Assembly (NCBI RefSeq): GCF_020329505.1
Contig: NZ_JAGKJJ010000006.1
Span: 62,001-126,000, forward strand
Length of the DNA: 64,000 nt
From: Bradyrhizobium semiaridum
GTDB lineage: Bacteria > Pseudomonadota > Alphaproteobacteria > Rhizobiales > Xanthobacteraceae
Reading direction: 5' to 3'
The notes under the pieces were generated by a model, which did not search any database, was not told the origin of the DNA, and saw only the letters and a program-made list of their open reading frames with translations. This document shows positions 1 to 64,000 of this stretch, piece after piece; the first letter of the stretch is position 1, and each line of letters starts with the position of its first letter. A program made the translations under genes and the position numbers.

Positions 1-249
1 CACCCTGGGAACGTCCGATACATCGAGGCTCGCAACACGCGCCGTCGCGAGCAGCCTGTCGTTCTCACGCAACTCGATCCCGCCGTCGGCCCCCGTCAAC
101 ACGTCGAGCAACCGCTCCAGCGGCGGCGGGGCGCGCAACGTAACTTCGACGTCTCCCGCGGCGTGCCTTGCGAGGCATCCGCATACATAGCCTCCGTTGC
201 CGGAGTTGGGCGGGCCCCGGAAGCGTCTGTCGATGACCAGCGATACCAT
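1..249 (-). CDS. Hotdog/thioesterase-like protein, 3' part cut by window edge
   Basis: An open frame begins with ATG at 249 and is still open at base 1, giving 83 codons. The N-terminus reads DRRFRGPPNSGNGGYVCG. I associate this glycine-rich start with uncharacterised proteins of the hotdog/thioesterase type, but the assignment is from memory of sequence flavour only. It lies 21 bases downstream of the AhpD-like gene, so it is probably the last or a late gene of the leftward operon that starts at 4732. If it is a thioesterase it could release acids from CoA esters formed by the CoA-transferase at the head of the operon; that is inference. Confidence 0.5.
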   Translation of the reverse strand, partial: MVSLVIDRRFRGPPNSGNGGYVCGCLARHAAGDVEVTLRAPPPLERLLDVLTGADGGIELRENDRLLATARVASLDVSDVPRV

Positions 250-270
250 TGCAGTCCTCGTCCGCGGCGT

Positions 271-840
271 TCAGCGTCCCATCGCGAAGAACTCGTCGTT
301 CGGACGCATGCTGGTGACGTTGGCGAGGCGGTTCGACATGCCGAAGAATGCAGCGATGGCCGCAATGTCCCAGACGTCCTCCTCGGTGAATCCGTGTCCT
401 TTGAGATCGCCGATGTCGGAGTCGTCCACCTCGTAGGCGCGCGCCGAGACCTTCATCGCGAAATCGAGCATCGCCCTTTGCCGCGCGGTGATATCGGCCT
501 TGCGGTAGTTGGCCGCGATTTGGTCCGCGATCAACGGATTCTTCGCACGCACGCGCAGGATGGCGCCGTGCGCGACCACGCAGTACTGGCACTGATTGGC
601 GCTGCTGCTCGCCACCACGATCATCTCGCGCTCGGCCTTGGTGATCGGGCCGGGCTTGTCCATCAGCGCGTCATGATAGGCAAAGAACGCCCGGAACTCG
701 TCCGGGCGGTGCGCGAGCGTCAGGAAGACGTTGGGGACGAAGCCGGACTTCTCCTGAACCGCTTCGATCCGCGCGCGGATATCCGAAGGCAGCGTCGCGA
801 TATCGGGGACGGGAAAGCGGCTGATGGCGGGCGCAGACAT
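271..840 (-). CDS. AhpD-like peroxidase-related enzyme (carboxymuconolactone decarboxylase fold)
   Basis: The 189-residue product has the redox motif C84-QY-C87 followed by H91, the CxxC...H arrangement of AhpD-type alkylhydroperoxidases. Its length and the N-terminal FVPNVF segment fit the 'uncharacterized peroxidase-related enzyme' branch of that family. Family members reduce peroxides through the vicinal cysteines with a thiol partner in the cytoplasm. It sits 15 bases downstream of the molybdenum oxidoreductase, so it may protect that enzyme or handle a reactive product. Substrate unknown. Confidence 0.85.
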   Translation of the reverse strand: MSAPAISRFPVPDIATLPSDIRARIEAVQEKSGFVPNVFLTLAHRPDEFRAFFAYHDALMDKPGPITKAEREMIVVASSSANQCQYCVVAHGAILRVRAKNPLIADQIAANYRKADITARQRAMLDFAMKVSARAYEVDDSDIGDLKGHGFTEEDVWDIAAIAAFFGMSNRLANVTSMRPNDEFFAMGR

Positions 841-855
841 GTTCCAAAGCTCCTG

Positions 856-3168
856 TTAGATCGCGGCGAGCGCGACAAGCGTTTCCCGATAAGCCTCGAA
901 CGCATCGCGGCGATCGGCGGCGTAGGGCTCGGCGCGCACGAGGCACGTGTGCGCCGAGCAGCCCTGACCGAATTGAGAGGTGCCGATATCGAGCGTGAGC
1001 ACGTTCGGATTGCCGGCGAGCTCCAGACCGCTATTGCCTGTCGGCGTGAACCAGGCGCCGGTCGGAAGCACCAGCACGCCCTGACGCACGTTGTCGGTGA
1101 CGTCGGCCGTCGCAAGGCACTCTCCGCGGCCGTTCCAGATCCGGATTGTCTGGCCGTCGGCGATGCCGAGAGCGGCCGCGTCCTCGGGATGAAGGCGCGC
1201 CTGTTCACGGCCGTTGCGTTTCATGGCCCGGCTCGATGCGCCGGTCTCGAGCTGACTGTGAAGCCGGCCGGCCGGCTGATGCGAGATGAGATGCATCTGG
1301 CCGGCGTCGGCGGCATTGCCGAGCCATTCTGCCGGCTCAATCCACGCAGGATGCGAACGGCAGTCGGCATAGTCGAGCCCGGCCAGGGTCTCGCTGCCGA
1401 GCACGATCCTTCCGCTCTCAGTCCTGAGCGGATGCGCCCCGGGATCGTTGCGAAAGTCGGCCAGATAGGTGTGTTCTGTCTCGACCGGGCAGCGGGCATA
1501 GCCGGCGTCCCAGAACGCATCAAAGTCCGGCATCGCGAAGCCGAAGCGCTTCGAGGCGTCGCTGCGGCACGCGTCGTAGAGGTGGCGGATCCAGCCCATC
1601 TCGTCACGGCCTTCGTTGAAGCGATCGGCGACGCCGAGCTTGCCTGCGATCGCGTCGAAGATCTCGAAGTCGGAGCGGGATTCGCCCAGCGGCTCGATCG
1701 CCTTCTTCATCGCCAGGATGAAGTCGGAGCGGCGGTTGCCGGCAAGATCGTTGCGCTCGATCGACGTGGTTGCCGGCAGCACGATGTCGGCCCGCTGCGC
1801 CGTCGCCGTGAACATCGGGTCCTGCACGATGATCGTTTCGGGCCTCGTCCAGGCTTCCGACAAGCGATTGAGGTCCTGATGATGGTGGTACGGATTGCCG
1901 CCCGCCCAATAGACTAGCCTCGTATCCGGATAGGTGCGGACCTTGCCTTCATAGCTGAATGGCCGGCCTGGATTAAGCAGCATGTCAGTGATCCGAGCCA
2001 CCGGGATGAAGCTGTCAATCGGGCGGGTCAGCTGCGAGATGGCCGGAGACCTGCCGAGGTTGAGCGGCGCTCCCACGCCCCCGAGGGAGGCGTAGCCGTA
2101 GCCAACGCCGCCGCCCGGCAATCCGATCTGGCCGACAACCGATGCAAGTCCGAGCGCCGCCCAGAACGGCTGTTCGCCGTGATGGGCGCGCTGCAGGCTC
2201 CAGCTCACGGTCAGCATGCTGCGCGTATCCACCAGCCGGCTTGCAAGCCCGGCTATCATCTCCGCATCGAGGTCGCAGATGCTCGCGGCCCACACAGCCT
2301 CCTTGCGCACGCCGTCGGTCTTGCCTTCCAGATAGCCGAGCAAGCGATCGGCGCCGCTGGTGCAGCGCGCGAGGAAATCCGTATTGTGCCGGCCCGCCTT
2401 CACGATCTCGCCGGCAAGGCCGAGCATCAGCGCCGTGTCGGTGTTCGGCCGGATCGGCCACCATTCGGCGTTGACCCAGTCGGGCAGATCATCCTTCAGC
2501 GGCGAGACGTGAATGATTTTGACGCCACGTTCGACGATCTGCCTGAGATAGGTTTCGAGCCGGTGGCTGCCGATTCCGCCGGCCTCGTTCTGCGCGGTTC
2601 GCGGCGACAGAGCGCCGAACACCACCAGCGTCTCGGTGTGCTGTGCGATCGTGTCGAGCGTGTTGGCGCGTCCGCCGCATGCGTCGTCGCTTCCCAGCGT
2701 GTGGCGCAGGATCACGGGACCTGCCGCGATGGAATAGGTATCGACGTGCCTGGTGAAGCCGCCAACCAGATTGAGCATGCGCTTCAGAAGCGACGAGGCA
2801 TGGTGCAGGCGGCCGGAATTGGTCCAGCCATAGGAGCCCGCGAAGATCGACGCGTTGCCAAAGGTGCCGGCGACGCGGCGCACTTCGTCGGCGACCAGCG
2901 TCGTCACCTCGTCCCAGCTCAGCGGCACGAACTTCTCACGGCCACGCCCCCGGCGGTCGCTTTTCTCGCGTTTGTCGAGCCAACCCGACCGGACCATCGG
3001 TCGCAGCACGCGCCGCTCCGGGTTAGCCCATTCGGCAATGGAATGGATGATCGGGGAAGGCGCCGGATCGTGCGCGAACGGCTCGACGCCGACGATCTGC
3101 TGCCCCTCGACGAGGATCGTGTACGCCCCCCAATGGCTGCAATGCGGGACCCGCTTGACCTTGCTCAT
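856..3168 (-). CDS. Molybdopterin oxidoreductase of the DMSO reductase/BisC type
   Basis: A 770-residue protein of the DMSO-reductase superfamily. The N-terminus (HCSHWGAY) lacks the cysteine cluster that binds an Fe-S centre in formate-dehydrogenase types, as in DmsA/TorA/BisC enzymes. The segment GSYGWTNSGRLHH near residues 111-123 and YSIAAG, with S146 at the position of the molybdenum serine ligand, match that subgroup. The C-terminal 120 residues form the molydopterin-dinucleotide-binding domain. No clear Sec or Tat signal is seen, suggesting a cytoplasmic enzyme like BisC. It overlaps the CoA-transferase beta gene by ATGA and so is translationally coupled. Known relatives reduce S- or N-oxides; the substrate here is unknown. 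Confidence 0.9.
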   Translation of the reverse strand: MSKVKRVPHCSHWGAYTILVEGQQIVGVEPFAHDPAPSPIIHSIAEWANPERRVLRPMVRSGWLDKREKSDRRGRGREKFVPLSWDEVTTLVADEVRRVAGTFGNASIFAGSYGWTNSGRLHHASSLLKRMLNLVGGFTRHVDTYSIAAGPVILRHTLGSDDACGGRANTLDTIAQHTETLVVFGALSPRTAQNEAGGIGSHRLETYLRQIVERGVKIIHVSPLKDDLPDWVNAEWWPIRPNTDTALMLGLAGEIVKAGRHNTDFLARCTSGADRLLGYLEGKTDGVRKEAVWAASICDLDAEMIAGLASRLVDTRSMLTVSWSLQRAHHGEQPFWAALGLASVVGQIGLPGGGVGYGYASLGGVGAPLNLGRSPAISQLTRPIDSFIPVARITDMLLNPGRPFSYEGKVRTYPDTRLVYWAGGNPYHHHQDLNRLSEAWTRPETIIVQDPMFTATAQRADIVLPATTSIERNDLAGNRRSDFILAMKKAIEPLGESRSDFEIFDAIAGKLGVADRFNEGRDEMGWIRHLYDACRSDASKRFGFAMPDFDAFWDAGYARCPVETEHTYLADFRNDPGAHPLRTESGRIVLGSETLAGLDYADCRSHPAWIEPAEWLGNAADAGQMHLISHQPAGRLHSQLETGASSRAMKRNGREQARLHPEDAAALGIADGQTIRIWNGRGECLATADVTDNVRQGVLVLPTGAWFTPTGNSGLELAGNPNVLTLDIGTSQFGQGCSAHTCLVRAEPYAADRRDAFEAYRETLVALAAI

Positions 3169-3923
3169 GCATCAACCGTCCCAAGCTCGCGCCGCATCTG
3201 CGCGGCGAATTCGGGATAGGTCTCGGCGAGCTCGTCGAACACCCGTCCGCGGAGCAGATCGAGCGTCGCTCGATCGGGCAGCACGGTCTGCCGCGGCTCG
3301 GCGTCATGCTCGAACCGAAAGCCGGTCGCCTCTTTGATCTCCGCGAGGTCGTGCCCGGGATGGACACTCTCCAGCTCGAACCCCGGCCGCGTTTTGTCGA
3401 AGTGGAAGAGACCTTTGCCGGTCAAGAGAGCGATAGGACCGCCGCTCCGGAACACCCCGTCCGGACTGACACCGGGGGCGCTGATGAAGTCCACCTTCTC
3501 GACGAAAACACGTGGCGTATGCTCCTCCCGGAACAGGATGACGCGCGGCACGACGAAATAGAGATAGGCCGATCCGAACGAGCCAGGCCAGCGCACGCTC
3601 GAACGCGGATAGTCCCCGGCGCCGACGAGGTTCACGTTGCCGAGGCCGTCAATCTGGCCGCCGCCGAGGAAGAACGCATCGATCCGGCCCTGGCCTGCGC
3701 AATCGAACAGCTCCGCCGAACCGTTGGTGAAGAAATTGTGCTCGACGGAGCCGAGAATGGAGATGCGTGGACCGACGGCGCCGCTCGCTTCCTTCATTGC
3801 ACGCAGGAGCATCGCACCGGCAGCAGGAATGGGAGATGACGCTCCCACCGCGACATGCCTGACTCCATCGAGCAGCCGCGCGATCGTGCAGATCAGCACT
3901 TCGCGAGGGAGGACCTCCGCCAT
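3165..3923 (-). CDS. Class I CoA-transferase, beta subunit (GctB/IpdB-like)
   Basis: A 252-residue subunit of the heterodimeric CoA-transferase family (glutaconate, 3-oxoadipate or IpdAB type). The start MAEVLPREVLI at 3923 was chosen because its A is the last base of the alpha-subunit stop (TGATG), the usual coupling for this pair; a longer in-frame start upstream would run far into the alpha gene. Glycine-rich motifs (FFLGGGQIDGLGNVN) fit the fold. IpdAB-type members are hydrolases acting on CoA esters of ring-opened steroids, whereas Gct members transfer CoA between acids; the sequence alone does not decide. The gene ends in an ATGA overlap with the molybdenum enzyme. Confidence 0.85.
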   Translation of the reverse strand: MAEVLPREVLICTIARLLDGVRHVAVGASSPIPAAGAMLLRAMKEASGAVGPRISILGSVEHNFFTNGSAELFDCAGQGRIDAFFLGGGQIDGLGNVNLVGAGDYPRSSVRWPGSFGSAYLYFVVPRVILFREEHTPRVFVEKVDFISAPGVSPDGVFRSGGPIALLTGKGLFHFDKTRPGFELESVHPGHDLAEIKEATGFRFEHDAEPRQTVLPDRATLDLLRGRVFDELAETYPEFAAQMRRELGTVDA

Positions 3924-4732
3924 CACGCGGGCTCCATCTGCGCCCGGGCCATATAGGCGGAGAAGCCGTCGGCCGTTCGTGCAGCTTTCGCATAGCGCGC
4001 GATCTCCGCGCTGTCTGCCGGATACTCGCCCCACAGACCGTATGGCCACGCCCCCTTCGGAGCGCGCCCGACCGCCGTGACGTAGAGCGCGGGCAGCACG
4101 CCGGCGGCGCTCATCTCGTCTGCAAGCAGATTCTGCTCGACGATGCGTTCCACGGTAACCAGAGTGATCCGCGAGGCGTAGGCCATTGCGGCAAGCTCGC
4201 GGCGCCGCCCGATCCAGACATTGCCGAAGCGATCAGCCATCGGCACGTGGAAGATCGTGACGTCGGGCTTGATGGCCGGAATCAGCACGATCGGATCACC
4301 TCCGTCCGCCAGCGGATTGTCGACGACGCGCCAATCATCGCGATGGCGGAGCAGGTCCGTTCCGATCAGCCCCCGGAGCGGCATGAAGGGACTGCCCTTC
4401 TGCGCCGCCATCAGGCCCGCATGGATGGCAGGACACGTGGCGTCCTTCAATCGAACCGCGCCGTCCTTGGCAGCGGCGTTGAACCGGGGCGCTCCGCCTG
4501 CCTCGCCCAGCGAGACGGCGCTGGTCTCGACCGTCCGGACCAGACCTGCGCCGACCAGCTGGTCGACCTGCAATCCACCGGTCGGCACGCAGACGAGATC
4601 GAGATCGCCCGCGCCATGCTCGATGATCGGCTGCGTCATGGCCATGGAAACCCCGGCGTAGTCGACCGGCAGCGCCAGGCGCATGCCCGGCTTGATGTGC
4701 TTCGCCATTGCGCGAGGCTCGCTCAACACCAT
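3923..4732 (-). CDS. Class I CoA-transferase, alpha subunit (GctA/IpdA-like)
   Basis: A 269-residue partner of the beta subunit. The start at 4732 (MVLSEPRAMAKHI) has GGGAG seven bases upstream; an ATG eleven codons earlier falls inside the operator and has no ribosome site. It is the first gene of the leftward operon: CoA-transferase alpha and beta, molybdenum enzyme, peroxidase, hotdog-like protein. Together the two subunits would activate or process an organic acid as a CoA thioester. Expression is probably controlled by the palindromic operator directly upstream (4746-4773), the mirror image of the one before the ABC importer. Confidence 0.85.
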   Translation of the reverse strand: MVLSEPRAMAKHIKPGMRLALPVDYAGVSMAMTQPIIEHGAGDLDLVCVPTGGLQVDQLVGAGLVRTVETSAVSLGEAGGAPRFNAAAKDGAVRLKDATCPAIHAGLMAAQKGSPFMPLRGLIGTDLLRHRDDWRVVDNPLADGGDPIVLIPAIKPDVTIFHVPMADRFGNVWIGRRRELAAMAYASRITLVTVERIVEQNLLADEMSAAGVLPALYVTAVGRAPKGAWPYGLWGEYPADSAEIARYAKAARTADGFSAYMARAQMEPA

Positions 4733-4745
4733 TATCTCCCATATC

Positions 4746-4773
4746 TGTTCTATAATATAGAACATTATTCCAA
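4746..4773 (-). promoter_or_regulatory. Regulator operator (copy 1) at the leftward promoter
   Basis: Contains a perfect 9-bp inverted repeat with one central base, TGTTCTATA-A-TATAGAACA (4746-4764), followed on the minus strand side by TTGGAATAA (4765-4773). The same composite element occurs in opposite orientation at 4934-4961. It lies between the predicted -10 of the leftward promoter and the start codon at 4732, as expected of a repressor site. The most likely ligand-responsive regulator is the IclR protein at 9159 (inference). Confidence 0.8.
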
Positions 4774-4777
4774 ATTT

Positions 4778-4807
4778 ATGTTAGGCGAGTTTCCTCGATT
4801 GTGTCAA
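4778..4807 (-). promoter_or_regulatory. Predicted sigma-70 promoter of the leftward operon
   Basis: On the minus strand TTGACA (4807-4802) and TAACAT (4783-4778) are separated by 18 bases, immediately upstream of operator copy 1. The region is clearly AT-richer than the flanking genes. Predicted by eye only. Confidence 0.5.
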
Positions 4808-4902
4808 CGCGTCATCGCCGACTATACCTTTGTTTACAGAGGTTCGTGCTCACGCGAACCGATCGCCGCGACTCCCATTGCGCTCTGACTCAACAGATCG
4901 GC

Positions 4903-4931
4903 TTGACAAGATAACGCTTCACGCCAACAAT
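4903..4931 (+). promoter_or_regulatory. Predicted sigma-70 promoter of the rightward ABC operon
   Basis: TTGACA (4903-4908) and AACAAT (4926-4931) are separated by 17 bases and followed two bases later by operator copy 2. The arrangement mirrors that of the leftward operon, so both operons are probably repressed together. Confidence 0.5.
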
Positions 4932-4933
4932 AA

Positions 4934-4961
4934 TTGGAATAACGTTCTACAATATAGAACA
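4934..4961 (+). promoter_or_regulatory. Regulator operator (copy 2) at the rightward promoter
   Basis: TTGGAATAA followed by CGTTCTACAATATAGAACA. The inverted repeat GTTCTA(C/T)A...TATAGAAC has one mismatch compared with copy 1. The 28-base element matches the leftward copy at all but a few positions when read in the same sense, which is much more than a bare palindrome and suggests a shared binding architecture at both promoters. Confidence 0.8.
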
Positions 4962-4976
4962 TGCTGGGAGGATAGA

Positions 4977-6131
4977 ATGGGTGAGCCCGCGGCTCAGCGC
5001 GCGATGCGCTCCGGCGATGCGAATGTTCGGACCTCGCCGATCGGCCGCCTGAAGGAGCGCGACGCGATCGGATCGCGCATTGCCGTCCGCGACGCCGTGA
5101 AAACCTACGGCAGCTTTCATGCGGTCGACCGGATCAGCATCGACATCGAACCAGGCGAATTCATCACGCTTCTTGGCCCCTCCGGGAGCGGCAAGACGAC
5201 GCTGCTCAACCTCGTGGCCGGATTCCAGAATCTCGACAGCGGCGAGATCCTCGTGGACGGAAAGCCTGTCCACAACGTGCCCACGCACAAGCGCGGCTTC
5301 GGCATGGTGTTCCAGAGCTACGCGCTGTTTCCGAACATGACCGTGAGCCAGAACGTCGCGTTTCCGCTTCGGATGGCGGGCGTCGACCGGGCGACCGCGG
5401 AGCGACGCGTCGCCGAAACGCTGGAGATCATGCGGCTGACGGAGCATGCGGCGAAATCTCCCTCTCAGATGTCTGGTGGGCAGCAGCAGCGCGTCGCGAT
5501 CGCGCGCGCCATCGTCAGGCGGCCCAAGGTCGTGCTGATGGACGAACCGCTCAGTGCTCTCGACAGGCGGTTGCGCGAGCAGATCCAGATCGAGATTCGC
5601 GATCTTCATCAGACCATCGGCAGCACCATCCTGTTCGTCACCCATGACCAGGGCGAAGCCCTGACCATGAGCGACCGCATCGCGGTGCTCAACGCCGGCA
5701 GGATCGTCCAGATCGGCCGTCCGCTGGACATCTATCGACATCCGACCGATCGCTTCGTGGCCTCTTTCGTCGGCGAGAGCAATCTGGTCGAGGCGGAGAT
5801 CCTGCAGAAGCGCGGATCGACGCTGACGTTGAAGAACCGCGCAGGATACGTGTTCAGCGCCGAAAGCCGGGACACGATCGACGTTGGGCGCGCAACCGTG
5901 CTCGTGCGCCCGGAACGCATCGCCGTGTCGAACGAACCGACTGCGAATTCCACGCCCGTCAACGTCACGTCCGCGATCTTCCTCGGCGAGATCCTGCGGA
6001 TCGAGGCGCAAATGGAGGGCGGAGAACAGCTCCTGATCCGGTGCACCGACATGGCCGACCGGCCCCTGCCGGCCGTCGGAGATCGCCTGCACGTGAGCTG
6101 GGGCGCCGCAGACTGCTGGGTGCTTGCATGA
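4977..6131 (+). CDS. ABC importer ATPase, PotA-like
   Basis: A 384-residue cytoplasmic ATPase of the spermidine/putrescine/iron importer family. The Walker A motif GPSGSGKTT is at residues 67-75, the signature MSGGQQQ at 165-171, Walker B VVLMDEP at 185-191 and the H-loop FVTHDQ shortly after. The C-terminal ~110 residues are a TOBE-like regulatory domain. The start at 4977 is chosen because GGGAGG lies six bases upstream; an upstream in-frame ATG would begin before the promoter. The stop overlaps the permease start by ATGA. It energises the fused permease that follows. Confidence 0.92.
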   Translation: MGEPAAQRAMRSGDANVRTSPIGRLKERDAIGSRIAVRDAVKTYGSFHAVDRISIDIEPGEFITLLGPSGSGKTTLLNLVAGFQNLDSGEILVDGKPVHNVPTHKRGFGMVFQSYALFPNMTVSQNVAFPLRMAGVDRATAERRVAETLEIMRLTEHAAKSPSQMSGGQQQRVAIARAIVRRPKVVLMDEPLSALDRRLREQIQIEIRDLHQTIGSTILFVTHDQGEALTMSDRIAVLNAGRIVQIGRPLDIYRHPTDRFVASFVGESNLVEAEILQKRGSTLTLKNRAGYVFSAESRDTIDVGRATVLVRPERIAVSNEPTANSTPVNVTSAIFLGEILRIEAQMEGGEQLLIRCTDMADRPLPAVGDRLHVSWGAADCWVLA

Positions 6132-7924
6132 CCTCGGCATCGATCGGCGCCGAGGCGGACCGGCCCGCGGATCTCGATCTCGTCAGGAGGCTGAAGGATC
6201 CGGCGCTCCTGCTCCTGCCCGCGCTCGTGTTTCTGGCCTTCATCTATCTCCTGCCGCTGATCGACCTCATCCGGATCAGCGTGAGCGGGCCATCGTGGTC
6301 GTCGTATTTCGCGCGAGTCTTCGCCATACCACTCTATTGGGATTCGCTCGTCCGCACGATGCAGATCTCGGTCACCGTCGCGGGCCTGTGCCTGCTGTTC
6401 GGATATCCGACGGCGCTGCTCATTCACCGCAGCCGCGGCATTGCCCAGGCCCTGATCGCGACCGCGATCGTGCTCCCCTATTTCATCGCCATCCTGATCC
6501 GGACCTACGCCTGGATGGTGCTGCTCGGCCGCAACGGGCCGGTCAACAAGCTGCTGGTCTCGATCGGCATATTGAGCGAACCCGCGCAACTTCTCTTCAA
6601 TCGCGGCACGGTGCTTCTCGGCATGGCCGCGGTGCTTCTGCCGCTGATGGTGCTGACCATCTATTCCAGCGTGGCGCGCCTCGATCAAAGCCTGAGCCGC
6701 GCGGCGATGGCCAGCGGCGCCGGGCCTATTGCGGCGTTCTGGCGCGTGCTGCTGCCGCTGACGCTGCCCGGGATGGGCGCCGGCTTCCTGCTGGTCTTCG
6801 TCGCGGCGATCGGGTTCTTCATTACGCCGACCCTGCTGGGGGGACCCGGTGACCAGATGTTTGCCATGCATATCACCCAGCAGGCAGACTCGGTCACATC
6901 GGAGGGGTTTCTGCAGGCCTTGGGCGTGGTGCTGCTGGCGATCACATTGGCGGTGGTCGCAGTGGCAGGACGTTTCCTCGGCTTCGAGTTCATCTGGGGC
7001 GGCCGCAAGCTGACTGAGGCCACGCCAAAGACCGCGAGCCCGCGGGCGACAGGCACGAGGCGCCGCACTCTCGGCGCCTCGGCGGCCGATCTGATCGGCT
7101 GGCCGCTCCTGAGGCTGTTCGGGCGGCTGCCGGCGAGCTTCGGGACCTGGACGGTTCGTCTCATGGGCGGCCTGGTCGTTGCCATTCTCATCCTGCCGAT
7201 CATCGTGGTGATGATCATTTCCTTCAGCAGCGCGAGCTATCTGACCTTCCCGCCGCCGGGCTTCTCATTTCGCTGGTACGAGCAGTTCTTTTCCGATTCG
7301 AACTGGATGCGGGCGTTCTGGACCTCCCTGGTCGTCGCGGCGATGTCGGCCGCAATCGCGATCGTGCTGGGCGCGTCGGCCGCCCTCGGCATCGTCAGAA
7401 GCAGCATTCGCGGCAAATCCACCATCATGCTGCTTCTCGTAAGCCCGATCATCGTCCCTCCGGTCGTGCTCGGCCTGTCGCTCTACAGCCTGTTCCTGCG
7501 TTTCGATCTCGTCGGCTCCGTGTTCGGCCTTGCCGCGGCGCATGCGATCGGCGGGCTTCCCATCGTCGTGGTGATCCTGTCCGCGTCGCTTCAGGGCGTC
7601 GATTCCAGGCTCGAACAGGCGGCCGCCGTCCATGGCGCATCCTCGCTGACGGTGTTCCGCCTGGTGACGCTGCCTGCCATCATGCCGGGCCTCGCCGCAG
7701 CGACGTTCTTCGCCTTCCTGCACTCGTTCGACGAACTGGTGCTGACGCTGTTCCTGTCGAGCGCGGAGTTGAAGACGCTTCCGCTCATGCTGTGGGGCGA
7801 CGTCAATTATCGGCTCAACCCGGTGCTGGCCGTGGTCTCGACGCTGGAGGTGCTGCTGGTGGTCGCCGGGCTCGCGCTTGCACGCCCCGTTCTCGCGACG
7901 TCGCGGAAAGCGACGACGCAATGA
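6128..7924 (+). CDS. ABC importer permease, two permease units fused in one chain (PotB-PotC-like)
   Basis: A 598-residue inner-membrane protein. Residues ~25-300 and ~325-598 each form one binding-protein-dependent permease unit with about six hydrophobic helices, joined by a short Arg/Thr-rich linker around residues 300-330. In most spermidine-type systems these are two genes. The start at 6128 overlaps the upstream stop (ATGA). A fused permease can supply both halves of the channel alone, consistent with only one permease gene in the operon. Fused permeases are known in the iron and phosphonate branches, so the fusion is uncommon rather than unique. Confidence 0.9.
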   Translation: MTSASIGAEADRPADLDLVRRLKDPALLLLPALVFLAFIYLLPLIDLIRISVSGPSWSSYFARVFAIPLYWDSLVRTMQISVTVAGLCLLFGYPTALLIHRSRGIAQALIATAIVLPYFIAILIRTYAWMVLLGRNGPVNKLLVSIGILSEPAQLLFNRGTVLLGMAAVLLPLMVLTIYSSVARLDQSLSRAAMASGAGPIAAFWRVLLPLTLPGMGAGFLLVFVAAIGFFITPTLLGGPGDQMFAMHITQQADSVTSEGFLQALGVVLLAITLAVVAVAGRFLGFEFIWGGRKLTEATPKTASPRATGTRRRTLGASAADLIGWPLLRLFGRLPASFGTWTVRLMGGLVVAILILPIIVVMIISFSSASYLTFPPPGFSFRWYEQFFSDSNWMRAFWTSLVVAAMSAAIAIVLGASAALGIVRSSIRGKSTIMLLLVSPIIVPPVVLGLSLYSLFLRFDLVGSVFGLAAAHAIGGLPIVVVILSASLQGVDSRLEQAAAVHGASSLTVFRLVTLPAIMPGLAAATFFAFLHSFDELVLTLFLSSAELKTLPLMLWGDVNYRLNPVLAVVSTLEVLLVVAGLALARPVLATSRKATTQ

Positions 7925-7950
7925 TCGATTTCAACTGGAGGAAAGAGAAA

Positions 7951-9045
7951 ATGCTGGGAATGAAACGCTGGCGGCTGTCGGCTTCGGTGCTCGCCTCGGC
8001 CCTGATCGTCGCGATGGGAACGGGCCTGGCCCAGGCGCAGAGCAACGTCGTGATCATGCAGGATCCGGGCGGCGGATATGGCGATGCGCTGCGCAAGGTG
8101 ATGTACGATCCGTTCGAGAAGGAGACCGGCATCAAGGTCGTCACCGTCCAGGAAGCCCGCAGCGGCCCGCGCATCAAGGCTCAGGCCGAAACCGGCAAGG
8201 CGCAATGGGACCTGACGTTCATCTTCGACCAGGAGACGAAGCTGCTCGGCGACTGCTGCCTGGCCGACATCGACTATTCCAAGCTGTCGGACGGGGCGAA
8301 ACAGACGCTTGCGGCAATGCCGGACAATCTGAAGCGCAAGAAGGGCGTGGCATTGCAGGTGATCGGCGTCGGCCTCGTCTACAACAAGGACAAGTACAAG
8401 GGAGAAAACGTACCGACGAGCTGGGCCGACTTCTGGGACGTGAAGAAATTCCCCGGCCGACGCTGCATGCCGGCCTGGCCGCGTTTCGTGTTCGAAGCGG
8501 CGCTGATGGCTGACGGCGTGGAGAAGAGCAAGCTCTACCCGATCGACATGGAGCGCGCGCTGAAGAAGGTCAAGGAGATCAAGCCACACATCGCCAAATG
8601 GTGGACGACGTCCGCACAGCCGCCGCAACTCCTGCTCGACGGCGAGGCCGACATGTGCATGGCCTACACCGGCTCGATGAGCAAGCTGGCCCTTGAGGGC
8701 GCGCCGATCGATCTGACCTTCAACCAGGGCTTCGTCTACTACGACTTCTTCTCGATTCCCAAGGGCGCGCCGAACTACGACAACGCGCTGAAACTGCTTT
8801 CCTGGCGGCTCGAGCCCAAGCGCGCGGCGCAGCTGACCTCGACCTTTCCGGTCGCCCTTCCCTCCCGCGTCGTATTCGAGGCGGCGACCGACAAGAAGCT
8901 CGCCCGTTACTGGGCCAACAACCCGGACAACGTCTCGAAGGCGATCGAATGGAGCCCGGATTATTGGGGTGCAGCTTCGCCGGCCGGAAACTCGACCAAT
9001 GAGGAGTACGGGCAGGAGAAACTCAACGCCCTGCTGGCTCAGTAA
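7951..9045 (+). CDS. Periplasmic substrate-binding protein, PotD-like
   Basis: A 364-residue exported protein. A Sec signal peptide (MLGMKRWRLSASVLA..., cleavage near AQAQS) is followed by a spermidine/putrescine-type binding-protein fold (ITFIFDQET-like lobes, later SIPKGAPNYDNA). GGAGGAAAG stands 8-16 bases upstream of the ATG at 7951; an ATG three codons later is a possible alternative. It delivers substrate to the fused permease. The likely ligand class is a small amine or carboxylate, but nothing in the sequence fixes it. A 12-bp hairpin follows the stop. Confidence 0.9.
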   Translation: MLGMKRWRLSASVLASALIVAMGTGLAQAQSNVVIMQDPGGGYGDALRKVMYDPFEKETGIKVVTVQEARSGPRIKAQAETGKAQWDLTFIFDQETKLLGDCCLADIDYSKLSDGAKQTLAAMPDNLKRKKGVALQVIGVGLVYNKDKYKGENVPTSWADFWDVKKFPGRRCMPAWPRFVFEAALMADGVEKSKLYPIDMERALKKVKEIKPHIAKWWTTSAQPPQLLLDGEADMCMAYTGSMSKLALEGAPIDLTFNQGFVYYDFFSIPKGAPNYDNALKLLSWRLEPKRAAQLTSTFPVALPSRVVFEAATDKKLARYWANNPDNVSKAIEWSPDYWGAASPAGNSTNEEYGQEKLNALLAQ

Positions 9046-9051
9046 GCAGCC

Positions 9052-9086
9052 GATCGGTCCCGACCCAAGGAGGATCGGGGCCGATC
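9052..9086. terminator. Hairpin after the binding-protein gene
   Basis: GATCGGTCCCGA (9052-9063) pairs with TCGGGGCCGATC (9075-9086), a 12-bp stem with one G-T wobble and an 11-base loop. No U-tract follows, so it may stabilise the upstream mRNA or lower readthrough into the IclR gene rather than act as a full terminator. Confidence 0.5.
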
Positions 9087-9158
9087 CCACACGCAGGCTG
9101 TTGCCGACCGCGCGTCCATGCTAGAGGCAGTGAAACATCATTCTATTTTGGCTGGCGG

Positions 9159-9974
9159 ATGGATAAGGCTTTCACCAAGGGACTGCGTCTTTTGGAAGCA
9201 CTTGCTCTGAGCGAACAGCCCCGTGGGGTCACCGACCTTGCGAGCGAGCTGAAGCTCACCAAGAGCAACGTGCATCGACTGCTGATGACTCTGCAGTCCC
9301 AAGGCTATGTGCGCCAGACCCCCCCGCACAGCACCTACGAGCTCACGACCAAGATCTGGGCGCTCGGCAGCCACGTCATTCACCGAATGGATCTCATCAA
9401 CGTCGCGCGACCGGCAATGACGAAGCTCGCCGAGATCACCGGCGAAACCATTCACCTGTCCGTGCTCGAAGATACCGACGTCGTCTATGTCGACAAGATC
9501 GAAAGCGCGCACCATATCCGCGCCCATACCAGCGTTGGAATGCGCGCCCCGGCGTTCACCATGGCGACAGGCAAGGCGATGCTCGCTCATATGCCTGACG
9601 ACTACCTGGAACGGTTCCGGCCGCATCTTCGGCGCTACACCGAGACGACGCGAACGACGATCGAGGAGCTGCGCGAGGACATCGAGCTGGCACGTGCGCA
9701 GGGTTACTCCTCCGTGCTGCATGGCGAGTGGCGAGAGGGCATTGCGGCCTGCGCCTGCGCGATCCTCGGTCGCTCCGGCGAACTCGTTGGGGCGATCGGG
9801 ATGTCCGGGCCCGATACGCGCATCAAGCGGAAGCAGATCAGGGAATATTCGGTTCACGTGATGGAGGCGGCCCGAAACATTGGCGCCGCCCTTGGTTATT
9901 CTAATAGGACGGCGGCATACCCCGGCGTGAGAGACGGTCGTACGCCTCCCCCTCAATCACGGCGCGTCCCTTGA
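9159..9974 (+). CDS. IclR-family transcriptional regulator
   Basis: A 271-residue regulator. An N-terminal winged helix-turn-helix (about residues 5-65, RGVTDLASELKLTKSNVHRLL) is followed by the IclR effector domain (about 80-250: TIHLSVLED, SVGMRAPAF, GKAMLA). The C-terminal ~25 residues after LGYS look unlike the family. It lies 113 bases behind the importer genes in the same direction and is the obvious candidate for binding the two palindromes at 4746 and 4934, thereby controlling import and catabolic operons together (inference). No strong ribosome site is seen at the ATG. Confidence 0.9.
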   Translation: MDKAFTKGLRLLEALALSEQPRGVTDLASELKLTKSNVHRLLMTLQSQGYVRQTPPHSTYELTTKIWALGSHVIHRMDLINVARPAMTKLAEITGETIHLSVLEDTDVVYVDKIESAHHIRAHTSVGMRAPAFTMATGKAMLAHMPDDYLERFRPHLRRYTETTRTTIEELREDIELARAQGYSSVLHGEWREGIAACACAILGRSGELVGAIGMSGPDTRIKRKQIREYSVHVMEAARNIGAALGYSNRTAAYPGVRDGRTPPPQSRRVP

Positions 9975-10240
9975 TCCTTCCGGTAACGATCTCGTAGCGG
10001 GCAGTGGCTCGGTGCCATCAATGGAACCTCAAGCAGTCACAGCCTGTATCGTACTCTAGAGAGACGGGAGGATCAGGATTACCCAACAGGCCGGCGTTCA
10101 CGGCACGCTGATTGATCCGCGAACTCACCGCCGCGGCCTGCTTGGCGACCGGAGCAGTCGTGGCGAGATCGCCGCTTGTTCTAATCTCCAAGTCGAGGCC
10201 ACAGCGCTGATCGACCCGATAAACCTGCGATGGTCCGTCA

Positions 10241-11158
10241 TCATGGTCCTGCTCCTGCGCGCGCAAGTGCGATGTGCAGGCTTGCGGGCGGTTGCAGCAT
10301 ATTCGTACCGGCTCTTGCGAAGCGCTCGGACATTTCCCTTCCGTCGAGATCTTCGATCAACGCGAGGCCAGCTCGCGACAGATCGTTCGCGATCTCGCCG
10401 GGGTCGAAGCCGGACACATAGGGCTCGCCCAACGTCGCCACCGCCTGGGCATTAAGGTTGTGAAGTAAACGCCCTCCGCCCGGGCCAAACTCAATTTGAT
10501 CGACATAGGTGAAGACAAGCTCGCTGCCCGGAGCGCCACAGGCCGCCACGGCGCGCAGGGTTGCCAGGTTGGCTTCCCGCGTCAGATACACCGTGACGCC
10601 TAGCCAGGAGAAGAATGTTGGCTCGTCCTTCCGGAAGGAAGAACGGGCTAAGACCGTCGCAAGGTCCTCCCTTGCAAGGTCGGCAGCGATGAAATGAACA
10701 GACGACGGAAGCGTAATGCCGCATTCCCTGATGCGCTGAATCTTCATCGTTTGGGTCGCCGGATGGTCTATTTCGAAGATTTCCACGATGTCAGAAAAAG
10801 CCGGGCGACGAAGCGCGAAGCTGTCAAACCCGGCGCCGATCAGGACATACTGACGCACGCCCCGGACCGTCGCCTCCCGCAGCGCGTCCTCCGCATAGCG
10901 GGAGCGGATAACGACGCCGGGATAGGCAGCATTTGTCAGTAGGAACTGCTCGAGGATCGAATCTGGCGTCCGCAAGGCACGGGCACGCGCGTCCGAATCC
11001 ATGCGAGCCAGAATCCGCTGGCGCATTGCATCCCGCTCGGATTGGGAGACGAGCCGATCGCCCCATGGGTCATCCAGAAGAGGAGAAGGATCGGACCGCG
11101 AATGCAGCGCTCTCATGAGAGATGTCACCAGAGCGGTACGACTGGGCGATGTTTCCAT
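10241..11158 (-). CDS. Class I SAM-dependent methyltransferase (leucine carboxyl methyltransferase-like)
   Basis: A 305-residue protein with the layout of the putative SAM methyltransferases best known from mycobacteria. YVLIGAGFDSFALRR carries the glycine-rich SAM loop at about residues 106-120, EIDHPATQ is the acidic loop, and FSWLGVTVYLT fits the later motif. The N-terminal RTALVTSLMRALHSR is typical of the family. Such enzymes methylate small molecules or carboxylates; the substrate is unknown. It stands alone with a second methyltransferase upstream on the same strand, separated by about 235 bases. No strong ribosome site precedes the ATG. Confidence 0.85.
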   Translation of the reverse strand: METSPSRTALVTSLMRALHSRSDPSPLLDDPWGDRLVSQSERDAMRQRILARMDSDARARALRTPDSILEQFLLTNAAYPGVVIRSRYAEDALREATVRGVRQYVLIGAGFDSFALRRPAFSDIVEIFEIDHPATQTMKIQRIRECGITLPSSVHFIAADLAREDLATVLARSSFRKDEPTFFSWLGVTVYLTREANLATLRAVAACGAPGSELVFTYVDQIEFGPGGGRLLHNLNAQAVATLGEPYVSGFDPGEIANDLSRAGLALIEDLDGREMSERFARAGTNMLQPPASLHIALARAGAGP

Positions 11159-11393
11159 GATCGTTTGAAGGCCCTGCTTCTGGCTGTTGCGGAGGCGAGA
11201 GATCGGCAGTTGTGGCGGACGAGCGAAAGACTAGCAAAAATCGAAAGTTCGTGCGGTCCGTTGCCGGCCCATCAGCGAAGTGACGCCCGTCTGACGGAGA
11301 ACCGCTCATTGGAGCATAGCGGACCAGGTTTGTTCATCCTGAATTCATCGCAAATTGACCCTGAGCCGGCACCGACAAAGTAACACGCTGATC

Positions 11394-12407
11394 CTATTTT
11401 TTGCCGATGATCATAGAGTTGCCACCTGGAAGATCTCGCACGGTCGCCTTTGCGAACCCGGTAGAACGCATCCAGGCGATGCAATCCGTCGCCGTATATC
11501 CAAACCCTCCCGACGTCCAAAGGAGCATGTTGAGAGAGGAGAGCAAGCCAGCTATGCTTGTGCGCCGGTCGTCGTCGATCAGCATGTCATAGACGATGAT
11601 AGCTCCGCCTTTCTGGATCGCTTGATATGCCTTGTCCAGCAGCATCTTCTTGGTCGCAAGATCCCAATTGTGGAGGACGCGACCTAGTACGACTACGTCG
11701 GCCGCAGGCAGCGGATCTCTAAAAAAATCTCCTGCGATGAAACTCAACCTGTCCGTCACCTTCGATTCAACAGCGTAGCTTTCAAAAGCCGGACGCAACG
11801 CAGGGAGGTCAAAGCCAACCGCCCTAATGTGAGGATGCGCCAACGCGACCTGGACGGGCAGGCACCCCTGAGCGGTACCTACGTCACAGAGTGACTCATA
11901 GTTTTCCCACGGGAACTGGGATGCGATGCCTTGGGCCGCCAGCAAGCTGCCGGAGGTCATTGCGGCGACGAAGGTCTGAAATCTCGCCGCGTCGGCGTAC
12001 AATGACCCGAAGTGATCCTGGCCCTGAGTCTCGGCGGCAGGATTGCCGGTCTGTAGTGCCTGCGTCAGCGATGCCCACATCCCGTATTCGCGGCGGTTGT
12101 ACTGATTGAAGCTGGCACCCAGAAAAGTTGGCTTCGCTTGGTCAAGGTAGCGATCACTCTCCTCGGTATTGCGATATTGCCCTTTGTCATCTCGCGTGAG
12201 GAGACCCATCGCAACAAGTGCATCGAAGAAGTCGCGCGCCGCTCGACTGTGAACCTGAACGTGGCTGGCGAGCTCCTTCGCGTCGAGCGGGCCATTTGCC
12301 AGCACCGAAAAGACCCTGAGCTCCACCGCGCTCAGCAAAACTTTTGCCTGCCGATAGGCGCTGGCCATTTCGAAAAGCCGAGCGGCACGTGGGTGTTCGC
12401 CAGTCAT
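11394..12407 (-). CDS. O-methyltransferase, acetylserotonin/hydroxyneurosporene type
   Basis: A 337-residue protein with an N-terminal dimerisation/winged-helix domain (about 1-100) and a C-terminal Rossmann methyltransferase domain (DVGTAQGCLPVQVA as SAM motif, LGRVLHNWD as the family's catalytic region). The usual DVGGGxG motif is altered to DVGTAQG. The start at 12407 has GGAG nine bases upstream; an ATG two codons earlier is only three bases from that site. Family members methylate phenolic or hydroxyl groups of secondary metabolites. Target unknown. A Bug-type receptor gene lies 36 bases upstream. Confidence 0.85.
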   Translation of the reverse strand: MTGEHPRAARLFEMASAYRQAKVLLSAVELRVFSVLANGPLDAKELASHVQVHSRAARDFFDALVAMGLLTRDDKGQYRNTEESDRYLDQAKPTFLGASFNQYNRREYGMWASLTQALQTGNPAAETQGQDHFGSLYADAARFQTFVAAMTSGSLLAAQGIASQFPWENYESLCDVGTAQGCLPVQVALAHPHIRAVGFDLPALRPAFESYAVESKVTDRLSFIAGDFFRDPLPAADVVVLGRVLHNWDLATKKMLLDKAYQAIQKGGAIIVYDMLIDDDRRTSIAGLLSSLNMLLWTSGGFGYTATDCIAWMRSTGFAKATVRDLPGGNSMIIGKK

Positions 12408-12443
12408 ATGCATGTACTCCTGTTGGCGGCGCTCACGCGTACG

Positions 12444-13403
12444 CTATCGCGACGCCGCCTCATTTTGATCGGGAAGCCGGGCACGCTCACTTGCGACAAG
12501 CTTTTGCAACTCTGCGGGAGAGGTAACGTGCACTCGCATACCCATCGCGTTGAAACGGTCAGCCAAGTCGCCATCTTTCGCGATCGCTTGCAGGTCGGCG
12601 CTAATGCGTTCGCGTAGCTCCAGGGACGTTCCGCGAGGCGCGAAGAAGCCGAGGAACGCGTCGAATGCAAGTTCTGGAAAACCGGACTCGCGCGCGGTAG
12701 GGACGTCGGGCAGGGAGGGTGATCGCCGACTATTCGTAACGGCGATGATCCTGATGCTGCCGGCTTGCGCCATCGGCAGCTGGGTTGCGAGACCAGCTAC
12801 GTACAGTTGGAGCCGATTTTGCGAGAGGTCTTGCATTGCCAGACTCACCTCCTTGTATGGAACGCGCTGGAGGTTGAGGCCCGCCCGCCTCAAAAAGCCC
12901 GGCACGAGATAGTCCAGGCTGCCTGGAGTTCCGCTCCAGTTGAATTGGCCGTTCTTTGAGCGCGCTTGCGTGACAAAATCAGACATCGAGTTCATTGCCA
13001 GGGAGGCAGGGACGCCAATTGCGACGTAGACCTCAGCTGCGGCCGAGATCGGCAGAAGATCGTTGGGATCATAAGGAAGGCTACCCTTGTGCGAGACCAA
13101 GTTGCTCGTGAGGGGCCCTCCGTTCGTATAGAGGAGGGTATGCCCATCGCTGGAATTGAGCACGGTAGACACGGCGATGATGCCGTCGGCCCCGGGACGA
13201 TTCTCGACAATTACGGGCTTGCCCCATCGCTTGGCCAGCTTGTCGGCGAACGGACGCGCCGTGACATCGCCCCCGCTGCCGGCTGGAAATGGAGTGACGA
13301 TCTTCACGACCTGACTGGGCCAGGACTGGGCGTTACCCGGCAATGCGGTGAACGATAGAGCGATTGTTGTCAGGATTCCCAGAGCCAAGTTCGTGGTGCG
13401 CAT
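12444..13403 (-). CDS. Tripartite tricarboxylate transporter receptor, Bug/TctC family
   Basis: A 319-residue periplasmic binding protein. A signal peptide (MRTTNLALGILTTIALS...) is followed by VVKIVTPFPAGSGGD and NRPGADGIIA, the hallmark segments of Bug receptors. These bind carboxylates for TctAB-type transporters; no tctA or tctB gene lies nearby, so this is an orphan, as is common in this family. The start at 13403 was chosen over an ATG ten codons earlier because the signal peptide begins here and GAGGAG lies upstream. The 113-base gap before the divergent regulator at 13517 holds both promoters. Confidence 0.88.
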   Translation of the reverse strand: MRTTNLALGILTTIALSFTALPGNAQSWPSQVVKIVTPFPAGSGGDVTARPFADKLAKRWGKPVIVENRPGADGIIAVSTVLNSSDGHTLLYTNGGPLTSNLVSHKGSLPYDPNDLLPISAAAEVYVAIGVPASLAMNSMSDFVTQARSKNGQFNWSGTPGSLDYLVPGFLRRAGLNLQRVPYKEVSLAMQDLSQNRLQLYVAGLATQLPMAQAGSIRIIAVTNSRRSPSLPDVPTARESGFPELAFDAFLGFFAPRGTSLELRERISADLQAIAKDGDLADRFNAMGMRVHVTSPAELQKLVASERARLPDQNEAASR

Positions 13404-13516
13404 GATGCGTCTCCTCGTCCAGCCTCGCCGCACGGCGGCTTGTCAAATTCGATGGACACTAGGAGACGGACACGCCTAAGGTCCTTGTTTCAGAGTCTGA
13501 AGAGTTCTGAAGAAGC

Positions 13517-15064
13517 ATGACAACCAATCCGAAACCAAACCGAGAAGCCGTTCGATTTGGAAGTTTTGCGCTGGACCTCGTCGATCGGCGGCTGACCCGT
13601 TCGGGAGAGCCCGTCAAGCTCTCGAGCCGGGCACTCGATATCCTGTGCGAATTGGCCTTGGTTGCAGGCGAAGTGGTCAGCAAGGATCGCTTGATGGAAA
13701 AAGTTTGGCTCGGACGCGTGGTGGAAGAGAATGCGATCCAAGTGCATGTGTCCGCTTTGCGCAAGGCGCTTGAACGCGGAGGCGACGGTCACAGCTACGT
13801 CGTCACGGTCCCCGGAAGAGGCTATCGCCTAGTCGGCATCGATAGCAGCTCTGACGTGCCGGTGCATCCAGGCTCTGGAGGGATACCGGCGCGCGGTACC
13901 TCGGTTGCCGTCCTCCGGTTTGCCAATCTCAGTGGCGATTCCAGCCAGGATTACTTTGCGGACGGTATTGTGGAGGACATCATCACAGGGCTTTCACGGG
14001 TCACCGGGTTATCTGTGGTCGGCGCAACATCGAGCTTGCTGTTCGAGGCGGGCTCTGGCGACCTGGCGAGTATCGGGCGGAAGCTCGGGTGTCGCTATCT
14101 CGTTCAGGGAAGTGTGCGGAAGGCCGATAACCGCATACGGATCACGGCACGGTTGGTGGAATCTGAAACCGGCGTCGCTTTGTGGGCAGAACGCTACGAT
14201 CGTCGTTTTGACGATATCTTTGAGGTCCAAGATGCGATCGCCATGAGTCTGGTTGGGGCCCTCGAGCCGAACTTACGCAAGATCGAGATCAGTCGCGTTC
14301 GAAGAGAGCGCCCCAACAGCCTTGATGCCTATGACCTGTTCTTGCGGGCGCTCTCCTCAATGCGCACAACCATGCCAACGGGAGCGGGCGAAGCCATTCC
14401 GCTATTGGAGAAGGCATTGGATCTCGAACCCGATTATTCTGCAGCACAGGCGCAGCTCGCACGATGTTTTCAGATAAGGTTTAGCCGGGGCGGTCTGAAC
14501 GAGGCAGATCGTATGACTGCAGTCCGCTATGCTCGGGCTGCCACGAGAAGCGATGACGCGACCACGCTAGGTGCTGCGGGCCTTGTGATCTGGTTTACCG
14601 ATGCCGACGTCGGTACCGCGTTCGAGGTCTTTGATCGTGCACTTTCCATCAGTCATTCGAATGTCGTTGCTTTGGGAAACAGCGCATTCGCTCATGCGTT
14701 TATGGGCCGCAGGGAAATTGCACTCACACTGGCGCAACGCGCATTGGAAGTGAGTCCGTTAGACACGCTGATCGCTCATATGGCGATTGCGGTAACCGAG
14801 TTTCATGCGAGCCACTTTGAGGAAGCTCTCAGCGCGGCAGCTCGCGCTGTCGAAGCGAATCCCTTCTTTTCTGTGCCGCAAGTCCTATTGACGGTCGCTC
14901 TCGTCCGGCTCGGTCGCATTGAGGAGGCGAGATCAGCTGCCGAGCGTGTCTTGAGCCTCGATCCGACGTTTACCATGCCAGTTTGGTCAGTCACTGTGCG
15001 GAAAAATCCCGCCGTTTTCGATCCGATGGCGCAGGCTTGGGCCCAACTCAACGCCCGGCGCTAA
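13517..15064 (+). CDS. CadC-type winged-helix regulator with TolB-like and TPR domains
   Basis: A 515-residue protein. Residues ~12-105 are an OmpR/PhoB-type DNA-binding domain (EVVSKDRLMEKVWLG, then VPGRGYRLVG). Residues ~126-250 form the FlgO/TolB-like adenylate-cyclase-associated domain (SVAVLRFANLSGD, YLVQGSVRK). Residues ~275-500 are TPR repeats (EKALDLEPDYSAAQAQLAR, RALEVSPLDT, RVLSLDPT). No membrane helix is obvious, so it is probably a cytoplasmic regulator whose signal enters through TPR contacts. It is divergent to the Bug receptor and may control it or the methyltransferase. Local base composition is AT-richer than the catabolic regions. Confidence 0.85.
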   Translation: MTTNPKPNREAVRFGSFALDLVDRRLTRSGEPVKLSSRALDILCELALVAGEVVSKDRLMEKVWLGRVVEENAIQVHVSALRKALERGGDGHSYVVTVPGRGYRLVGIDSSSDVPVHPGSGGIPARGTSVAVLRFANLSGDSSQDYFADGIVEDIITGLSRVTGLSVVGATSSLLFEAGSGDLASIGRKLGCRYLVQGSVRKADNRIRITARLVESETGVALWAERYDRRFDDIFEVQDAIAMSLVGALEPNLRKIEISRVRRERPNSLDAYDLFLRALSSMRTTMPTGAGEAIPLLEKALDLEPDYSAAQAQLARCFQIRFSRGGLNEADRMTAVRYARAATRSDDATTLGAAGLVIWFTDADVGTAFEVFDRALSISHSNVVALGNSAFAHAFMGRREIALTLAQRALEVSPLDTLIAHMAIAVTEFHASHFEEALSAAARAVEANPFFSVPQVLLTVALVRLGRIEEARSAAERVLSLDPTFTMPVWSVTVRKNPAVFDPMAQAWAQLNARR

Positions 15065-15251
15065 TGTATGCCTCTGTCCGTTTTAGACTTCGGGCAAGCT
15101 CCGCTTTTTTCGTCGTTGTTGTGAATTGGGCGGAGATCCGTCGGCCCATCGCTTAGTGAGTACGCGCCCTAAGCGGCCAAGCGACGCTCCATTTCACCCT
15201 TCTCAGGGTCCCCGCACGAAGCCTTTTTCAGGAAGCGGGCCAACGCAGCCT

Positions 15252-15530
15252 TCATGAGTCCCGGTCCAAAATACCGTCAAGGAGTCCTTGAAGGTAGCCG
15301 GAGATCGTGTCCGCAGCCTTGATGAGCGTGGTGTCCAGCGTATGGATGTATTTGCTCGCCACCGACCTCTGGCATGACCGACCAGAGCCGCGATAGTCAC
15401 CTCGGTAAAGCCGAGATCGTTGTCGATGCTCGCGAAGCTATGGGGCAGGACGTGGGGTGTAATATCGGATAGCGGGGAGTCCTCGAAGAGATGCTTCCAC
15501 TGGTTTGAGCTGTCGATGAGGGGATCCCAA
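15252..15530 (-). pseudogene. Tyrosine recombinase (phage-type integrase) C-terminal remnant
   Basis: Minus-strand fragments match an integrase C-terminus: TPHVLPHSFASIDNDLGFTE and IAALVGHARG in one frame, then SKYIHTLDTTLIKAADTISG and YLQGLLDGILDRDS in another, ending with TGA at 15254-15252. The frame changes between the two blocks at about 15365. The catalytic arginine of the family's HxLRH box is proline here, so the gene is dead on two counts. No complete N-terminus is present. It lies at the left border of the heat-shock island and probably marks its former integration machinery. Confidence 0.8.
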
Positions 15531-15630
15531 GACGTCGTTGTGCGCCGCTTGCATTGTTTCTCGCTGTTCTGGCACGCGCTCGACATCATGTGAGTCCTGA
15601 TCTTCACATCGTTTATCCGGGAGTTCTTCC

Positions 15631-16022
15631 ATGACCGACACACGTTGGGATGTTGCGCGGGGAGACACGCCGGCGATTCCCAACCTCGGAGCGAACGGCA
15701 TTTTCTCGCTTGCTCGTATACACGATCGGTTTGCTGCTGGTGGCAATCCTGACGGTTACGTCCTTCTGGGTGGCAAACACCACGGCGATCTGGGCTCCCG
15801 GCGTGCCGGCCGGACTCGCCGTCTGCCATCGCCCAGATGGGCGTGCACCTGTTCTTTCTTCACATCACCACGGGACCGGACAGCACCCACAATGTGCTGG
15901 CGCTCGCCTTTGGCGTGCTCATCGTATTCCTGGTGCTCGCGGGATCGCTCGTGATCATGGCCAACCTGAATGAGAACATGATGGCGCATGGCGAGATCAT
16001 GAACTTGCAAAGGCATCGTTGA
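15631..16022 (+). pseudogene. cyoD: Broken cytochrome o ubiquinol oxidase subunit IV (cyoD)
   Basis: The last 61 residues (MGVHLFFLHITTGPDSTHN, then VLALAFGVLIVFLVLAGSL and MANLNENMM) match subunit IV of bo-type quinol oxidases. The preceding transmembrane part (YTIGLLLVAILTVTSFWVAN) lies in a different frame, with the break near 15815, and the likely start at 15631 with its GGGAG site is in a third frame, broken near 15710. No cyoA, cyoB or cyoC is present. It is therefore a stranded remnant, useful as a marker of past rearrangement. Confidence 0.78.
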
Positions 16023-16281
16023 CCAGGGAGATGCTGCCTGCGGTCGGGTTCAAAATTTAAAGGAGGAGCGCGTAGTGTCGTTGAGCGCCGACGTGGGGCA
16101 GCGACGACGACCCTCGAAACATGTCGAGAGAGGTCGGCTGAGCGCACTCACGGTGCAGCAAATTCTTACCGGCGCTGCGCCCTGCATCGGCTACTGGCCC
16201 GCATGTTACATCAACCGCGATGGAGACGGGAGTGTCGCATGCGACAGGCGACACTGTAGTTTTCGCAAGTGCCTGGCAGGC

Positions 16282-16309
16282 CTTGAAACGATCCGACCCG
16301 CTTCTAATT
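16282..16309 (+). promoter_or_regulatory. RpoH (sigma-32)-type promoter for hsp20 at 16432
   Basis: CTTGAA (16282-16287), 16 bases, CTAATT (16304-16309). The same spacing and near-identical boxes occur upstream of three other island genes. It predicts a leader of roughly 115 nt that ends in the ROSE hairpin. The stretch 16023-16431 shows no other convincing gene; reading frames from 16075 and 16220 resemble nothing I recognise. Confidence 0.65.
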
Positions 16310-16404
16310 TCATGGGTAGCCGCGCAGCAGTTGCGCGGCATGATCGGGCGCCTGGTACAGGGCCCGATCAACGGGCGCCCGGCAGGTGTCCGGGGTGCTC
16401 TTAT

Positions 16405-16429
16405 CCATGTTGCTCAAAGGAGGATATGG
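16405..16429 (+). promoter_or_regulatory. ROSE-like RNA thermometer masking the hsp20 ribosome site
   Basis: CCATGTTGCT (16405-16414) pairs with AGGATATGG (16421-16429), leaving one bulged G; the loop is CAAAGG. The UUGCU:AGGA pairing with the bulged G is the diagnostic element of ROSE thermometers known from rhizobial heat-shock mRNAs. The paired strand contains part of the Shine-Dalgarno sequence, so melting at high temperature would release translation of the gene at 16432. Confidence 0.75.
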
Positions 16430-16431
16430 CT

Positions 16432-16884
16432 ATGACCACGCTTGATCTTACTCCCCTGTGGCGAACGACGGTCGGGTTCGATCGTTTGTTCGACCTTCTC
16501 GAGGACTCCGGCCGATGGAGCGGCGGGGACAACTACCCGCCCTACGACATCAAACGTGTCGGCGAGGATCGCTACCAAGTCTCGCTGGCTCTTGCGGGCT
16601 TCACGCCTGACGAGGTCTCCGTTACCGCCGAGCAGAGCACGCTGACCGTAGAGGGTCGCAAGGCCGAGAAGGGCAGCCACCAGTACCTTTATCAGGGCAT
16701 CTCTTCGCGTCCGTTCCGGCGGATGTTCAATCTGGCGGACTACGTGGAGGTGAAGGGCGCCTGGTTTGAGAATGGCATGCTCACGATCGATCTGGTGCGT
16801 GAGGTTCCCGAGGCGATGAAACCGCGCCGGATTGCGATCGGTACCGGTGACCACCAACAAGTCGAGAACAAGCAGGCGGCGTAA
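16432..16884 (+). CDS. Small heat-shock protein Hsp20 (IbpA-type)
   Basis: A 150-residue alpha-crystallin-domain chaperone. The N-terminal TTLDLTPLWRTTVGFDRLF is the class-A rhizobial Hsp20/IbpA signature, the crystallin domain runs from about residue 35 to 130 (DRYQVSLALAGF, GMLTIDLVREVPE), and the C-terminal PRRIAIG holds the I-x-I-like anchor. It holds unfolded proteins for refolding. Of two ATGs (16426 and 16432) the second has the better spacing to AAAGGAGG. It is preceded by an RpoH-type promoter and a ROSE hairpin, and followed 81 bases later by a second Hsp20. Its close paralogue is at 20433-20891. Confidence 0.93.
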   Translation: MTTLDLTPLWRTTVGFDRLFDLLEDSGRWSGGDNYPPYDIKRVGEDRYQVSLALAGFTPDEVSVTAEQSTLTVEGRKAEKGSHQYLYQGISSRPFRRMFNLADYVEVKGAWFENGMLTIDLVREVPEAMKPRRIAIGTGDHQQVENKQAA

Positions 16885-16965
16885 CACTGCTTGCATCTGG
16901 GGTGCGGTTCGCGACGCGGTCTCGCCGCCCCGTGAGCCTTTGGAAACAAGGAAAGGAGAAACACT

Positions 16966-17463
16966 ATGGCTATCACCGATCTGATCCCGTGGGGCCGTGG
17001 TCGTGATCTGACCACCCGTCGCTCCGAAAGCTACAATCCGGTCCTGACCCTACATCGGGAAATGAACCGGCTATTCGATGATGTCTTCCGCGGCTTTGAT
17101 GTCGCGCCATTTGGCGCCAGCTTTTTGGAGCAGTCGATGAATTGGCCGAGCATTGAGGTCAATGAGACCGACAAGGACGTCAAGGTCACCGCGGAGTTGC
17201 CGGGCCTCGAGGAGAAAGACGTCCAGGTCGAACTCGCCAACGGCGTCCTCTCGATCAAGGGAGAGAAGAAGACCGAGACGGAAGACAAGGATCGCAAGTT
17301 CAGCGAACGCTACTATGGCCGATTTGAACGGCGCATCCAGATCGAAGATGTGGATCAGGACAAGATCTCTGCCGCGTTCAAGAACGGCGTGCTGACGGTC
17401 ACGATGCCCAAGCTGCCGCAAGCCGAAGCGAAGGTGAAGCGGATTGCGATCAACTCGAAATGA
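16966..17463 (+). CDS. Small heat-shock protein Hsp20 (class C, GroEL-island type)
   Basis: A 165-residue Hsp20 of a different class from its neighbour: N-terminal MAITDLIPWGRGR, then a crystallin domain at about residues 55-150 (SIEVNETDKDVKVTAELPGL, GVLSIKGEKK, GVLTVTMPK) and a C-terminal IAINSK motif. AAAGGAG lies upstream; no ROSE hairpin is seen here, so heat control may come from cotranscription with the first hsp20. A strong intrinsic terminator follows at 17474. Together the two genes form a two-chaperone operon. Confidence 0.93.
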   Translation: MAITDLIPWGRGRDLTTRRSESYNPVLTLHREMNRLFDDVFRGFDVAPFGASFLEQSMNWPSIEVNETDKDVKVTAELPGLEEKDVQVELANGVLSIKGEKKTETEDKDRKFSERYYGRFERRIQIEDVDQDKISAAFKNGVLTVTMPKLPQAEAKVKRIAINSK

Positions 17464-17473
17464 GTGCAGATCG

Positions 17474-17507
17474 GCGGGAGCGGGTCTCCGCTCCCGCTTT
17501 TGTTTTT
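17474..17507 (+). terminator. Intrinsic terminator of the hsp20-hsp20 operon
   Basis: GCGGGAGCGG (17474-17483), loop GTCT, CCGCTCCCGC (17488-17497), then TTTTGTTTTT. A 10-bp perfect GC stem with a U-tract, the clearest rho-independent terminator in the window. Confidence 0.92.
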
Positions 17508-17542
17508 GAAAGAGCAAACAGTCTCGGGAATATGTGCTCGCC

Positions 17543-17737
17543 ATGGACGCAAAGCAAAAATCCAGTTTTGCAGGCGCTTCGGATGTTGTCGCCCATGCGG
17601 AGATCGCGGTCCAGCATATCAGGGAACTGAAAATGGCTTGCGCGAACGGCGACAAGGGCGCGGCCCGCAGGTCATTGCGGCAAGCGATCAGCGAGCTAGA
17701 GCTGGCGCGCGCCATGGTGCGCACCGGTATTGACTGA
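17543..17737 (+). CDS. Small helical hypothetical protein
   Basis: A 64-residue protein (start MDAKQKSSFAG at 17543; a GTG three codons earlier is possible). It is predicted helical throughout, with Ala-, Arg- and Glu-rich stretches such as RRSLRQAISELELARAM. No known domain is recognised. It starts right after the hsp20 terminator and converges on the receiver-domain gene, so it has its own promoter if expressed. Moderate confidence because codon use looks like neighbouring genes and the frame is clean. Confidence 0.5.
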   Translation: MDAKQKSSFAGASDVVAHAEIAVQHIRELKMACANGDKGAARRSLRQAISELELARAMVRTGID

Positions 17738-17774
17738 ATCCACACGGATCTAAGCTGCGTTTGCGTACTCCGAG

Positions 17775-18179
17775 TCAGGCAGACTGTTGGCTGGCTTTGG
17801 TGCGTAGCACCGATTCCAGCGTTGCCGAGAGCTCTCGCGAGGAAAACGGCTTGCTGAGGAGCATAGAAACGTTCATATGTCTGCCGGTCTCTTCGATGAG
17901 ATCTGGGTAGCCGCTGCAGTAGACGATCGGCAGGCCGGGCAGCTGCCGTTGGGGCTCAAGCCCGACGTCGAGTCCAGAAACGCCGGCCATCGCGAGATCG
18001 ATAATCGCCAAATCGATGGTTTGACGGGAAAGGGTCGCCAGCGCGGCATCAAGATTGTCAGCTGCGATCGCCTGGTATCCGAGATCGTCAAGCATGCTCC
18101 GTGTCATTTCGAGCACGCTGGCATCATCGTCCACAACAAGAATGTGCTCCCTTGTTCCCGCATCAACGAACTGGATCAA
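17775..18179 (-). CDS. Receiver-domain protein, possibly a truncated hybrid sensor kinase
   Basis: A 134-residue CheY-like receiver: the acidic pocket ILVVDDDAS near residues 13-21, the phospho-acceptor aspartate in AIIDLAMAG at about residue 61, and the conserved lysine in LLSKPF near 110. No output domain. The only in-frame start is a TTG without a clear ribosome site, and residues before the receiver have the look of a linker. I suspect it is the leftover C-terminus of a hybrid kinase, though stand-alone receivers of this kind exist in rhizobia. It follows the unknown gene at 18219 on the same strand. Confidence 0.7.
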   Translation of the reverse strand: MIQFVDAGTREHILVVDDDASVLEMTRSMLDDLGYQAIAADNLDAALATLSRQTIDLAIIDLAMAGVSGLDVGLEPQRQLPGLPIVYCSGYPDLIEETGRHMNVSMLLSKPFSSRELSATLESVLRTKASQQSA

Positions 18180-18218
18180 TTGCGTGTAGCGGTCTCGACC
18201 GCGGCACGAGTACCCTGC

Positions 18219-18545
18219 TCAAGTGCACGCGGTGCGATGCGTATCCGCCATCGAGAATGCCGTCGAAGCCGGCGATGCCGGTAGTGCTTGGTGGGCCAGA
18301 GCAAAGGGACCCGCCGAGTTGAGGTCGCTCCTCCTGGCCCGCTCAGCCGCTGCCCGGCTCGCCGCAACGGCCATCCAATCTCGCAGCAATCCTCTGTCTT
18401 CCTTGGAAAACGACGCCCGCCGCTTAAGGTCGTCAAGAGTCTCGCCGGGATGGCATCGCTCGAAATCCTGGCGGATCAGCGATTCGAGATACGCCGTCTC
18501 CGCTTCAGCCGGGCCGCCTAGTTCGGAACACGCATGGATCGCCAT
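18219..18545 (-). CDS. Conserved hypothetical protein, rhizobial type
   Basis: A 108-residue protein (start MAIHACSELGG). The segments GETLDDLKRRASFSKEDRGL and LLRDWMAVAASRA are reminiscent of short uncharacterised proteins in Bradyrhizobium; I know of no function. The N-terminal two thirds are charged and helical, while the tail is Ala/Ser/Pro-rich and may be disordered. It lies between the HtrA protease and the receiver protein on the same strand, within the heat-shock island. Confidence 0.55.
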   Translation of the reverse strand: MAIHACSELGGPAEAETAYLESLIRQDFERCHPGETLDDLKRRASFSKEDRGLLRDWMAVAASRAAAERARRSDLNSAGPFALAHQALPASPASTAFSMADTHRTACT

Positions 18546-18700
18546 GGAAGCCGCTCTCTTCCGCAGTTGCCTCCAACTCGGCCCTGACATCCAGCCAATA
18601 CTCAAAACAACGACGACGCGCAGGCCGACATTGTGACACCCAACTTGGTCCTGTCATGCAGAGCCACTCTAAGCAGCAACGAGCCTCACCGCCTTGGGAC

Positions 18701-19795
18701 CTAATGCGGACGAGTGACGTTGCTCGCCTCCACCGCTGGAGCAACTCTGACGACGACTGAGCTCGCGCGTTCGCCGCGCGCAAGCGTGATCTTCACGTCC
18801 TGGCCGACACACGCGAGACCGATCTTGTTACGAAGTTGCGATGCCGTGCGAATCGGACGATCGTCCGCCATGATCACGATATCACCCTTCCTCAAACCTG
18901 CCTTGTCAGCCGGAGACTCCGGCGCGACCTCGGCGATCAGTGCCCCCTCGTTGCGTCCTGGATTGGCCGACCGTCGAAGGTCCCGCAGTGAGACGCCGTC
19001 CGGCCACGCTCGACGTGTCCCCTGTCGACGATCTGCTCCATGACCAGCCGTGATATTCGCTGGAACGGCAAAGCCGATCCCGACATTTCCTCCGCCCGGC
19101 GAAATGATCGCCGAGTTGATGCCGACCAACTCGCCGCGAAGATTGACCAGCGCCCCGCCGGAATTTCCCGGGTTGATCGCAGCATCGGTCTGGATGAAGT
19201 CCTCAAAGCCCTTCTTGCTCAGGCCGGTGCGGCCCAACGCACTCACCAGGCCTGACGTGACCGTCTGGCCGAGCCCGAAGCGATTGCCTATCGCAAGCAC
19301 GAAATCTCCCATCTCAAGCGCATCGCTGTCGCCGAAAGGAAGTCGCTCGAGGCCGGCAGGGTTCTGGATTTGCAGCACGGCGACATCGGTGGGTGGGTCG
19401 CGTCCGACCACTTTCGCAGACGGCTCGCGGCCATCCTTGGTCGTGATCTGAACGACGGAGGCGCCTTCGACCACATGATTGTTGGTCAGAACATAGCCGC
19501 GGCGGGCATCGACGATGACTCCCGAACCGGTCGAATTGACCTCCTTCTCGACTTGCCTGGGGATGTCGAAAAACTCACGAAAGAACGGATCGCGGTAGAG
19601 CGGATTGTCCTCACGAACACGGCCATGCACGGAGATATTCACGACCGCCGGTGTCACCTGTCGAACCACTGGCGCCAATGCCGGCACAGAACCGCCCGTC
19701 TTCGGATCCGGCACCTGAGCTATGGCCGGCTGAGCCGCGAAGAGGGCCACCATCAGAAGCCACGCCAATATCGTGCGCTGACCAAGCATCTCCAT
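18701..19795 (-). CDS. HtrA/DegP-type periplasmic serine protease with a locally shifted frame
   Basis: A 364-residue exported protease. A signal peptide (residues 1-27) precedes a trypsin-like domain with H107 (TNNHVVEG), D137 (PPTDVAVL) and S212 (NPGNSGGAL), and one C-terminal PDZ domain (about 275-355). Between AVPANI and GVSLRDL, about 18 codons (18998-19051) are in the wrong frame: the neighbouring frame there reads SRLVMEQIVDRGHVERGR, the family sequence. Small deletions on each side restore the frame, so the protein is full-length but has a scrambled protease-PDZ linker. It degrades misfolded envelope proteins. The start at 19795 is uncertain, with alternatives at 19798 (GTG) and 19789. 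Confidence 0.88.
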   Translation of the reverse strand: MEMLGQRTILAWLLMVALFAAQPAIAQVPDPKTGGSVPALAPVVRQVTPAVVNISVHGRVREDNPLYRDPFFREFFDIPRQVEKEVNSTGSGVIVDARRGYVLTNNHVVEGASVVQITTKDGREPSAKVVGRDPPTDVAVLQIQNPAGLERLPFGDSDALEMGDFVLAIGNRFGLGQTVTSGLVSALGRTGLSKKGFEDFIQTDAAINPGNSGGALVNLRGELVGINSAIISPGGGNVGIGFAVPANITAGHGADRRQGTRRAWPDGVSLRDLRRSANPGRNEGALIAEVAPESPADKAGLRKGDIVIMADDRPIRTASQLRNKIGLACVGQDVKITLARGERASSVVVRVAPAVEASNVTRPH

Positions 19796-19922
19796 CACTC
19801 TTGCATGGTTGTGGGATCATCAAGCCGAGGCAGAAGCGTCCGCTGCCATGCTGCGATCGGAATTGCCCAGATCGCTGCGGCGTGGCCAAGCAGAACGATG
19901 TTCAGAACGGCTTCCGTGACCA

Positions 19923-20258
19923 TCAGGGCGACCTTCGCTGTACGGCGGCGGCCCAAGGCCGCCGCAACCACATGGGAACGCCACCGCCACGCGGCGGATC
20001 GTCATCACCACCTCCGTCGAGCTGGCGCAAGGCTGCAAGTATGTCGCTCAGCCGTACCGAATTGCCGGTGCCGGGGATCTCCCGCAAGTCGGGGCAGGAT
20101 TCCACCGCGTACATGTCCGATGCCCATGAAGACAGAATGATTCGCTTCTCGGGAGTCGAGAGCTCCTTGTCGTTCAGGACTTCCGCCGGCGAACTGTAGT
20201 GAGCGGCAGGGTGGAAGAATGGATGCGTAACACCGCCATCAGGGTTGACCTTGCTCAT
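19923..20258 (-). CDS. Conserved hypothetical protein of the heat-shock island
   Basis: A 111-residue protein with a good ribosome site (GGGAGGCAGACC before ATG at 20258). The core STPEKRIILSSWASDMYAVE reads like a short conserved helical motif: an EKR...WASD pattern I associate with uncharacterised rhizobial stress-island proteins. The tail (GGGDDDPPRGGG) is low-complexity. It sits between HtrA and Hsp20 on the same strand, so the three may form one operon. Function unknown. Confidence 0.65.
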   Translation of the reverse strand: MSKVNPDGGVTHPFFHPAAHYSSPAEVLNDKELSTPEKRIILSSWASDMYAVESCPDLREIPGTGNSVRLSDILAALRQLDGGGDDDPPRGGGVPMWLRRPWAAAVQRRSP

Positions 20259-20432
20259 GGTCTGCCTCCCTCTTTACTCCTTTCCAAAGGGATGGTGCTT
20301 GCGTTAAGGGGCGGCGGCGTGATCCGCGTCGCCACCCGGCATGTGGATTGGTGAGCATTGGTGCTTGTGACAAGACATCCGGCGGTGTGACGCATGTTGG
20401 CGCGCCACATTCAGCCGCCACGCATCAACTTC

Positions 20433-20891
20433 CTAAGCTGCCTTCTTCTGCTCGATCTGCGATGAAGCGGCCGCGCCGCTTCCGATCCGGATCCTGCGCG
20501 GTTTCATCGCTTCTGGAAGCTCTCGAACGAGGTCCACGATCAAGAGACCATCGTGGAACGATGCCTGCTTCACCTGAACGTAGTCGGCAAGACTGAAGAC
20601 TCTCCGGAACGGCCGCGCCGAAATACCTTGGTACAGATACTCGCGACCGGCACTATCGGCCTTCTTGCCTTCGATCGTGAGAGCATTCTGCTCGGCCGTC
20701 ACAGAGATGTCGTTGGCACCGAAGCCTGCCAAGGCGAGCGTGATTCGATAGTGATCCTCGCCGGACCGCTCGATGTTGTACGGCGGGTAGTTGTCCTCGG
20801 TCGGCTGGCGCGACATGCCGTCGACGAGGTGGGCCAGATGATCGAAGCCGACGGTGGTGCGCCAAAGTGGCGTGAAATCAAGTGTCCTCAT
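20433..20891 (-). CDS. Small heat-shock protein Hsp20 (IbpA-type), paralogue of 16432
   Basis: A 152-residue Hsp20, clearly paralogous to 16432-16884: both begin TLD(L/F)TPLWRTTVGFD, share DNYPPY and RPFRR(M/V)F, and end with PRRI plus a K(Q/K)AA tail. The start at 20891 is eight bases from GGAGG; a longer in-frame start thirteen codons upstream would bypass the ribosome site. It is under its own RpoH-type promoter (21031-21058) and ROSE-like hairpin (20894-20919). It probably forms mixed oligomers with its paralogue (inference). Confidence 0.93.
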   Translation of the reverse strand: MRTLDFTPLWRTTVGFDHLAHLVDGMSRQPTEDNYPPYNIERSGEDHYRITLALAGFGANDISVTAEQNALTIEGKKADSAGREYLYQGISARPFRRVFSLADYVQVKQASFHDGLLIVDLVRELPEAMKPRRIRIGSGAAASSQIEQKKAA

Positions 20892-20893
20892 AG

Positions 20894-20919
20894 CCAAGTC
20901 CTCCAAAAGAGCAATATGG
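20894..20919 (-). promoter_or_regulatory. ROSE-like RNA thermometer of hsp20 (20891)
   Basis: On the minus strand CCATATTGCT (20919-20910) faces AGGACTTGG (20902-20894) across the loop CTTTTGG. The UUGCU:AGGA core with bulged G is kept; two internal mismatches separate it from the outer CCA:UGG pairs. The position relative to the start codon is the same as in the paralogue. Confidence 0.7.
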
Positions 20920-21030
20920 ATACGAAGCAAGGCAAGGATGGAGTTTTCGGTTACGGTCGAATACCCCGTCCAGCGCCTCGTGCCGGGCCCGGTCTGGCGC
21001 TCGACACACCGCGGTCGCGGTTGAGAAACG

Positions 21031-21058
21031 AACTAGAACCGACGCTCGTGAGTTCAAG
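21031..21058 (-). promoter_or_regulatory. RpoH-type promoter for hsp20 (20891)
   Basis: On the minus strand CTTGAA (21058-21053), 16 bases, CTAGTT (21036-21031). The predicted leader is about 130 nt and ends in the ROSE hairpin. Confidence 0.68.
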
Positions 21059-21107
21059 AGGCCGTGCACATTTTTTCTGCGCAGAAGCCCGCCTGACGGC
21101 TCATTGA

Positions 21108-21353
21108 CTACGCGGCGAGGCGCTCCGTGAGAGCGCCCTGGCGTAGATCATTGATCATTCCCTGCTCCCGCTCAATTCGCGCTTGATAGAGCTGGCGCTC
21201 TTGCTCACTGTTCGCAGTTCGGAGAAGGCGCTCGTAGTGACCAATCACCTTCTGGCAGCCTAGGATGAGGAAGTCGCGGACGCCGATCGTTGTGCTCGAG
21301 GCAACGCCGGAGCTCCCGCGCAGAAAATACTTCGCTGAACTGGTTCGCGACAT
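21108..21353 (-). CDS. Small hypothetical protein with helical C-terminus
   Basis: An 81-residue frame. The C-terminal 55 residues (CQKVIGHYERLLRTANSEQE, RQLYQARIEREQGMINDLRQ) look like a genuine amphipathic helical protein, whereas the N-terminal 25 are less convincing, so the true start may be internal. No ribosome site is evident at the ATG. It is the last gene before the hsp20 promoter region and could be the end of the groESL operon. Function unknown. Confidence 0.45.
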   Translation of the reverse strand: MSRTSSAKYFLRGSSGVASSTTIGVRDFLILGCQKVIGHYERLLRTANSEQERQLYQARIEREQGMINDLRQGALTERLAA

Positions 21354-21419
21354 GATTGCCGCTCGCTGTTCTACCTTGCATAAGCTGGCGCGCGGCCTTC
21401 GCGGGCCGCTCGCTGACGT

Positions 21420-21752
21420 TCAGCTGGTTGCCGCCAGTCCGGCGGGATGAGGCGTCGACGGGGGCCAAATACCGGTCGGCGCGGAGATCGGCGGCAGCAA
21501 AATGTCGATCTTCATCGTTGCCGCCGCAGGCTGCCACTTCAGCCACGGCATCGTATCGAGATACGGGATCGGCGGCAGTGGCAGTCCAGTGAACGCCGTC
21601 TGTGTGGCGTCGGCTCCCTGCGGGTGCTCCAGGCCGTAAGCACCGAAGGCCGTCAGTGACATTGCGCCGCCCAATACAAGGGCGAGCAGGTGTCGCCTTA
21701 GATTCCGGTTGGTCTCCGTCCGGGCGGAGAACGTATGGTGATAGCTCAGCAT
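21420..21752 (-). CDS. Exported or membrane-anchored hypothetical protein
   Basis: A 110-residue protein with a basic N-terminus followed by a hydrophobic stretch (HLLALVLGGAMSLTAFGAYG), which fits a signal peptide or anchor. The mature part is Pro/Trp-rich (PIPYLDTMPWLKWQP). The ribosome site GGAGGAG overlaps the end of the 39-codon gene upstream, whose stop codon directly abuts this ATG, so the two are coupled. No family recognised. It lies downstream of groEL. Confidence 0.6.
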   Translation of the reverse strand: MLSYHHTFSARTETNRNLRRHLLALVLGGAMSLTAFGAYGLEHPQGADATQTAFTGLPLPPIPYLDTMPWLKWQPAAATMKIDILLPPISAPTGIWPPSTPHPAGLAATS

Positions 21753-21872
21753 CTATACTCCTCCCATCGTTCGAAAGCAGATCCAGGCAATGGTGACAAA
21801 GCTCAGGTAGAACATGAACCAGTGGATCGCGTCCTGCCTCATCCTGAGCCGACGACGATTAGGCTTGTTCAT
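21753..21872 (-). CDS. 39-residue predicted membrane micro-protein
   Basis: ATG at 21872 with GGAG upstream encodes MNKPNRRRLRMRQDAIHW followed by FMFYLSFVTIAWICF and a short tail. A basic N-terminus, then one hydrophobic helix of about 16 residues, typical of a small inner-membrane protein. The stop TAG (21755-21753) abuts the ATG of the next gene and its 3' end carries that gene's GGAGGAG site, so translation is coupled. It lies 77 bases behind groEL and may be cotranscribed with it. Function unknown. Confidence 0.6.
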   Translation of the reverse strand: MNKPNRRRLRMRQDAIHWFMFYLSFVTIAWICFRTMGGV

Positions 21873-21922
21873 GGGAGACTCCGTCTTTGGAAGCGGTCTT
21901 CCCTCCTCTCATCAGTCGAGCC

Positions 21923-21938
21923 CGGCCGTGATCGGCCG
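21923..21938. terminator. Weak hairpin behind groEL
   Basis: CGGCCG-TGAT-CGGCCG forms a 6-bp GC stem just downstream of the groEL stop. There is no U-tract; it may attenuate transcription into the small genes beyond. Confidence 0.3.
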
Positions 21939-21949
21939 CGCTCTCTTGT

Positions 21950-23590
<1,641 letters not shown>

Positions 23591-23607
23591 CTATGACTGT
23601 CAGCGCC

Positions 23608-23922
23608 CTATGCCGCCTTCTTGAGAGTGCCCGCCTCGTCAATGACACCCAGAAGGTCGCTTTCCTTCATGATCAGGAATTCCTCGCCGTCGATCTTGAC
23701 CTCTGTACCAGACCACTTGCCGAACAGGACGCGGTCACCGGGCTTGACGTCGAGTTGAACGAGCTGGCCCTGTTCGTTGCGTGCGCCGGGGCCAGTGGCG
23801 ACGATCTCGCCCTGCTGCGGCTTCTCCTTTGCGGTGTCTGGAATGATGATGCCGCCGGCGGTTTTCTCTTCGGCGTCGAGACGTCGCACGAGCACGCGAT
23901 CGTGCAAGGGACGGAAATGCAT
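23608..23922 (-). CDS. groES: Co-chaperonin GroES
   Basis: A 104-residue Gro[22 protein letters not shown], the mobile loop [19 protein letters not shown] at residues ~21-39, and a C-terminal [13 protein letters not shown] extension common in rhizobia. The start at 23922 is used because AAGGAGG then has proper spacing; an ATG two codons upstream touches the ribosome site. It forms the lid of the GroEL cage. An RpoH-type promoter at 23992-24019 and a ROSE-like hairpin at 23925-23953 precede it. Confidence 0.96.
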
Positions 23923-23924
23923 GC

Positions 23925-23953
23925 ACATCCTCCTTGGGTAGGTTCAGCGATGT
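23925..23953 (-). promoter_or_regulatory. ROSE-like hairpin covering the groES ribosome site
   Basis: On the minus strand ACATCGCT (23953-23946) pairs perfectly with AGGATGT (23931-23925) apart from one bulged G, giving UCGCU:AGGA, which fits the UYGCU rule of ROSE elements. The 14-base loop is longer than in the hsp20 leaders. The paired region includes the GGA of the Shine-Dalgarno sequence. Confidence 0.6.
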
Positions 23954-23991
23954 CCAAAACCGGGTCCATAACGGCCCCCGGGCGAAAATCC

Positions 23992-24019
23992 ACCTAGGAG
24001 CGAGGGTTCTACTTTCAAG
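23992..24019 (-). promoter_or_regulatory. RpoH-type promoter for groESL
   Basis: On the minus strand CTTGAA (24019-24014), 16 bases, CTAGGT (23997-23992). The predicted leader is about 60 nt. No CIRCE inverted repeat is visible between 23929 and 24216. Confidence 0.65.
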
Positions 24020-24216
24020 AGGAAGCAAGAAAAAGATTTTGCGGAGAACGCCGGCTCGCCGATATCGACCACGCCTGACAGCCGGAGGGTATTCCCCAAC
24101 TTCCAGAATCGCTCGCCGCACGTTGAAATTTGAGATCATCAAAACGAGATGCTTGTCGGCTGCAGAACAACCCTGCGCGGCAAATTGGAGCATCGCCGAA
24201 AGGAGGTTAACCAGAG

Positions 24217-24447
24217 ATGCGGACGTTAATGGTACTTGCTGCTCTACTCGCGATGGTGGTTTCGCCGCAGGCGAAAGAAGCGGATTCGTCGCGAGCAGCG
24301 CGAAGCGCCGACGCCACCGTCAAGCAGTTCGCCAGTGATCAAAGTGGCCGGCCCGCGGGCAGGCCCGCAAGAATGAGAGCCGATGGCCGCAAGGATCGTG
24401 ATTTATCGGCGGAAACCATCGTGCCTGATATATGCACCGGCTGCTGA
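24217..24447 (+). CDS. Small exported hypothetical protein
   Basis: A 76-residue protein with AAAGGAGG upstream and an N-terminal signal peptide (MRTLMVLAALLAMVVSPQAK). The mature part is Arg/Asp/Gly-rich, ends DICTGC and shows no known domain; the two terminal cysteines could bind metal or form a disulphide. It converges on rpoH, and its stop codon lies inside a 30-bp palindrome. Function unknown. Confidence 0.6.
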   Translation: MRTLMVLAALLAMVVSPQAKEADSSRAARSADATVKQFASDQSGRPAGRPARMRADGRKDRDLSAETIVPDICTGC

Positions 24448-24466
24448 TCGATCGATCAGCAGCCGG
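24437..24466. terminator. Perfect 30-bp palindrome between convergent genes
   Basis: CCGGCTGCTGATCGA followed by its exact complement-reverse. It spans the stop of the 76-residue gene and lies 24 bases from the rpoH stop. Probably a bidirectional terminator stem, although no long T-run is present on either side. Confidence 0.55.
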
Positions 24467-24489
24467 CCAGCGATGTCTTTGCTCTGGTT

Positions 24490-25382
24490 CTAGTATGCGC
24501 TCGCTGACGCAGCATCAAGCTCCGCAAGGCGCGCGCAGAGCATCGACTTGATGCGCTTCAACGCACGCTGCTCAATCTGGCGGATACGCTCACGAGAGAT
24601 CCCGAAGGTATTGGCAAGATCGTCAAGTGTTCTTTGCTCATCTGCCATGTAACGGGCTTCGACAATGGTGCGTTCTCGCGGAGAAAGCGCGCTCAGCGCC
24701 TCCGAGAGCGCGGCCTTCTTCCGCTCACGGTCTCCCGCCTCGACGAGCAAGGTTTCAGGATCCGGAGATGAATCGGCGAGCCTGTCCTGCCATTGCTCGC
24801 CTTCTTCGTCACCGAGCTGAACATTCAGCGTCATGTCGCCACGGATCCGCCCGTTCATCTCAACGACGTCAGCTTCCTTGACCTGAAGGTGGTCAGAGAT
24901 GCGCTTCACCTGCTCCGGCGAAAGCTCGCCATCGTCCGGCGCACCAAGGCGTCTCTTCAACTTTCGAAGGTTAAAGAACAGCTTTTTTTGCGCCGCAGTT
25001 GTGCCGAGCTTAACGAGTGACCACGATCTCAGGACGAATTCCTGCACGGAGGCCTTGATCCACCAAGCGGCATAGGTCGCCAGGCGAAATCCCTTCTCAG
25101 GGTCGAACCGCTTGACCGCCAGCATCAACCCGACGTTGGCTTCCGAGATGAGGTCCGCGATCGGCAATCCGTAGCGCCGGTATTTCAGGGCGATCTTGGC
25201 AGCCAGTCGTAGATGGCTCGTCACCAGTCGGTAGGCGGCTTCGCGATCACCAGAATCCCGAAGCGTCTCGCATACATCACTTCGTCGGATGCATCGAGCA
25301 GCGGGAAGCTACGGATCTCTTGCAGATACCGAGACAACCCGGCTTCGGAATGGATGGCAGGCAGGGCTGACTTGATTGACAT
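24490..25382 (-). pseudogene. rpoH: Heat-shock sigma factor RpoH, split by a one-base frameshift
   Basis: The first part (25382-25221) starts with GGGAGG upstream and reads SEAGLSRYLQEIRSFPLLDA, the region 1.2 start of RpoH, but ends at TGA 25223. The second part (25224-24490, 244 residues from a GTG) continues in the next frame with VTSHLRLAAKIALKYRRYG, FRLATYAAWWIKASVQEF, then RpoH-specific QKKLFFNLRKLKRRLG and a complete region 4 (LDDLANTFGISRERIRQIEQ). One base is missing near 25262. The TGA and GTG overlap as GTGA, so two coupled polypeptides remain conceivable. If functional, it would read the CTTGAA promoters of this island. Confidence 0.9.
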
Positions 25383-25396
25383 GGCTTGCCCTCCCT

Positions 25397-25516
25397 TCAG
25401 AAGCCGGAACCGTTCTTGAGTTCGAAGGGGCTGCCAAAGGGGAGACGCAACCGCGAGACCCCACCGAACGGAGTGTGACCGGTTGACGGCAAGGTGAAGA
25501 GACAGGTGGCTTTCAT
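25397..25516 (-). CDS. 39-residue protein under a ROSE-like leader
   Basis: ATG at 25516 stands eight bases from GGAGG and encodes MKATCLFTLPSTGHTPFGG... ending KNGSGF. It is rich in Gly, Phe, Leu and Pro; no helix or domain is evident. The upstream leader repeats the UUGCU:AGGA hairpin of the hsp20 genes, and rpoH follows 14 bases downstream. It may be a real heat-induced small protein, or a leader peptide whose translation couples to rpoH. No family known to me. Confidence 0.5.
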   Translation of the reverse strand: MKATCLFTLPSTGHTPFGGVSRLRLPFGSPFELKNGSGF

Positions 25517-25518
25517 AT

Positions 25519-25543
25519 CCAAATCCTCCATGGAGCAAAATGG
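25519..25543 (-). promoter_or_regulatory. ROSE-like hairpin ahead of the 39-residue gene and rpoH
   Basis: On the minus strand CCATTTTGCT (25543-25534), loop CCATGG, AGGATTTGG (25527-25519). The UUGCU:AGGA core and the outer CCA:UGG pairs match the other copies; two U-U mismatches lie between. No CTTGAA promoter was found upstream. Confidence 0.6.
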
Positions 25544-25696
25544 TACGAGCCGCATTGCCTGACTTTGGTTGGGCCCTGAGGGCGCCCAACGGCAGCCAGG
25601 CCAGCGGCGCCAAAAGAACTGCGAAGCAAATAGGTTGTTCCCGATTTCGACTAGCCCGCTAATCGGAAAAATCGCCTCATTTCGCGAGATCATTGA

Positions 25697-26551
25697 CTAT
25701 CTGCCACCGCAGGCATGACGAGGAGACGAGCCCAACGAGTGGAGCTTACCCTCGCGCCCGGCGTCACCTGCCTGATCGAGGTGAAGGGCAAATCCGTTCG
25801 CCCCTGGCCTTTCGAGACCGGCGCGGAGCTGCATGCTCGGGATCAGGTAGTCGCCGCCATTTTGACGTCGGAACGGAATAGGCTCAGCGGTTGCCAGACC
25901 GCGCATCCTTTGGCGCAAGCCTTCAGCCACAGGCTCGAAGCCAGCATCGCCCAGCCGGTCCACGCGATAGACCACGAATGGCGGAAGGACTTCATAGCCG
26001 GGATAGTAAAGAATGCCGTGATTGATGGGGAACAGCAGATCGTCGATCGGCCCGTTGACGCCCCGATCCGAATAATGCTCCTCCCATCCGCCGGCGGTCA
26101 CAACCAGCATCGCGCGCTTGCCCTTCAAAGTTCCGTCGCCATAGCGATCGCCCCACCGCTTGTCGCTGTGTTCGCCGACGCCATACGCGAATCCGTAGGC
26201 GAACACCCGGTCGACCCAGCCCTTGAGGATCGCCGGCATCGAAAACCACCACAGTGGAAACTGCAGGATCAGCACATCCGCCCACAGCAGCTTTTCGATC
26301 TCGGCTTTCACGTCGCTCGTCAATGTGCCCGCCTCGAAAGCCTGCTTAGAGGCCGCGGCCGGCTTGAGCCGTTCACTTTGACCGAGCGACGGAAAGTCCC
26401 CTCTGCCGACCTCCGATTTCCAACCCTGGGCATAGAGATCCGACACCTGCACGTCGTGGCCGAGCCGCTTGAGCTCGCTGACAGCGACGTCGAGAAGCGC
26501 GCCGTTCAGCGAGCGCGGCTCCGGATGGGCGAAGACAATCAATACTTTCAT
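25697..26551 (-). CDS. NAD(P)H quinone reductase, flavodoxin-fold (KefF/MdaB-like)
   Basis: A 284-residue flavoprotein. MKVLIVFAHPEPRSLNGALL is the FMN/FAD phosphate loop of the NQO1/MdaB/KefF family, followed by LQFPLWWFSMPAILKGWVDR and TAGGWEEHYSDRG, also family hallmarks. Relatives carry out two-electron reduction of quinones in the cytoplasm; KefF-type members also activate potassium/proton antiporters. The C-terminal ~30 residues are atypical. It is divergent to a LysR regulator at 26642, its likely controller. The start at 26551 is chosen for the loop motif and an AGGAG site upstream. Confidence 0.85.
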   Translation of the reverse strand: MKVLIVFAHPEPRSLNGALLDVAVSELKRLGHDVQVSDLYAQGWKSEVGRGDFPSLGQSERLKPAAASKQAFEAGTLTSDVKAEIEKLLWADVLILQFPLWWFSMPAILKGWVDRVFAYGFAYGVGEHSDKRWGDRYGDGTLKGKRAMLVVTAGGWEEHYSDRGVNGPIDDLLFPINHGILYYPGYEVLPPFVVYRVDRLGDAGFEPVAEGLRQRMRGLATAEPIPFRRQNGGDYLIPSMQLRAGLERPGANGFALHLDQAGDAGREGKLHSLGSSPRHACGGR

Positions 26552-26641
26552 GACAGCAGCTCCTGATGAGTGACGTTGATCAGGTGGCGTGCGAAGCCGT
26601 GATCCGGTAGATATCAGCAATAGATAGGATTATGCCGAAAA

Positions 26642-27580
26642 ATGGATAAATCAGAAGTCACGCTTGAGCGGATGCGCAGCTTCGTCCGGGTCGCCGAACG
26701 AGGCAACCTGTCTGCGGTCGCGCGCGAACTGGGAGTCGGCCAGTCTACGGTGACGCGCCATTTGCGGGAGCTGGAGGACGCCGTCGGCGTGCCGCTGCTC
26801 AGCAGAACCACGCGCCGGGTGACAATGACCGAAGAGGGGGCGAGCTACTATCGCCACTGTGTCCAGATCCTCCGCCAGATTGATCTGGCCGGCGAGGAAG
26901 CGCGCAGCACACGTGGCGCGGCAGCGGGTACGGTACGCATCTCGTGCACCGCGGCCTTCGGCGTGCTGCACGTTAGCCGTTTCGTGTTCGCGTTTCAGGA
27001 TCGCTACCCTGACATCGTGGTTGATCTCAGCTTCACCGATGAACGGATCGACCTGGTGCGCGAAGGGGTCGATATCGCCATCCGGCTCGGGCCACCCGGG
27101 GATAGCTCGATGAAGCTGAAGGCCCTGGGCCAATCCCGGCGTGTGCTCGTTGCCGCACCTCGCTATCTCGCCGCCCGCGGCAAGCCGGCACGCCCGCACG
27201 AGCTGGTTGGGCATGAAGGTATCAGGATGTCCAACATTGCAGGGAACGATCTGCTCGTCCTCCATGGTCGACGCGGTGGCCGCCAGGCGGTGCCGTTCGG
27301 TGGCCATTTGCGCGTCGATCATGGACTCGCCGCGCGAGAAGCGCTGGCCGCGGGACGCGGGATCGCGCCTGCGCACCTCTGGCTTGTGGAGGACCTCATT
27401 GCCGCCAACAAGCTCGAAGTGGTGCTGCCTGACTTCTCGCCGCCTCCGGTCCCGCTGAACATGCTGCTCGTGCCCGAGCGGTCGGGCATCTCCCGAGTGC
27501 GGCTGCTGGCCGATCATCTCGCGGAGCAGATCGCACGCACGCCGGGCATTGAAAAGCCGCCGGTCAGTGGCAGGACGTGA
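26642..27580 (+). CDS. LysR-family transcriptional regulator
   Basis: A 312-residue LysR protein: helix-turn-helix at residues ~20-45 (GNLSAVARELGVGQSTVTRH) and the effector domain from ~90 to 300 (GTVRISCTAAFGVLHV, GVDIAIRLGPP). It is transcribed away from the quinone reductase, the usual arrangement for LysR control of the divergent gene. The 198 bases between this gene and ftsH on the far side hold no feature I can name. Confidence 0.9.
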   Translation: MDKSEVTLERMRSFVRVAERGNLSAVARELGVGQSTVTRHLRELEDAVGVPLLSRTTRRVTMTEEGASYYRHCVQILRQIDLAGEEARSTRGAAAGTVRISCTAAFGVLHVSRFVFAFQDRYPDIVVDLSFTDERIDLVREGVDIAIRLGPPGDSSMKLKALGQSRRVLVAAPRYLAARGKPARPHELVGHEGIRMSNIAGNDLLVLHGRRGGRQAVPFGGHLRVDHGLAAREALAAGRGIAPAHLWLVEDLIAANKLEVVLPDFSPPPVPLNMLLVPERSGISRVRLLADHLAEQIARTPGIEKPPVSGRT

Positions 27581-27778
27581 ATGCCCCTCGATCTCGTCGA
27601 GACGTGTCCGGCCGCAGCCGAAGTAGTATTCCTTTTTCGCTTGGTTCTCGGCTGGCCCTGCCTGGGAGAAGGCCTTGAGACTGACCGAGCCAGTTCTAAT
27701 TCCAAAAGTGCGCGCTCGATGCGCTGTTCCGGGCGCCCTCGTTGAACGCGTGGTGGCCTCTCCGATCTGCACGATCCT

Positions 27779-29620
27779 TTAAATCGCCCGCAGGCCCTCC
27801 TTGGGCATCTCGCGGATCAACGCATCCATGTCGGCCTGCTCCAATGTTTCTTTTTCCAGGAGCTTCTGGGCCGCGCGGTCGAGGATCGAACGGCGCGTCG
27901 TCAGTATGCCTTCGGTCCGCTCAAGAATGCGCTCGACAATGTCCTTGACCTCGCGATCGACAGCGGCGGCGGTTTCCTCCGCATAATCACGCTCACGGAC
28001 CGGATAGGGCCGGTCCGTATTCGCCAGGAAATTGCCGGGGTCGCGCTCATAGGCGACGCTGCCGAGCTTTTCCGACATACCGTAGCGCGTCACCATGCTG
28101 CGGGCGATGTCTGTGACACGGCGCAGGTCATCCGCCGCCCCCGTTGAGAGGTGACCGAAGACAATCGATTCGGCCGCTCGACCGCCCAGCAGGACCGCCA
28201 TCTTGTTCTCGAGCTCCTCCTTGGTCATCAGGAAGCGATCTTCGATAGGGCGTTGAATGGTGTATCCGAGTGCGCCAACCCCCCGGGGGATAATCGAGAC
28301 CTTGTGCACCGGGTCGACACCGGGCAACGACAGCGCGACCAGCGCGTGGCCCATTTCGTGATACGCGACGATTTCCCGCTCCTTGGGATTGAGCAGTCGG
28401 TTGCGTTTTTCCAGGCCGGCGACCATGCGCTCGACGGCATTGTTGAAGTCGCTCATGCTCACGGAATTGCCTCCGCGTCTTGTCGCCAGAAGTGCCGCCT
28501 CGTTGACTAAGTTGGCGAGATCGGCGCCGGTAAACCCTGGCGTCAGTGCAGCGACGGCGTCCGCCGCCACGTCGGGCGCAACGCGCACCTTCTTCATGTG
28601 GACCTTGAGAATCTCGATACGGCCTTTCTTGTCCGGGCGATCCACCAGCACTTGGCGATCGAAGCGGCCGGCCCGCAGCAGAGCGGGATCAAGGATTTCC
28701 GGCCGGTTGGTCGCGGCCAGGATGACAAGGCCTGAACGGGAATCGAAGCCGTCGAGCTCGACCAGGAGCTGGTTCAGCGTCTGTTCCTTTTCGTCGTGTC
28801 CGCTAGCAAAGGGGCCGATGCCGCGGGCCCGGCCGAGCGCATCGAGCTCGTCGATGAAGATAATCGCAGGCGCCTTCTCGTGCGCCTGCTGAAACAAATC
28901 CCGCACGCGTGCGGCACCGACGCCGACGAACATTTCGACAAACTCCGACCCCGAGATTGAAAAGAACGGCACCTTAGCTTCGCCAGCCACCGCTTTCGCC
29001 AGGAGCGTCTTGCCGGTGCCGGGCGGCCCGACCAGCAGCACGCCCTTCGGCATCCGGCCGCCTAGCCGGCCATAGTCGGTGGGGTCCTTCAGGAAATCGA
29101 CAATCTCGCGAAGTTCGTCCTTGGCTTCGTCGACCCCGGCCACATCAGCAAAAGTGATGCCGGTGTTGGATTCGACGTAGATCTTGGCCTTGCTCTTGCC
29201 GATTTGCATCAGCCCGCCGCCAAGACCGCCGCCTTGTGCTATGCGCTGGCCGATGTACCACCAGATGCCGAAGAACAGCAGAACAGGCACGATCCATGAG
29301 AGCAGGTCGCGAAGGAACGTGCTCTCGATTTGCCCGGTGAAACGCACGTGGTATCTTTCAAGCTCCTGCGCGACGTCCTGGTCAACGCGCGTGGTCACGA
29401 ATTGCTTCTGACCCCCGGGCAGCGGCTCCTTCAGGGTCCCCTGCACGGAACGATCGGAGATGCCGACGCTGTCAACCTTCCCATCGCGGAGCAGTTGCTG
29501 GTACTCGCTGTAGGGGATAACGGCGATCCTGTTCGCCGTTACGATCGCGTATTCGATGAAGAACAGCGCGCAGATGGCGAAAATCGCATAGGCGACGTTG
29601 AATCGGCTCTTTTTGGTCAT
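27779..29620 (-). CDS. ftsH: ATP-dependent zinc metalloprotease FtsH (accessory copy)
   Basis: A 613-residue membrane protease. Two transmembrane segments (about residues 9-28 and 107-125) flank the periplasmic loop. The AAA domain has Walker A GPPGTGKT (198-205), Walker [10 protein letters not shown] and the second region of homology [20 protein letters not shown]. The zinc site is HEMGH (421-425). It extracts and degrades damaged membrane proteins and can control RpoH levels. The start MTKKSRFN at 29620 matches the family; a TTG nineteen codons upstream is unlikely. Its place in this island, with a near-identical gene fragment at 30624, suggests an extra copy. Confidence 0.95.
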
Positions 29621-29739
29621 GCATAAAGCTCGAGTTGTCTCCGGAACAACCGGAGAGGACGAGCTTGGTTTCAGCAACGAGCGCCCGTGTTACTCAGCTG
29701 CTCCGCTGCAAGCTGGTTGCATCAGTGGAGACCTTGACC

Positions 29740-29765
29740 GAAGGCCCGGCGAGAGCCGGGCCTTC
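29740..29765. terminator. Strong hairpin behind the Gly/Tyr-rich gene
   Basis: GAAGGCCCGGC (29740-29750), loop GAGA, GCCGGGCCTTC (29755-29765). An 11-bp perfect stem just beyond the stop at 29769; it separates that gene from ftsH on the same strand. Confidence 0.7.
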
Positions 29766-29768
29766 TCA

Positions 29769-30044
29769 TCACCAGCCGTACCAGAAGGGGTAAGCCGGCC
29801 GATAGTAGCGAACCACCCGATACGGGGGGCCGTAGTAGTAGGGTGGCGGGCCATAGACCGGTCCATAGTAGACTGGGGGTGCCGTGGCAGCCGCCAGTGT
29901 TCCGGCGAACAATCCGAGAGCAAGTCCGGGCCCAATTCCCGGACCGCCCCAGCCATGGTGATGCCAGTGGGCGGCTGAAGCCGGGGCAACCGATCCAATG
30001 AGGAGCGTTGCCGCCGCGACGACTGCAAGAGCAAGCTTTCTCAT
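29769..30044 (-). CDS. Exported Gly/Pro/Tyr-rich small protein
   Basis: A 91-residue protein with a signal peptide (MRKLALAVVAAATLLIGSVA, cleavage after ASA). The mature part begins AHWHHHGWGG, has a glycine-rich hydrophobic stretch (GIGPGLALGLFAGTLAAATA) and ends in Tyr/Pro repeats (YYGPVYGPPPYYYGPPYR). Such proteins are common and unstudied in rhizobial envelopes; the His cluster might bind metal (inference). An RpoH-type promoter at 30131-30158 makes it a heat-shock gene. The start at 30044 is chosen for the signal peptide. Confidence 0.7.
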   Translation of the reverse strand: MRKLALAVVAAATLLIGSVAPASAAHWHHHGWGGPGIGPGLALGLFAGTLAAATAPPVYYGPVYGPPPYYYGPPYRVVRYYRPAYPFWYGW

Positions 30045-30130
30045 GTCCCTATCCTCAAGTTCTTGCGCGCTCTGCGCGCTTGCTTCTTTATCGTGCTCCA
30101 ATTAGCCGAAGCTCGGTCGGCTATACAATG

Positions 30131-30158
30131 AACTAGAACGGTTCGGACAAAGTTCAAG
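30131..30158 (-). promoter_or_regulatory. RpoH-type promoter for the Gly/Tyr-rich gene
   Basis: On the minus strand CTTGAA (30158-30153), 16 bases, CTAGTT (30136-30131), the same -10 box as at the hsp20 promoter 21031-21058. The predicted leader is about 80 nt and has no ROSE motif. Confidence 0.65.
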
Positions 30159-30623
30159 TAACTCGTTGACTAAAGGAGGGTCGATCACCGCGGGCGTGGG
30201 CGCAAACGATTTCGCACGCCCGACACGGCGGCGACAAGAAAGGGTTCGATGTCGTCAGGCCGCTAATAAATGGCGACGAGGCGCTGACCTCACGAGCGGC
30301 GATCTGCAGATACCCTGCTAACCGACATAGCGCTTCCGGGAAAATCGGACGTTGGCAGATCACGGAGCGCTGCCGAACATATGATCCGAGTTTCTCTGTG
30401 ATTTTGACTGCGCTCTCGCGGATTCCGCCACGCCCCGCTTCGAGCAGTAATCCTTGTGGCACCGCGCAGACCATGCGAGCCGATACAGCCTGTCACAGTG
30501 TCGCCGACGCATTGGCGGTACTGGCAGCCCGACGTGCCGCCGATGAGCTGCTGCTGACCATGTCGCGCCTTGCGCTGGTCAATCGGTTAGTCGCTGTCCT
30601 ACTCTTGCGTCTCAAGTCCCATC
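30159..30623. other. Gene-poor stretch, no supported gene
   Basis: Several short frames overlap here on both strands, but none has a ribosome site, a recognisable domain or clean codon use. It lies between the heat-shock promoter and the decayed ftsH/creatininase/rpoH fragments, and is probably decayed coding DNA of unknown origin. Confidence 0.4.
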
Positions 30624-30728
30624 ATGCCTTCGGTCCGCTCAATAATGCGATCGACAATGTCCTTGACCTCGCGATCGACAGCGGCGGCGGTTTCCTCCGC
30701 ATACTCACGGACCGGATAGGGCCGGTAC
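30624..30728 (-). pseudogene. Fragment of a second ftsH
   Basis: About 105 bases are nearly identical to the 3' part of ftsH at 27905-28015, with two substitutions over the first 80 bases and one in-frame 6-base deletion. It encodes [20 protein letters not shown] and DIVDRIIERTEGM. Similarity stops abruptly on both sides. Such high identity points to a recent duplication or recombination event, not an ancient paralogue. Confidence 0.85.
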
Positions 30729-31192
30729 TGCGTCAGCCTTGCACGACATGGATTTTCGAGGATCATCTTGTTCTCTGGCCATATCGGCAATTTTCCTTTC
30801 CTTAAGGACATGCTTCCGCGTCTACGGGAAGCGGTCTTGGGACGGAGCGAAGTGGACGCTTTCGTGGATCCCGAGGCGTGGCTCAATGGCGCGGGGCGGT
30901 GGCGGACGCTGGCGGAGACCCAGAGAAAGTCGGAGGGCACGCAGATATCGCGGAAACCTCTCTTATGATGAAGCTCCGCCCCGAAAGCGTGCGTGTCGAC
31001 AAGTTTGAGGCGGGCCATGTTGGCTTACTCTCGCAAGAGCAACTTGCCCGTATGTGGGAGGATGGCATTTCCTCCGTTTCGAGGAACGGAATATTGGGCG
31101 ATCCGCGAGGATCGACAGTCGTCATAGGCGAACGTTGTCTTGATGAAATTGTCAGCCTACTCGTCAGCTCGTTCGATTGCCGCAAGGATTGA
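30729..31192 (+). pseudogene. Creatininase-family amidohydrolase, 5'-truncated and frameshifted
   Basis: One frame reads VSLARHGFSRIILFSGHIGN and FPFLKDMLPRLREAV, the metal-binding GHxGN region of creatininase-family enzymes; another continues after about 30905 with GGDPEKVGGHADIAETSLMM and KFEAGHVGLLSQEQL to a stop at 31192. The HADIAETSLM segment matches the family's H...ET(S/A)LM motif. The N-terminus is missing and is replaced by the ftsH fragment, so the junction at ~30729 is a recombination scar. Confidence 0.75.
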
Positions 31193-31298
31193 AGCCAGAC
31201 GAGCTGGTGCTTGCAACACTAGAAGGCCACCGCTTCTCGATCAAACGCGGACGCATGGATCAAATGCTAAAATACTAACGATTTAATCGCCGCCCGCG

Positions 31299-31374
31299 CG
31301 ATCTTGGCAGCCAGTTGAAGATGGCTCGTCACCAGTCAGTAGGCAACCTCGCGATCACCAAAATCCCGAAGCCG
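31299..31374 (-). pseudogene. Fragment of a second rpoH
   Basis: 76 bases align with rpoH at 25190-25265 with about eight mismatches. The fragment covers the region 1.2/2.1 junction and lacks the same base as the main copy (CTTCGGGATT on the minus strand), so both share the frameshift. It has an additional stop. Confidence 0.8.
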
Positions 31375-32013
31375 CCTGCACCCGATCAATCTCTCGGTCA
31401 CCATCCGGCGTCACGCATGCAGCCGCTGCTGGACGCATATGTTCCCTCGGATCGACAACAAGATGCATCCATTCTATGGCTTGGGATTCATTCGTCCCGA
31501 ACTCTTCTTCGAGGACGGAGCACCGGCGCCGGAATTCGCGGCTTTCTTTTCGTCCATCATTGAGTCTGGCGTTGCGCCGTCCGAAACCGCCGCCATCAGA
31601 GCCAGACTGAAGAAGTTGGTTTGGAGCCTTTCGACTACCTCTCATGTCTGCTCATGGATGCTATTGCGACCCCATGTCGCAGCCAGGCGGAGGACGGACT
31701 CGACATAGGCATCGAGCTAAGTCTCTTCGTCCGCAAGCGGCCTCATTGCTGGGATGAGGCCGTCGCATTTTGCTGGGTGAGGCGGACGCCAAACGGGTCG
31801 CTGATAGTCCGGTAGCGGGCTGGTCTATCAGCCCATCCACAATGGATCGCTCCTGTACGACACAACCCAGAGTTCCTTCGCGCAATAGTCCGGCGCGGGT
31901 TTGTGGCGAGTCTTCGGTCAGGTTTTGCCGGCCACCCGGGATTTTTTAGCGCGGTAGGAAATCCCTTCGACGAAGCGGGTTGTGTGTCCAGGGCAATACG
32001 GAGGAGGATGCTC
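31375..32013. other. Decayed coding DNA of unknown origin, with one hairpin
   Basis: A frame at 31439 (KMHPFYGLGFIRPELFFEDG, APEFAAFFSSIIESGVAPSE) seems to continue after a one-base slip near 31620 as LEPFDYLSCLLMDAIATPC, which looks like real but broken protein-coding sequence of a family I do not recognise. At 31738-31762 CGGCCTCAT and ATGAGGCCG form a 9-bp stem. The last 200 bases before 32014 hold nothing I can name. Confidence 0.4.
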
Positions 32014-32409
32014 ATGAGGATAAGTACGTTGGCTGTTGCGGCTGCGATAATCGCAGCGGCCCCCGCGATGCAACAAGTTGCGGCTCAGAACCTGCAAAGC
32101 GAGGCTGACAAGGGAGTAAAGACTCGCAACTCGGGCGAATCTGGCTACGTCGGAGACCAGGAGAGGCCGGGCGCGACTGCAACGCCCCCAGGGCGACCGG
32201 CTGCAGCCAGTGGTGAAAGCGGCGCCATGAACTCTCCAAGCGCGCAGAATTCAGGAACCGGCATCAGTGGTGCTCCAGGCAACAAGGACGGTCCGGCACC
32301 CGGAACCACGGTAGGCTCAAACCCTCAAAATCAGCACGTTCAGCAACAAGACCCGTCAAACATCAAAGGCCTACCCGGCAACAAGAGTGGCCCGCCCGCA
32401 AGGCACTGA
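32014..32409 (+). CDS. Exported low-complexity Gly/Pro/Asn-rich protein
   Basis: A 131-residue protein with GGAGGAGG upstream and a signal peptide (MRISTLAVAAAIIAAAPAM, cleavage near VAA-QN). The mature chain is hydrophilic and probably disordered (GAPGNKDGPAPGTTVGSNP, then IKGLPGNKSGPPARH); the motif (A/L)PGNK(D/S)GP occurs twice. Comparable small secreted proteins occur in Bradyrhizobium without assigned function. An ATG two codons earlier is too close to the ribosome site. It is the last gene on the island side. Confidence 0.65.
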   Translation: MRISTLAVAAAIIAAAPAMQQVAAQNLQSEADKGVKTRNSGESGYVGDQERPGATATPPGRPAAASGESGAMNSPSAQNSGTGISGAPGNKDGPAPGTTVGSNPQNQHVQQQDPSNIKGLPGNKSGPPARH

Positions 32410-32757
32410 AAACAGTTCATCGTGAGAGGCGGCTAACGACGTGCCATGCAGGCAACGGCCGCCTCGGCGATTTCCTTTGGATTGCAGACCCGACTGTCGG
32501 CTCCGTGCAGGGCCTCTCGGCCATCATCCCGCAAAGTGGGGGATTACGAGAAACTTATCAGTCCCTTAAGAACGACTCTTTCCGGGGATGTCCACGTTCG
32601 AGGGCAAGCCAATACGCGGCTGAAACGCGCTTCTGAGACCCGCGACGCGATCATCTGCATGTTACACGTCGCGCGGTTTTGCGGTTCCCCAATGATAGGG
32701 GCGATGCTGCGGAAGCCGCTGCATTCACCGGCTGCGTAGCTACGCGCGTGGCGCCAT
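32410..32757. other. Intergenic stretch between convergent genes
   Basis: Holds no gene with a start and ribosome site. A minus-strand frame ending near 32443 (EALHGADSRVCNPKEIAEAA) resembles a protein C-terminus but has no start. Near the end, GCGCCA and TGGCGC form a 6-bp stem around the stop of the flavin oxidoreductase. Confidence 0.4.
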
Positions 32758-33954
32758 CTAGGAGTGGCGCGTAACGACGCCCGTTGGCGTGGCAAAATCC
32801 TGGAGAGTCTTGATCCGCTTCTCGAGCCACCAGCCGAACTCGGGCGACCAATCTTCGAAACGGCTGTTGATGCCGAGATCGTGCGCCCAGTGGTGGGCGA
32901 TGTTGGGATTGAACTGCGACTGCCGCCCGACGGCAATGAGATCGGCCTGGCCTTTTTGCAGGATGGCCTCGGCCTGCTGGGCCTCGAGAATGATGCCGAC
33001 GGCCATGGTGGTGATGTCCGCCTCCTTGCGCACGCGCTCTGCGAAAGGAACCTGGAAACCCAGGCTCCGAGGCACCTGGGCCGCCGTCGCCGCGCCGGAG
33101 ATGCCGCCAGAGGAACAGTCGACGACGTCGACGCCGCGCGCCTTCAACTCGTGCGCAAAGGCGACCGTATCATCCATGTTCCAGCCCTCGACGGTGCCGT
33201 CGACAGACGAGACGCGCACGAACAGCGGCATCTTGGCCGGCATTTCGCCGCGCACCGCCTCGACAATCTCGAGCGGCAGCCGCATGCGGCCGGCACGGTC
33301 GCCACCATACTCGTCATTGCGCGTGTTGGAGACGGGCGACAGGAACGAGGCAAGCAGATAGCCGTGCGCGGCGTGGATTTCGATGGTGTCGAACCCGACG
33401 GCAACCGCCCGCCTTGCAGCGGCTGCCCAGGTGCCGACCATTGCCTTGCACTCGGCAGTCGTCAATTGCCGTGGCGTCAGCCAGCCCTTGGCGACCGGCT
33501 CGGCGGTCGGGCCCACCGGCTGCCAGATCTTGGTACCCGCCTTCAGGTCTTCCTCGGTTAGTGGCCCCATGCCCTGCATAGCGGTCTGAATCGAAGCCTT
33601 GCGACCGGCGTGACCGATCTGGATGCCGATCGCCGTGCCCTGGCGCTTCATAAACGCGATCAGCGGTTTGAAGCTTTCTGCCTGTGTATCGTTCCAGATG
33701 CCGAGGTCATTTTCGTTGTTCAATCCAACTTCTTCAACCGCCGTCACCTCGACAAAGACGAGCCCGAAGCCGCCGAGCGCGTAACGGCCGAGATGCACCA
33801 GATGAAACGCTCCGCAGGTATTTCCAGGCTCACTGCGATAATGGACCATCGGCGGCACGACGAGGCGGTTCTTCAGCGAGAGGCCGCGCAGCTTGAGCGG
33901 CTGGAACAGCAAGGGCCGTTCGGCCTTCTCGTCGTCGATCATTCCATCGGTCAT
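32758..33954 (-). CDS. Old Yellow Enzyme-family NADH:flavin oxidoreductase
   Basis: A 398-residue TIM-barrel flavoprotein. KNRLVVPPMVHYRSEPGNT is the N-terminal FMN region, IQIGHAGRKA the flavin-contacting strand, EIHAAHGYLLASFLSP the catalytic/substrate loop, and SNTRNDEYGGDRAGRMR the family signature. It resembles the YqjM/xenobiotic-reductase branch, which reduces activated C=C bonds of enones and enoates. The start at 33954 (MTDGMIDDE) has GGGAG eight bases upstream; ATGs eight codons earlier are weaker. It lies 66 bases behind the LacI gene and may be cotranscribed with it. Confidence 0.92.
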   Translation of the reverse strand: MTDGMIDDEKAERPLLFQPLKLRGLSLKNRLVVPPMVHYRSEPGNTCGAFHLVHLGRYALGGFGLVFVEVTAVEEVGLNNENDLGIWNDTQAESFKPLIAFMKRQGTAIGIQIGHAGRKASIQTAMQGMGPLTEEDLKAGTKIWQPVGPTAEPVAKGWLTPRQLTTAECKAMVGTWAAAARRAVAVGFDTIEIHAAHGYLLASFLSPVSNTRNDEYGGDRAGRMRLPLEIVEAVRGEMPAKMPLFVRVSSVDGTVEGWNMDDTVAFAHELKARGVDVVDCSSGGISGAATAAQVPRSLGFQVPFAERVRKEADITTMAVGIILEAQQAEAILQKGQADLIAVGRQSQFNPNIAHHWAHDLGINSRFEDWSPEFGWWLEKRIKTLQDFATPTGVVTRHS

Positions 33955-34020
33955 TACAACTTCTCCCTGCATGGCCATCGGGTTGCCTTACACTGTTTCA
34001 GGTCGATGGCTCGTTTCCAG

Positions 34021-35067
34021 TTACGCTTTGTGTTTTGGAGGCCCCAGCGACGCGCGCGGGATGAACTCGTTGGGCACGAGCACGCGCCGTGGCTCGTGCG
34101 GGGCGTCGTTTCGGATACGATCGAGCAGCATGCCGGCCGCGATGCGGCCGACCTCCGCCTGGTCCCAGCCGATGATGGCGACCGCTGGCGAGACGAGCTC
34201 GGCGAGTTCGGAATGGCCCGACGCGATCAGCGACACGTCCTCCGGTATCCGCAGGCCTCGCCCGCGCACCGCGCGCAGCACGCCCGACAGCATGTCGATG
34301 CCGCCGGAAATGATCGCGGTCGGAGGGCTGCGCTGGCCGAGCAACGCCGAGGTGATACGAAACCCCGCGCCGGGCAGGAAGCTCCCGGCGTGAGCGAGCG
34401 AAGGATCAGGCTCGAGATTTCGCGCGGCAAAAGCCTCCTGGTATCCGCGAACGCGTTCCCGCGCCGGATAGAGCCCGGCGTCGCCGGTGATCAGCGCCAC
34501 GCGCCGGTGACCGAGATCGAGCAAATGGCTGACCGCGACGCGCATCCCTTCGGCGTGATCGGCCATGACGGCATCAGTCCAGTCCGGCTGGTCCCGATCG
34601 ATCAGCACGATCGGAATATCGAGATCGCGCAGGAAGGCTTCGAACTCACCGGCGATCGGCGTGTATGGCCCCATCATCACGCCGTCGGCCTGCCGCCGCG
34701 ACAGCCGGCTGAGCAGCTCCCGCTCACGCTCCTTGCGGCCTTCCGAGTTAGAGATGAGCAGCGAGAAACCGACCTCGTCCAGCACGTCGTGCGCGGCTTT
34801 GACGAAGCCCGCGAGTTGCGGAATGTTGATCTCACGCAAGATGCAGCCGATGGTGTGGGTCGACCGGATGCGCATGCTCTGCGCCACCGCGTTCGGCGTG
34901 TAGCCCAGGTCATCGATCGCGCGCTGGACCTTCCGGCGGATGTCGGGATGAACTGTGGCATTGGCATTGAGCACCCGCGACACCGTGCCGGTCGAAACGC
35001 CCGCTGCGCTCGCCACGTCGCGGATCGTCAATTTGCTTCCGCGACCTGCCGTTTGCTGTTCTGCCAT
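34021..35067 (-). CDS. LacI-family transcriptional regulator
   Basis: A 348-residue LacI protein: headpiece LTIRDVASAAGVSTGTVSRV (about residues 13-34), hinge region and a periplasmic-binding-protein-like effector domain (residues ~65-340, ending IPRASLGPP). The start near 35067 is uncertain: ATG codons at 35067 and 35073 are equally plausible. LacI proteins bind short palindromes with a central CG; two such sites (core TGAAACGTTTCA) lie at 49408 and 49566, between the catabolic operon and the TRAP genes, so this regulator probably controls both (inference). Confidence 0.9.
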   Translation of the reverse strand: MAEQQTAGRGSKLTIRDVASAAGVSTGTVSRVLNANATVHPDIRRKVQRAIDDLGYTPNAVAQSMRIRSTHTIGCILREINIPQLAGFVKAAHDVLDEVGFSLLISNSEGRKERERELLSRLSRRQADGVMMGPYTPIAGEFEAFLRDLDIPIVLIDRDQPDWTDAVMADHAEGMRVAVSHLLDLGHRRVALITGDAGLYPARERVRGYQEAFAARNLEPDPSLAHAGSFLPGAGFRITSALLGQRSPPTAIISGGIDMLSGVLRAVRGRGLRIPEDVSLIASGHSELAELVSPAVAIIGWDQAEVGRIAAGMLLDRIRNDAPHEPRRVLVPNEFIPRASLGPPKHKA

Positions 35068-35249
35068 CACCATCACCGGGGCTGTGACCTCAATCCCTGC
35101 ACAATACGCGGAAGCCAATTCAGTCGCAGGTGCTATCCGCCGGCCGAAGGCAAATGATTTGTGCATTTCTCCACCGTGATCCAAACGGCTTGGCCTCCCG
35201 TCCTTGTTCCGAGGCGATCAGATGGCGCCGGCCTCGACGACATTGCGGC

Positions 35250-36137
35250 TCAAACTTCGAACGCCCACTGCTCCGCCACCAGGCTGTATCGGCCTGCCTC
35301 GCGCCGCATATGCCCGAACCCCGGGAAATGCAGGTGCATGCCGCCGATCAGCATGTCGTCCGTGACCACCATGTCGAACATCATCTGACGAGCGGCCGCG
35401 GCGGCCGCGGGGTCGGTGTCGAATTCCATCGTCACTTCCGGCCGCGCAACCTGGATCTCCGGCACGTGGACCGTGTCACCCCAAACCACCATTGATTCGC
35501 CTCCGCGCGATACGACATAGGCGGCGTGGCCGGGGGTATGGCCGTGAATCGGGATGGCCGTGACGCCCGGCAGCACCTCGCCCTTCCGGAAGGTCTTGAC
35601 GCGATCGGCAGCCATATAGGGTTTCAACTGGGTGCGGCCGGCCTCGAAATAGCGGCGCCGGGGCCGCTCGGCCGCCTTGGCCATCGCCTCGTCGTTGAAC
35701 CAGTGATTGATCTCGTTCTCATGGACGATGACTTCCGCGTTGGGAAACAGCCGCGTTCCGGTCGTGGCATCGGTCAGCCCGTTGGAATGGTCGGGGTGGA
35801 CGTGGGTCAGCAGCACCGCGTCGACCGAAGCCGGATCGATGCCAGCGGCAGCGAGATTTGCCGGCAGGCGGCCGCAGGTCGGTCCCATCAGATCCGCAGA
35901 TCCGCAATCGATCAGATAAGTCCGATTGTCCATGCGCACGGCAAAGGCGTTGACCGAGATGCGCGGCGGCGAGGTGCGGTGCTCACGCGCCAAAATGGCC
36001 TTGGTTTCCTGCTCGGGGATATTGCGAAAGATCGTGTATCCCATGTCGACGTAACCGTCGCTGAGGCCGGTGACGAGCGCGTCGCCCAGCCTGCGGTGAT
36101 AGACGCCCGCGACTTGCGTTAAGGGTAAAGTGCTCAT
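35250..36137 (-). CDS. MBL-fold metallo-hydrolase
   Basis: A 295-residue metallo-beta-lactamase-fold enzyme. The zinc motif THVHPDHSNG gives H112, H114, D116 and H117; later ligands come from IHGHTPGHA and VWGDTVH. The start at 36137 overlaps the upstream stop by ATGA. Relatives hydrolyse thioesters, lactones or phosphodiesters; here it may hydrolyse a pathway CoA ester or lactone (inference). It is the last gene of the long catabolic operon. Confidence 0.9.
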   Translation of the reverse strand: MSTLPLTQVAGVYHRRLGDALVTGLSDGYVDMGYTIFRNIPEQETKAILAREHRTSPPRISVNAFAVRMDNRTYLIDCGSADLMGPTCGRLPANLAAAGIDPASVDAVLLTHVHPDHSNGLTDATTGTRLFPNAEVIVHENEINHWFNDEAMAKAAERPRRRYFEAGRTQLKPYMAADRVKTFRKGEVLPGVTAIPIHGHTPGHAAYVVSRGGESMVVWGDTVHVPEIQVARPEVTMEFDTDPAAAAAARQMMFDMVVTDDMLIGGMHLHFPGFGHMRREAGRYSLVAEQWAFEV

Positions 36138-36958
36138 TGCGCATTCTCCCGCCAAAATCTCGTAATGATCGCTGCATCGTCGCGCCTGTGGTGCCAGCTC
36201 CGGCCCACGCCAAGTTGTGCCTTCGACCAGAGCCTGATCTGCATCAGCGCGTAGGCCCAGGTGACGGCAAACACGTCCATCACGGGAGCGCCAGCGATGC
36301 GGTGGACGCTATGACGAACCAGGAGTTCCGCCAGCACGCCTTCCGCCGGAATGATGACATCAGCGCCACGCGCCACCAGGCGCTCGGCCGCGGCCGTGAA
36401 ATTTGCGATGACTGGAGCCGGGTCGGCATAAGCACGCGCCAGCTGTGGCTCGTCGAGCGGCGGATCCATTGCGGCGACCTCCAGCACACGGGCGCCAAGC
36501 TTGTGCTTGTCGACCGCCACCTTGGTCATCCATTGCACCGCCGGCGCGTTGGAGATCAATGCCACATAGCTGCCGAGCGAGCAGCCGACCAGGAGGCCGC
36601 TTTCGGTCAGCGACGAAACGGGGATATCGACAGCGGAACGGATCTCGCGCAAGAACGGTTCGCTGAACGAACCGATGACGAAAGCGTCATAGCCCTGTCG
36701 CTCGGCCGTGATCGCATTGTCGATCACCCGACTGAGAATGCGGTGATAGGCAAACGCATTGCCGAGTACCGCAGTGGCCGAAGCGCCAGCGTATGATCCG
36801 GACGGAAGCCCGTGAACGACGACCTCGGCGTCATCGCCAAGGATTTCCGCCGCATGGGCCTCGAGCGCGCGCTTGTAGACCTCGAGATGATCGAGCTCGT
36901 TGACCGACTGGTGCCAGATGCGCGGCATCGATCGCTTCCCAGGCATTGCCGCGCTCAT
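36134..36958 (-). CDS. Asp/Glu/hydantoin racemase-like protein lacking both catalytic cysteines
   Basis: A 274-residue protein of the Asp/Glu racemase superfamily by its overall layout (YDAFVIGSFSEPFLREI, DIPVSSLTESG, GADVIIPAEGVLAELL). In true hydantoin racemases the first block has a cysteine (ACFxDP) and the second LGCAG; here they are S97 and PAE. It is therefore probably not a cysteine racemase; related maleate isomerases and decarboxylases vary at these positions but keep at least one cysteine. Both ends overlap neighbours by ATGA, so it is tightly embedded in the operon. Confidence 0.75.
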   Translation of the reverse strand: MSAAMPGKRSMPRIWHQSVNELDHLEVYKRALEAHAAEILGDDAEVVVHGLPSGSYAGASATAVLGNAFAYHRILSRVIDNAITAERQGYDAFVIGSFSEPFLREIRSAVDIPVSSLTESGLLVGCSLGSYVALISNAPAVQWMTKVAVDKHKLGARVLEVAAMDPPLDEPQLARAYADPAPVIANFTAAAERLVARGADVIIPAEGVLAELLVRHSVHRIAGAPVMDVFAVTWAYALMQIRLWSKAQLGVGRSWHHRRDDAAIITRFWRENAQ

Positions 36959-38328
36959 GCCTCACTCCGGTCGTTGGTCAGGCGCAGCGAACGGATCGAG
37001 ACGAGGTCCTCGATGTTCCAGAGCTGTTCGAACAGCGCTGCGGCCTGGCCTTTCTTGAACACCCTGGTCGCGCAGTCCATGAACTTGTCCTGCAGTTCGT
37101 CGCGCGAAAGCGGACGCTGCCAGCTGCCCTTGGCATGAACCACCGGCTCGTGCTCGAGCACCTCGCCCGACGCCAGCACGACGCTGACGCGGTCGGCCGG
37201 CGCGAACGGCTGGTCACCCGGCATGATCTCGTCGGTCGTCGTGCAGCGAACCTTGGCGAAGGTGGTACCGACGTCGGGCCGCGAGACGAATTCGTCGGTG
37301 AGCTCGGACAGCCCGACGCGGCCGGCGATCAGCGCGGCGGCCATCGCGAATTCCATGCTGAATTTGGCCTCGAGACCGGTCTGCGGATTGGTATTGCGCA
37401 GCATCAGCCGTTGGGTGACGCCGGTGTGGACCCGGATTTCCTTCACGTCGTCGGGTTTGAGCTTGTGCGCGCGCACGAGGCCGAGCATCGCGTCGATCGA
37501 GCGATGGGTGGCATAACAGGTCGGATAGCGCTTCACATTGATGCCGAGATCGGCGAGCCGCCAGTTGCGACCGAGGTCGATCGTGCCGCTCTCGATATTC
37601 GGTGTGCCCGATGGTGAATGGGCACGCAGGAAGCCGGTTTGATGCTCGAGCACGTCGAGAGAAGCGGTAAAGCCCTGATCAGCGAGACGTGCCGCGAGCA
37701 CGCCCGATTGCGCGGTGCGGCCGGCATGCAGCGATTTGGTCATGGTCCCGAAATTGGCGACGAGTCCCGATGCGAGTGAGGCGGCGATCGCGATGGCGTG
37801 CGCGGTCTTTGTTGGGTCGAGCTTGCGCAGCCGCGCGCAGGCTGCGGCGGTGGCGAGCGCGCCCATCACGGCCGTCGGATGAAATCCGCGCTCATGGAGG
37901 TGACCGGGCTCGAGCGCAATGACTTGTGCCCAGACTTCGTAGCCCGAGGCATAGGCCGCGAGCGCGTCGGCGCCGCTGGAATCGAGCGACCAGCCTTCGG
38001 CCAGGATGGCCGGTACCAGCACCGTGCTCGGATGCCCGGCCAGCGCCACGTCGTCATAGTCGAGTACATGCGCCGCGACCCCGTTGACGAGCGCGGCATC
38101 CGGCGCCGCGAGATTGCGGCCCGACGGAACTTCCGGCGCGCCGTCGTTCTGGGTGGACGCGGCCACCATCGCCGACACGATCCGCACCGGCTGCTCGGCG
38201 GCGCCGGCGATCATGACGCCGACGCAATCGATGATGCCGGTCCGCGCTGCTTCGCGGCAGCGGCCGGACAGATCGGACAGCTTGAGGCCTGCGACGAAAT
38301 TCGCCGTCTGACGCGTGATATCCAGCAT
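36955..38328 (-). CDS. MmgE/PrpD-family protein (copy 1)
   Basis: A 457-residue member of the MmgE/PrpD family (2-methylcitrate dehydratase, cis-aconitate decarboxylase and related enzymes). AAHVLDYDDVALAGHPSTVL carries the conserved D-D...H active-site segment, and GFHPTAVMGALATAAACARL and INVKRYPTCYATHRSIDAML are typical. The start at 38328 has GAGGAG upstream. A second, clearly different copy is at 43335-44729 in the same operon. It would dehydrate, isomerise or decarboxylate a polycarboxylate intermediate. Confidence 0.9.
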   Translation of the reverse strand: MLDITRQTANFVAGLKLSDLSGRCREAARTGIIDCVGVMIAGAAEQPVRIVSAMVAASTQNDGAPEVPSGRNLAAPDAALVNGVAAHVLDYDDVALAGHPSTVLVPAILAEGWSLDSSGADALAAYASGYEVWAQVIALEPGHLHERGFHPTAVMGALATAAACARLRKLDPTKTAHAIAIAASLASGLVANFGTMTKSLHAGRTAQSGVLAARLADQGFTASLDVLEHQTGFLRAHSPSGTPNIESGTIDLGRNWRLADLGINVKRYPTCYATHRSIDAMLGLVRAHKLKPDDVKEIRVHTGVTQRLMLRNTNPQTGLEAKFSMEFAMAAALIAGRVGLSELTDEFVSRPDVGTTFAKVRCTTTDEIMPGDQPFAPADRVSVVLASGEVLEHEPVVHAKGSWQRPLSRDELQDKFMDCATRVFKKGQAAALFEQLWNIEDLVSIRSLRLTNDRSEA

Positions 38329-38338
38329 GGGTGTCTCC

Positions 38339-39541
38339 TCAGTAGGAACGCGGAAGGCCGAGCACGTGCTGCGCCACATAGGCCAGCACCATGTTGGTCG
38401 AGATCGGGGCGGTCTGGTAAAGGCGGACTTCACGCCATTTGCGCTCGACGTCGTATTCCTGCGCAAAGGCGAAGCCGCCATGGGTCTGGAACGTCGTGTC
38501 GGCGGCCTTCCAGGTCGCCTCCGAGGCCAGCAGCTTGGCGATGTTGGCGTCTGTTCCGCAGGGCTGCCCGGCCTGGAAGAGCGCGGCTGCGCGGCGGCAC
38601 ATCATGTCGGCGGCTTCGAGTTCGGCGTAGGCACGCGCCAGTGGAAACTGGATGCCCTGATTCTGGCCGATCGATCGCCCGAAGACGCGCCGCTCATTGG
38701 CATAGGCGACACCCTTGCCGAGAAGCCAGCGCCCGTCCCCAACACATTCAGAGGCGACCAGGATCCGCTCGGCGTTCATGCCGTCGAGGATGTAGCGAAA
38801 GCCCTTGCCCTCCTCACCGATGAGGTTGGCAGCCGGCACTTTCAGGTTCTCGATGAACACTTCGGTCGTGTTGTGGTTGACCATCGCCTTGATCGGGCGG
38901 ATTTCGACGCCATTGCCCTTGGCCTCGCGCAAGTCGACGAGGAACACCGAAAGCCCGTCGGTACGGCCCTTCACCTGGTCAAGCGGCGTGGTGCGTGCCA
39001 GCAGCAGCATCAGATCGGAGTGCAGCGCCCGCGACGTCCAGACCTTCTGGCCGTTGACGACGTAGACGTCCCCCTGACGCTCGGCGCGGGTCTTGAGCTG
39101 GGTGGTATCGGAGCCGGTATTGGGCTCGGTCACGCCAAATGCCTGCAGCCGCAGCCGACCCGCCGCGATCTCCGGCAGGTAGGTCCGCTTCTGGGTTTCG
39201 TTGCCGTGACGAAGCAACGTTCCCATGATGTACATCTGGGCATGCGCGGGGCTGGCGCTGCAGCCGTTTGCATTGATCTCTTCCAGGATCACCGCGGCTG
39301 CACGCAGCGGCAGACCCGAACCGCCATACTCCTCCGGAATGAGCGCGCCGAGAAATCCCGCTTCCGTCAACGCCGCGACGAATTCGGTCGGATAGGCACT
39401 CTGGTCGTCGAGCTTGCGCCAGTATTCGCCCGGAAAGCCCTTGCAGATCTGCCGCACCGTGTTGCGCAGGTCGGAGAAATCCTCGCCCAACGCGACGGTG
39501 ACCTCCATGTCGGCGGTTTGGGCGGCGTCGTGATAGTTCAT
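38339..39541 (-). CDS. Acyl-CoA dehydrogenase
   Basis: A 400-residue flavoprotein with the three-domain acyl-CoA dehydrogenase layout: IPEEYGGSGLPLRAAAVI, FGVTEPNTGSDTTQLKTRAE (FAD/substrate loop) and a C-terminal helical bundle. The C-terminus reads QTAPISTNMVLAYVAQHVLG, where classical enzymes have the GTxE base, so the catalytic base must come from elsewhere; this APIST-type tail recurs in a subfamily. It introduces an alpha,beta double bond in the CoA thioester that the downstream hydratase could use. Ten to eleven bases separate it from each neighbour. Confidence 0.9.
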   Translation of the reverse strand: MNYHDAAQTADMEVTVALGEDFSDLRNTVRQICKGFPGEYWRKLDDQSAYPTEFVAALTEAGFLGALIPEEYGGSGLPLRAAAVILEEINANGCSASPAHAQMYIMGTLLRHGNETQKRTYLPEIAAGRLRLQAFGVTEPNTGSDTTQLKTRAERQGDVYVVNGQKVWTSRALHSDLMLLLARTTPLDQVKGRTDGLSVFLVDLREAKGNGVEIRPIKAMVNHNTTEVFIENLKVPAANLIGEEGKGFRYILDGMNAERILVASECVGDGRWLLGKGVAYANERRVFGRSIGQNQGIQFPLARAYAELEAADMMCRRAAALFQAGQPCGTDANIAKLLASEATWKAADTTFQTHGGFAFAQEYDVERKWREVRLYQTAPISTNMVLAYVAQHVLGLPRSY

Positions 39542-39552
39542 GTCATATCCTT

Positions 39553-40488
39553 TCAGGCGGCGGCGCTGGCCGACACGCGGAACGTTTTGGGCAGGCCGGC
39601 GCGGGCGATCGCGCCCGAGAACCGCTCGCCGGGCAGCCAGCTCTCGACCTCCCGTCGCAAGGCAACCAGCCGCTCGACATCGGCGCCGGTATCGAAACCG
39701 AGTTGCTCGAGCAGGAAGACGGTATCCTCGGTGTCGATGTTGCCGGTAGCGCCCGGTGCGAACGGACAGCCGCCGAGTCCAGCGAGGGACGCATCGAATG
39801 CACGTACGCCCGCATCCAGTGCTGCCGTCACATTGGCAAGGCCGAGGCCGCGCGTGTCATGGAAATGGCAGGCGACCGGCAGCGGACGAACGGCTGCGAT
39901 CACCGCGCCCATCAGGCGGCGGACCTGGCCCGGATCGCCATAGCCGACCGTATCGGCAACAATAATCTCGTCGGCGCCCATGCCGGCGAGCCGCACAGCG
40001 ATTTCGACCACCCGTGCTTCCGATACCGCCCCCGAGATGGTGCAGCCGAACGCGGTCGCTATGCCCGCACCAAGTCCTATTCGTGCTCCGGGGCGCTGGT
40101 CGCGAGCCGCGGCGATACGCGCGAAGTCCTGCAGCGACTCTTCGGTGCTGCGGCGAACATTGGCCTGATTGTGCGCCTCGCTGGCCGACAGCACGTAGTT
40201 GACGATCGGCACTCCGAGCGCGAAGGCTCGCTCGGCTCCCTTCAGATTCGGAACCAGAACCGACGGCCGCAAGCCAGGCATCGCCAGCGCCCCCAGGGCC
40301 ACCTCCTCCGCATCGGCAAATTGCGGGATCACCTTGGCCGGCACGAATGAAGTCACCTCGATCTCGCGGATTCCGGCTGCCACCGCGCCACGGCACCAGG
40401 CCAGCTTGCGCGCGGTCGGCAAGATGGTCTTGACCATCTGTATGCCGTCCCGGGGTCCGACCTCGCGAACATGAGCCTTCTCACGCAT
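39553..40488 (-). CDS. HMG-CoA lyase-like enzyme
   Basis: A 311-residue TIM-barrel lyase. VREVGPRDGIQ holds the catalytic R13-D14 pair, HFHDTRG the metal histidines, and GLGGCPFAPGATGN the C-terminal catalytic cysteine loop, all diagnostic of the HMG-CoA lyase family. It would cleave a 3-hydroxy(-3-methyl)acyl-CoA into acetyl-CoA or its analogue plus a ketone or keto-acid. The start at 40488 has GGGAG seven bases upstream. No biotin carboxylase is nearby, so a leucine-type route is not implied. Confidence 0.92.
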   Translation of the reverse strand: MREKAHVREVGPRDGIQMVKTILPTARKLAWCRGAVAAGIREIEVTSFVPAKVIPQFADAEEVALGALAMPGLRPSVLVPNLKGAERAFALGVPIVNYVLSASEAHNQANVRRSTEESLQDFARIAAARDQRPGARIGLGAGIATAFGCTISGAVSEARVVEIAVRLAGMGADEIIVADTVGYGDPGQVRRLMGAVIAAVRPLPVACHFHDTRGLGLANVTAALDAGVRAFDASLAGLGGCPFAPGATGNIDTEDTVFLLEQLGFDTGADVERLVALRREVESWLPGERFSGAIARAGLPKTFRVSASAAA

Positions 40489-40501
40489 TGCGCGTCTCCC
40501 T

Positions 40502-41296
40502 CTATTTGCCCTGAAAGTTGGGTTTGCGGCGCTCGTTGAATGCCAGCACGCCTTCACGCCGGTCCGCCGTCGGGACCAGGCGGTTGTAAGCTTCGATCTC
40601 GAAGGCAAGGCCATCGGCGAGCGACATCTGCAAGCCGCGATGGATCGCCTGCTTGGCCTGGCGCACCGAGATCGGGCCGTTGGCGGCGATGCGATGGGCG
40701 ATGGCGAAGGTCGCCTCCAGCAACTCCCCTGGCGGCAGCACCCGATTGACAAGTCCCCACTGCTCGGCTTCGGCAGCCGAGAACGGCTTGCCGGACAGGA
40801 TCAGTTCCTTGGCGCGGCGCTCGCCGACGGCGCGCGGCAGATTTTGCGTGCCGCCGCCGCCCGGCATGATGCCGAGCGTCACTTCGGTCAGCGCGAAGCG
40901 CGCATTGGTCGAGGCGTAGACGAAGTCGAGTGCCGCCGCGATCTCGCAGCCGCCGCCATAGGCCGCGCCGTTGATCGCGCCGATCAAGGGAATCGGACAG
41001 CCCAGGAGGGCGCGCAGCATGCGCTCGAAGACCAGATGCTGTGCCTGCCAGGCCTCATCCGTCATGCCGTTGCGCTGCTTCAGATCGCCGCCGGCGCAAA
41101 ACGCCTTGTCGCCATGTCCGGTCAAGATCACCGCGCGCAGGCCCTCGATGTCGGTCGAGAAGCCCTCGAACAGTTCCACCAGATCGAGGCCCATCTGGGT
41201 GTTCATGGCATTGGACGCCTCCGGCCGGTGCAACGTCACCAGCAGGATATCGCCCTCGCGCCGCTCGACCTTGATGGTCTGGAATTCAGTTCGCAT
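40502..41296 (-). CDS. Enoyl-CoA hydratase/isomerase
   Basis: A 264-residue crotonase. The oxyanion segments RPEASNAMN and CAGGDLKQ, the glycine-rich GAAYGGGCEIAAALDF and the catalytic loop LTEVTLGIMPGGGGTQNLPR are all in place. It hydrates the enoyl-CoA made by the acyl-CoA dehydrogenase, giving the 3-hydroxy ester that the lyase could cleave. The start at 41296 overlaps the CaiB-type gene by 11 bases, indicating coupling. Confidence 0.93.
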   Translation of the reverse strand: MRTEFQTIKVERREGDILLVTLHRPEASNAMNTQMGLDLVELFEGFSTDIEGLRAVILTGHGDKAFCAGGDLKQRNGMTDEAWQAQHLVFERMLRALLGCPIPLIGAINGAAYGGGCEIAAALDFVYASTNARFALTEVTLGIMPGGGGTQNLPRAVGERRAKELILSGKPFSAAEAEQWGLVNRVLPPGELLEATFAIAHRIAANGPISVRQAKQAIHRGLQMSLADGLAFEIEAYNRLVPTADRREGVLAFNERRKPNFQGK

Positions 41297-42449
41297 TGGT
41301 GGTCCCTCTGCTTGCGGGTGTTCGAAGGATGGCGTTGTGCTGGCCGAGCGCCGGCGCTGCGGTGCGTGCGCGTGGACGTGCGCCGTCGAACGCGAGCGGC
41401 ACGCCAACAAGATCGATATCGTCGTCCGTGCATCGCACCATCATGTCGAGGGCGCGGGTTTGCGGATGCCGAGCAACCTGATCGGTGGTCAGCAGCGGTG
41501 CATTGGGAACCCCGGCTGCGTCGAGAATGCCGCCAAGCGCATCGGCCGTATGGCGGCGCACCGCCGCTGCGATCTGCGGGATCAGTCGCTCGCGGTTGAC
41601 GACCCTTGCCGCGTTGGTCGCAAAGTCAGGATCATGCGCAAGCGCCTCGAGGCTCAACGCCACGCACAGCTTTCGGAACAGATTGTCGTTGCCGGCGGCG
41701 ATCATCAGCCAGCCGTCGGATGCCTCGAAAGCTTGATATGGCGCAATTTCCGCCGTGCCCGAACCATAGGGCCTGCGCACCTCGCCCGACGCCGCATAGC
41801 CAGCCAGCGGCACCGTCATCCAGGCCAGCCCAGTCTCGTAGAGCGAGGTCGCAACGCTGCGACCTTGACCGCCATTGTTGCGCGCCACCAGGGCCGCAAG
41901 CATGCCGATCACCGCCCACATGCCGGAGCCCATGTCGACCAGCGAGACGCCGACGCGCACCGGCGGCCGACCGCCCTCGCCGGTCACGCTCATGATGCCG
42001 GTGCTGGCCTGGGCGAGCGGATCGTAGCCGGGCTTGCTGGCGAGCGGTCCCTTGGACCCGAACGCGCCGATGTCGCACCAGATCAGCGATGGCTTCGCCG
42101 CGCTGAGCGCTTTCGCAGTGAGACCAAACTTGTCCAGAATGCCGGGCCGCAGATTCTGGATCACGGCATCGGCCTCGTTCAGGATCAGCGACTTCAGCCG
42201 CTCGCAATCCTCCGCTGCGCCGAAATCGACCGTAATGCCCTCCTTGCCGCGATTGAGGCTATGGAAAACGCTTGCCGTTCCGTTCCAGAACGGCGGTCCC
42301 CAGCCCCGCGCATAATCGCCGCTCTTGGGATTCTCGACCTTGATTACCCGGGCGCCGAGATCGGCCAGAATGAGCCCCGCATAGGGCGCGGCTACGCTGT
42401 GCCCAAGTTCGACCACGGTAATGCCAGCGAGCGGCTTGTCGACGTCCAT
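41286..42449 (-). CDS. CaiB/BaiF (class III) CoA-transferase
   Basis: A 387-residue class III CoA-transferase: GITVVELGHSVAAPYAGLIL at the N-terminus, LADLGARVIKVENPKSGD and SLNRGKEGITVDF, then the catalytic aspartate segment YDPLAQASTGIMSVTGEGG. It activates the pathway acid by moving CoA from succinyl-CoA or a pathway product. The start at 42449 has GGGAGGATTT upstream. It follows the SDR gene after 79 bases in the same operon. Confidence 0.92.
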   Translation of the reverse strand: MDVDKPLAGITVVELGHSVAAPYAGLILADLGARVIKVENPKSGDYARGWGPPFWNGTASVFHSLNRGKEGITVDFGAAEDCERLKSLILNEADAVIQNLRPGILDKFGLTAKALSAAKPSLIWCDIGAFGSKGPLASKPGYDPLAQASTGIMSVTGEGGRPPVRVGVSLVDMGSGMWAVIGMLAALVARNNGGQGRSVATSLYETGLAWMTVPLAGYAASGEVRRPYGSGTAEIAPYQAFEASDGWLMIAAGNDNLFRKLCVALSLEALAHDPDFATNAARVVNRERLIPQIAAAVRRHTADALGGILDAAGVPNAPLLTTDQVARHPQTRALDMMVRCTDDDIDLVGVPLAFDGARPRARTAAPALGQHNAILRTPASRGTTNAN

Positions 42450-42528
42450 CAAATCCTCCCGGCTGCCGCGAGGGCCGCCGCCGTTCCTGTTGTCATCAAT
42501 CGATTCATCATATCGAGCGGCGCCGCCT

Positions 42529-43338
42529 TCACGACTTGTCCTGCGCATTGTCGGCAACCAGAACGGCGCCATTGACGAAGCTCGCTCGGTCGGACAGTGC
42601 AAAGACGATCAGATTGGCGAGTTCCTGCGGCGTGCCCCAGCGCGTGTTGCGCATCGCATTGTTCTCCGACCAGCGTTTGCGTTCGGATTCAGCATCGGCC
42701 TCGCTCAGGTCGCGCTTGGCGAGCTCGCGCTCCCATTTCGCAAAACGCTCCGGCGTGTTGACGAAACCGGGCACGACGCAGTTGACGCGAATGTTGTGCG
42801 GCCCGAATTCGTTTGCAAGAATCTTGGAGAAGCGGATCTCGGCCGACTTGGCCGGACCGGTGCAGGACGACAGGAATGGCGGCATCGTCACCATGATCCC
42901 GGTTTCGCCCGATACGTTGACGATGCTGCCGCCGTTCTGCTCGATCATGATCGGAATGATGCGCTGACAGATACGGAACTGGGCGAAGAAATTGATCGCC
43001 ATGCCGTATTGCAGCTCCTCGTCGGTGACTTCGAGGAACGGCTTGTAGGTACCGGTGCCGGCATTGTTGACCAGGATGTCGACGCGGCCGAGGCGGTCGC
43101 GAGCGATCGCCGGCAGCCGCCCGATCTGCTTCAGATCTGTCACATCAAGCGACAGCGTTTCGACCTTAACGCCGGTGGTCCGCTCGACGTCAGCGCGACA
43201 TTCGGCCAGCGCGTCCTCGCGGCGCGCGCAGGCCAGAACCTTGACACCTTCCTCAGCCAGCAGACGCACGGTCTCGAGACCGATGCCCTTGCTGCCGCCG
43301 GTAACGATCGCGGTCTTGCCTACAAGTCCAAGTTTCAT
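42529..43338 (-). CDS. Short-chain dehydrogenase/reductase with altered active site
   Basis: A 269-residue SDR: the nucleotide site TGGSKGIG (residues 13-20) and VNNAGTG-type LVNNAG (89-94) are canonical. The expected YxxxK is T160-GPA-K164, so the catalytic tyrosine is threonine, while S143 (NVSGE) remains. Divergent SDRs with this change exist, but activity is uncertain. The ATG at 43338 overlaps the MmgE/PrpD stop (ATGA) and has AAGGA upstream. It could oxidise a hydroxyacyl intermediate. Confidence 0.88.
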   Translation of the reverse strand: MKLGLVGKTAIVTGGSKGIGLETVRLLAEEGVKVLACARREDALAECRADVERTTGVKVETLSLDVTDLKQIGRLPAIARDRLGRVDILVNNAGTGTYKPFLEVTDEELQYGMAINFFAQFRICQRIIPIMIEQNGGSIVNVSGETGIMVTMPPFLSSCTGPAKSAEIRFSKILANEFGPHNIRVNCVVPGFVNTPERFAKWERELAKRDLSEADAESERKRWSENNAMRNTRWGTPQELANLIVFALSDRASFVNGAVLVADNAQDKS

Positions 43339-44729
43339 TTGGTCGTATCCTTTTGAGATCGGGTCAGGCGATCGAGCAGCCTGCGCACAGGCATCGATCC
43401 GCCGCTGCGCGCCGAGGCGAAGACCTCGTCCGCAAGGCCGGTGCCTTCGCCGGCCGGAATTCCGGCACCGGCCAGGCGACTGTCGAAAACCTCGGAAGCG
43501 CGGGCTTCGTCCTGGAACACCAGAACCCTGGGCGCCTCGCGCGCGGTCCGGCGATGACGCGCACCATTTTCCATCTCCAGTTCGACGGTCGCGTCGAGAT
43601 GGGTACCGATCGCGTCCGGCTCGACGGTCGTCTTGCCGACGAGCGTCATGATCGCCGCGTCCTGGCGATGCTCGACGCCCATTTGGTAGTCGAGGCGACC
43701 GTAGCGGAGCATCGCGGCGACCGCGAAAGCAGTGCTGGCCTGGGTCTGCACCGTCCGCGTGAATGGTCCCTTGAACGACGTTCCCGGATATTGCGTATAA
43801 GGTTCCCAGATCGTCACCGTGATCCGCTTCACCTGCGACAGATCGATGCCGTCGCGGTGGAGCACATGTGCCGCCAGAACCGCGGACATGTTGTCGCCGA
43901 GGGTCGCGAACGGCTTTGCCATGATCCCGATCATGGCTGCGACGTCGGGGCCTCGCTGCCATTGCTCCGGCATGCGATCGAGGCCGGCAAGCGAGCGCAA
44001 CAGCCCCTTCGGTCCTTCCAGCGCCTCCGGCGCGCCCTGGACGCCGTGCGCCGCGAATTCAGCAGCCAGTAGCCCGCCCTGGGCGGCGCGCCCGTTCTGC
44101 ACGCGCCATTCGTCGGAACCACAGCGCACCGGCTCCAGCGTGCCGCCGGTCGTACAGGCGGCGATCGCGACAGCGCTGGTGGCCTTCGGTGGATCGAGCC
44201 CGAGCGCGGCCGCAGCCGCGGCTGCTGCGCCGATCGTGCCGAAGGTTGGGCTGGTCCGCACGCCCCTGCCGATCAGGCCGCGGGCAACAATTTCACCCGC
44301 ACCTAGCCATTTGAGCGCGGAATAACCGACCGTGAGAGCGGTCAATACGGTGTGCAGCGGCGCATCCAGCGTTTCGCCAAGCGATACAGCGACCGGCGCA
44401 ATCAGAGATCCCGGATGCGTCCAGGAATCGTGATCCGTGTCGTCCTGGAAGTGGGCGTGAACGGCAATGCCGTTGGCGAGAACCGCCTCGGACAGCGCGG
44501 CATGTTTGCCGCTCGCCCAGATGCGCGCGGTGCGCGGTCCGCGCGGCGCCTCCGCGGCGATGGCGCGCGCGGCCGCGGCTGTCGGCTCGTGCCGCGCCGC
44601 AAGCGCAAGCCCCAGCGAGTCGAGCAGGCAAATGGCTGCCTTCGAGGCGACATCCGGTGACAGTTCATTCGCCGACGTCGTTGCAACGAAGGTCCCGAGC
44701 AGCGCGGTAGCGTTCAACGCAGCGGACAT
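43335..44729 (-). CDS. MmgE/PrpD-family protein (copy 2)
   Basis: A 464-residue paralogue of 36955-38328 with its own active-site variant: VHAHFQDDTDHDSWTHPGSL in place of AHVLDYDDVALAGHPS, then TSPTFGTIGAAAAAAAALGL and GDNMSAVLAAHVLHRDG. The extra acidic residues suggest a different substrate. The ATG at 44729 shares its A with the stop of livF (TGATG); a GTG one codon upstream is possible. Two diverged copies in one operon suggest two successive or stereochemically different steps. Confidence 0.88.
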   Translation of the reverse strand: MSAALNATALLGTFVATTSANELSPDVASKAAICLLDSLGLALAARHEPTAAAARAIAAEAPRGPRTARIWASGKHAALSEAVLANGIAVHAHFQDDTDHDSWTHPGSLIAPVAVSLGETLDAPLHTVLTALTVGYSALKWLGAGEIVARGLIGRGVRTSPTFGTIGAAAAAAAALGLDPPKATSAVAIAACTTGGTLEPVRCGSDEWRVQNGRAAQGGLLAAEFAAHGVQGAPEALEGPKGLLRSLAGLDRMPEQWQRGPDVAAMIGIMAKPFATLGDNMSAVLAAHVLHRDGIDLSQVKRITVTIWEPYTQYPGTSFKGPFTRTVQTQASTAFAVAAMLRYGRLDYQMGVEHRQDAAIMTLVGKTTVEPDAIGTHLDATVELEMENGARHRRTAREAPRVLVFQDEARASEVFDSRLAGAGIPAGEGTGLADEVFASARSGGSMPVRRLLDRLTRSQKDTTK

Positions 44730-45421
44730 CACAAATACTCCTCGGCAAGCGCGACATCGCGAATTTCAGCGACGGTGCCGCTCCGCCTGACTTCACCGCC
44801 ACGCATCACGTAGCCGCGTGTGGCAAGCTTGAGCGCCGGGCGGGCCATCTGCTCGGTCATGAGAATGGTCGTACCGCGCTGCTTCATATGGCGGATCGCC
44901 TCGCTGATCTGCGCAATCCACACCGGCGCGAGGCCGAGAAAGGGCTCATCCAGCAGCAGCAGCTTGGGAAACGAACTCATGGCGCGCGCCAGCGCGACGA
45001 TCTGCTGCTGCCCCCCCGACAGTTGTCCGGCCGGCTGGCTGGCGCGCTGCTTCAGGATCGGAAAGATGCCGCAGAGCCAGGCCCAGGCTTCGCGCTGCGC
45101 AGCTCCGCCGTGCCAGCAGGCGCCGCTCAGGACATTGTCGGCGACCGACATGGTCGCGAATACGCGGCGGCCTTCAGGCGAATAACCCATTCCGGCCCGC
45201 GCGCGCCCGTCACAGGATACAGCGCTGAGATCACGGCCCGCGAAACGCACGCTACCGTGCGAGATCTTGACCAGACCGATGATGGCGTTGATCAAGCTCG
45301 ACTTGCCTGCGCCGTTGGCGCCGATTAGCAGCACCGTCTCACCCGCGGCGACGTCGATCGAGACGCCGCTGATTGCCGTTATGCCGCCATAGCGGACTTC
45401 AAGGTCTCTTACCGCCAGCAT
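44729..45421 (-). CDS. Branched-chain-type ABC importer ATPase, LivF-like
   Basis: A 230-residue ATPase with Walker A GANGAGKSS (about residues 33-41), signature LSGGQQQIVALARA and Walker B LLLLDEPFLGL. The order K-H-M-G-F is that of Liv systems. It starts at 45421, overlapping the stop of the LivG-like gene (TAATG). With the partner ATPase it powers import through the LivH/LivM-like permeases. In rhizobia such systems often import aromatic or aliphatic acids rather than amino acids. Confidence 0.93.
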   Translation of the reverse strand: MLAVRDLEVRYGGITAISGVSIDVAAGETVLLIGANGAGKSSLINAIIGLVKISHGSVRFAGRDLSAVSCDGRARAGMGYSPEGRRVFATMSVADNVLSGACWHGGAAQREAWAWLCGIFPILKQRASQPAGQLSGGQQQIVALARAMSSFPKLLLLDEPFLGLAPVWIAQISEAIRHMKQRGTTILMTEQMARPALKLATRGYVMRGGEVRRSGTVAEIRDVALAEEYL

Positions 45422-46179
45422 TATGCCGCCTCCTCGTCCACTGTCCCGAGATAGGCGTCGATGACATCCTTGCGCGCCAGGACATCGGCCGGAGCGCCCT
45501 CGGCCAGGACACGGCCGGAATCGAGCACCAGGATTCTTGGACAGAGGCGGCGCACGAGATCCATGTCGTGCTCGACGATCAGGACCCCGCAACCGAGCTC
45601 CGTCCTCACGTGCCGCACGAAGGCGTCGACCCGCAGGCGCTCCCGCCGCTCGAGACCTGCCGCCGGCTCGTCGAGCAGCAGGACTTTCGGCCGGGCGGCG
45701 CAAGCCAGAATGAGGCCCAGCATCTTCTGCAGCCCGTACGGCAGCTTATCGCTCTGCTCGTCGAGCTGCGGTTCGAGCTCGAACTCGTCGATCAGCGGCG
45801 CGACACTCTTCCATCCGGGCCCGCTGCCGCTGAAGCGAAGCGCCCGCGAAATGTTCTCCCGGACCGACGCCGTGCGGAAGGTGTTGGTCTGCTGGAAGCT
45901 GCGGATGATACCCATGCGACTGACGGCATGGAGCGGCTTGCCGGTCATCTCCTTGCCGTCGAGCCGCACCTCGCCGGTGGTCGGCGACAGCATGCCGCAA
46001 ATGACGTTGATGAGCGTGGTCTTGCCGGCGCCGTTCGGTCCGATGACGCCGAGGACGTCGCCTGGCGGGATGGCGAAGCTGACCTTGTCGAAGACATGCA
46101 GCCCGCCGAAGCGCTTGGAGATGGCAGCGACTTCGAGCAGCGCGCCGCCGTCGGTCCGTCCGGTGTGTTCAACCGTCAT
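45421..46179 (-). CDS. Branched-chain-type ABC importer ATPase, LivG-like
   Basis: A 252-residue ATPase: Walker A GPNGAGKTT (about residues 47-55), the Q-loop IIRSFQQTN, Walker B VLLLDEPAAGL and the LivG-type C-terminus (VIDAYLGT). The signature is PYGLQKMLGLILA, a departure from LSGGQ that is usual in LivG. The ATG overlaps the permease stop by ATGA. Confidence 0.93.
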   Translation of the reverse strand: MTVEHTGRTDGGALLEVAAISKRFGGLHVFDKVSFAIPPGDVLGVIGPNGAGKTTLINVICGMLSPTTGEVRLDGKEMTGKPLHAVSRMGIIRSFQQTNTFRTASVRENISRALRFSGSGPGWKSVAPLIDEFELEPQLDEQSDKLPYGLQKMLGLILACAARPKVLLLDEPAAGLERRERLRVDAFVRHVRTELGCGVLIVEHDMDLVRRLCPRILVLDSGRVLAEGAPADVLARKDVIDAYLGTVDEEAA

Positions 46180-47207
46180 TGCAGCGGCTCCATCGCATTA
46201 GGCACGCTCACTGTCGGCGATGAGGCGACGGTGGAAGACCGCGAGGGCGGCGAGAACACGCGGACGCCGAGGCGATGAATCGTCCCGACGATGCCTTCGC
46301 GTGCGACCAGCACCACCACCACGATCAGGAAGCCGAACAGGAACTGGGAATACTCCCCGCGCAGGGCGAAGAGGTCTCCCGCCCAGATCAGCAGGGCGCC
46401 ACCGACAACCGGGCCAAGCATGCTGCTCTTTCCGCCGATGATCGCATACGCAATGTAATTGACCGACGACAGCGCGCTGAACGAGGTCGGATGGGCGGTG
46501 AGCAGCATGTTGACGAGAGCGAAGCCGGCCAGCCCCGATACTCCCGCCGCGATGGCGAAGCCGAACGCCTTGTAGTGCCAGACCACGAGGCCGAGACTCT
46601 GAGCAAGCAGCTCGTTCTCCTCAATCGCCGCAAAGTGCTGGCGCAGCGCGCGGGTCACCGCAGCGGTCACGATGGCGCCGGCGAGCGCGAGGCCGATGGT
46701 GACCTGAAGCACCGCGCGGTTGTCGGCGAGTTCCAGCCCGAATAGCGTCACGGCCGGCATGCCGACCAGTCCATTTGATCCGCCGGTCAATCCGGGCGTT
46801 TCGAACAGCAGAAGCTGCGTAATCTCGGTGAGGACGAACGTGACCAGCACGAAATAGACGCCGGTCAGACGGAGCACCAGCGCGCCGAGCGGCAGCGCAA
46901 ACAGCGCCGGCACCACGAAGCTCGCAAGCCCTAGGAGCAGCACGTCGGTCACGCCGTGACGAAGCCCCAAGATCGCGACGGTATAACCTCCGATAGCCAT
47001 GAAGGTCGGCACTGCGAAAGTCATCAGGTTCATGCGCAGCATGATGTAGACGCTGAAGGCAGCCGTAATCGCGATCAGCATCTGGTTGGCCAGCGAATAG
47101 ATCATCGGATTCTGGCTGAGCCAGGGGACGATGAAAGCGGCCGCGATGGCCAAGACACTTGCCGCTTCGGCCAGGTCACCGCGCATTGATGGGGAGCGGG
47201 CTGTCAT
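46176..47207 (-). CDS. Branched-chain-type ABC importer permease, LivM-like
   Basis: A 343-residue membrane protein with about nine to ten hydrophobic helices and the LivM motifs GGSNGLVGMP and GGKSSMLGPVVGG. The start at 47207 (MTARSPSMRG) has GGAG upstream; an ATG seven codons later is an alternative. Only four bases separate it from the LivH-like gene. The C-terminal ~30 residues are a soluble Ser/Val-rich tail. Confidence 0.92.
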   Translation of the reverse strand: MTARSPSMRGDLAEAASVLAIAAAFIVPWLSQNPMIYSLANQMLIAITAAFSVYIMLRMNLMTFAVPTFMAIGGYTVAILGLRHGVTDVLLLGLASFVVPALFALPLGALVLRLTGVYFVLVTFVLTEITQLLLFETPGLTGGSNGLVGMPAVTLFGLELADNRAVLQVTIGLALAGAIVTAAVTRALRQHFAAIEENELLAQSLGLVVWHYKAFGFAIAAGVSGLAGFALVNMLLTAHPTSFSALSSVNYIAYAIIGGKSSMLGPVVGGALLIWAGDLFALRGEYSQFLFGFLIVVVVLVAREGIVGTIHRLGVRVFSPPSRSSTVASSPTVSVPNAMEPLQ

Positions 47208-47211
47208 CTGC

Positions 47212-48078
47212 TCAGGCTCCCCGAACGCGCTGACCGAACAAACCCGACGGCTTGACCACCAGCATGACCAGGACGAGCACGAAGAGCGCGAGCGCACCCT
47301 TTGAGCCGCCGAGATAGACCGCCGAGAACGCCTCCGCCATACCGACGATGAAAGCGGCGACCGTCGCACCACCGATGCTCCCGAGACCGCCGAGAATGAC
47401 GATCAGGAACGACGTCGCCAGCACGGGATCGCCGATATGCGGCGCGAGCGACAGGGTCGGTGTGACCAGCGCGCCGGTGAGGCCGGCGAGTCCGGTCGCC
47501 AGGGCGAAGGCAGCCGGGAATAGAATCGCGGGACGCAGTCCCTGCGCCGTCGCGACCGCGCGGTCATCGGCCAGCGCACGCAACGCGCGGCCGAAATCGG
47601 TGTAATAGATCAGGCCGTACATCGACAGGATCCCGATGATGCAGACGCCTAGCACCACGAGATTCTCGATCGGCACAAAGAAGCCGTGGCCGTGAATGAC
47701 ACCGGTCAATGGAAAGGAGAAGGCCGGCGATTGTGGTCCGAACACCACTAATATTCCGCTCGACACCATCAAATAGAGGCCGAGCGTCAGCATCAGCGTC
47801 GCCAGATGATCGTCGATCACGCGATCCAGCATGAAGCGTTGGAAAAGGAATCCGAGCACCGTGGTGCCCAGCGCCGCGCAGAGCACCGCCAGCGCGTAAG
47901 GCATGCCGAGATAGGTCACTGCGGAATAGGCGAGATATCCCCCCAGAACATAGAAGCCGCCGTGCGCGAAATTGACGACTCCCAAAATGCCGAAGATCAA
48001 GGTGAAGCCGAGGGCGAGCAGCGCGTACTGCGCACCTAGGCTGATGCCGATGAGGCTGGTGGCGACAAAGCCTTGCAC
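47212..48078 (-). CDS. Branched-chain-type ABC importer permease, LivH-like
   Basis: A 288-residue membrane protein with about eight helices; LGVVNFAHGGFYVLGGYLAY is the classic LivH motif and VILGGLGSIGGATVAAF the EAA-like loop. It pairs with the LivM-like protein and lies ten bases behind the binding-protein gene. Confidence 0.93.
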   Translation of the reverse strand: MQGFVATSLIGISLGAQYALLALGFTLIFGILGVVNFAHGGFYVLGGYLAYSAVTYLGMPYALAVLCAALGTTVLGFLFQRFMLDRVIDDHLATLMLTLGLYLMVSSGILVVFGPQSPAFSFPLTGVIHGHGFFVPIENLVVLGVCIIGILSMYGLIYYTDFGRALRALADDRAVATAQGLRPAILFPAAFALATGLAGLTGALVTPTLSLAPHIGDPVLATSFLIVILGGLGSIGGATVAAFIVGMAEAFSAVYLGGSKGALALFVLVLVMLVVKPSGLFGQRVRGA

Positions 48079-48088
48079 GGACTATCCG

Positions 48089-49276
48089 CTACTTGCCGCC
48101 GGCCGCTTCGACCCTGATGGTCGGTTGCAGCTTGCCTTTCTCCACAAGTCCGACGCCAAACGGGAAGGACAGTTCCTGGTTAATGCCGAAGAAATCCTGC
48201 CCTATCCAATGACCGGGACCGATGTTGGGATCCTCGACCGGCAGGGATCGCAGGGCCTCGGCAACCTTGGCCGTGTCCGAGATGGTGCCGGCCTTGGCGA
48301 TCGCCTTGGTTACCATGCGGGCGGCGGAGACCCACTGGAAGAACAGATTGTTTTCCGGCCGTTCGGCGCCGAGCAGTTTCTTGTACTCGTCGGCAATCAG
48401 TTGCACCTTCTCGTCGATGAGGACCGGCTCGTACCAATAGAAGTCCTTGAGCACCTCATCGCCACCGGCGACACGGGAGATTTCGCTGTATCCTGGACCA
48501 CCGAGGCGTCCGATCGGTCCCTCGAAGCCGGCCTGGCGCAGTTGCTTCACGATGATGCCGGCGTCGCCAGGGGGCGACGAAGCGAGATCGACGGCGTCAG
48601 GCTTCGCATTCATGATCCGGGTCACGATCGGCGCGAAATTGGTGGTGCCGCGCTGATAGTATTCCTCTGTGGCGGTGATGCCGGTTCTCTTGTAGGCGTC
48701 GGCATCGACGCTCGCGATATCCGTGCCGCCCTGGTCGTTCGGCGCGACCAGCACCACGCTCTTCAGGCCGAACTTCTGCTTGGCGATCTTGATGATCGGT
48801 TCGGCCCAGCCCGAAGGACCCGGCCCCATGTGAAAGATCAGCGGCAACTGCGGCGATAGCGCATCCTTGGCGTAGCCGTTGCCCATCACCAGCATCGAAT
48901 TGCGCTTGGCTATCGGCTTCACGCCCGTGAGTTCGGGCGAGCCGATCGGGCCGATGATGAACTTGACGCCCTGTCCCGCCAGCGTGTTGGCCGCGGCCGC
49001 AGCGCCTTCGGCCGTGTACTTGCTGTCGATGGCAACGACGTTGACCTTGCATGGCGCCCCGTCGACCTTGATCAAGCCATCCCGGTTGGCCTCCGCGGCG
49101 ACGAGTTCGACCGCGCCGCGCAGCGCGAGGCCCCATTGCGCAGCGGGACCCGACAGAACGCCGACGACGCCGAGGGTCAATTCCTGACCCGCCGCCATCA
49201 CCGAAACATTGGAGCTGGCAAGCGCAGCGCCGACGGCGATGCCGGACAACAGCAGATCTCTCCGCGTAGTGCTCAT
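48089..49276 (-). CDS. Branched-chain-type ABC substrate-binding protein, LivK-like
   Basis: A 395-residue periplasmic protein. The N-terminus STTRRDLLLSGIAVGAALAS has a twin-arginine look (RRDLLL), followed by LTLGVVGVLSGPAAQWGLA, the start of the type I binding-protein fold used by amide, urea and carboxylate receptors. The start at 49276 is preceded by GGGGGGAG. It is the first gene of the 14-gene operon and so fixes the import specificity of the pathway. Its upstream region carries LacI-type operators. Confidence 0.93.
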   Translation of the reverse strand: MSTTRRDLLLSGIAVGAALASSNVSVMAAGQELTLGVVGVLSGPAAQWGLALRGAVELVAAEANRDGLIKVDGAPCKVNVVAIDSKYTAEGAAAAANTLAGQGVKFIIGPIGSPELTGVKPIAKRNSMLVMGNGYAKDALSPQLPLIFHMGPGPSGWAEPIIKIAKQKFGLKSVVLVAPNDQGGTDIASVDADAYKRTGITATEEYYQRGTTNFAPIVTRIMNAKPDAVDLASSPPGDAGIIVKQLRQAGFEGPIGRLGGPGYSEISRVAGGDEVLKDFYWYEPVLIDEKVQLIADEYKKLLGAERPENNLFFQWVSAARMVTKAIAKAGTISDTAKVAEALRSLPVEDPNIGPGHWIGQDFFGINQELSFPFGVGLVEKGKLQPTIRVEAAGGK

Positions 49277-49407
49277 CACTCCCCCCGTAATTTGTTGCGG
49301 CTCATGCGCCGTCCACTTGTTGCGTGGAAACCCGAAGCGTCCCGCTCCAGGGCCGCGCGTGTTCGCTCGGCGTCGGGACGTTAGGCGCGCCGAGCCCGGG
49401 CTGTCAA

Positions 49408-49419
49408 TGAAACGTTTCA
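49408..49419. promoter_or_regulatory. LacI-type operator, perfect palindrome
   Basis: TGAAACGTTTCA, part of a 14-bp perfect palindrome with flanking A and T (49407-49420), with the central CG expected for LacI-family sites. It lies 131 bases upstream of the LivK-like gene start in the 378-base region between the two divergent operons. This gap contains no gene. Confidence 0.7.
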
Positions 49420-49565
49420 TCAAAAATAGGGCGGATCAGCTATGCTAAAAGCGGACCGCCGCTCCAAACGCACCAAAAACATCAACAATAATGGATGTTT
49501 ATACCAAAAAATCGGCAATATGCCAGAAGTCCAAACGACTCCCTTCTACCTATCATTCGAACCGA

Positions 49566-49577
49566 TGAAACGTTCCA
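49566..49577. promoter_or_regulatory. LacI-type operator, one mismatch
   Basis: TGAAACGTTCCA, eleven of twelve positions identical to the site at 49408. It lies 78 bases upstream of the TRAP receptor gene. The two sites are about 158 bases apart centre to centre, compatible with repression of both directions and possibly DNA looping. Confidence 0.65.
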
Positions 49578-49654
49578 CTTGAATCGACCTGGCCTGCCCG
49601 GTAGCTTGCGTGGCCCGTCGCGGACAGAAGACGACGGCAAAGGGGAGAAACTCG

Positions 49655-50677
49655 ATGATGCGAGGCGCCGTGACGGCCGTGCTTGCCGTGCTTGCGATTC
49701 AGTTGAGCCAGGGAGCGCTAGCAGGTGAACCTCTGTTCAAGCTGCGGGCTTCGGTGGACACGTCGGCGACACACGGACGGACATTGTCTGCCGCCGACTA
49801 CCTGAAGAAGCTGCAGGAAAAATCCGGCGGGCGCATTACGACCGAGCTGTTCCACAGCGGCCAGTTGTTTCGCGACCGCGACGTGGTGAAGGCGCTGCGT
49901 CAGGGTGCCGTCGAAATGGCGATCCCCGGCACCTGGGTGCTGACCGGCTTCGTCCCCGATGCAGACGTCTTCCAACTGCCGGCATTCTTCGGACAGCCCT
50001 ATCCGGTGGTCTACGCTGCTGCCGACGGCAAGATCGGCGAGATCATCAACAAGGAACTCGAGAGCAAGCTCAATGTCAAATTGCTCGGCCGCTGGCTGCA
50101 GCTCGGATATCAAAACACCTACAGCACCAACAAGCCGATCCGCGACTTTGCCGATCAGGCCGGCATGAAGATCCGCAACTCCGGCGGAGCGGGACAGTCG
50201 GCGCGCGCCAAATTCTTCGGCGCGTCACCAAACGTAACGGCATGGCCGGACGTTCCCCTGGCGCTGTCGCAAGGCTCGTTCGACGGGCTGAGCTCGACCG
50301 ATGAAAGCCTTGCCAGCGCAAAGCTCTGGGAATCCGGCGTGAAGTATGGCTTTGCGGATCGCGAATTCGTCGGGTTCTACGTGCCGATGATCAGCGAGAG
50401 CTTCTACAAGAAGCTGCCGCCGGATCTCCAGAAGCTGGTCATCGACCTCTGGCAGGAGAACATCCAGGCCTACCGCAAGAGCATGGAAGAGGCTCAGACC
50501 GAGGCACGCCAAACTCTGGAGAAGAACGGCATCGTGTTCGTTTCGCCGTCCGAGAGCGCGCTCGCTGAGGTCCGCGCCAAGATGCTGCCTTTGCAGGACG
50601 GCATCGCGAAGGAGTTGCGGATTTCGCCCGCCTTGCTGCAGCAGGTGCAGGCGGATGTAACGACCATCGGCCATTGA
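49655..50677 (+). CDS. TRAP transporter substrate-binding protein, DctP-like
   Basis: A 340-residue periplasmic receptor: signal peptide MMRGAVTAVLAVLAIQLSQG, then LQEKSGGRITTELFHSGQLF, LKLRNSGG-type MKIRNSGGAG and the long C-terminal helix QEARQTLEKNGI-like segment. The conserved arginine that binds the carboxylate in TRAP receptors is in the KIRNSG motif. The start at 49655 has GGGGAG seven bases upstream; the ATG at 49658 is equally near. It feeds the DctQM membrane pair. Confidence 0.92.
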   Translation: MMRGAVTAVLAVLAIQLSQGALAGEPLFKLRASVDTSATHGRTLSAADYLKKLQEKSGGRITTELFHSGQLFRDRDVVKALRQGAVEMAIPGTWVLTGFVPDADVFQLPAFFGQPYPVVYAAADGKIGEIINKELESKLNVKLLGRWLQLGYQNTYSTNKPIRDFADQAGMKIRNSGGAGQSARAKFFGASPNVTAWPDVPLALSQGSFDGLSSTDESLASAKLWESGVKYGFADREFVGFYVPMISESFYKKLPPDLQKLVIDLWQENIQAYRKSMEEAQTEARQTLEKNGIVFVSPSESALAEVRAKMLPLQDGIAKELRISPALLQQVQADVTTIGH

Positions 50678-50686
50678 TTGCCTCCC

Positions 50687-51190
50687 ATGATGAAGCTCTG
50701 GAACAGGCTTGAACTCCTGTTGATAGGAGTTCTTGGTGCCGCCGCGCTGACGGTCGGGACCGCTCAGGTCATCGGCCGCTACGTGAACAAGAACTTCGCT
50801 TTCATCAATGGCGAGGAGGTAGTGGTCTATCTGACGGTTTGGGCGGTGTTTCTGGCGTCCAGCCAGTTGGTCCGGACCGACGGACATGTCAGGCCCGACG
50901 TCGTCCTGCGACTGTTGCCGCCGCAGGGGCAAAGATGGGTCGAGGCATTCAACTGCTGTGTCGCGATCTTGTTTTGTAGCGGCCTCGCCTATTGCGGCTT
51001 CCAAGTTGCCGACGTCGCCCGCAGTCTCGACGAGCGCAGCATCACGGGCCTCGAATTCCCGATGTGGATCTACTACTCGGCCATCCTGATCGGCGCCGTG
51101 CTGATGCTGTTGCGCTACGTCATCAAGCTTTATTTGCTCGTCTTCCGCTTCGATCCCGCCACCATGGTCATCGCCGTTCACGATCACTGA
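50687..51190 (+). CDS. TRAP transporter small permease, DctQ-like
   Basis: A 167-residue membrane protein with four hydrophobic helices (LLLIGVLGAAALTVGTAQV, VVYLTVWAVFLAS, FNCCVAILFCSGLAYCGF and IYYSAILIGAVLMLL) and the GEEVVVYL segment typical of DctQ. The start is 50687 or 50690, about ten bases behind the receptor stop and probably coupled to it. Confidence 0.9.
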   Translation: MMKLWNRLELLLIGVLGAAALTVGTAQVIGRYVNKNFAFINGEEVVVYLTVWAVFLASSQLVRTDGHVRPDVVLRLLPPQGQRWVEAFNCCVAILFCSGLAYCGFQVADVARSLDERSITGLEFPMWIYYSAILIGAVLMLLRYVIKLYLLVFRFDPATMVIAVHDH

Positions 51191-51299
51191 GCGTCGACGA
51201 CGTCAGCCGTCTTGATGACCGAAATCTGCCATCGGCAAACTGACCGTCGTGGTCCCGCATCGGGACGCTTCAGGTCGAGCAACCAACGAGACCGACGCG

Positions 51300-52583
51300 A
51301 TGTGGACGATGCTTTTCCTGCTGATGTTCTTCGGGCTGCTCTGCGCTGGGACGCCGATCTTTCTGGTGTTGGGCCTCTGCGCGGCAGTCCTGTTCGGCTT
51401 CAGCGACCAGCCTCTGGTAGCGATCGCGCAGAAGATCGCCGATGAAATGAATTCCAGTACGCTAATGGCCTTACCACTGTTCGTGATGGCCGCCGCCTTC
51501 ATGCGGCGCGGCGGTGTCGCCAAGGCGCTGGTCGACGTCGCGATCGCGTGGTTTGGACGATTGCGAGGTTCGCTTGGTCTCGTCACGGTCGTCGCCTGCA
51601 CCCTGTTCGCGGCGATCTGCGGCTCTTCAGTTGCGACTGCGCTCGCCATGGGCACCATTCTGGTGCCGGCGATGATCGAACGCGGCTATCCCCGTCATTT
51701 CGCGCTCGGCGTGGTCGGCGCCTCCGGCACGATCGGCATCGTTATTCCGCCCAGCCTGTCGCTGATCCTCTACGGACTGATCGCGGAGCAATCGGTGCCA
51801 AGGTTGTTCCTGGCCGGTATTCTGCCCGGGCTGCTGCAGGCAGCGATGTTCTTCGGCTGGGTATTCTACTACTCGCACAACTCCGAGTTGCCGCGCGAGC
51901 CGGCCGTGCCGCGGACCGCACTGTTGCGGATGAGCCTCAATGCTCTGCCCGCACTTTGTGTACCCTTTATCGTGATGGTCGGAATCTACGGCGGCCTGAC
52001 GACCGTCACCGAAGCAGCCGCGGTCTCGGCAACGGTGGCGCTTCTCGTCAGCCTGTTCTTCTATCGCGGCTTTCAGGTCCGCCAGACGATCGAGGTGATC
52101 GCCGAGGCGATCAAGAGCGCCGCGACGATCATGATCATCGTCGCGACCGCCTTGGCATTCGGCCATTGGATGACGGATTCGGGCATCCCGGCTTCACTTG
52201 TAAAGTTCACACTCGACCACCAGCTTCAGCCGTGGCAATTCTTGCTCGCGATCAACGTGCTGCTGCTCCTGCTCGGATGCTTTCTCGAGGTCGCCGCCAC
52301 GCTGCTGGTGGTGATGCCGATCCTTGCGCCCGCGCTGAAACCGCTCGGAATCGATCCCGTCCATTTCGCGATCGTGTTCACCCACAACATGGAGATCGCG
52401 CTGGTTCATCCCCCCGTCGGATTGAACCTTTACGTGCTTGCAACGATTTCGACGGCGCCGGTCACCGAAGTGGTGCGCGGCGTCCTGCCGTTCCTGATCC
52501 TGCTGCTACTGTGCCTTGCGATCATCACTTATGTCCCGCAGCTTTCGCTGTGGCTGCCCAATCTGGTCTATGGCGCGGGCTAG
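51300..52583 (+). CDS. TRAP transporter large permease, DctM-like
   Basis: A 427-residue membrane protein with about twelve helices and the DctM hallmarks LMALPLFVMAAAFMRRGGVA, ICGSSVATALAMGTILVPAM and GIVIPPSLSLILYGLIAEQS. With DctQ it performs sodium-coupled uptake of the bound carboxylate. The start at 51300 is chosen at the first hydrophobic helix; no strong ribosome site is visible. Presence of a TRAP and a Liv-type importer around the same operators suggests import of two pathway compounds. Confidence 0.92.
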   Translation: MWTMLFLLMFFGLLCAGTPIFLVLGLCAAVLFGFSDQPLVAIAQKIADEMNSSTLMALPLFVMAAAFMRRGGVAKALVDVAIAWFGRLRGSLGLVTVVACTLFAAICGSSVATALAMGTILVPAMIERGYPRHFALGVVGASGTIGIVIPPSLSLILYGLIAEQSVPRLFLAGILPGLLQAAMFFGWVFYYSHNSELPREPAVPRTALLRMSLNALPALCVPFIVMVGIYGGLTTVTEAAAVSATVALLVSLFFYRGFQVRQTIEVIAEAIKSAATIMIIVATALAFGHWMTDSGIPASLVKFTLDHQLQPWQFLLAINVLLLLLGCFLEVAATLLVVMPILAPALKPLGIDPVHFAIVFTHNMEIALVHPPVGLNLYVLATISTAPVTEVVRGVLPFLILLLLCLAIITYVPQLSLWLPNLVYGAG

Positions 52584-52614
52584 CAGGCGAATCGTCTCAA
52601 CGGAGTGTTCGAGC

Positions 52615-54140
52615 ATGTCATCGAGATCAATCCATTGGGCCGGCGAATTCTCCGCACTCGCGCTCCGCTACGGCGACAGGCCGGCCGTGGTCGACGCCGC
52701 CGGCACGAAGTCCTATGCGGAATTGTTCGCCAAAGCTGCCGGCATTGCGGATGCCTTGATGCAGGCCGGGATCGGTCCGACAGATGCCGTGGCGACTTTG
52801 TTCCGCAACAGCGCCGACGCTGTTGCGGCCACGTTCGGCGTCATGCTGGCGGGCGCGGTCGAAGTACCGATCAACCCTGCGCTGAGCAGCGACGAACGCG
52901 CTTACTGCCTCGCGGTAGCCAACGTTCGCCTGTTAGTCACCAGCGCGGCCTTCGCGACCGAAACCCCTGCCGGCGGTCCTGACCTCGTGGAGGTCGAAAG
53001 CGTCGAGCAGACCGTGTTGGATCCGGCCGGCTTTCCGCGGGTCGACGGCGGCGCGCCGGCGCGTATCGTCTTCACCTCCGGCACTACCGGACGCCCGAAA
53101 GGTGCGGTTCACAGCCAGATTGGCCGCTGGACGGCCAACATATTGCTGCGCGCAAACCTGCCGTTCCGCCCGACTGCCGGCAGCAATGTCCTGCTGATGA
53201 CGCCATTCTCCCACGGCTCTTCTTTGATGACGCATGCCTATCTTTCGTCAGGTGCGGCCGTGACCCTGCTCGACGGCGTCGACCCACCGCGCGTGCTTGA
53301 TATCCTCGCGCGCGGCACATGCGATGCCATGTTTGCGCCGCCGACCGTGCTGGCAAAGATCGTGGCTGCCGCGGGCACGCGCCAGTTCTCGTCACTGCGC
53401 ACGATCTTCTGCGGCACGGCGGTGCTGAAGCCCACGCTCTACGCGCGCGTCAGGGAGATGTTCGGCCCCGTGGTGCGGGTCACCTACGGCAAGAGCGAGG
53501 TGTTCAATCCGATCACGGTGCTCGATGCCGAAGAGACCGAGGCCTGGTATGCATCCGGAGGCGACGATGCCTGCGTCGGCTGGCCCGCTCCTGGTGTTGA
53601 GATCGTCATCCGCGGCGAGGACGGCCGGCCGCGGCGGGCAACGACGGCGAGGTTCTGATTCATGCACAACACCTGATGACCGGGTATCGCACCGCCGACG
53701 GCTTCAGCGCGCTCGCGCCGAATGAATTCCATGAAACCGGCGATCTCGGCTACATTGATGCCGGAGGGCGGCTGCACCTCACCGGCCGTAGCGCCGACGT
53801 CATCAAGTCCGGCGGCTACAAGGTGGCGCCGGAAGAGGTCGAGCGGTTGCTCGCGCCAGCGCTGCAGCCATCGGAGGTCGCAGTCGTCGGCATTCCATCA
53901 GATTATTGGGGCGAGGTCATTCTGGCCGCGATCGAGAATCCCGCACCAGGCTGGGAGGAGCGCGTCAATCGCGTGGTATCGAGCATGACCGACTACAAGC
54001 GCCCGCGCCTGCTGATTGCTCTCGACGAATTGCCGCGCAACGGAATCGGCAAGATCCTCCGCGGCACCATTCGCACCGACGTGCTGTCCCGGTTCCGCAT
54101 CACCGAAGGGCCCCGGCCGCGGCTCGAAAAGCGCTCCTAG
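52615..54140 (+). pseudogene. Acyl-CoA ligase (AMP-forming), split by a frameshift
   Basis: The first ~345 residues read as an AMP-dependent ligase (RIVFTSGTTGRPKGAVHSQI as P-loop, VRVTYGKSEVFNPITV) and then stop at 53656. From about 53630 the family sequence continues one frame over (AGNDGEVLIHAQHLMTGYRT, HETGDLGYIDAGGRLHLTGR, catalytic lysine segment ELPRNGIGKILRGTI) to 54140. A single-base indel in a GC run (GGCCGGCCGCGGCGGGC) explains it. Start at 52615 with GGAG upstream, 31 bases behind DctM. It would convert the imported acid to its CoA ester; either a recent mutation or a sequencing error. Confidence 0.88.
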
Positions 54141-54309
54141 CTCAGCACGAGAGACAAACAACCTATCTGAAAGCAGACAAGACCTTCAACAAGTTCAGCA
54201 GCTGCGCTCTGTCTTCAGACAAGCCCCAGTGTTTATGGACGCGTCGAAATACTGAAGTTCGTGGCTTCGAATATCGCACGCGCGCCGGACATTGGTCGCG
54301 GCATCTACG

Positions 54310-55608
54310 TCAGCTGTTCGGGCGTGGCCACAACCCGCCCTCGGACGAGGCCTCCGATTCGTCGGGCGACAAGGGATCGGCGCCGCCGCCGGTCCGTGCA
54401 GGATCGGAAATTAGCCAACGTCGCAACTCGAGCTTGCCGATCTGGTTGCGATGGACCTCGTCGGGGCCGTCGGCTAGTCGCAGCAAGCGTGTCGTCGCGA
54501 ACGCTGCCGCGAGGAAATGGTCGTTATTGGTTCCACCTCCGCCGAAAACCTGTATCGCCCAGTCAACGATCTTCTGCGCCATGTTTGGCGCGACGACCTT
54601 GATCATCGCGATTTCCTGCCGCGCGGCCTTGTTGCCGACCGTGTCCATCATATAGGCCGCCTTGAGAGTCAGTAGCCGCGCCTGCTCGATCTTCATGCGC
54701 GCTTCGGCGAGCCGTTCGAGCGTCACCGCTTGCTCGGAGAGAGGCTTGCCGAACGCGACGCGTTTCAACGCTCGCCGGCACATTCGCTCAAGCACGCGTT
54801 CGGAGAGGCCGATCAACCGCATGCAATGATGGATGCGCCCGGGTCCAAGCCGTCCCTGCGCGATCTCGAACCCGCGTCCCTCGCCCAGCAGCATGTTGTC
54901 GGCCGGTACGCGCACATTGGCGAAGGTCACTTCGGATGCGCGATCAGGCACGCCATAGAACCCGAAAACCGGCAGCGAGCGGACGACATGCACCCCAGGC
55001 GTATCCTTCGGTACCAGGATCATCGACTGACGCTTATGGCGATCCGGATTGTCAGGATCAGTCTGCCCCATGAAGATGATAATCTTGCATCGCGGATCGG
55101 TGGCACCGGTCGTATACCACTTGCGGCCGTTGATTACGTAGTGGTCGCCGTCTCGCACGATCAAGCTGGCGACATTGGTCGCGTCGGAGGAGGCTACATC
55201 GGGCTCGGTCATCGCAAACGAGGAACGGATCTCGCCCGCAAGCAACGGCTTCAGCCAGCGCTCCTTCTGCGCCTCCGTACCATAGCGCAGGATCGTCTCC
55301 ATATTGCCGGTGTCCGGCGCACTGCAATTGAACACCTCGGGCGCGAGATGCGAACGTCCCATGATCTCGCACAGCGGTGCATATTCGAGATTCGTCAGCC
55401 CATCCTCGTGAGCGGGCAGAAACAGGTTCCACAAGCCGGCTTGTCGTGCGAGCGGCTTCAACTCCTCGACAATCGGATGCACGGCCCAGGGCCCGAGCCG
55501 CTCCGCCTCCTGATAGTATCGGCGCTCGTTCGGGTAGATGTGCTCCGTCATGAAGCGCTGGATACGCTCGGCCAGTTCCCTGCTCCGTTCGCTTTGCGTG
55601 ATATCCAT
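54310..55608 (-). CDS. Acyl-CoA dehydrogenase, long/branched-chain type
   Basis: A 432-residue flavoprotein: [40 protein letters not shown] (FAD loop), [20 protein letters not shown] and [20 protein letters not shown]. The latter places an acid near the ADGPDEVH segment where ACAD11-like enzymes have their base. Its closest relatives are the ACAD10/11-like group acting on longer or hydroxylated acyl-CoAs. It lies 12 bases behind an acyl-CoA ligase, so the pair activates and oxidises one acid. Confidence 0.92.
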
Positions 55609-55620
55609 CTGGGATTCTCC

Positions 55621-57300
55621 TTACTGGCCGCGCAGTCCGTCCCTGAGCGTGTTTCGGGTGATCTTTCCGGACTCCGTCTTGGGCAGATCGTCCAGCACGC
55701 GAATCTCGACGGGGCATTTGTATGCCGCCAATCGCTCGCGGCAAAAGCGCGAGAGCGCGGCGATATCGATGACGGCGCCGGGTTGAGCGGAGATGAACGC
55801 CACCACCGTCTCGCCGCGATAGGGATCGGCGGCGCCGACGACGGCCGCCTCACGGACGCCCGGAAAGCCGTAGATCACGTCTTCCACCTCGCGCGGCCAG
55901 ACCTTGAAGCCGGAAGCGGAGATCATGTCCTTCTTGCGATCCACGAGGTAGAACCAGCCGCTCTCGTCAAAAAAGCCGACGTCGCCGCTGTGCAACCAGC
56001 CATTGGTCAGCACCTCGTCGGTTTCCGCGGGCTTTCTCCAGTAGCCAGCCATCACGCCCGGACCGCGCACAACCACCTCACCATGCTCGCCCGGCCCGAG
56101 TGGGCGGCGCTCGTCGTCAACGACAATCGCGTCGACGCCCGGCGTCGGCCTACCGATCGACAGCGCACCTGACTCGGGATCGACGGGAATTCGACCTTCG
56201 TTGGGCGCAAGATGGCTTGCTGACGTCAGTTCGGTCATTCCATAGGAACTGCGGATCGCCCGTCCAAACCGCTTCGCGAACGCATCAATGACCGAGGGAG
56301 CAATCGGCGCGCCGCCGGAATAAAGATGCACAAAGCTCTCGAAATGGCGGCTGGTCGCCTCCGCCTGGTTCATCAGCGCGATGAACGCGGTGATGGCCCC
56401 GACAATGAATGTCGGCCGCCATTCAAGGAAGGCATCGAGCGCCACCCGCGGCTGAAAACGATAGGTCAGCACCATCGCGGCATGTGCGGCGAAGGCCGCA
56501 ACCATCTGGATCTCGAAGCCGGTGATATGGAACAGGGGCGCGACGCCGAAGATCCGCGACGCGCCGTTCAGCTCGAAATGATCACGGCAGATCAGCGCCG
56601 TCGCCACCAGATTGCGATGCGTGAGCATCGCGCCCTTGGGAACGCCCGTGGTTCCCGACGTGTAGAGCAGCAGACCAATGTCGTCGGAGGCCAGAACCGG
56701 CGGCGGAGGGGCCGGAGCATCCCCGGCAAGGATCGTGTGCAGCGCATGAGCCTGCGGCGCCTGGCCCGCCTTGGGCAGCACGCGGCCATCGTTTCGCGTC
56801 TGGAATTCACGGGCGGCGGTCCAGAGCAGCAGTTCGGGATCGACCAAGCTGGCCGCCGGGACGACATTGTCCCATTGATCATCGTGACAAATGACCGCCT
56901 TGGGTTCGCAGTCCTTGAACAGCTTCTGAAGCTCCAGCGTCCGGTACATCGGGTTGAGGCTGACGACGATGGCCCCGACCTTCCAGGCCGCCACGCTGGC
57001 GATGACGAATTGCGGCACATTCTGAAGAATGACGGCAACCCGGTCACCCCGCCCAACTCCCTTGCGCGCAAACGCGCCGGCGAGCCGGTCGCTGTACCGG
57101 TCAATATCGCCATAGTCTTGAGTCGCATCGAAATAGAATAGTGCCGGCGCCTCGCGCGGCGCGGCACGAAACAGATCGAGCGCCGTCAGCCTCATGTGAT
57201 TGGGAGGAACGACAGGCATAGCCCCGAGCTGTGCCCGCAGCCGGCCTGCGGCTTCCTCATAGGCGCGGGCGCGCGAGGCGGAATCGGAATCGGCAATCAT
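55621..57300 (-). CDS. Long-chain acyl-CoA ligase (AMP-forming)
   Basis: A 559-residue ANL-superfamily ligase: P-loop LLLYTSGTTGVPKGAMLTHR, IRSSYGMTELTSASHLAPNE (adenine site), GWLHSGDVGFFDESGWFYLV, and the C-terminal catalytic lysine in LPKTESGKITRNTLRDGLRG. It makes acyl-CoA from a fatty or aromatic acid, ATP and CoA in the cytoplasm. It lies between the GntR regulator and the acyl-CoA dehydrogenase on the same strand. No signal peptide. Confidence 0.93.
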   Translation of the reverse strand: MIADSDSASRARAYEEAAGRLRAQLGAMPVVPPNHMRLTALDLFRAAPREAPALFYFDATQDYGDIDRYSDRLAGAFARKGVGRGDRVAVILQNVPQFVIASVAAWKVGAIVVSLNPMYRTLELQKLFKDCEPKAVICHDDQWDNVVPAASLVDPELLLWTAAREFQTRNDGRVLPKAGQAPQAHALHTILAGDAPAPPPPVLASDDIGLLLYTSGTTGVPKGAMLTHRNLVATALICRDHFELNGASRIFGVAPLFHITGFEIQMVAAFAAHAAMVLTYRFQPRVALDAFLEWRPTFIVGAITAFIALMNQAEATSRHFESFVHLYSGGAPIAPSVIDAFAKRFGRAIRSSYGMTELTSASHLAPNEGRIPVDPESGALSIGRPTPGVDAIVVDDERRPLGPGEHGEVVVRGPGVMAGYWRKPAETDEVLTNGWLHSGDVGFFDESGWFYLVDRKKDMISASGFKVWPREVEDVIYGFPGVREAAVVGAADPYRGETVVAFISAQPGAVIDIAALSRFCRERLAAYKCPVEIRVLDDLPKTESGKITRNTLRDGLRGQ

Positions 57301-57417
57301 TCTCGCCGCCCGTTGCCGGTGCGATCGCGACGGCGCCGGCTGCCGCGCCTGGCCGTCCCGTTCCGGCAGCCGGCCGCCATCATCATCCTGTCGCGGACTG
57401 GTTCGGTGCTCCGGAAG

Positions 57418-58209
57418 CTAGTCATTGGACCTCTTTCCTCGGTAGACCGAGCCGAGACGCACGTTCGGCGACACGGCGCGGTTCGCAAGGGGCGCTTGAG
57501 CCATCCCGCTCTCCTTCGCCTGAATGACAACGCGGGTGCGCCGGATGTGGAGGCGCACCAGCACCTGCGCGGCGTCGACGTCGCGCGCCCGGATCGCATC
57601 CATGATCAGGACGTGCTGGGGATCGGAGAACGGAAACCCGTCCTTGGCATAGGTTTCGCTGACGAATTGCCGCCGGAAATGCTGCGTGCTGTTCCAGAAG
57701 CGCTCGACCATCGCCAGCAGCTGCGGCATCCGCGCGCGCGAATAGGTGCGCAGGTGAAACTCCCGATCGAGCTGGATGTATTCCTCGAGCGTCGTGACCT
57801 GCTCGAGTTCGCGCACGATGCGGTCAAGCGCCTCGATGTCCTCGTCGGTCAGGTTTGGTACGCTTTCGCCGATGGCAAGCGGCTCGACAGCCTCGCGGAT
57901 CTTGTAGATCTCGATCGACTCCTCTGAATTGACGTCGGCAATCCAGGCGCCACGGTTCGGCGCCATCACGACCAGCCCCTCGTTCTCGAGTTGCTTCAGC
58001 GCCTCGCGCACGGGAATGCGGCTCGCTCCGAAATGCGCCGCGAGAAGTTCCTGCCGGATCCGGGTGCCCGGCCGCATCTCCCCGCTCAACACCGCACTAC
58101 GGATCTCGCTTGCGATCCGCTCGCTCATCAGCCGACCGCCATCCGGATCGTCGTCATTGGCGTCGCGCGTCGCGTCGCTCCAATGGGGAGTCCGCTGATA
58201 GGCACTCAT
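57418..58209 (-). CDS. GntR-family regulator with FCD effector domain
   Basis: A 263-residue regulator: winged helix at residues ~25-95 (SERIASEIRSAVLSGEMRPG, FGASRIPVREALKQLENEGL) and a helical FCD domain (IREAVEPLAIG, DREFHLRTYSRA with the metal-binding D/H residues, DPQHVLIMDAI). It lies 15 bases behind the ABC ATPase and is probably cotranscribed with the importer and the acyl-CoA genes. FCD regulators typically respond to sugar acids or carboxylates. Confidence 0.92.
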   Translation of the reverse strand: MSAYQRTPHWSDATRDANDDDPDGGRLMSERIASEIRSAVLSGEMRPGTRIRQELLAAHFGASRIPVREALKQLENEGLVVMAPNRGAWIADVNSEESIEIYKIREAVEPLAIGESVPNLTDEDIEALDRIVRELEQVTTLEEYIQLDREFHLRTYSRARMPQLLAMVERFWNSTQHFRRQFVSETYAKDGFPFSDPQHVLIMDAIRARDVDAAQVLVRLHIRRTRVVIQAKESGMAQAPLANRAVSPNVRLGSVYRGKRSND

Positions 58210-58224
58210 GAAAGGCCCTCCTTG

Positions 58225-59766
58225 TCAATGAATGGCCGCGTACATGATCTTGTCTTCGGTCGCATCGGCCCGCGTCATTTCCTCGACGATACGCCCGCCG
58301 CGCGCGACCAGTATCCGATCCGAGATCGCCAGGATCTCCGGCAAATAGGAAGAGATCACGACGACCGCCTTGTTCTCGCCCGCCAGCCTGCGAATTGCCT
58401 GGTGGATCTGCGGAATGGCGCTGACGTCGACGCCTCGCGTCGGCTCGTCGAAGATGACCACTGTCGGTTCCTGCGCCAGAGACTTCGCCACCACGACCTT
58501 CTGCTGATTGCCGCCGGAATATTCCACAATCTTCAGGGTTCGCTTCAGCGCCGAGATGGAGAGCGCCGAGATCCATCGATCGGCAATGCGCTTCATCTCG
58601 CGCGCGGAGTAGAAGAATCGCCTGATGCGCGGTGACGACAGGTAGCCGAGATAGATATTCTGATCGACCGTCATCGTTTCGAAGAAACCGTCGACCTTCC
58701 GATCCTCAGTAATATAGGCGATTCCGTCTCGCACCGCCTGCCGCGGCACCCGGTAGCGAATCGGCTTGTCCCGCAGATAGATCATCCCGCCGCGCAGGAA
58801 ATTGCGCTTGCGTGCGCCGCTGACGATCTGTGCGATCTCGGACCGCCCTGCCCCGACCAGTCCGAAAATGCCGACGACTTCCCCGTTGAACACGGAGAAG
58901 GACATGTTTTTCACGATGCTGCCCATCGTCACGTTCTCGACCGAAAGCACCTTCTCGCCACGCCGCGCATCGGGCTTTGGCGCATCCGGATCGGCGCCAT
59001 GGGTTGCGTACTGCGCTGCCGTTTCCTCGCGGCCAACCATCATCCGCACGAGGGAGTCACGAGTGACGTCCTTGGCGGGCACCGTGGCGACGAGCTTGCC
59101 ATCGCGGAGCACGGTGATGCGATCGGCGATGTTAAGTGCCTCTTCCAACGCGTGCGAGATGAAGATGATCCCGGCACCCTTCTCTTTCAGGGTATTGAGA
59201 AGATGAAACAGATGCTGCGTCTCTTCGGGCGTAAGCGACGCGGTCGGTTCATCGAAGATGAAGACCTGGGCGTTGTGGCGCACGGCACGTACGATCTCGA
59301 CCATCTGCCGTTTGGCCGTTCCGAGATTCTCGACCAGCACCAGCGGATCGACATTGAAGTTCATCGATTGCAGCGACTGCGTCGCCGCAATATTGATCTT
59401 GCTATAAACGGTAATCCACTTCTCCATGCCGAGTTCGAGATTCTGTGCAACAGTCATCGACGGCACCAGACTGGACTCTTGGTAGACCATCGCCACACCG
59501 CCTTCGAGCGCCTCTTTTGGTGAGGCAAACGAGACCTTGCGTCCGCCGATCAAGTAGTCGCCCGAGGTCAGGACGATTGCGCCTGCAATCGCCTTGCAGA
59601 GCGTCGACTTCCCCGCGCCATTCTCTCCCAGCAGGGCGTGGATTTCGCCCGGCCGCAGATCGAAGTTGACACCGTCGATCGCATGCAGGCCGCCATAGAC
59701 CTTACTGCCATTGACGACTTGCAGCAGCGGGGTACCCGCCTGTTGTTCCGCCGGCATGACGCTCAT
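58225..59766 (-). CDS. Sugar-type ABC importer ATPase, two ATPase domains (RbsA/MglA-like)
   Basis: A 513-residue protein with two nucleotide-binding domains. The first has Walker A LLGENGAGKSTL and Walker B VFIFDEPTASL; its signature region NLGTAKRQMVEIVRAVR is degenerate, as is usual. The second has the relaxed Walker A FGLVGAGRSEIAQI, signature YSGGNQQKVVVAKSL and Walker B VVIFDEPTRGVD. It powers the permease-propeller fusion protein encoded two genes upstream. The ATG overlaps the stop of the SMP-30-like gene (ATGA). Confidence 0.94.
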   Translation of the reverse strand: MSVMPAEQQAGTPLLQVVNGSKVYGGLHAIDGVNFDLRPGEIHALLGENGAGKSTLCKAIAGAIVLTSGDYLIGGRKVSFASPKEALEGGVAMVYQESSLVPSMTVAQNLELGMEKWITVYSKINIAATQSLQSMNFNVDPLVLVENLGTAKRQMVEIVRAVRHNAQVFIFDEPTASLTPEETQHLFHLLNTLKEKGAGIIFISHALEEALNIADRITVLRDGKLVATVPAKDVTRDSLVRMMVGREETAAQYATHGADPDAPKPDARRGEKVLSVENVTMGSIVKNMSFSVFNGEVVGIFGLVGAGRSEIAQIVSGARKRNFLRGGMIYLRDKPIRYRVPRQAVRDGIAYITEDRKVDGFFETMTVDQNIYLGYLSSPRIRRFFYSAREMKRIADRWISALSISALKRTLKIVEYSGGNQQKVVVAKSLAQEPTVVIFDEPTRGVDVSAIPQIHQAIRRLAGENKAVVVISSYLPEILAISDRILVARGGRIVEEMTRADATEDKIMYAAIH

Positions 59767-60881
59767 CCTTCCTGCGCGCCGCGACCACGCGGCAGTTCAA
59801 CCAGGCAATCGCGTCCCTTGGACACCGCCAGCACGCGAGAGCCAATCGGGCGGACGGCGGTTATGCCATGGACCCGACCATCGACTCGGCTATGCAATGT
59901 CTCCGTGGCCATGCCATTGGCATCCAGCCGCGCAACGAGGCCGTACGATCGCGGCGGTGCCCACGGCTTCTGGATGCCAAGCTTCTTGATGCGGCCGATC
60001 TGGGTCGGTTCGCGCGGATTGAGGCGACCATCCAGTGCGGGACCGATCCAAAGCTCAGATGGTACTGTCCGCATCATTTCTTCGCAGAACGCCCGTTCGC
60101 GTAGGACGAACTCGGTCAGCTGCGTGCGAAGTGCGAGGAAGGCCATCCAGGCCTCACCATCCGCCCCCCGGCCGAGACGCGCCGGGTACCCGGTATAGTT
60201 CTTGACGATCACGCGCTTGTCGCCGCCCGCCCGCGAAAAGGCGGTCAGGCGATGAGCCCAGGACTCGGCGACCCACACCTCATTGCCATCACTGGAAACG
60301 AGAACCCCAAGCGGCCACGCGAGATCATCGGCGCGCACGCTCGCCCCACCGAGCGAGGCATCACAAACGATCAGTCTGCCGGACGGGGCCCGGTTTTGCA
60401 TCAGGTCGGTGAGCCAGAGATCGGGCCGGTTGTTGCGCGAGCCGTCGGTCAGGTAGATCGCCCCGTCCGGGGCGACCGTCACCGACAAGGGACAGGCAAC
60501 CTTTTCACCGCCGACGCTCTCCAGCGTCGCAACGATCTTGCCGACTGGCGAAAGCGCCACCAACCCGACGCCGGACACGCAAGCGAGTAACCTGCCATCC
60601 GGCGTGGAGGCGAGTCCGCCGACGGGACCGTCAAGGGTCGCGAACACGGCGCGCTTGTCGAAATCGTCCCCGGTGCAGCGCAAGACAGCGTTGCCGGTCG
60701 AGACATAGAGCGCACCGTCCCGCCCGAGCGCGATGTCGTCCGGTCGCTCGATCTCCGCGCCGAGCTGGCGGGCGCCGTCGAGCCGCTGGTTCGGGGAGAA
60801 AGCGCCGTCGAGCACCGGAATGCCGTGAAGCTCCCGGTTCGGAAACAGCACGCGATCGACGATATCGCCAAGCAGAGACAT
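59763..60881 (-). CDS. Strictosidine-synthase/SMP-30-like beta-propeller protein, soluble
   Basis: A 372-residue protein without signal peptide or membrane helix. Repeated blade motifs such as RPDDIALGRDGALYVSTGN, GGLASTPDGRLLACVSG, PLSVTVAPDGAIYLTDGSRN and GVLVSSDGNEVWVAESWAHR indicate a six-bladed propeller of the SMP-30/gluconolactonase/strictosidine-synthase group. It is a distant homologue of the C-terminal half of the permease encoded just upstream. Known relatives hydrolyse lactones or organophosphates with a bound metal. It may act on the imported compound. Confidence 0.85.
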   Translation of the reverse strand: MSLLGDIVDRVLFPNRELHGIPVLDGAFSPNQRLDGARQLGAEIERPDDIALGRDGALYVSTGNAVLRCTGDDFDKRAVFATLDGPVGGLASTPDGRLLACVSGVGLVALSPVGKIVATLESVGGEKVACPLSVTVAPDGAIYLTDGSRNNRPDLWLTDLMQNRAPSGRLIVCDASLGGASVRADDLAWPLGVLVSSDGNEVWVAESWAHRLTAFSRAGGDKRVIVKNYTGYPARLGRGADGEAWMAFLALRTQLTEFVLRERAFCEEMMRTVPSELWIGPALDGRLNPREPTQIGRIKKLGIQKPWAPPRSYGLVARLDANGMATETLHSRVDGRVHGITAVRPIGSRVLAVSKGRDCLVELPRGRGAQEG

Positions 60882-60884
60882 GGC

Positions 60885-62999
60885 TCAGGCCCCTCCCCAA
60901 TAGGACTTGTGCGCCTCCCAGGTCGGATCAGCGTCCGGCAGGCGGATACGCCCGATCCGGTTGTTCTCGAGACCCCCGATATAGAGGTAGCCTTTGTGTT
61001 CGCGGACCGAGGTGATGGTCGGATGCGAAAGCCCGCCTGGGTCCCAGAGCGATTCGGTCACGACGCCGTTGTCGTCGAACTTGACCACGCAGCCGTAATT
61101 GATCCCCGGGCACAGCCATTCGTCCGGCGGGATTTGCTTGACCATGCGGGTGCGGAAAACGGGATTGCGCATCGCAAGGTCATAGACCGGCGTGCGCAGG
61201 CCGACGAAGGCGAGCCAGTATCTGCCGTCAGAGGCGCGGTTGATGTTGTCGCAATAGCCCGGAAGATTATCAATCAGGATCTCGCTGGTGCCGGCCTTCG
61301 GGCCGGCGATCCAGTAGCGGTTGATCTGGCACAGCCACGTACTCGCCCACAGTACCGACCGGCCGTCATGCGAGATGCAGATGCCATTGGGGAACGTCAG
61401 GTTCCTAAGAACAGTCTTGGTGATGCCGGTTTTCGGATCGTGGCAGATCAGCCGGCCGTTGCCGCGCCCCTCGAAGCCATCGAGCGCCCAATCGGTCAGC
61501 TCATAGCGCGTCGAGGCTTCGCTGAAATAGATCTTGCCATCGGGCGCGACGTCGAGATCGTCAGCGAGGTAGAGCCGCGAATCGTCCTTGAGGCGGGTAC
61601 GCGTGCGCGTCGTGCGGTCGGTGACCTTGAAAACTGATCGATCAGGCTTGACGCCGTACACACCCATGCCGGCGATGCAGACGAGGAGGTTCTGATCCCG
61701 ATCGAATGCCAACCCGAGCGGCCGGCCGCCGATCCGCGCGAACTCTTCGCGGACCGTGTAATCCGGCGCGAGAAAGCGAATGATCGAACCGTTGCGGTTG
61801 ACGGTGTAGAGATTGTCCTTGCGATCGAGGATGATGTCCTCGGGACCTTCGATCATGTTGAGCGCGATTGCTTCCGCGTTCTTCAGGCGATCGTTCTCCG
61901 CGAACGGCGTACCGCTGCCGCGCTCGACCGACGGCGGCGGCTCGAAATCAACCCAGCTTGGCGTGACATAGACCTTTTGCAGCACCTTGCCCTTGTTCTT
62001 GACCCACTTCACGTTGAAGCCGACCGCGAGCAGCAGGATGATGCCGATGATGGCCGTCGTCAGGTTGCCGGAAATCCCGAGCCGCACCATGCCGCTGGTG
62101 AGCATGAAAATGATCGCTGCACCCATGACGGCGCGCGCGATGGTGCCGCGGCCGCCGGCGAGGCTGATACCGCCGAGGACCACCGCGGCGAGCGCGTTGA
62201 TCTCCCAGCCGACGCCCGTGTCGGTGCCCGAGCTGCTTTGCCGCGCCGCATAAAGGATTCCCGCCAGTGCCGCGATCGCCCCTGACATCACATACGCCGA
62301 AAACAGCACGCGCTTGACGTTGACGCCGGCATGCCGCGCCGCCTTGCGGCTCGATCCGACCGCCATGATGTGGACGCCGGGCTTGACGCGGGTGAGAAAA
62401 AAGTGCGTTCCGATGGCAAGCAGGATCAACACCAGCATGTTGAAGGGAATACCGAGAACTCTGCCCGATCCGATGAAATCCCATGCGCTGGAGCCGCTGT
62501 CGATGCTTGCAAGCTCGTTCGTGAACGCCACCGTCACCTTGTTATAGGCGGCGCGAACGATAATGAGGACGACCAGCGTCGTCAGGAATGGCCGGGTCTT
62601 GCCGTAAGCAATCAGCCCGCCGTTGATGGCGCCCATCGCCGCGCCAAACAGGACGATAAGCGGGATCGTCACGGGCAACGGCAGCCCGACGATGAGATAC
62701 AAATAGAGCGCGAGGAAGTTCGACATCGCGAACACTGCGCCGACCGACAGATCGATGCCGCCGGACAGCACAGAAAATGCCATCGCGACGGCGACCATCC
62801 CCTGCTCTGCGAAATTTCGCATCAGCTCCTGAAGGCTGCCCGCCGTCAGGTACCGCGGGATCATCACCGCGAAAGCCAGGAATACCGCGATCGTGAGTGT
62901 GAATGGAATGATCGGCTCCATCCAGCGTTTCTCGAGAAGCTCGCCCAGGAACAATTGGGGCGAATGGCGGTGCCAGGCTCGTTGCAGGCTTTTCATCAA
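60885..62999 (-). CDS. Sugar-type ABC permease fused to a strictosidine-synthase-like propeller
   Basis: A 704-residue fusion. Residues ~1-330 are an RbsC-type permease (SVLSGGIDLSVGAVFAMSNF, VVLGGISLAGGRGTIARAV) with eight to ten helices. After a short linker (KVYVTPSWVDFEPPPS), residues ~370-704 form a strictosidine-synthase-like propeller (IEGPEDIILDRKDNLYTVNR, GGRPLGLAFDRDQNLLVCIA, ADDLDVAPDGKIYFSEASTR, GPKAGTSEILIDNLPGYCDN). The frame is uninterrupted across the junction. RbsC C-termini are cytoplasmic, so the propeller should face the cytosol and could process substrate as it enters (inference). Three bases separate it from the soluble paralogue downstream. Confidence 0.92.
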   Translation of the reverse strand: MMKSLQRAWHRHSPQLFLGELLEKRWMEPIIPFTLTIAVFLAFAVMIPRYLTAGSLQELMRNFAEQGMVAVAMAFSVLSGGIDLSVGAVFAMSNFLALYLYLIVGLPLPVTIPLIVLFGAAMGAINGGLIAYGKTRPFLTTLVVLIIVRAAYNKVTVAFTNELASIDSGSSAWDFIGSGRVLGIPFNMLVLILLAIGTHFFLTRVKPGVHIMAVGSSRKAARHAGVNVKRVLFSAYVMSGAIAALAGILYAARQSSSGTDTGVGWEINALAAVVLGGISLAGGRGTIARAVMGAAIIFMLTSGMVRLGISGNLTTAIIGIILLLAVGFNVKWVKNKGKVLQKVYVTPSWVDFEPPPSVERGSGTPFAENDRLKNAEAIALNMIEGPEDIILDRKDNLYTVNRNGSIIRFLAPDYTVREEFARIGGRPLGLAFDRDQNLLVCIAGMGVYGVKPDRSVFKVTDRTTRTRTRLKDDSRLYLADDLDVAPDGKIYFSEASTRYELTDWALDGFEGRGNGRLICHDPKTGITKTVLRNLTFPNGICISHDGRSVLWASTWLCQINRYWIAGPKAGTSEILIDNLPGYCDNINRASDGRYWLAFVGLRTPVYDLAMRNPVFRTRMVKQIPPDEWLCPGINYGCVVKFDDNGVVTESLWDPGGLSHPTITSVREHKGYLYIGGLENNRIGRIRLPDADPTWEAHKSYWGGA

Positions 63000-63077
63000 T
63001 AGACTCCGGCGGGCTCGGCACGGTCACGGCCGAACGGCGGGACGACACTGGGGAATGGGGATCTCAACTCCGGGCCT

Positions 63078-63100
63078 GCCCGCGCCGCAGGGGCGCGGGC
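63078..63100. terminator. GC hairpin between binding-protein and permease genes
   Basis: GCCCGCGCC (63078-63086), loop GCAGG, GGCGCGGGC (63092-63100), a 9-bp perfect stem in the 112-base gap, without a U-tract. It probably protects the binding-protein mRNA from decay so that the receptor is made in excess over the membrane parts, a common device in ABC operons. Confidence 0.6.
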
Positions 63101-63111
63101 GGCCGGAACGC

Positions 63112-64000
63112 TTACTTGACGCCCTTCGGAATGCTGAAGCAGTACATCCGATCGTCCTTCGACTTCACCCAGGCGGGGGTCGTGTAATAGGCGACGTTCT
63201 TCGAGCCCGGCTTGTCGCCGCTCTGCAGAAGCGCGATCACTGCGTCGGCGATGGTCTGCCCCTGCACGTCGGCGCGATACGACAGGTTCGCGGAGAACGC
63301 GCCCTGCTCCAGCAGATCGCAATCGGCCGGCTGTCCGTCGCTGGCAACGAACACCTTCACCTTGTCGCCCATGTTGGCCGCCTTGATCGCCTGGGCTGCG
63401 CCGGCGGTTTGCGGTCCCCAGACGCTGAGGATCCCGCACAGCTTGGGGTGCTGCTGCAACACAGTGGTCGTGATATCACCGGCCTTGTTGGCATCCCAGC
63501 TTGTCGGCTGCGAAGACACGACCTTGATCGACGGATCGGTCTTGAATACTTCCATGGCGCCGTTCTTCATATCGAGCGAATAGGCCGCGGTGGCCTCCCC
63601 CTCGAGGATCGCGATCTCCCCCGAACCCTTGCCGCCGCCGCACTGGTTGATCACCTCGCGAGCGATCTTGGTGCCAAGATCCTTGGCATCGACCCCGACA
63701 TAGGCATCGCTCAGGGTATTCGACGCCATGTTGACCTGCACGACATAGATGCCGGCGTCCATCGCACGCTTGAGCTCCTTGGCGAGCAGCGTGACGTTCG
63801 GATTTTGGACAACGAGCACGTCGGGCTTTTCATTGATATAGTCGCTGACGGTCTGCAGCTGGATGTCGGACTTCATGTTGGCGTCGCGCGTGACAAGTTT
63901 GATGCCGTAATCGTCGAAACGATCTTTCATCACACGCGTCCATTCGGATTCCAGAACACCCATCCAGACCGGCGACCAGGCCACCGTCTTGCCCTTCAGC
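63112..64000 (-). CDS. Sugar-type ABC substrate-binding protein, N-terminus outside the window
   Basis: The frame is open to base 64000 (reading ...LKGKTVAWSPVWMG), so only the signal peptide and first residues are missing. At least 295 residues are visible. The type I sugar-binding fold is shown by DYINEKPDVLVVQNPNVTLL, ELKRAMDAGIYVVQVNMASN and TVLQQHPKLCGILSVWGPQT. It is the receptor for the importer encoded downstream. A GTG at 63984 could be mistaken for a start but has coding sequence before it. Confidence 0.92.
   Translation of the reverse strand, partial: LKGKTVAWSPVWMGVLESEWTRVMKDRFDDYGIKLVTRDANMKSDIQLQTVSDYINEKPDVLVVQNPNVTLLAKELKRAMDAGIYVVQVNMASNTLSDAYVGVDAKDLGTKIAREVINQCGGGKGSGEIAILEGEATAAYSLDMKNGAMEVFKTDPSIKVVSSQPTSWDANKAGDITTTVLQQHPKLCGILSVWGPQTAGAAQAIKAANMGDKVKVFVASDGQPADCDLLEQGAFSANLSYRADVQGQTIADAVIALLQSGDKPGSKNVAYYTTPAWVKSKDDRMYCFSIPKGVK

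Follow-up and report, generated by a model that had tools for sequence, protein, structure and literature searches.

A conserved five-gene importer module in Bradyrhizobium and relatives with an RbsC-type permease fused to a predicted cytoplasmic six-bladed propeller

The window, i.e., the whole stretch of 64,000 nucleotides of Bradyrhizobium semiaridum that we analysed, contains a single open frame of 704 codons on the minus strand that runs from 62999 to 60888, with its stop at 60885-60887; the plus-strand frame across 60885-62999 is interrupted by stops. The original prediction had described here, without naming a strand, a permease that continues unbroken into a propeller, and this is indeed how the minus-strand frame reads. 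Hereafter, we refer to this gene as the fusion. Its listed start is a TTG, and the adjacent codon, at 62996, is an ATG with GGAG ahead of it, so that the protein is probably 703 aa long. The fusion and the genes around it, together with the parts of the fusion, are as follows.

63112..64000, minus strand: sugar-type periplasmic binding protein (Peripla_BP_4), with its 5′ end and signal-like N-terminus outside the window
60885..62999, minus strand: fusion gene, RbsC-type permease plus predicted cytoplasmic six-bladed propeller, 704 codons as listed, the ATG at 62996 being the likelier start
62010..62999, minus strand: permease half, residues 1-330, with PF02653 at 61-326 (Pfam and model)
61920..62009, minus strand: linker, residues 331-360 (model and loop charges)
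60888..61913, minus strand: propeller half, residues 363-704, with SSL_N, Str_synth and SGL (Pfam and fold comparison)
59763..60881, minus strand: soluble strictosidine-synthase-like propeller, 372 aa (Pfam and model), most calcium-site residues lost, R235 invariant
58225..59766, minus strand: RbsA/AraG-type double ATP-binding cassette protein, 513 aa, with a 4-nt overlap with the soluble propeller gene
57418..58209, minus strand: GntR/FCD regulator, 15 nt past the ATPase gene
55621..57300, minus strand: acyl-CoA synthetase (AMP-binding)
54310..55608, minus strand: acyl-CoA dehydrogenase, 12 nt past the synthetase gene

In Pfam, the permease half was matched by BPD_transp_2 (PF02653; residues 61-326) at 127.4 bits, against a curated cut-off of 26.8, which, together with the RbsA-type ATPase and the sugar-type binding protein of the same operon, bears out the RbsC-type channel of the original prediction. 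The propeller half was matched above the curated cut-offs by SSL_N (PF20067; residues 365-409, 51.8 bits), Str_synth (PF03088; residues 480-566, 77.7 bits) and SGL (residues 393-600, 44.0 bits). Among the NCBIfam matches listed, none of the cut-offs for named CUT2 sugar permease equivalogs was reached by the fusion (the best, RbsC, gave 161.3 bits against a cut-off of 398), and the fusion is thus unassigned to any named sugar transporter. Database labels for the protein describe one half only, as either a gluconolactonase-family protein or a ribose permease. The soluble homologue that had been predicted three bases downstream was found at 59763-60881: its gene starts three bases past the fusion stop, and its product is 30% identical to the fusion over fusion residues 365-634, with Str_synth (31.3 bits) and SSL_N (35.4 bits) again above the curated scores.

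A gene of this kind could be a local frame accident, with two separate genes in related strains, or an assembly join. We excluded both on the basis of a second copy and of unbroken relatives across the order and the genus. The second full-length fusion, with 58% identity, lies elsewhere in the same genome (locus L039), where a soluble propeller gene follows as well. A search for the same domain order in other genomes (E 1e-100, with the host genome counted and a few rows partial) yielded fusion relatives in 37 of 117 genomes of the genus, 35 of 297 genomes of the order, and 11 of 398 genomes drawn from the phylum, and the match rows were nearly full-length and unbroken in 55 of 59 cases for the genus and in 44 of 46 for the order. 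The partial rows comprise one genome where the gene is split within the propeller (G694), one with a TGA inside the fusion gene (G721), and three with one partial piece apiece (G682, G176 and G151). Plasmids carry the fusion, too: 16 of 72,556 records matched at E 1e-60, including ones from Paraburkholderia and Pantoea, and 15 of these cover 80% of the query or more. In a scan of named genomes, at least 591 stretches gave a match, at least 569 of them relatives, a number that includes unconfirmed fusions; each of the 97 loci considered below (L038-L134) has at least one fusion gene. The best 80 of the at least 569 relatives came mostly from Bradyrhizobium and other Pseudomonadota, and they also included the actinobacteria Amycolatopsis, Prauserella, Qaidamihabitans and Thermocrispum and one Desulfobacterales MAG.

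Alignment of the relatives revealed little variation in the layout of the protein. In a 22-row alignment, where the identity to the window's copy goes down to 46%, no column lies beyond the window's 704, and the G283-to-E387 spacing was 104 residues for 43 of the 47 sequences compared, against 102-103 for the remaining four. From these alignments, we infer that the architecture is nearly fixed across the relatives and that the fusion probably arose once. When 11 genomes of the genus were searched with the permease half, the 23 strongest matches (217.8 bits or more) all lay in frames of 712-846 aa, the 24th was the copy with the TGA in G721 (197.8 bits), and matches of 139.8 bits or less were other, unfused permeases. 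A search of 289 genomes of the class with the propeller half returned 30 rows: 10 in fusion-sized frames (712-739 aa, 54-100% identity), 13 at 34-40% identity in frames of 358-507 aa, and seven weaker ones that cover part of the query at 27-37%, with six of the seven directly adjoining a fusion in the same genome. Among these 30 rows, no free-standing propeller was close enough to be named as an unfused ancestor. An apparent "triple fusion" of 1060 aa at L105 was rejected, as it contains X from an assembly gap at the join.

The fusion forms part of an operon with a fixed gene order. The 97 loci contain 99 fusion genes, of which 85 show precisely the succession permease, binding protein, fusion, soluble propeller, ATPase. 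Among the 14 that deviate, nine run into a contig end; the remaining ones are a gene-caller miss at L050 (where the record annotates the binding protein), a doubled binding protein at L102, an assembly gap at the second copy of L105, the absence of a called soluble gene between fusion and ATPase at L104, and an interrupted plain permease in the host's own locus. This interruption lies about 500 bases past the right end of the window, where the plain permease, upon comparison with five distinct relatives (L055, L056, L058, L190 and L191; L192 has the same sequence as L058), lacks about 180 bp and changes frame. There is no N at the gap, which is either a real deletion or an assembly error. If real, the window's copy may be inactive; in the host's second copy (L039), all five genes are present and open. 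Given that a plain permease and a fused permease are encoded in one operon, the two most likely pair to form a heterodimeric channel.

The gene of the soluble propeller comes directly after 95 of the 99 fusion genes, with the other four accounted for by two contig ends, one assembly gap and L104. A four-base overlap between a start-like codon and the stop of the preceding gene was seen at 45 of the 95 fusion/soluble junctions and at 79 of the 95 soluble/ATPase junctions. The divergence of the fused propeller is, moreover, correlated with that of the soluble one (r = 0.79, though 0.86 for permease against soluble). All of this would suit a fused propeller that acts as a docking platform for the soluble propeller and for downstream enzymes (CoA ligase, dehydrogenases), with any catalysis carried out by those. 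Operon neighbours co-diverge in any case, however, and a scaffold does not need the invariant central polar residues that we describe below, and we therefore regard a pure docking role as improbable.

We next consider the orientation in the membrane, where the original prediction had put the propeller at the inner face. The pattern of loop charges agrees with this. In the second half of the permease, the mean number of K and R per loop alternates cleanly in a positive-inside manner, from 4.2 (residues 205-227) via 0.2 (255-264), 1.0 (276-286) and 0.02 (307-310) to 5.0 (331-350). The same pattern is followed in the first half by the N-terminus (5.2) and by loop 133-136 (2.0), but not by the short loop 79-85, which should be inside and has no K or R. 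By this alternation, the segment after the last helix, and hence the propeller, is predicted to reside in the cytoplasm. The final membrane helix extends to residue 344 in the model.

An AlphaFold2 model of the fusion (47 sequences; mean pLDDT 87.2, pTM 0.65) shows a helical portion and, after it, a beta portion, and in view of its pTM, it places the propeller under the channel only tentatively. The soluble propeller was modelled from 56 sequences with a pLDDT of 90.6 and a pTM of 0.89. Comparison with solved structures bears on the propeller and barely probed the permease part of the fused model; for the permease half, a phmmer search returned no solved structure at E 0.001. The best match of the fused propeller model was TGW6 (8kg3), with Z 35.2 and 2.5 Å over 279 residues at 28% identity, and Foldseek likewise ranked TGW6 first. 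Strictosidine synthases came out at Z 32.7-34.7, DFPase and the RPA3624 lactonase at Z 29-30 (with 2.7-3.2 Å over 277-286 residues for DFPase), and Drp35 and PON1 at Z of about 28. The predicted model thus has the six-bladed propeller fold of the DFPase/SMP-30/PON hydrolases, and along with the Pfam matches, it upholds the earlier assignment of the propeller to the lactonase/strictosidine-synthase group. For the soluble model, the best structural matches were strictosidine synthases.

Hydrolases of the DFPase/SMP-30/PON group are calcium-dependent, and we asked which of the ligand positions are kept in the two propellers. In TGW6, the calcium-site positions are Glu-59, Asn-167, Asn-226 and Asn-272, a site that is described as partly conserved, with one acidic residue and no calcium found (PMC10958001, in the part of the text available to us). 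According to the accessible part of PMC12362111, calcium is bound by a site of this four-ligand type in DrSOD, within its lactonase half. We set the fusion in register with TGW6 by profile alignment, where the residue offset of 28 was counted by hand and the TGW6 residues were those given in the portion of PMC10958001 at hand, and obtained the following codons.

61839..61841, minus strand: E387 codon, aligned with TGW6 Glu-59, a calcium-site position (alignment)
61560..61562, minus strand: D480 codon, aligned with TGW6 Asn-167; D or N in the family (alignment)
61386..61388, minus strand: N538 codon, aligned with TGW6 Asn-226 (alignment)
61245..61250, minus strand: D584-N585 codons, aligned with TGW6 Asp-271/Asn-272 (alignment)
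60177..60179, minus strand: R235 codon of the soluble propeller, in GYPARLGR, aligned with TGW6 Asn-272 (alignment)

In two alignments of fusions, E387, N538, D584 and N585 were invariant (22/22 and 47/47), and position 480 was D in 47/47 of the one and D or N (16 and 6 rows) in the 22-row alignment. Since two rows are common to both sets, these represent 67 distinct sequences, and the calcium-site residues (E387, D/N480, N538, D584-N585) are kept in 67 of 67. By sequence alignment, the fused propeller thus appears to possess the calcium-ligand residues of the DFPase/SMP-30/PON hydrolases. Most fused rows have at least two acidic site residues, compared to one in TGW6 (as given in the part of PMC10958001 consulted).

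The soluble paralogue presents a different picture, in that, by sequence alignment, most of these ligand residues are lost. One calcium-site position is T in 45/56 and L in 8/56 sequences, another is variable (N in 15/56), another is A, G or S in 55/56, and another is an invariant Arg (56/56). The Glu position, placed by motif alone, is D in 50/56 and E in 4/56, and it is the only calcium-site position that is still acidic. With most positions lost and one of them an invariant Arg, the soluble protein is probably not a second lactonase, a role that we disfavour. Within one operon, the two propellers, one with the site kept and one with the site lost, would seem to differ in the way that an enzyme differs from a binding pseudo-enzyme.

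A fused propeller at the inner face could also be a regulatory or sensor domain, not an enzyme, in which binding of the compound taken up, or of the product made from it, would slow or gate transport. Such trans-inhibition is known from domains on the ATPases of ABC importers such as MetN and ModC. The location of the propeller past the last helix on the cytoplasmic side, the nearly constant length of the linker, and a companion propeller without a complete metal site would all fit this role. Residues alone, furthermore, neither guarantee a metal nor prove catalysis, as is illustrated by TGW6 with its similar site without bound calcium (in the part of PMC10958001 available). The contrast between 67 of 67 fused sequences with the site and a soluble partner in which it is mostly lost is, however, the pattern to be expected if selection acted for catalysis in the one and for binding in the other. 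In addition, the regulatory domains of ABC importers known to us are on the ATPase and none is on the permease. Accordingly, we consider a sensor role for the fused propeller unlikely, if worth taking seriously, and favour hydrolysis by this domain over sensing; for the soluble propeller, sensing or assembly is the likely role.

The gene neighbourhoods give information on the substrate class. The genes flanking the fusions were clustered, and a single representative served to name each of the most frequent families: short-chain dehydrogenase, acyl-CoA dehydrogenase, CoA ligase, enoyl-CoA hydratase and CoA transferase III, as well as aldehyde and alcohol dehydrogenases and GntR, LysR and TetR regulators. 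For a count of CoA-thioester genes (acyl-CoA dehydrogenase, CoA ligase, enoyl-CoA hydratase, CoA transferase III), we used the 63 of 97 loci with 8.5 kb on both sides, a set that does not include the window's locus (L038) or the paralogous one (L039). Such a gene occurred within 9 kb at 43 of these 63 loci and at 0 of 20 control loci with an unfused RbsC-type permease. The controls were taken from nine genomes of a single genus, some of them are probably orthologous to one another, and the neighbour family profiles, built from fusion neighbours, lean towards the fusion set. After clustering at 75% identity, 15 of the 24 clusters with full context had a CoA gene in at least half of their members and nine in fewer, and when any member sufficed and eight genes were counted, 18 of 31 clusters had one. 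At the 13 Bradyrhizobium loci, enoyl-CoA hydratase was near nine, and ligase, dehydrogenase and CoA transferase III near one each. Short-chain dehydrogenases were rejected as a mark of fusion loci (30/63, versus 9/20 controls).

At individual loci, the neighbours differ. In the window (L038) and at L055, L056, L058 and L061, GntR, CoA ligase and acyl-CoA dehydrogenase genes come after the transporter; in Rhodopseudomonas (L064, L069) and Oceanibacterium (L068), the acyl-CoA dehydrogenase gene comes after it and a divergent GntR gene before it. A salicylyl-CoA 5-hydroxylase follows the host genome's second copy (1358.7 bits, cut-off 1078), and another follows a copy at L087 (1353.3 bits, cut-off 1078). 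Directly before the operon of Shinella HZN7 (L040) lies a degradative HMG-CoA reductase (434 bits, cut-off 260); this was the one locus where it was found, so that we rejected it as a general partner and regard mevalonolactone as just one candidate substrate. Pantoea and some Shinella loci adjoin sugar or other genes. Overall, the neighbours point to carboxylic-acid esters, lactones or other conjugates over sugar lactones, and as their pathways differ, the copies probably import different compounds that share a carboxylic acid which is turned into a CoA thioester.

One could nevertheless envision a sugar or sugar lactone as the substrate of an ordinary CUT2 transporter with a gluconolactonase-type domain. 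The binding protein and the ATPase are of the sugar type, a database label reads "SMP-30/gluconolactonase/LRE family protein", and pentose and triose genes adjoin the Pantoea copy. The frequent CoA-thioester genes near fusions, found at 0/20 unfused RbsC-type control loci, argue against it, and so do the NCBIfam searches, where, among the matches listed (for the ATPase, the best 25 of 190), no sugar equivalog cut-off was reached by the fusion, the soluble protein, the binding protein or the ATPase. We thus deem a sugar substrate very unlikely.

Hydrolysis by the fused domain, combined with a carboxylic-acid substrate, yields the model that we prefer and to which we give an even chance of being correct, namely an importer that takes up carboxylic-acid conjugates and bears a fused hydrolase on its cytoplasmic side. 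The system would be a CUT2/RbsC-like ABC importer with a channel made of a plain permease and a permease that bears a C-terminal, metal-competent propeller hydrolase. The periplasmic binding protein would supply a carboxylic-acid conjugate (an ester, a lactone or a glycosyl ester), and the RbsA-type ATPase would power its passage through the channel. Beneath the channel exit, the fused propeller, held there by the extended last helix, would hydrolyse the conjugate via a calcium-bound water, after which a CoA ligase or CoA transferase would activate the freed acid ahead of its oxidation. The soluble paralogue, with its incomplete metal site and an invariant Arg at a former ligand position, would probably bind either the carboxylate (product or intermediate) or the fused propeller, and may serve as a sensor, chaperone or gate. 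A bolder version, which we put forward as a speculation that is rather unlikely to hold in full, is a widespread class of importers with vectorial hydrolysis at the cytoplasmic mouth, where the companion Arg propeller reads the carboxylate and gates transport or informs the regulator. With the conjugate (an ester, a lactone or an acyl-sugar) cut there by a hydrolase built into the channel subunit, import of the free acid itself would never be required.

These findings make the fusion part of a conserved five-gene module rather than a curiosity of one genome. The module lends itself to direct tests of a coupling between transport and hydrolysis, and its operon contains a natural pair of propellers, one of a catalytic type and one without the metal site. 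It also flags carboxylic-acid catabolic operons whose uptake systems now carry a sugar-transporter annotation, including ones by salicylyl-CoA 5-hydroxylase and one by degradative HMG-CoA reductase. To our knowledge, covalent unions of an enzyme and an importer are rare among ABC systems. In the open-licence literature, searched by title and start of abstract and with related pathways included, we found no paper on the permease-propeller architecture, in line with the original remark that no characterised example was known, and the accessible part of PMC9007349 does not mention it. While the component families are known, their union and its function are without a description in the literature so searched.

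Like the RbsABC/AraFGH-type (CUT2) importers, the system has a PF02653 permease, a double-cassette ATPase and a Peripla_BP_4 binding protein; unlike them, it has two dissimilar permeases, one of which carries a C-terminal propeller, an extra soluble propeller gene, and neighbours that are often CoA-thioester rather than sugar genes. With the plant strictosidine synthases, the fused propeller shares its fold and the PF03088 and PF20067 families. The catalytic residue of strictosidine synthase is a Glu. In the alignment, that enzyme has Gly at the positions of N538 and D584, whereas the fused propeller keeps the hydrolase residues. The fused propeller resembles DFPase, RPA3624, Drp35 and PON1 in being six-bladed (Z 28-30) and differs from them in its attached permease, which none of the structural matches listed carries; its ligand positions match those of DFPase and DrSOD by way of the TGW6 paper (PMC10958001, as far as the text was available). 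TGW6, the rice IAA-glucose ester hydrolase (same source, same part), is the closest solved fold and has the same four site positions, but it is a free-standing plant protein with one acidic site residue, where the fused family has E387 and mostly D480. DrSOD, finally, is likewise a natural fusion of an unrelated protein and a calcium lactonase propeller, although its partner, by the excerpt of PMC12362111 we drew on, is a superoxide dismutase and not a transporter.

Within the soluble propeller (59766-60881), the strictosidine-synthase-like protein encoded in the same importer operon as the permease-propeller fusion, Y232 and R235 are invariant and lie at a former metal position, and a further invariant set lies toward the C-terminus (W278, P281, Q294, K305, W307, P309, S312, and G314).

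The plain permease of this operon is interrupted some 500 bases past the right edge of the window (14000-15000 of L038, the window's own fusion locus; ~126.5 kb on contig C66). Compared with five distinct relatives (L055, L056, L058, L190, and L191, where L192 is the same as L058 and was counted once), the L038 gene lacks ~180 bp and shows a change of frame. Also outside the window, at L038 15267-19557, lie genes for a DeoR regulator, a PdxA-like protein, an SBD_N/NBD_C kinase-like protein, and a KdgT-type permease, which together look like a sugar-acid set. Downstream of the importer operon, two further transporters, a branched-chain-type ABC system and a TRAP system, occupy 45421-52583, and a CoA ligase lies in two frames:

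at 45421, branched-chain-type ABC transporter, ATPase (BCA_ABC_TP_C)
at 47212, branched-chain-type ABC transporter, permease (BPD_transp_2)
at 49610, TRAP transporter DctP
at 51249, TRAP transporter DctM
52615-54140, plus strand, CoA ligase split between two frames

The ligase may be a broken gene, with AMP-binding matched in its first frame (52615-53658; 192.6 bits) and AMP-binding_C in its second (53676-54140; 33.7 bits).

The second fusion operon of the same genome (L039, 7911-17462) is followed by a salicylyl-CoA 5-hydroxylase (1358.7 bits; cut-off 1078), and its relatives L086, L090, L095, and L097 additionally carry an enoyl-CoA hydratase, an L-PSP protein, and an FAD hydroxylase. This amounts to an aromatic-acid pathway that has its own fused importer. 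At the Shinella plasmid locus L040, a degradative HMG-CoA reductase (8579-9904) shares a single base with the gene annotated as first in the importer operon, which suggests that mevalonate or mevalonolactone is taken up there.
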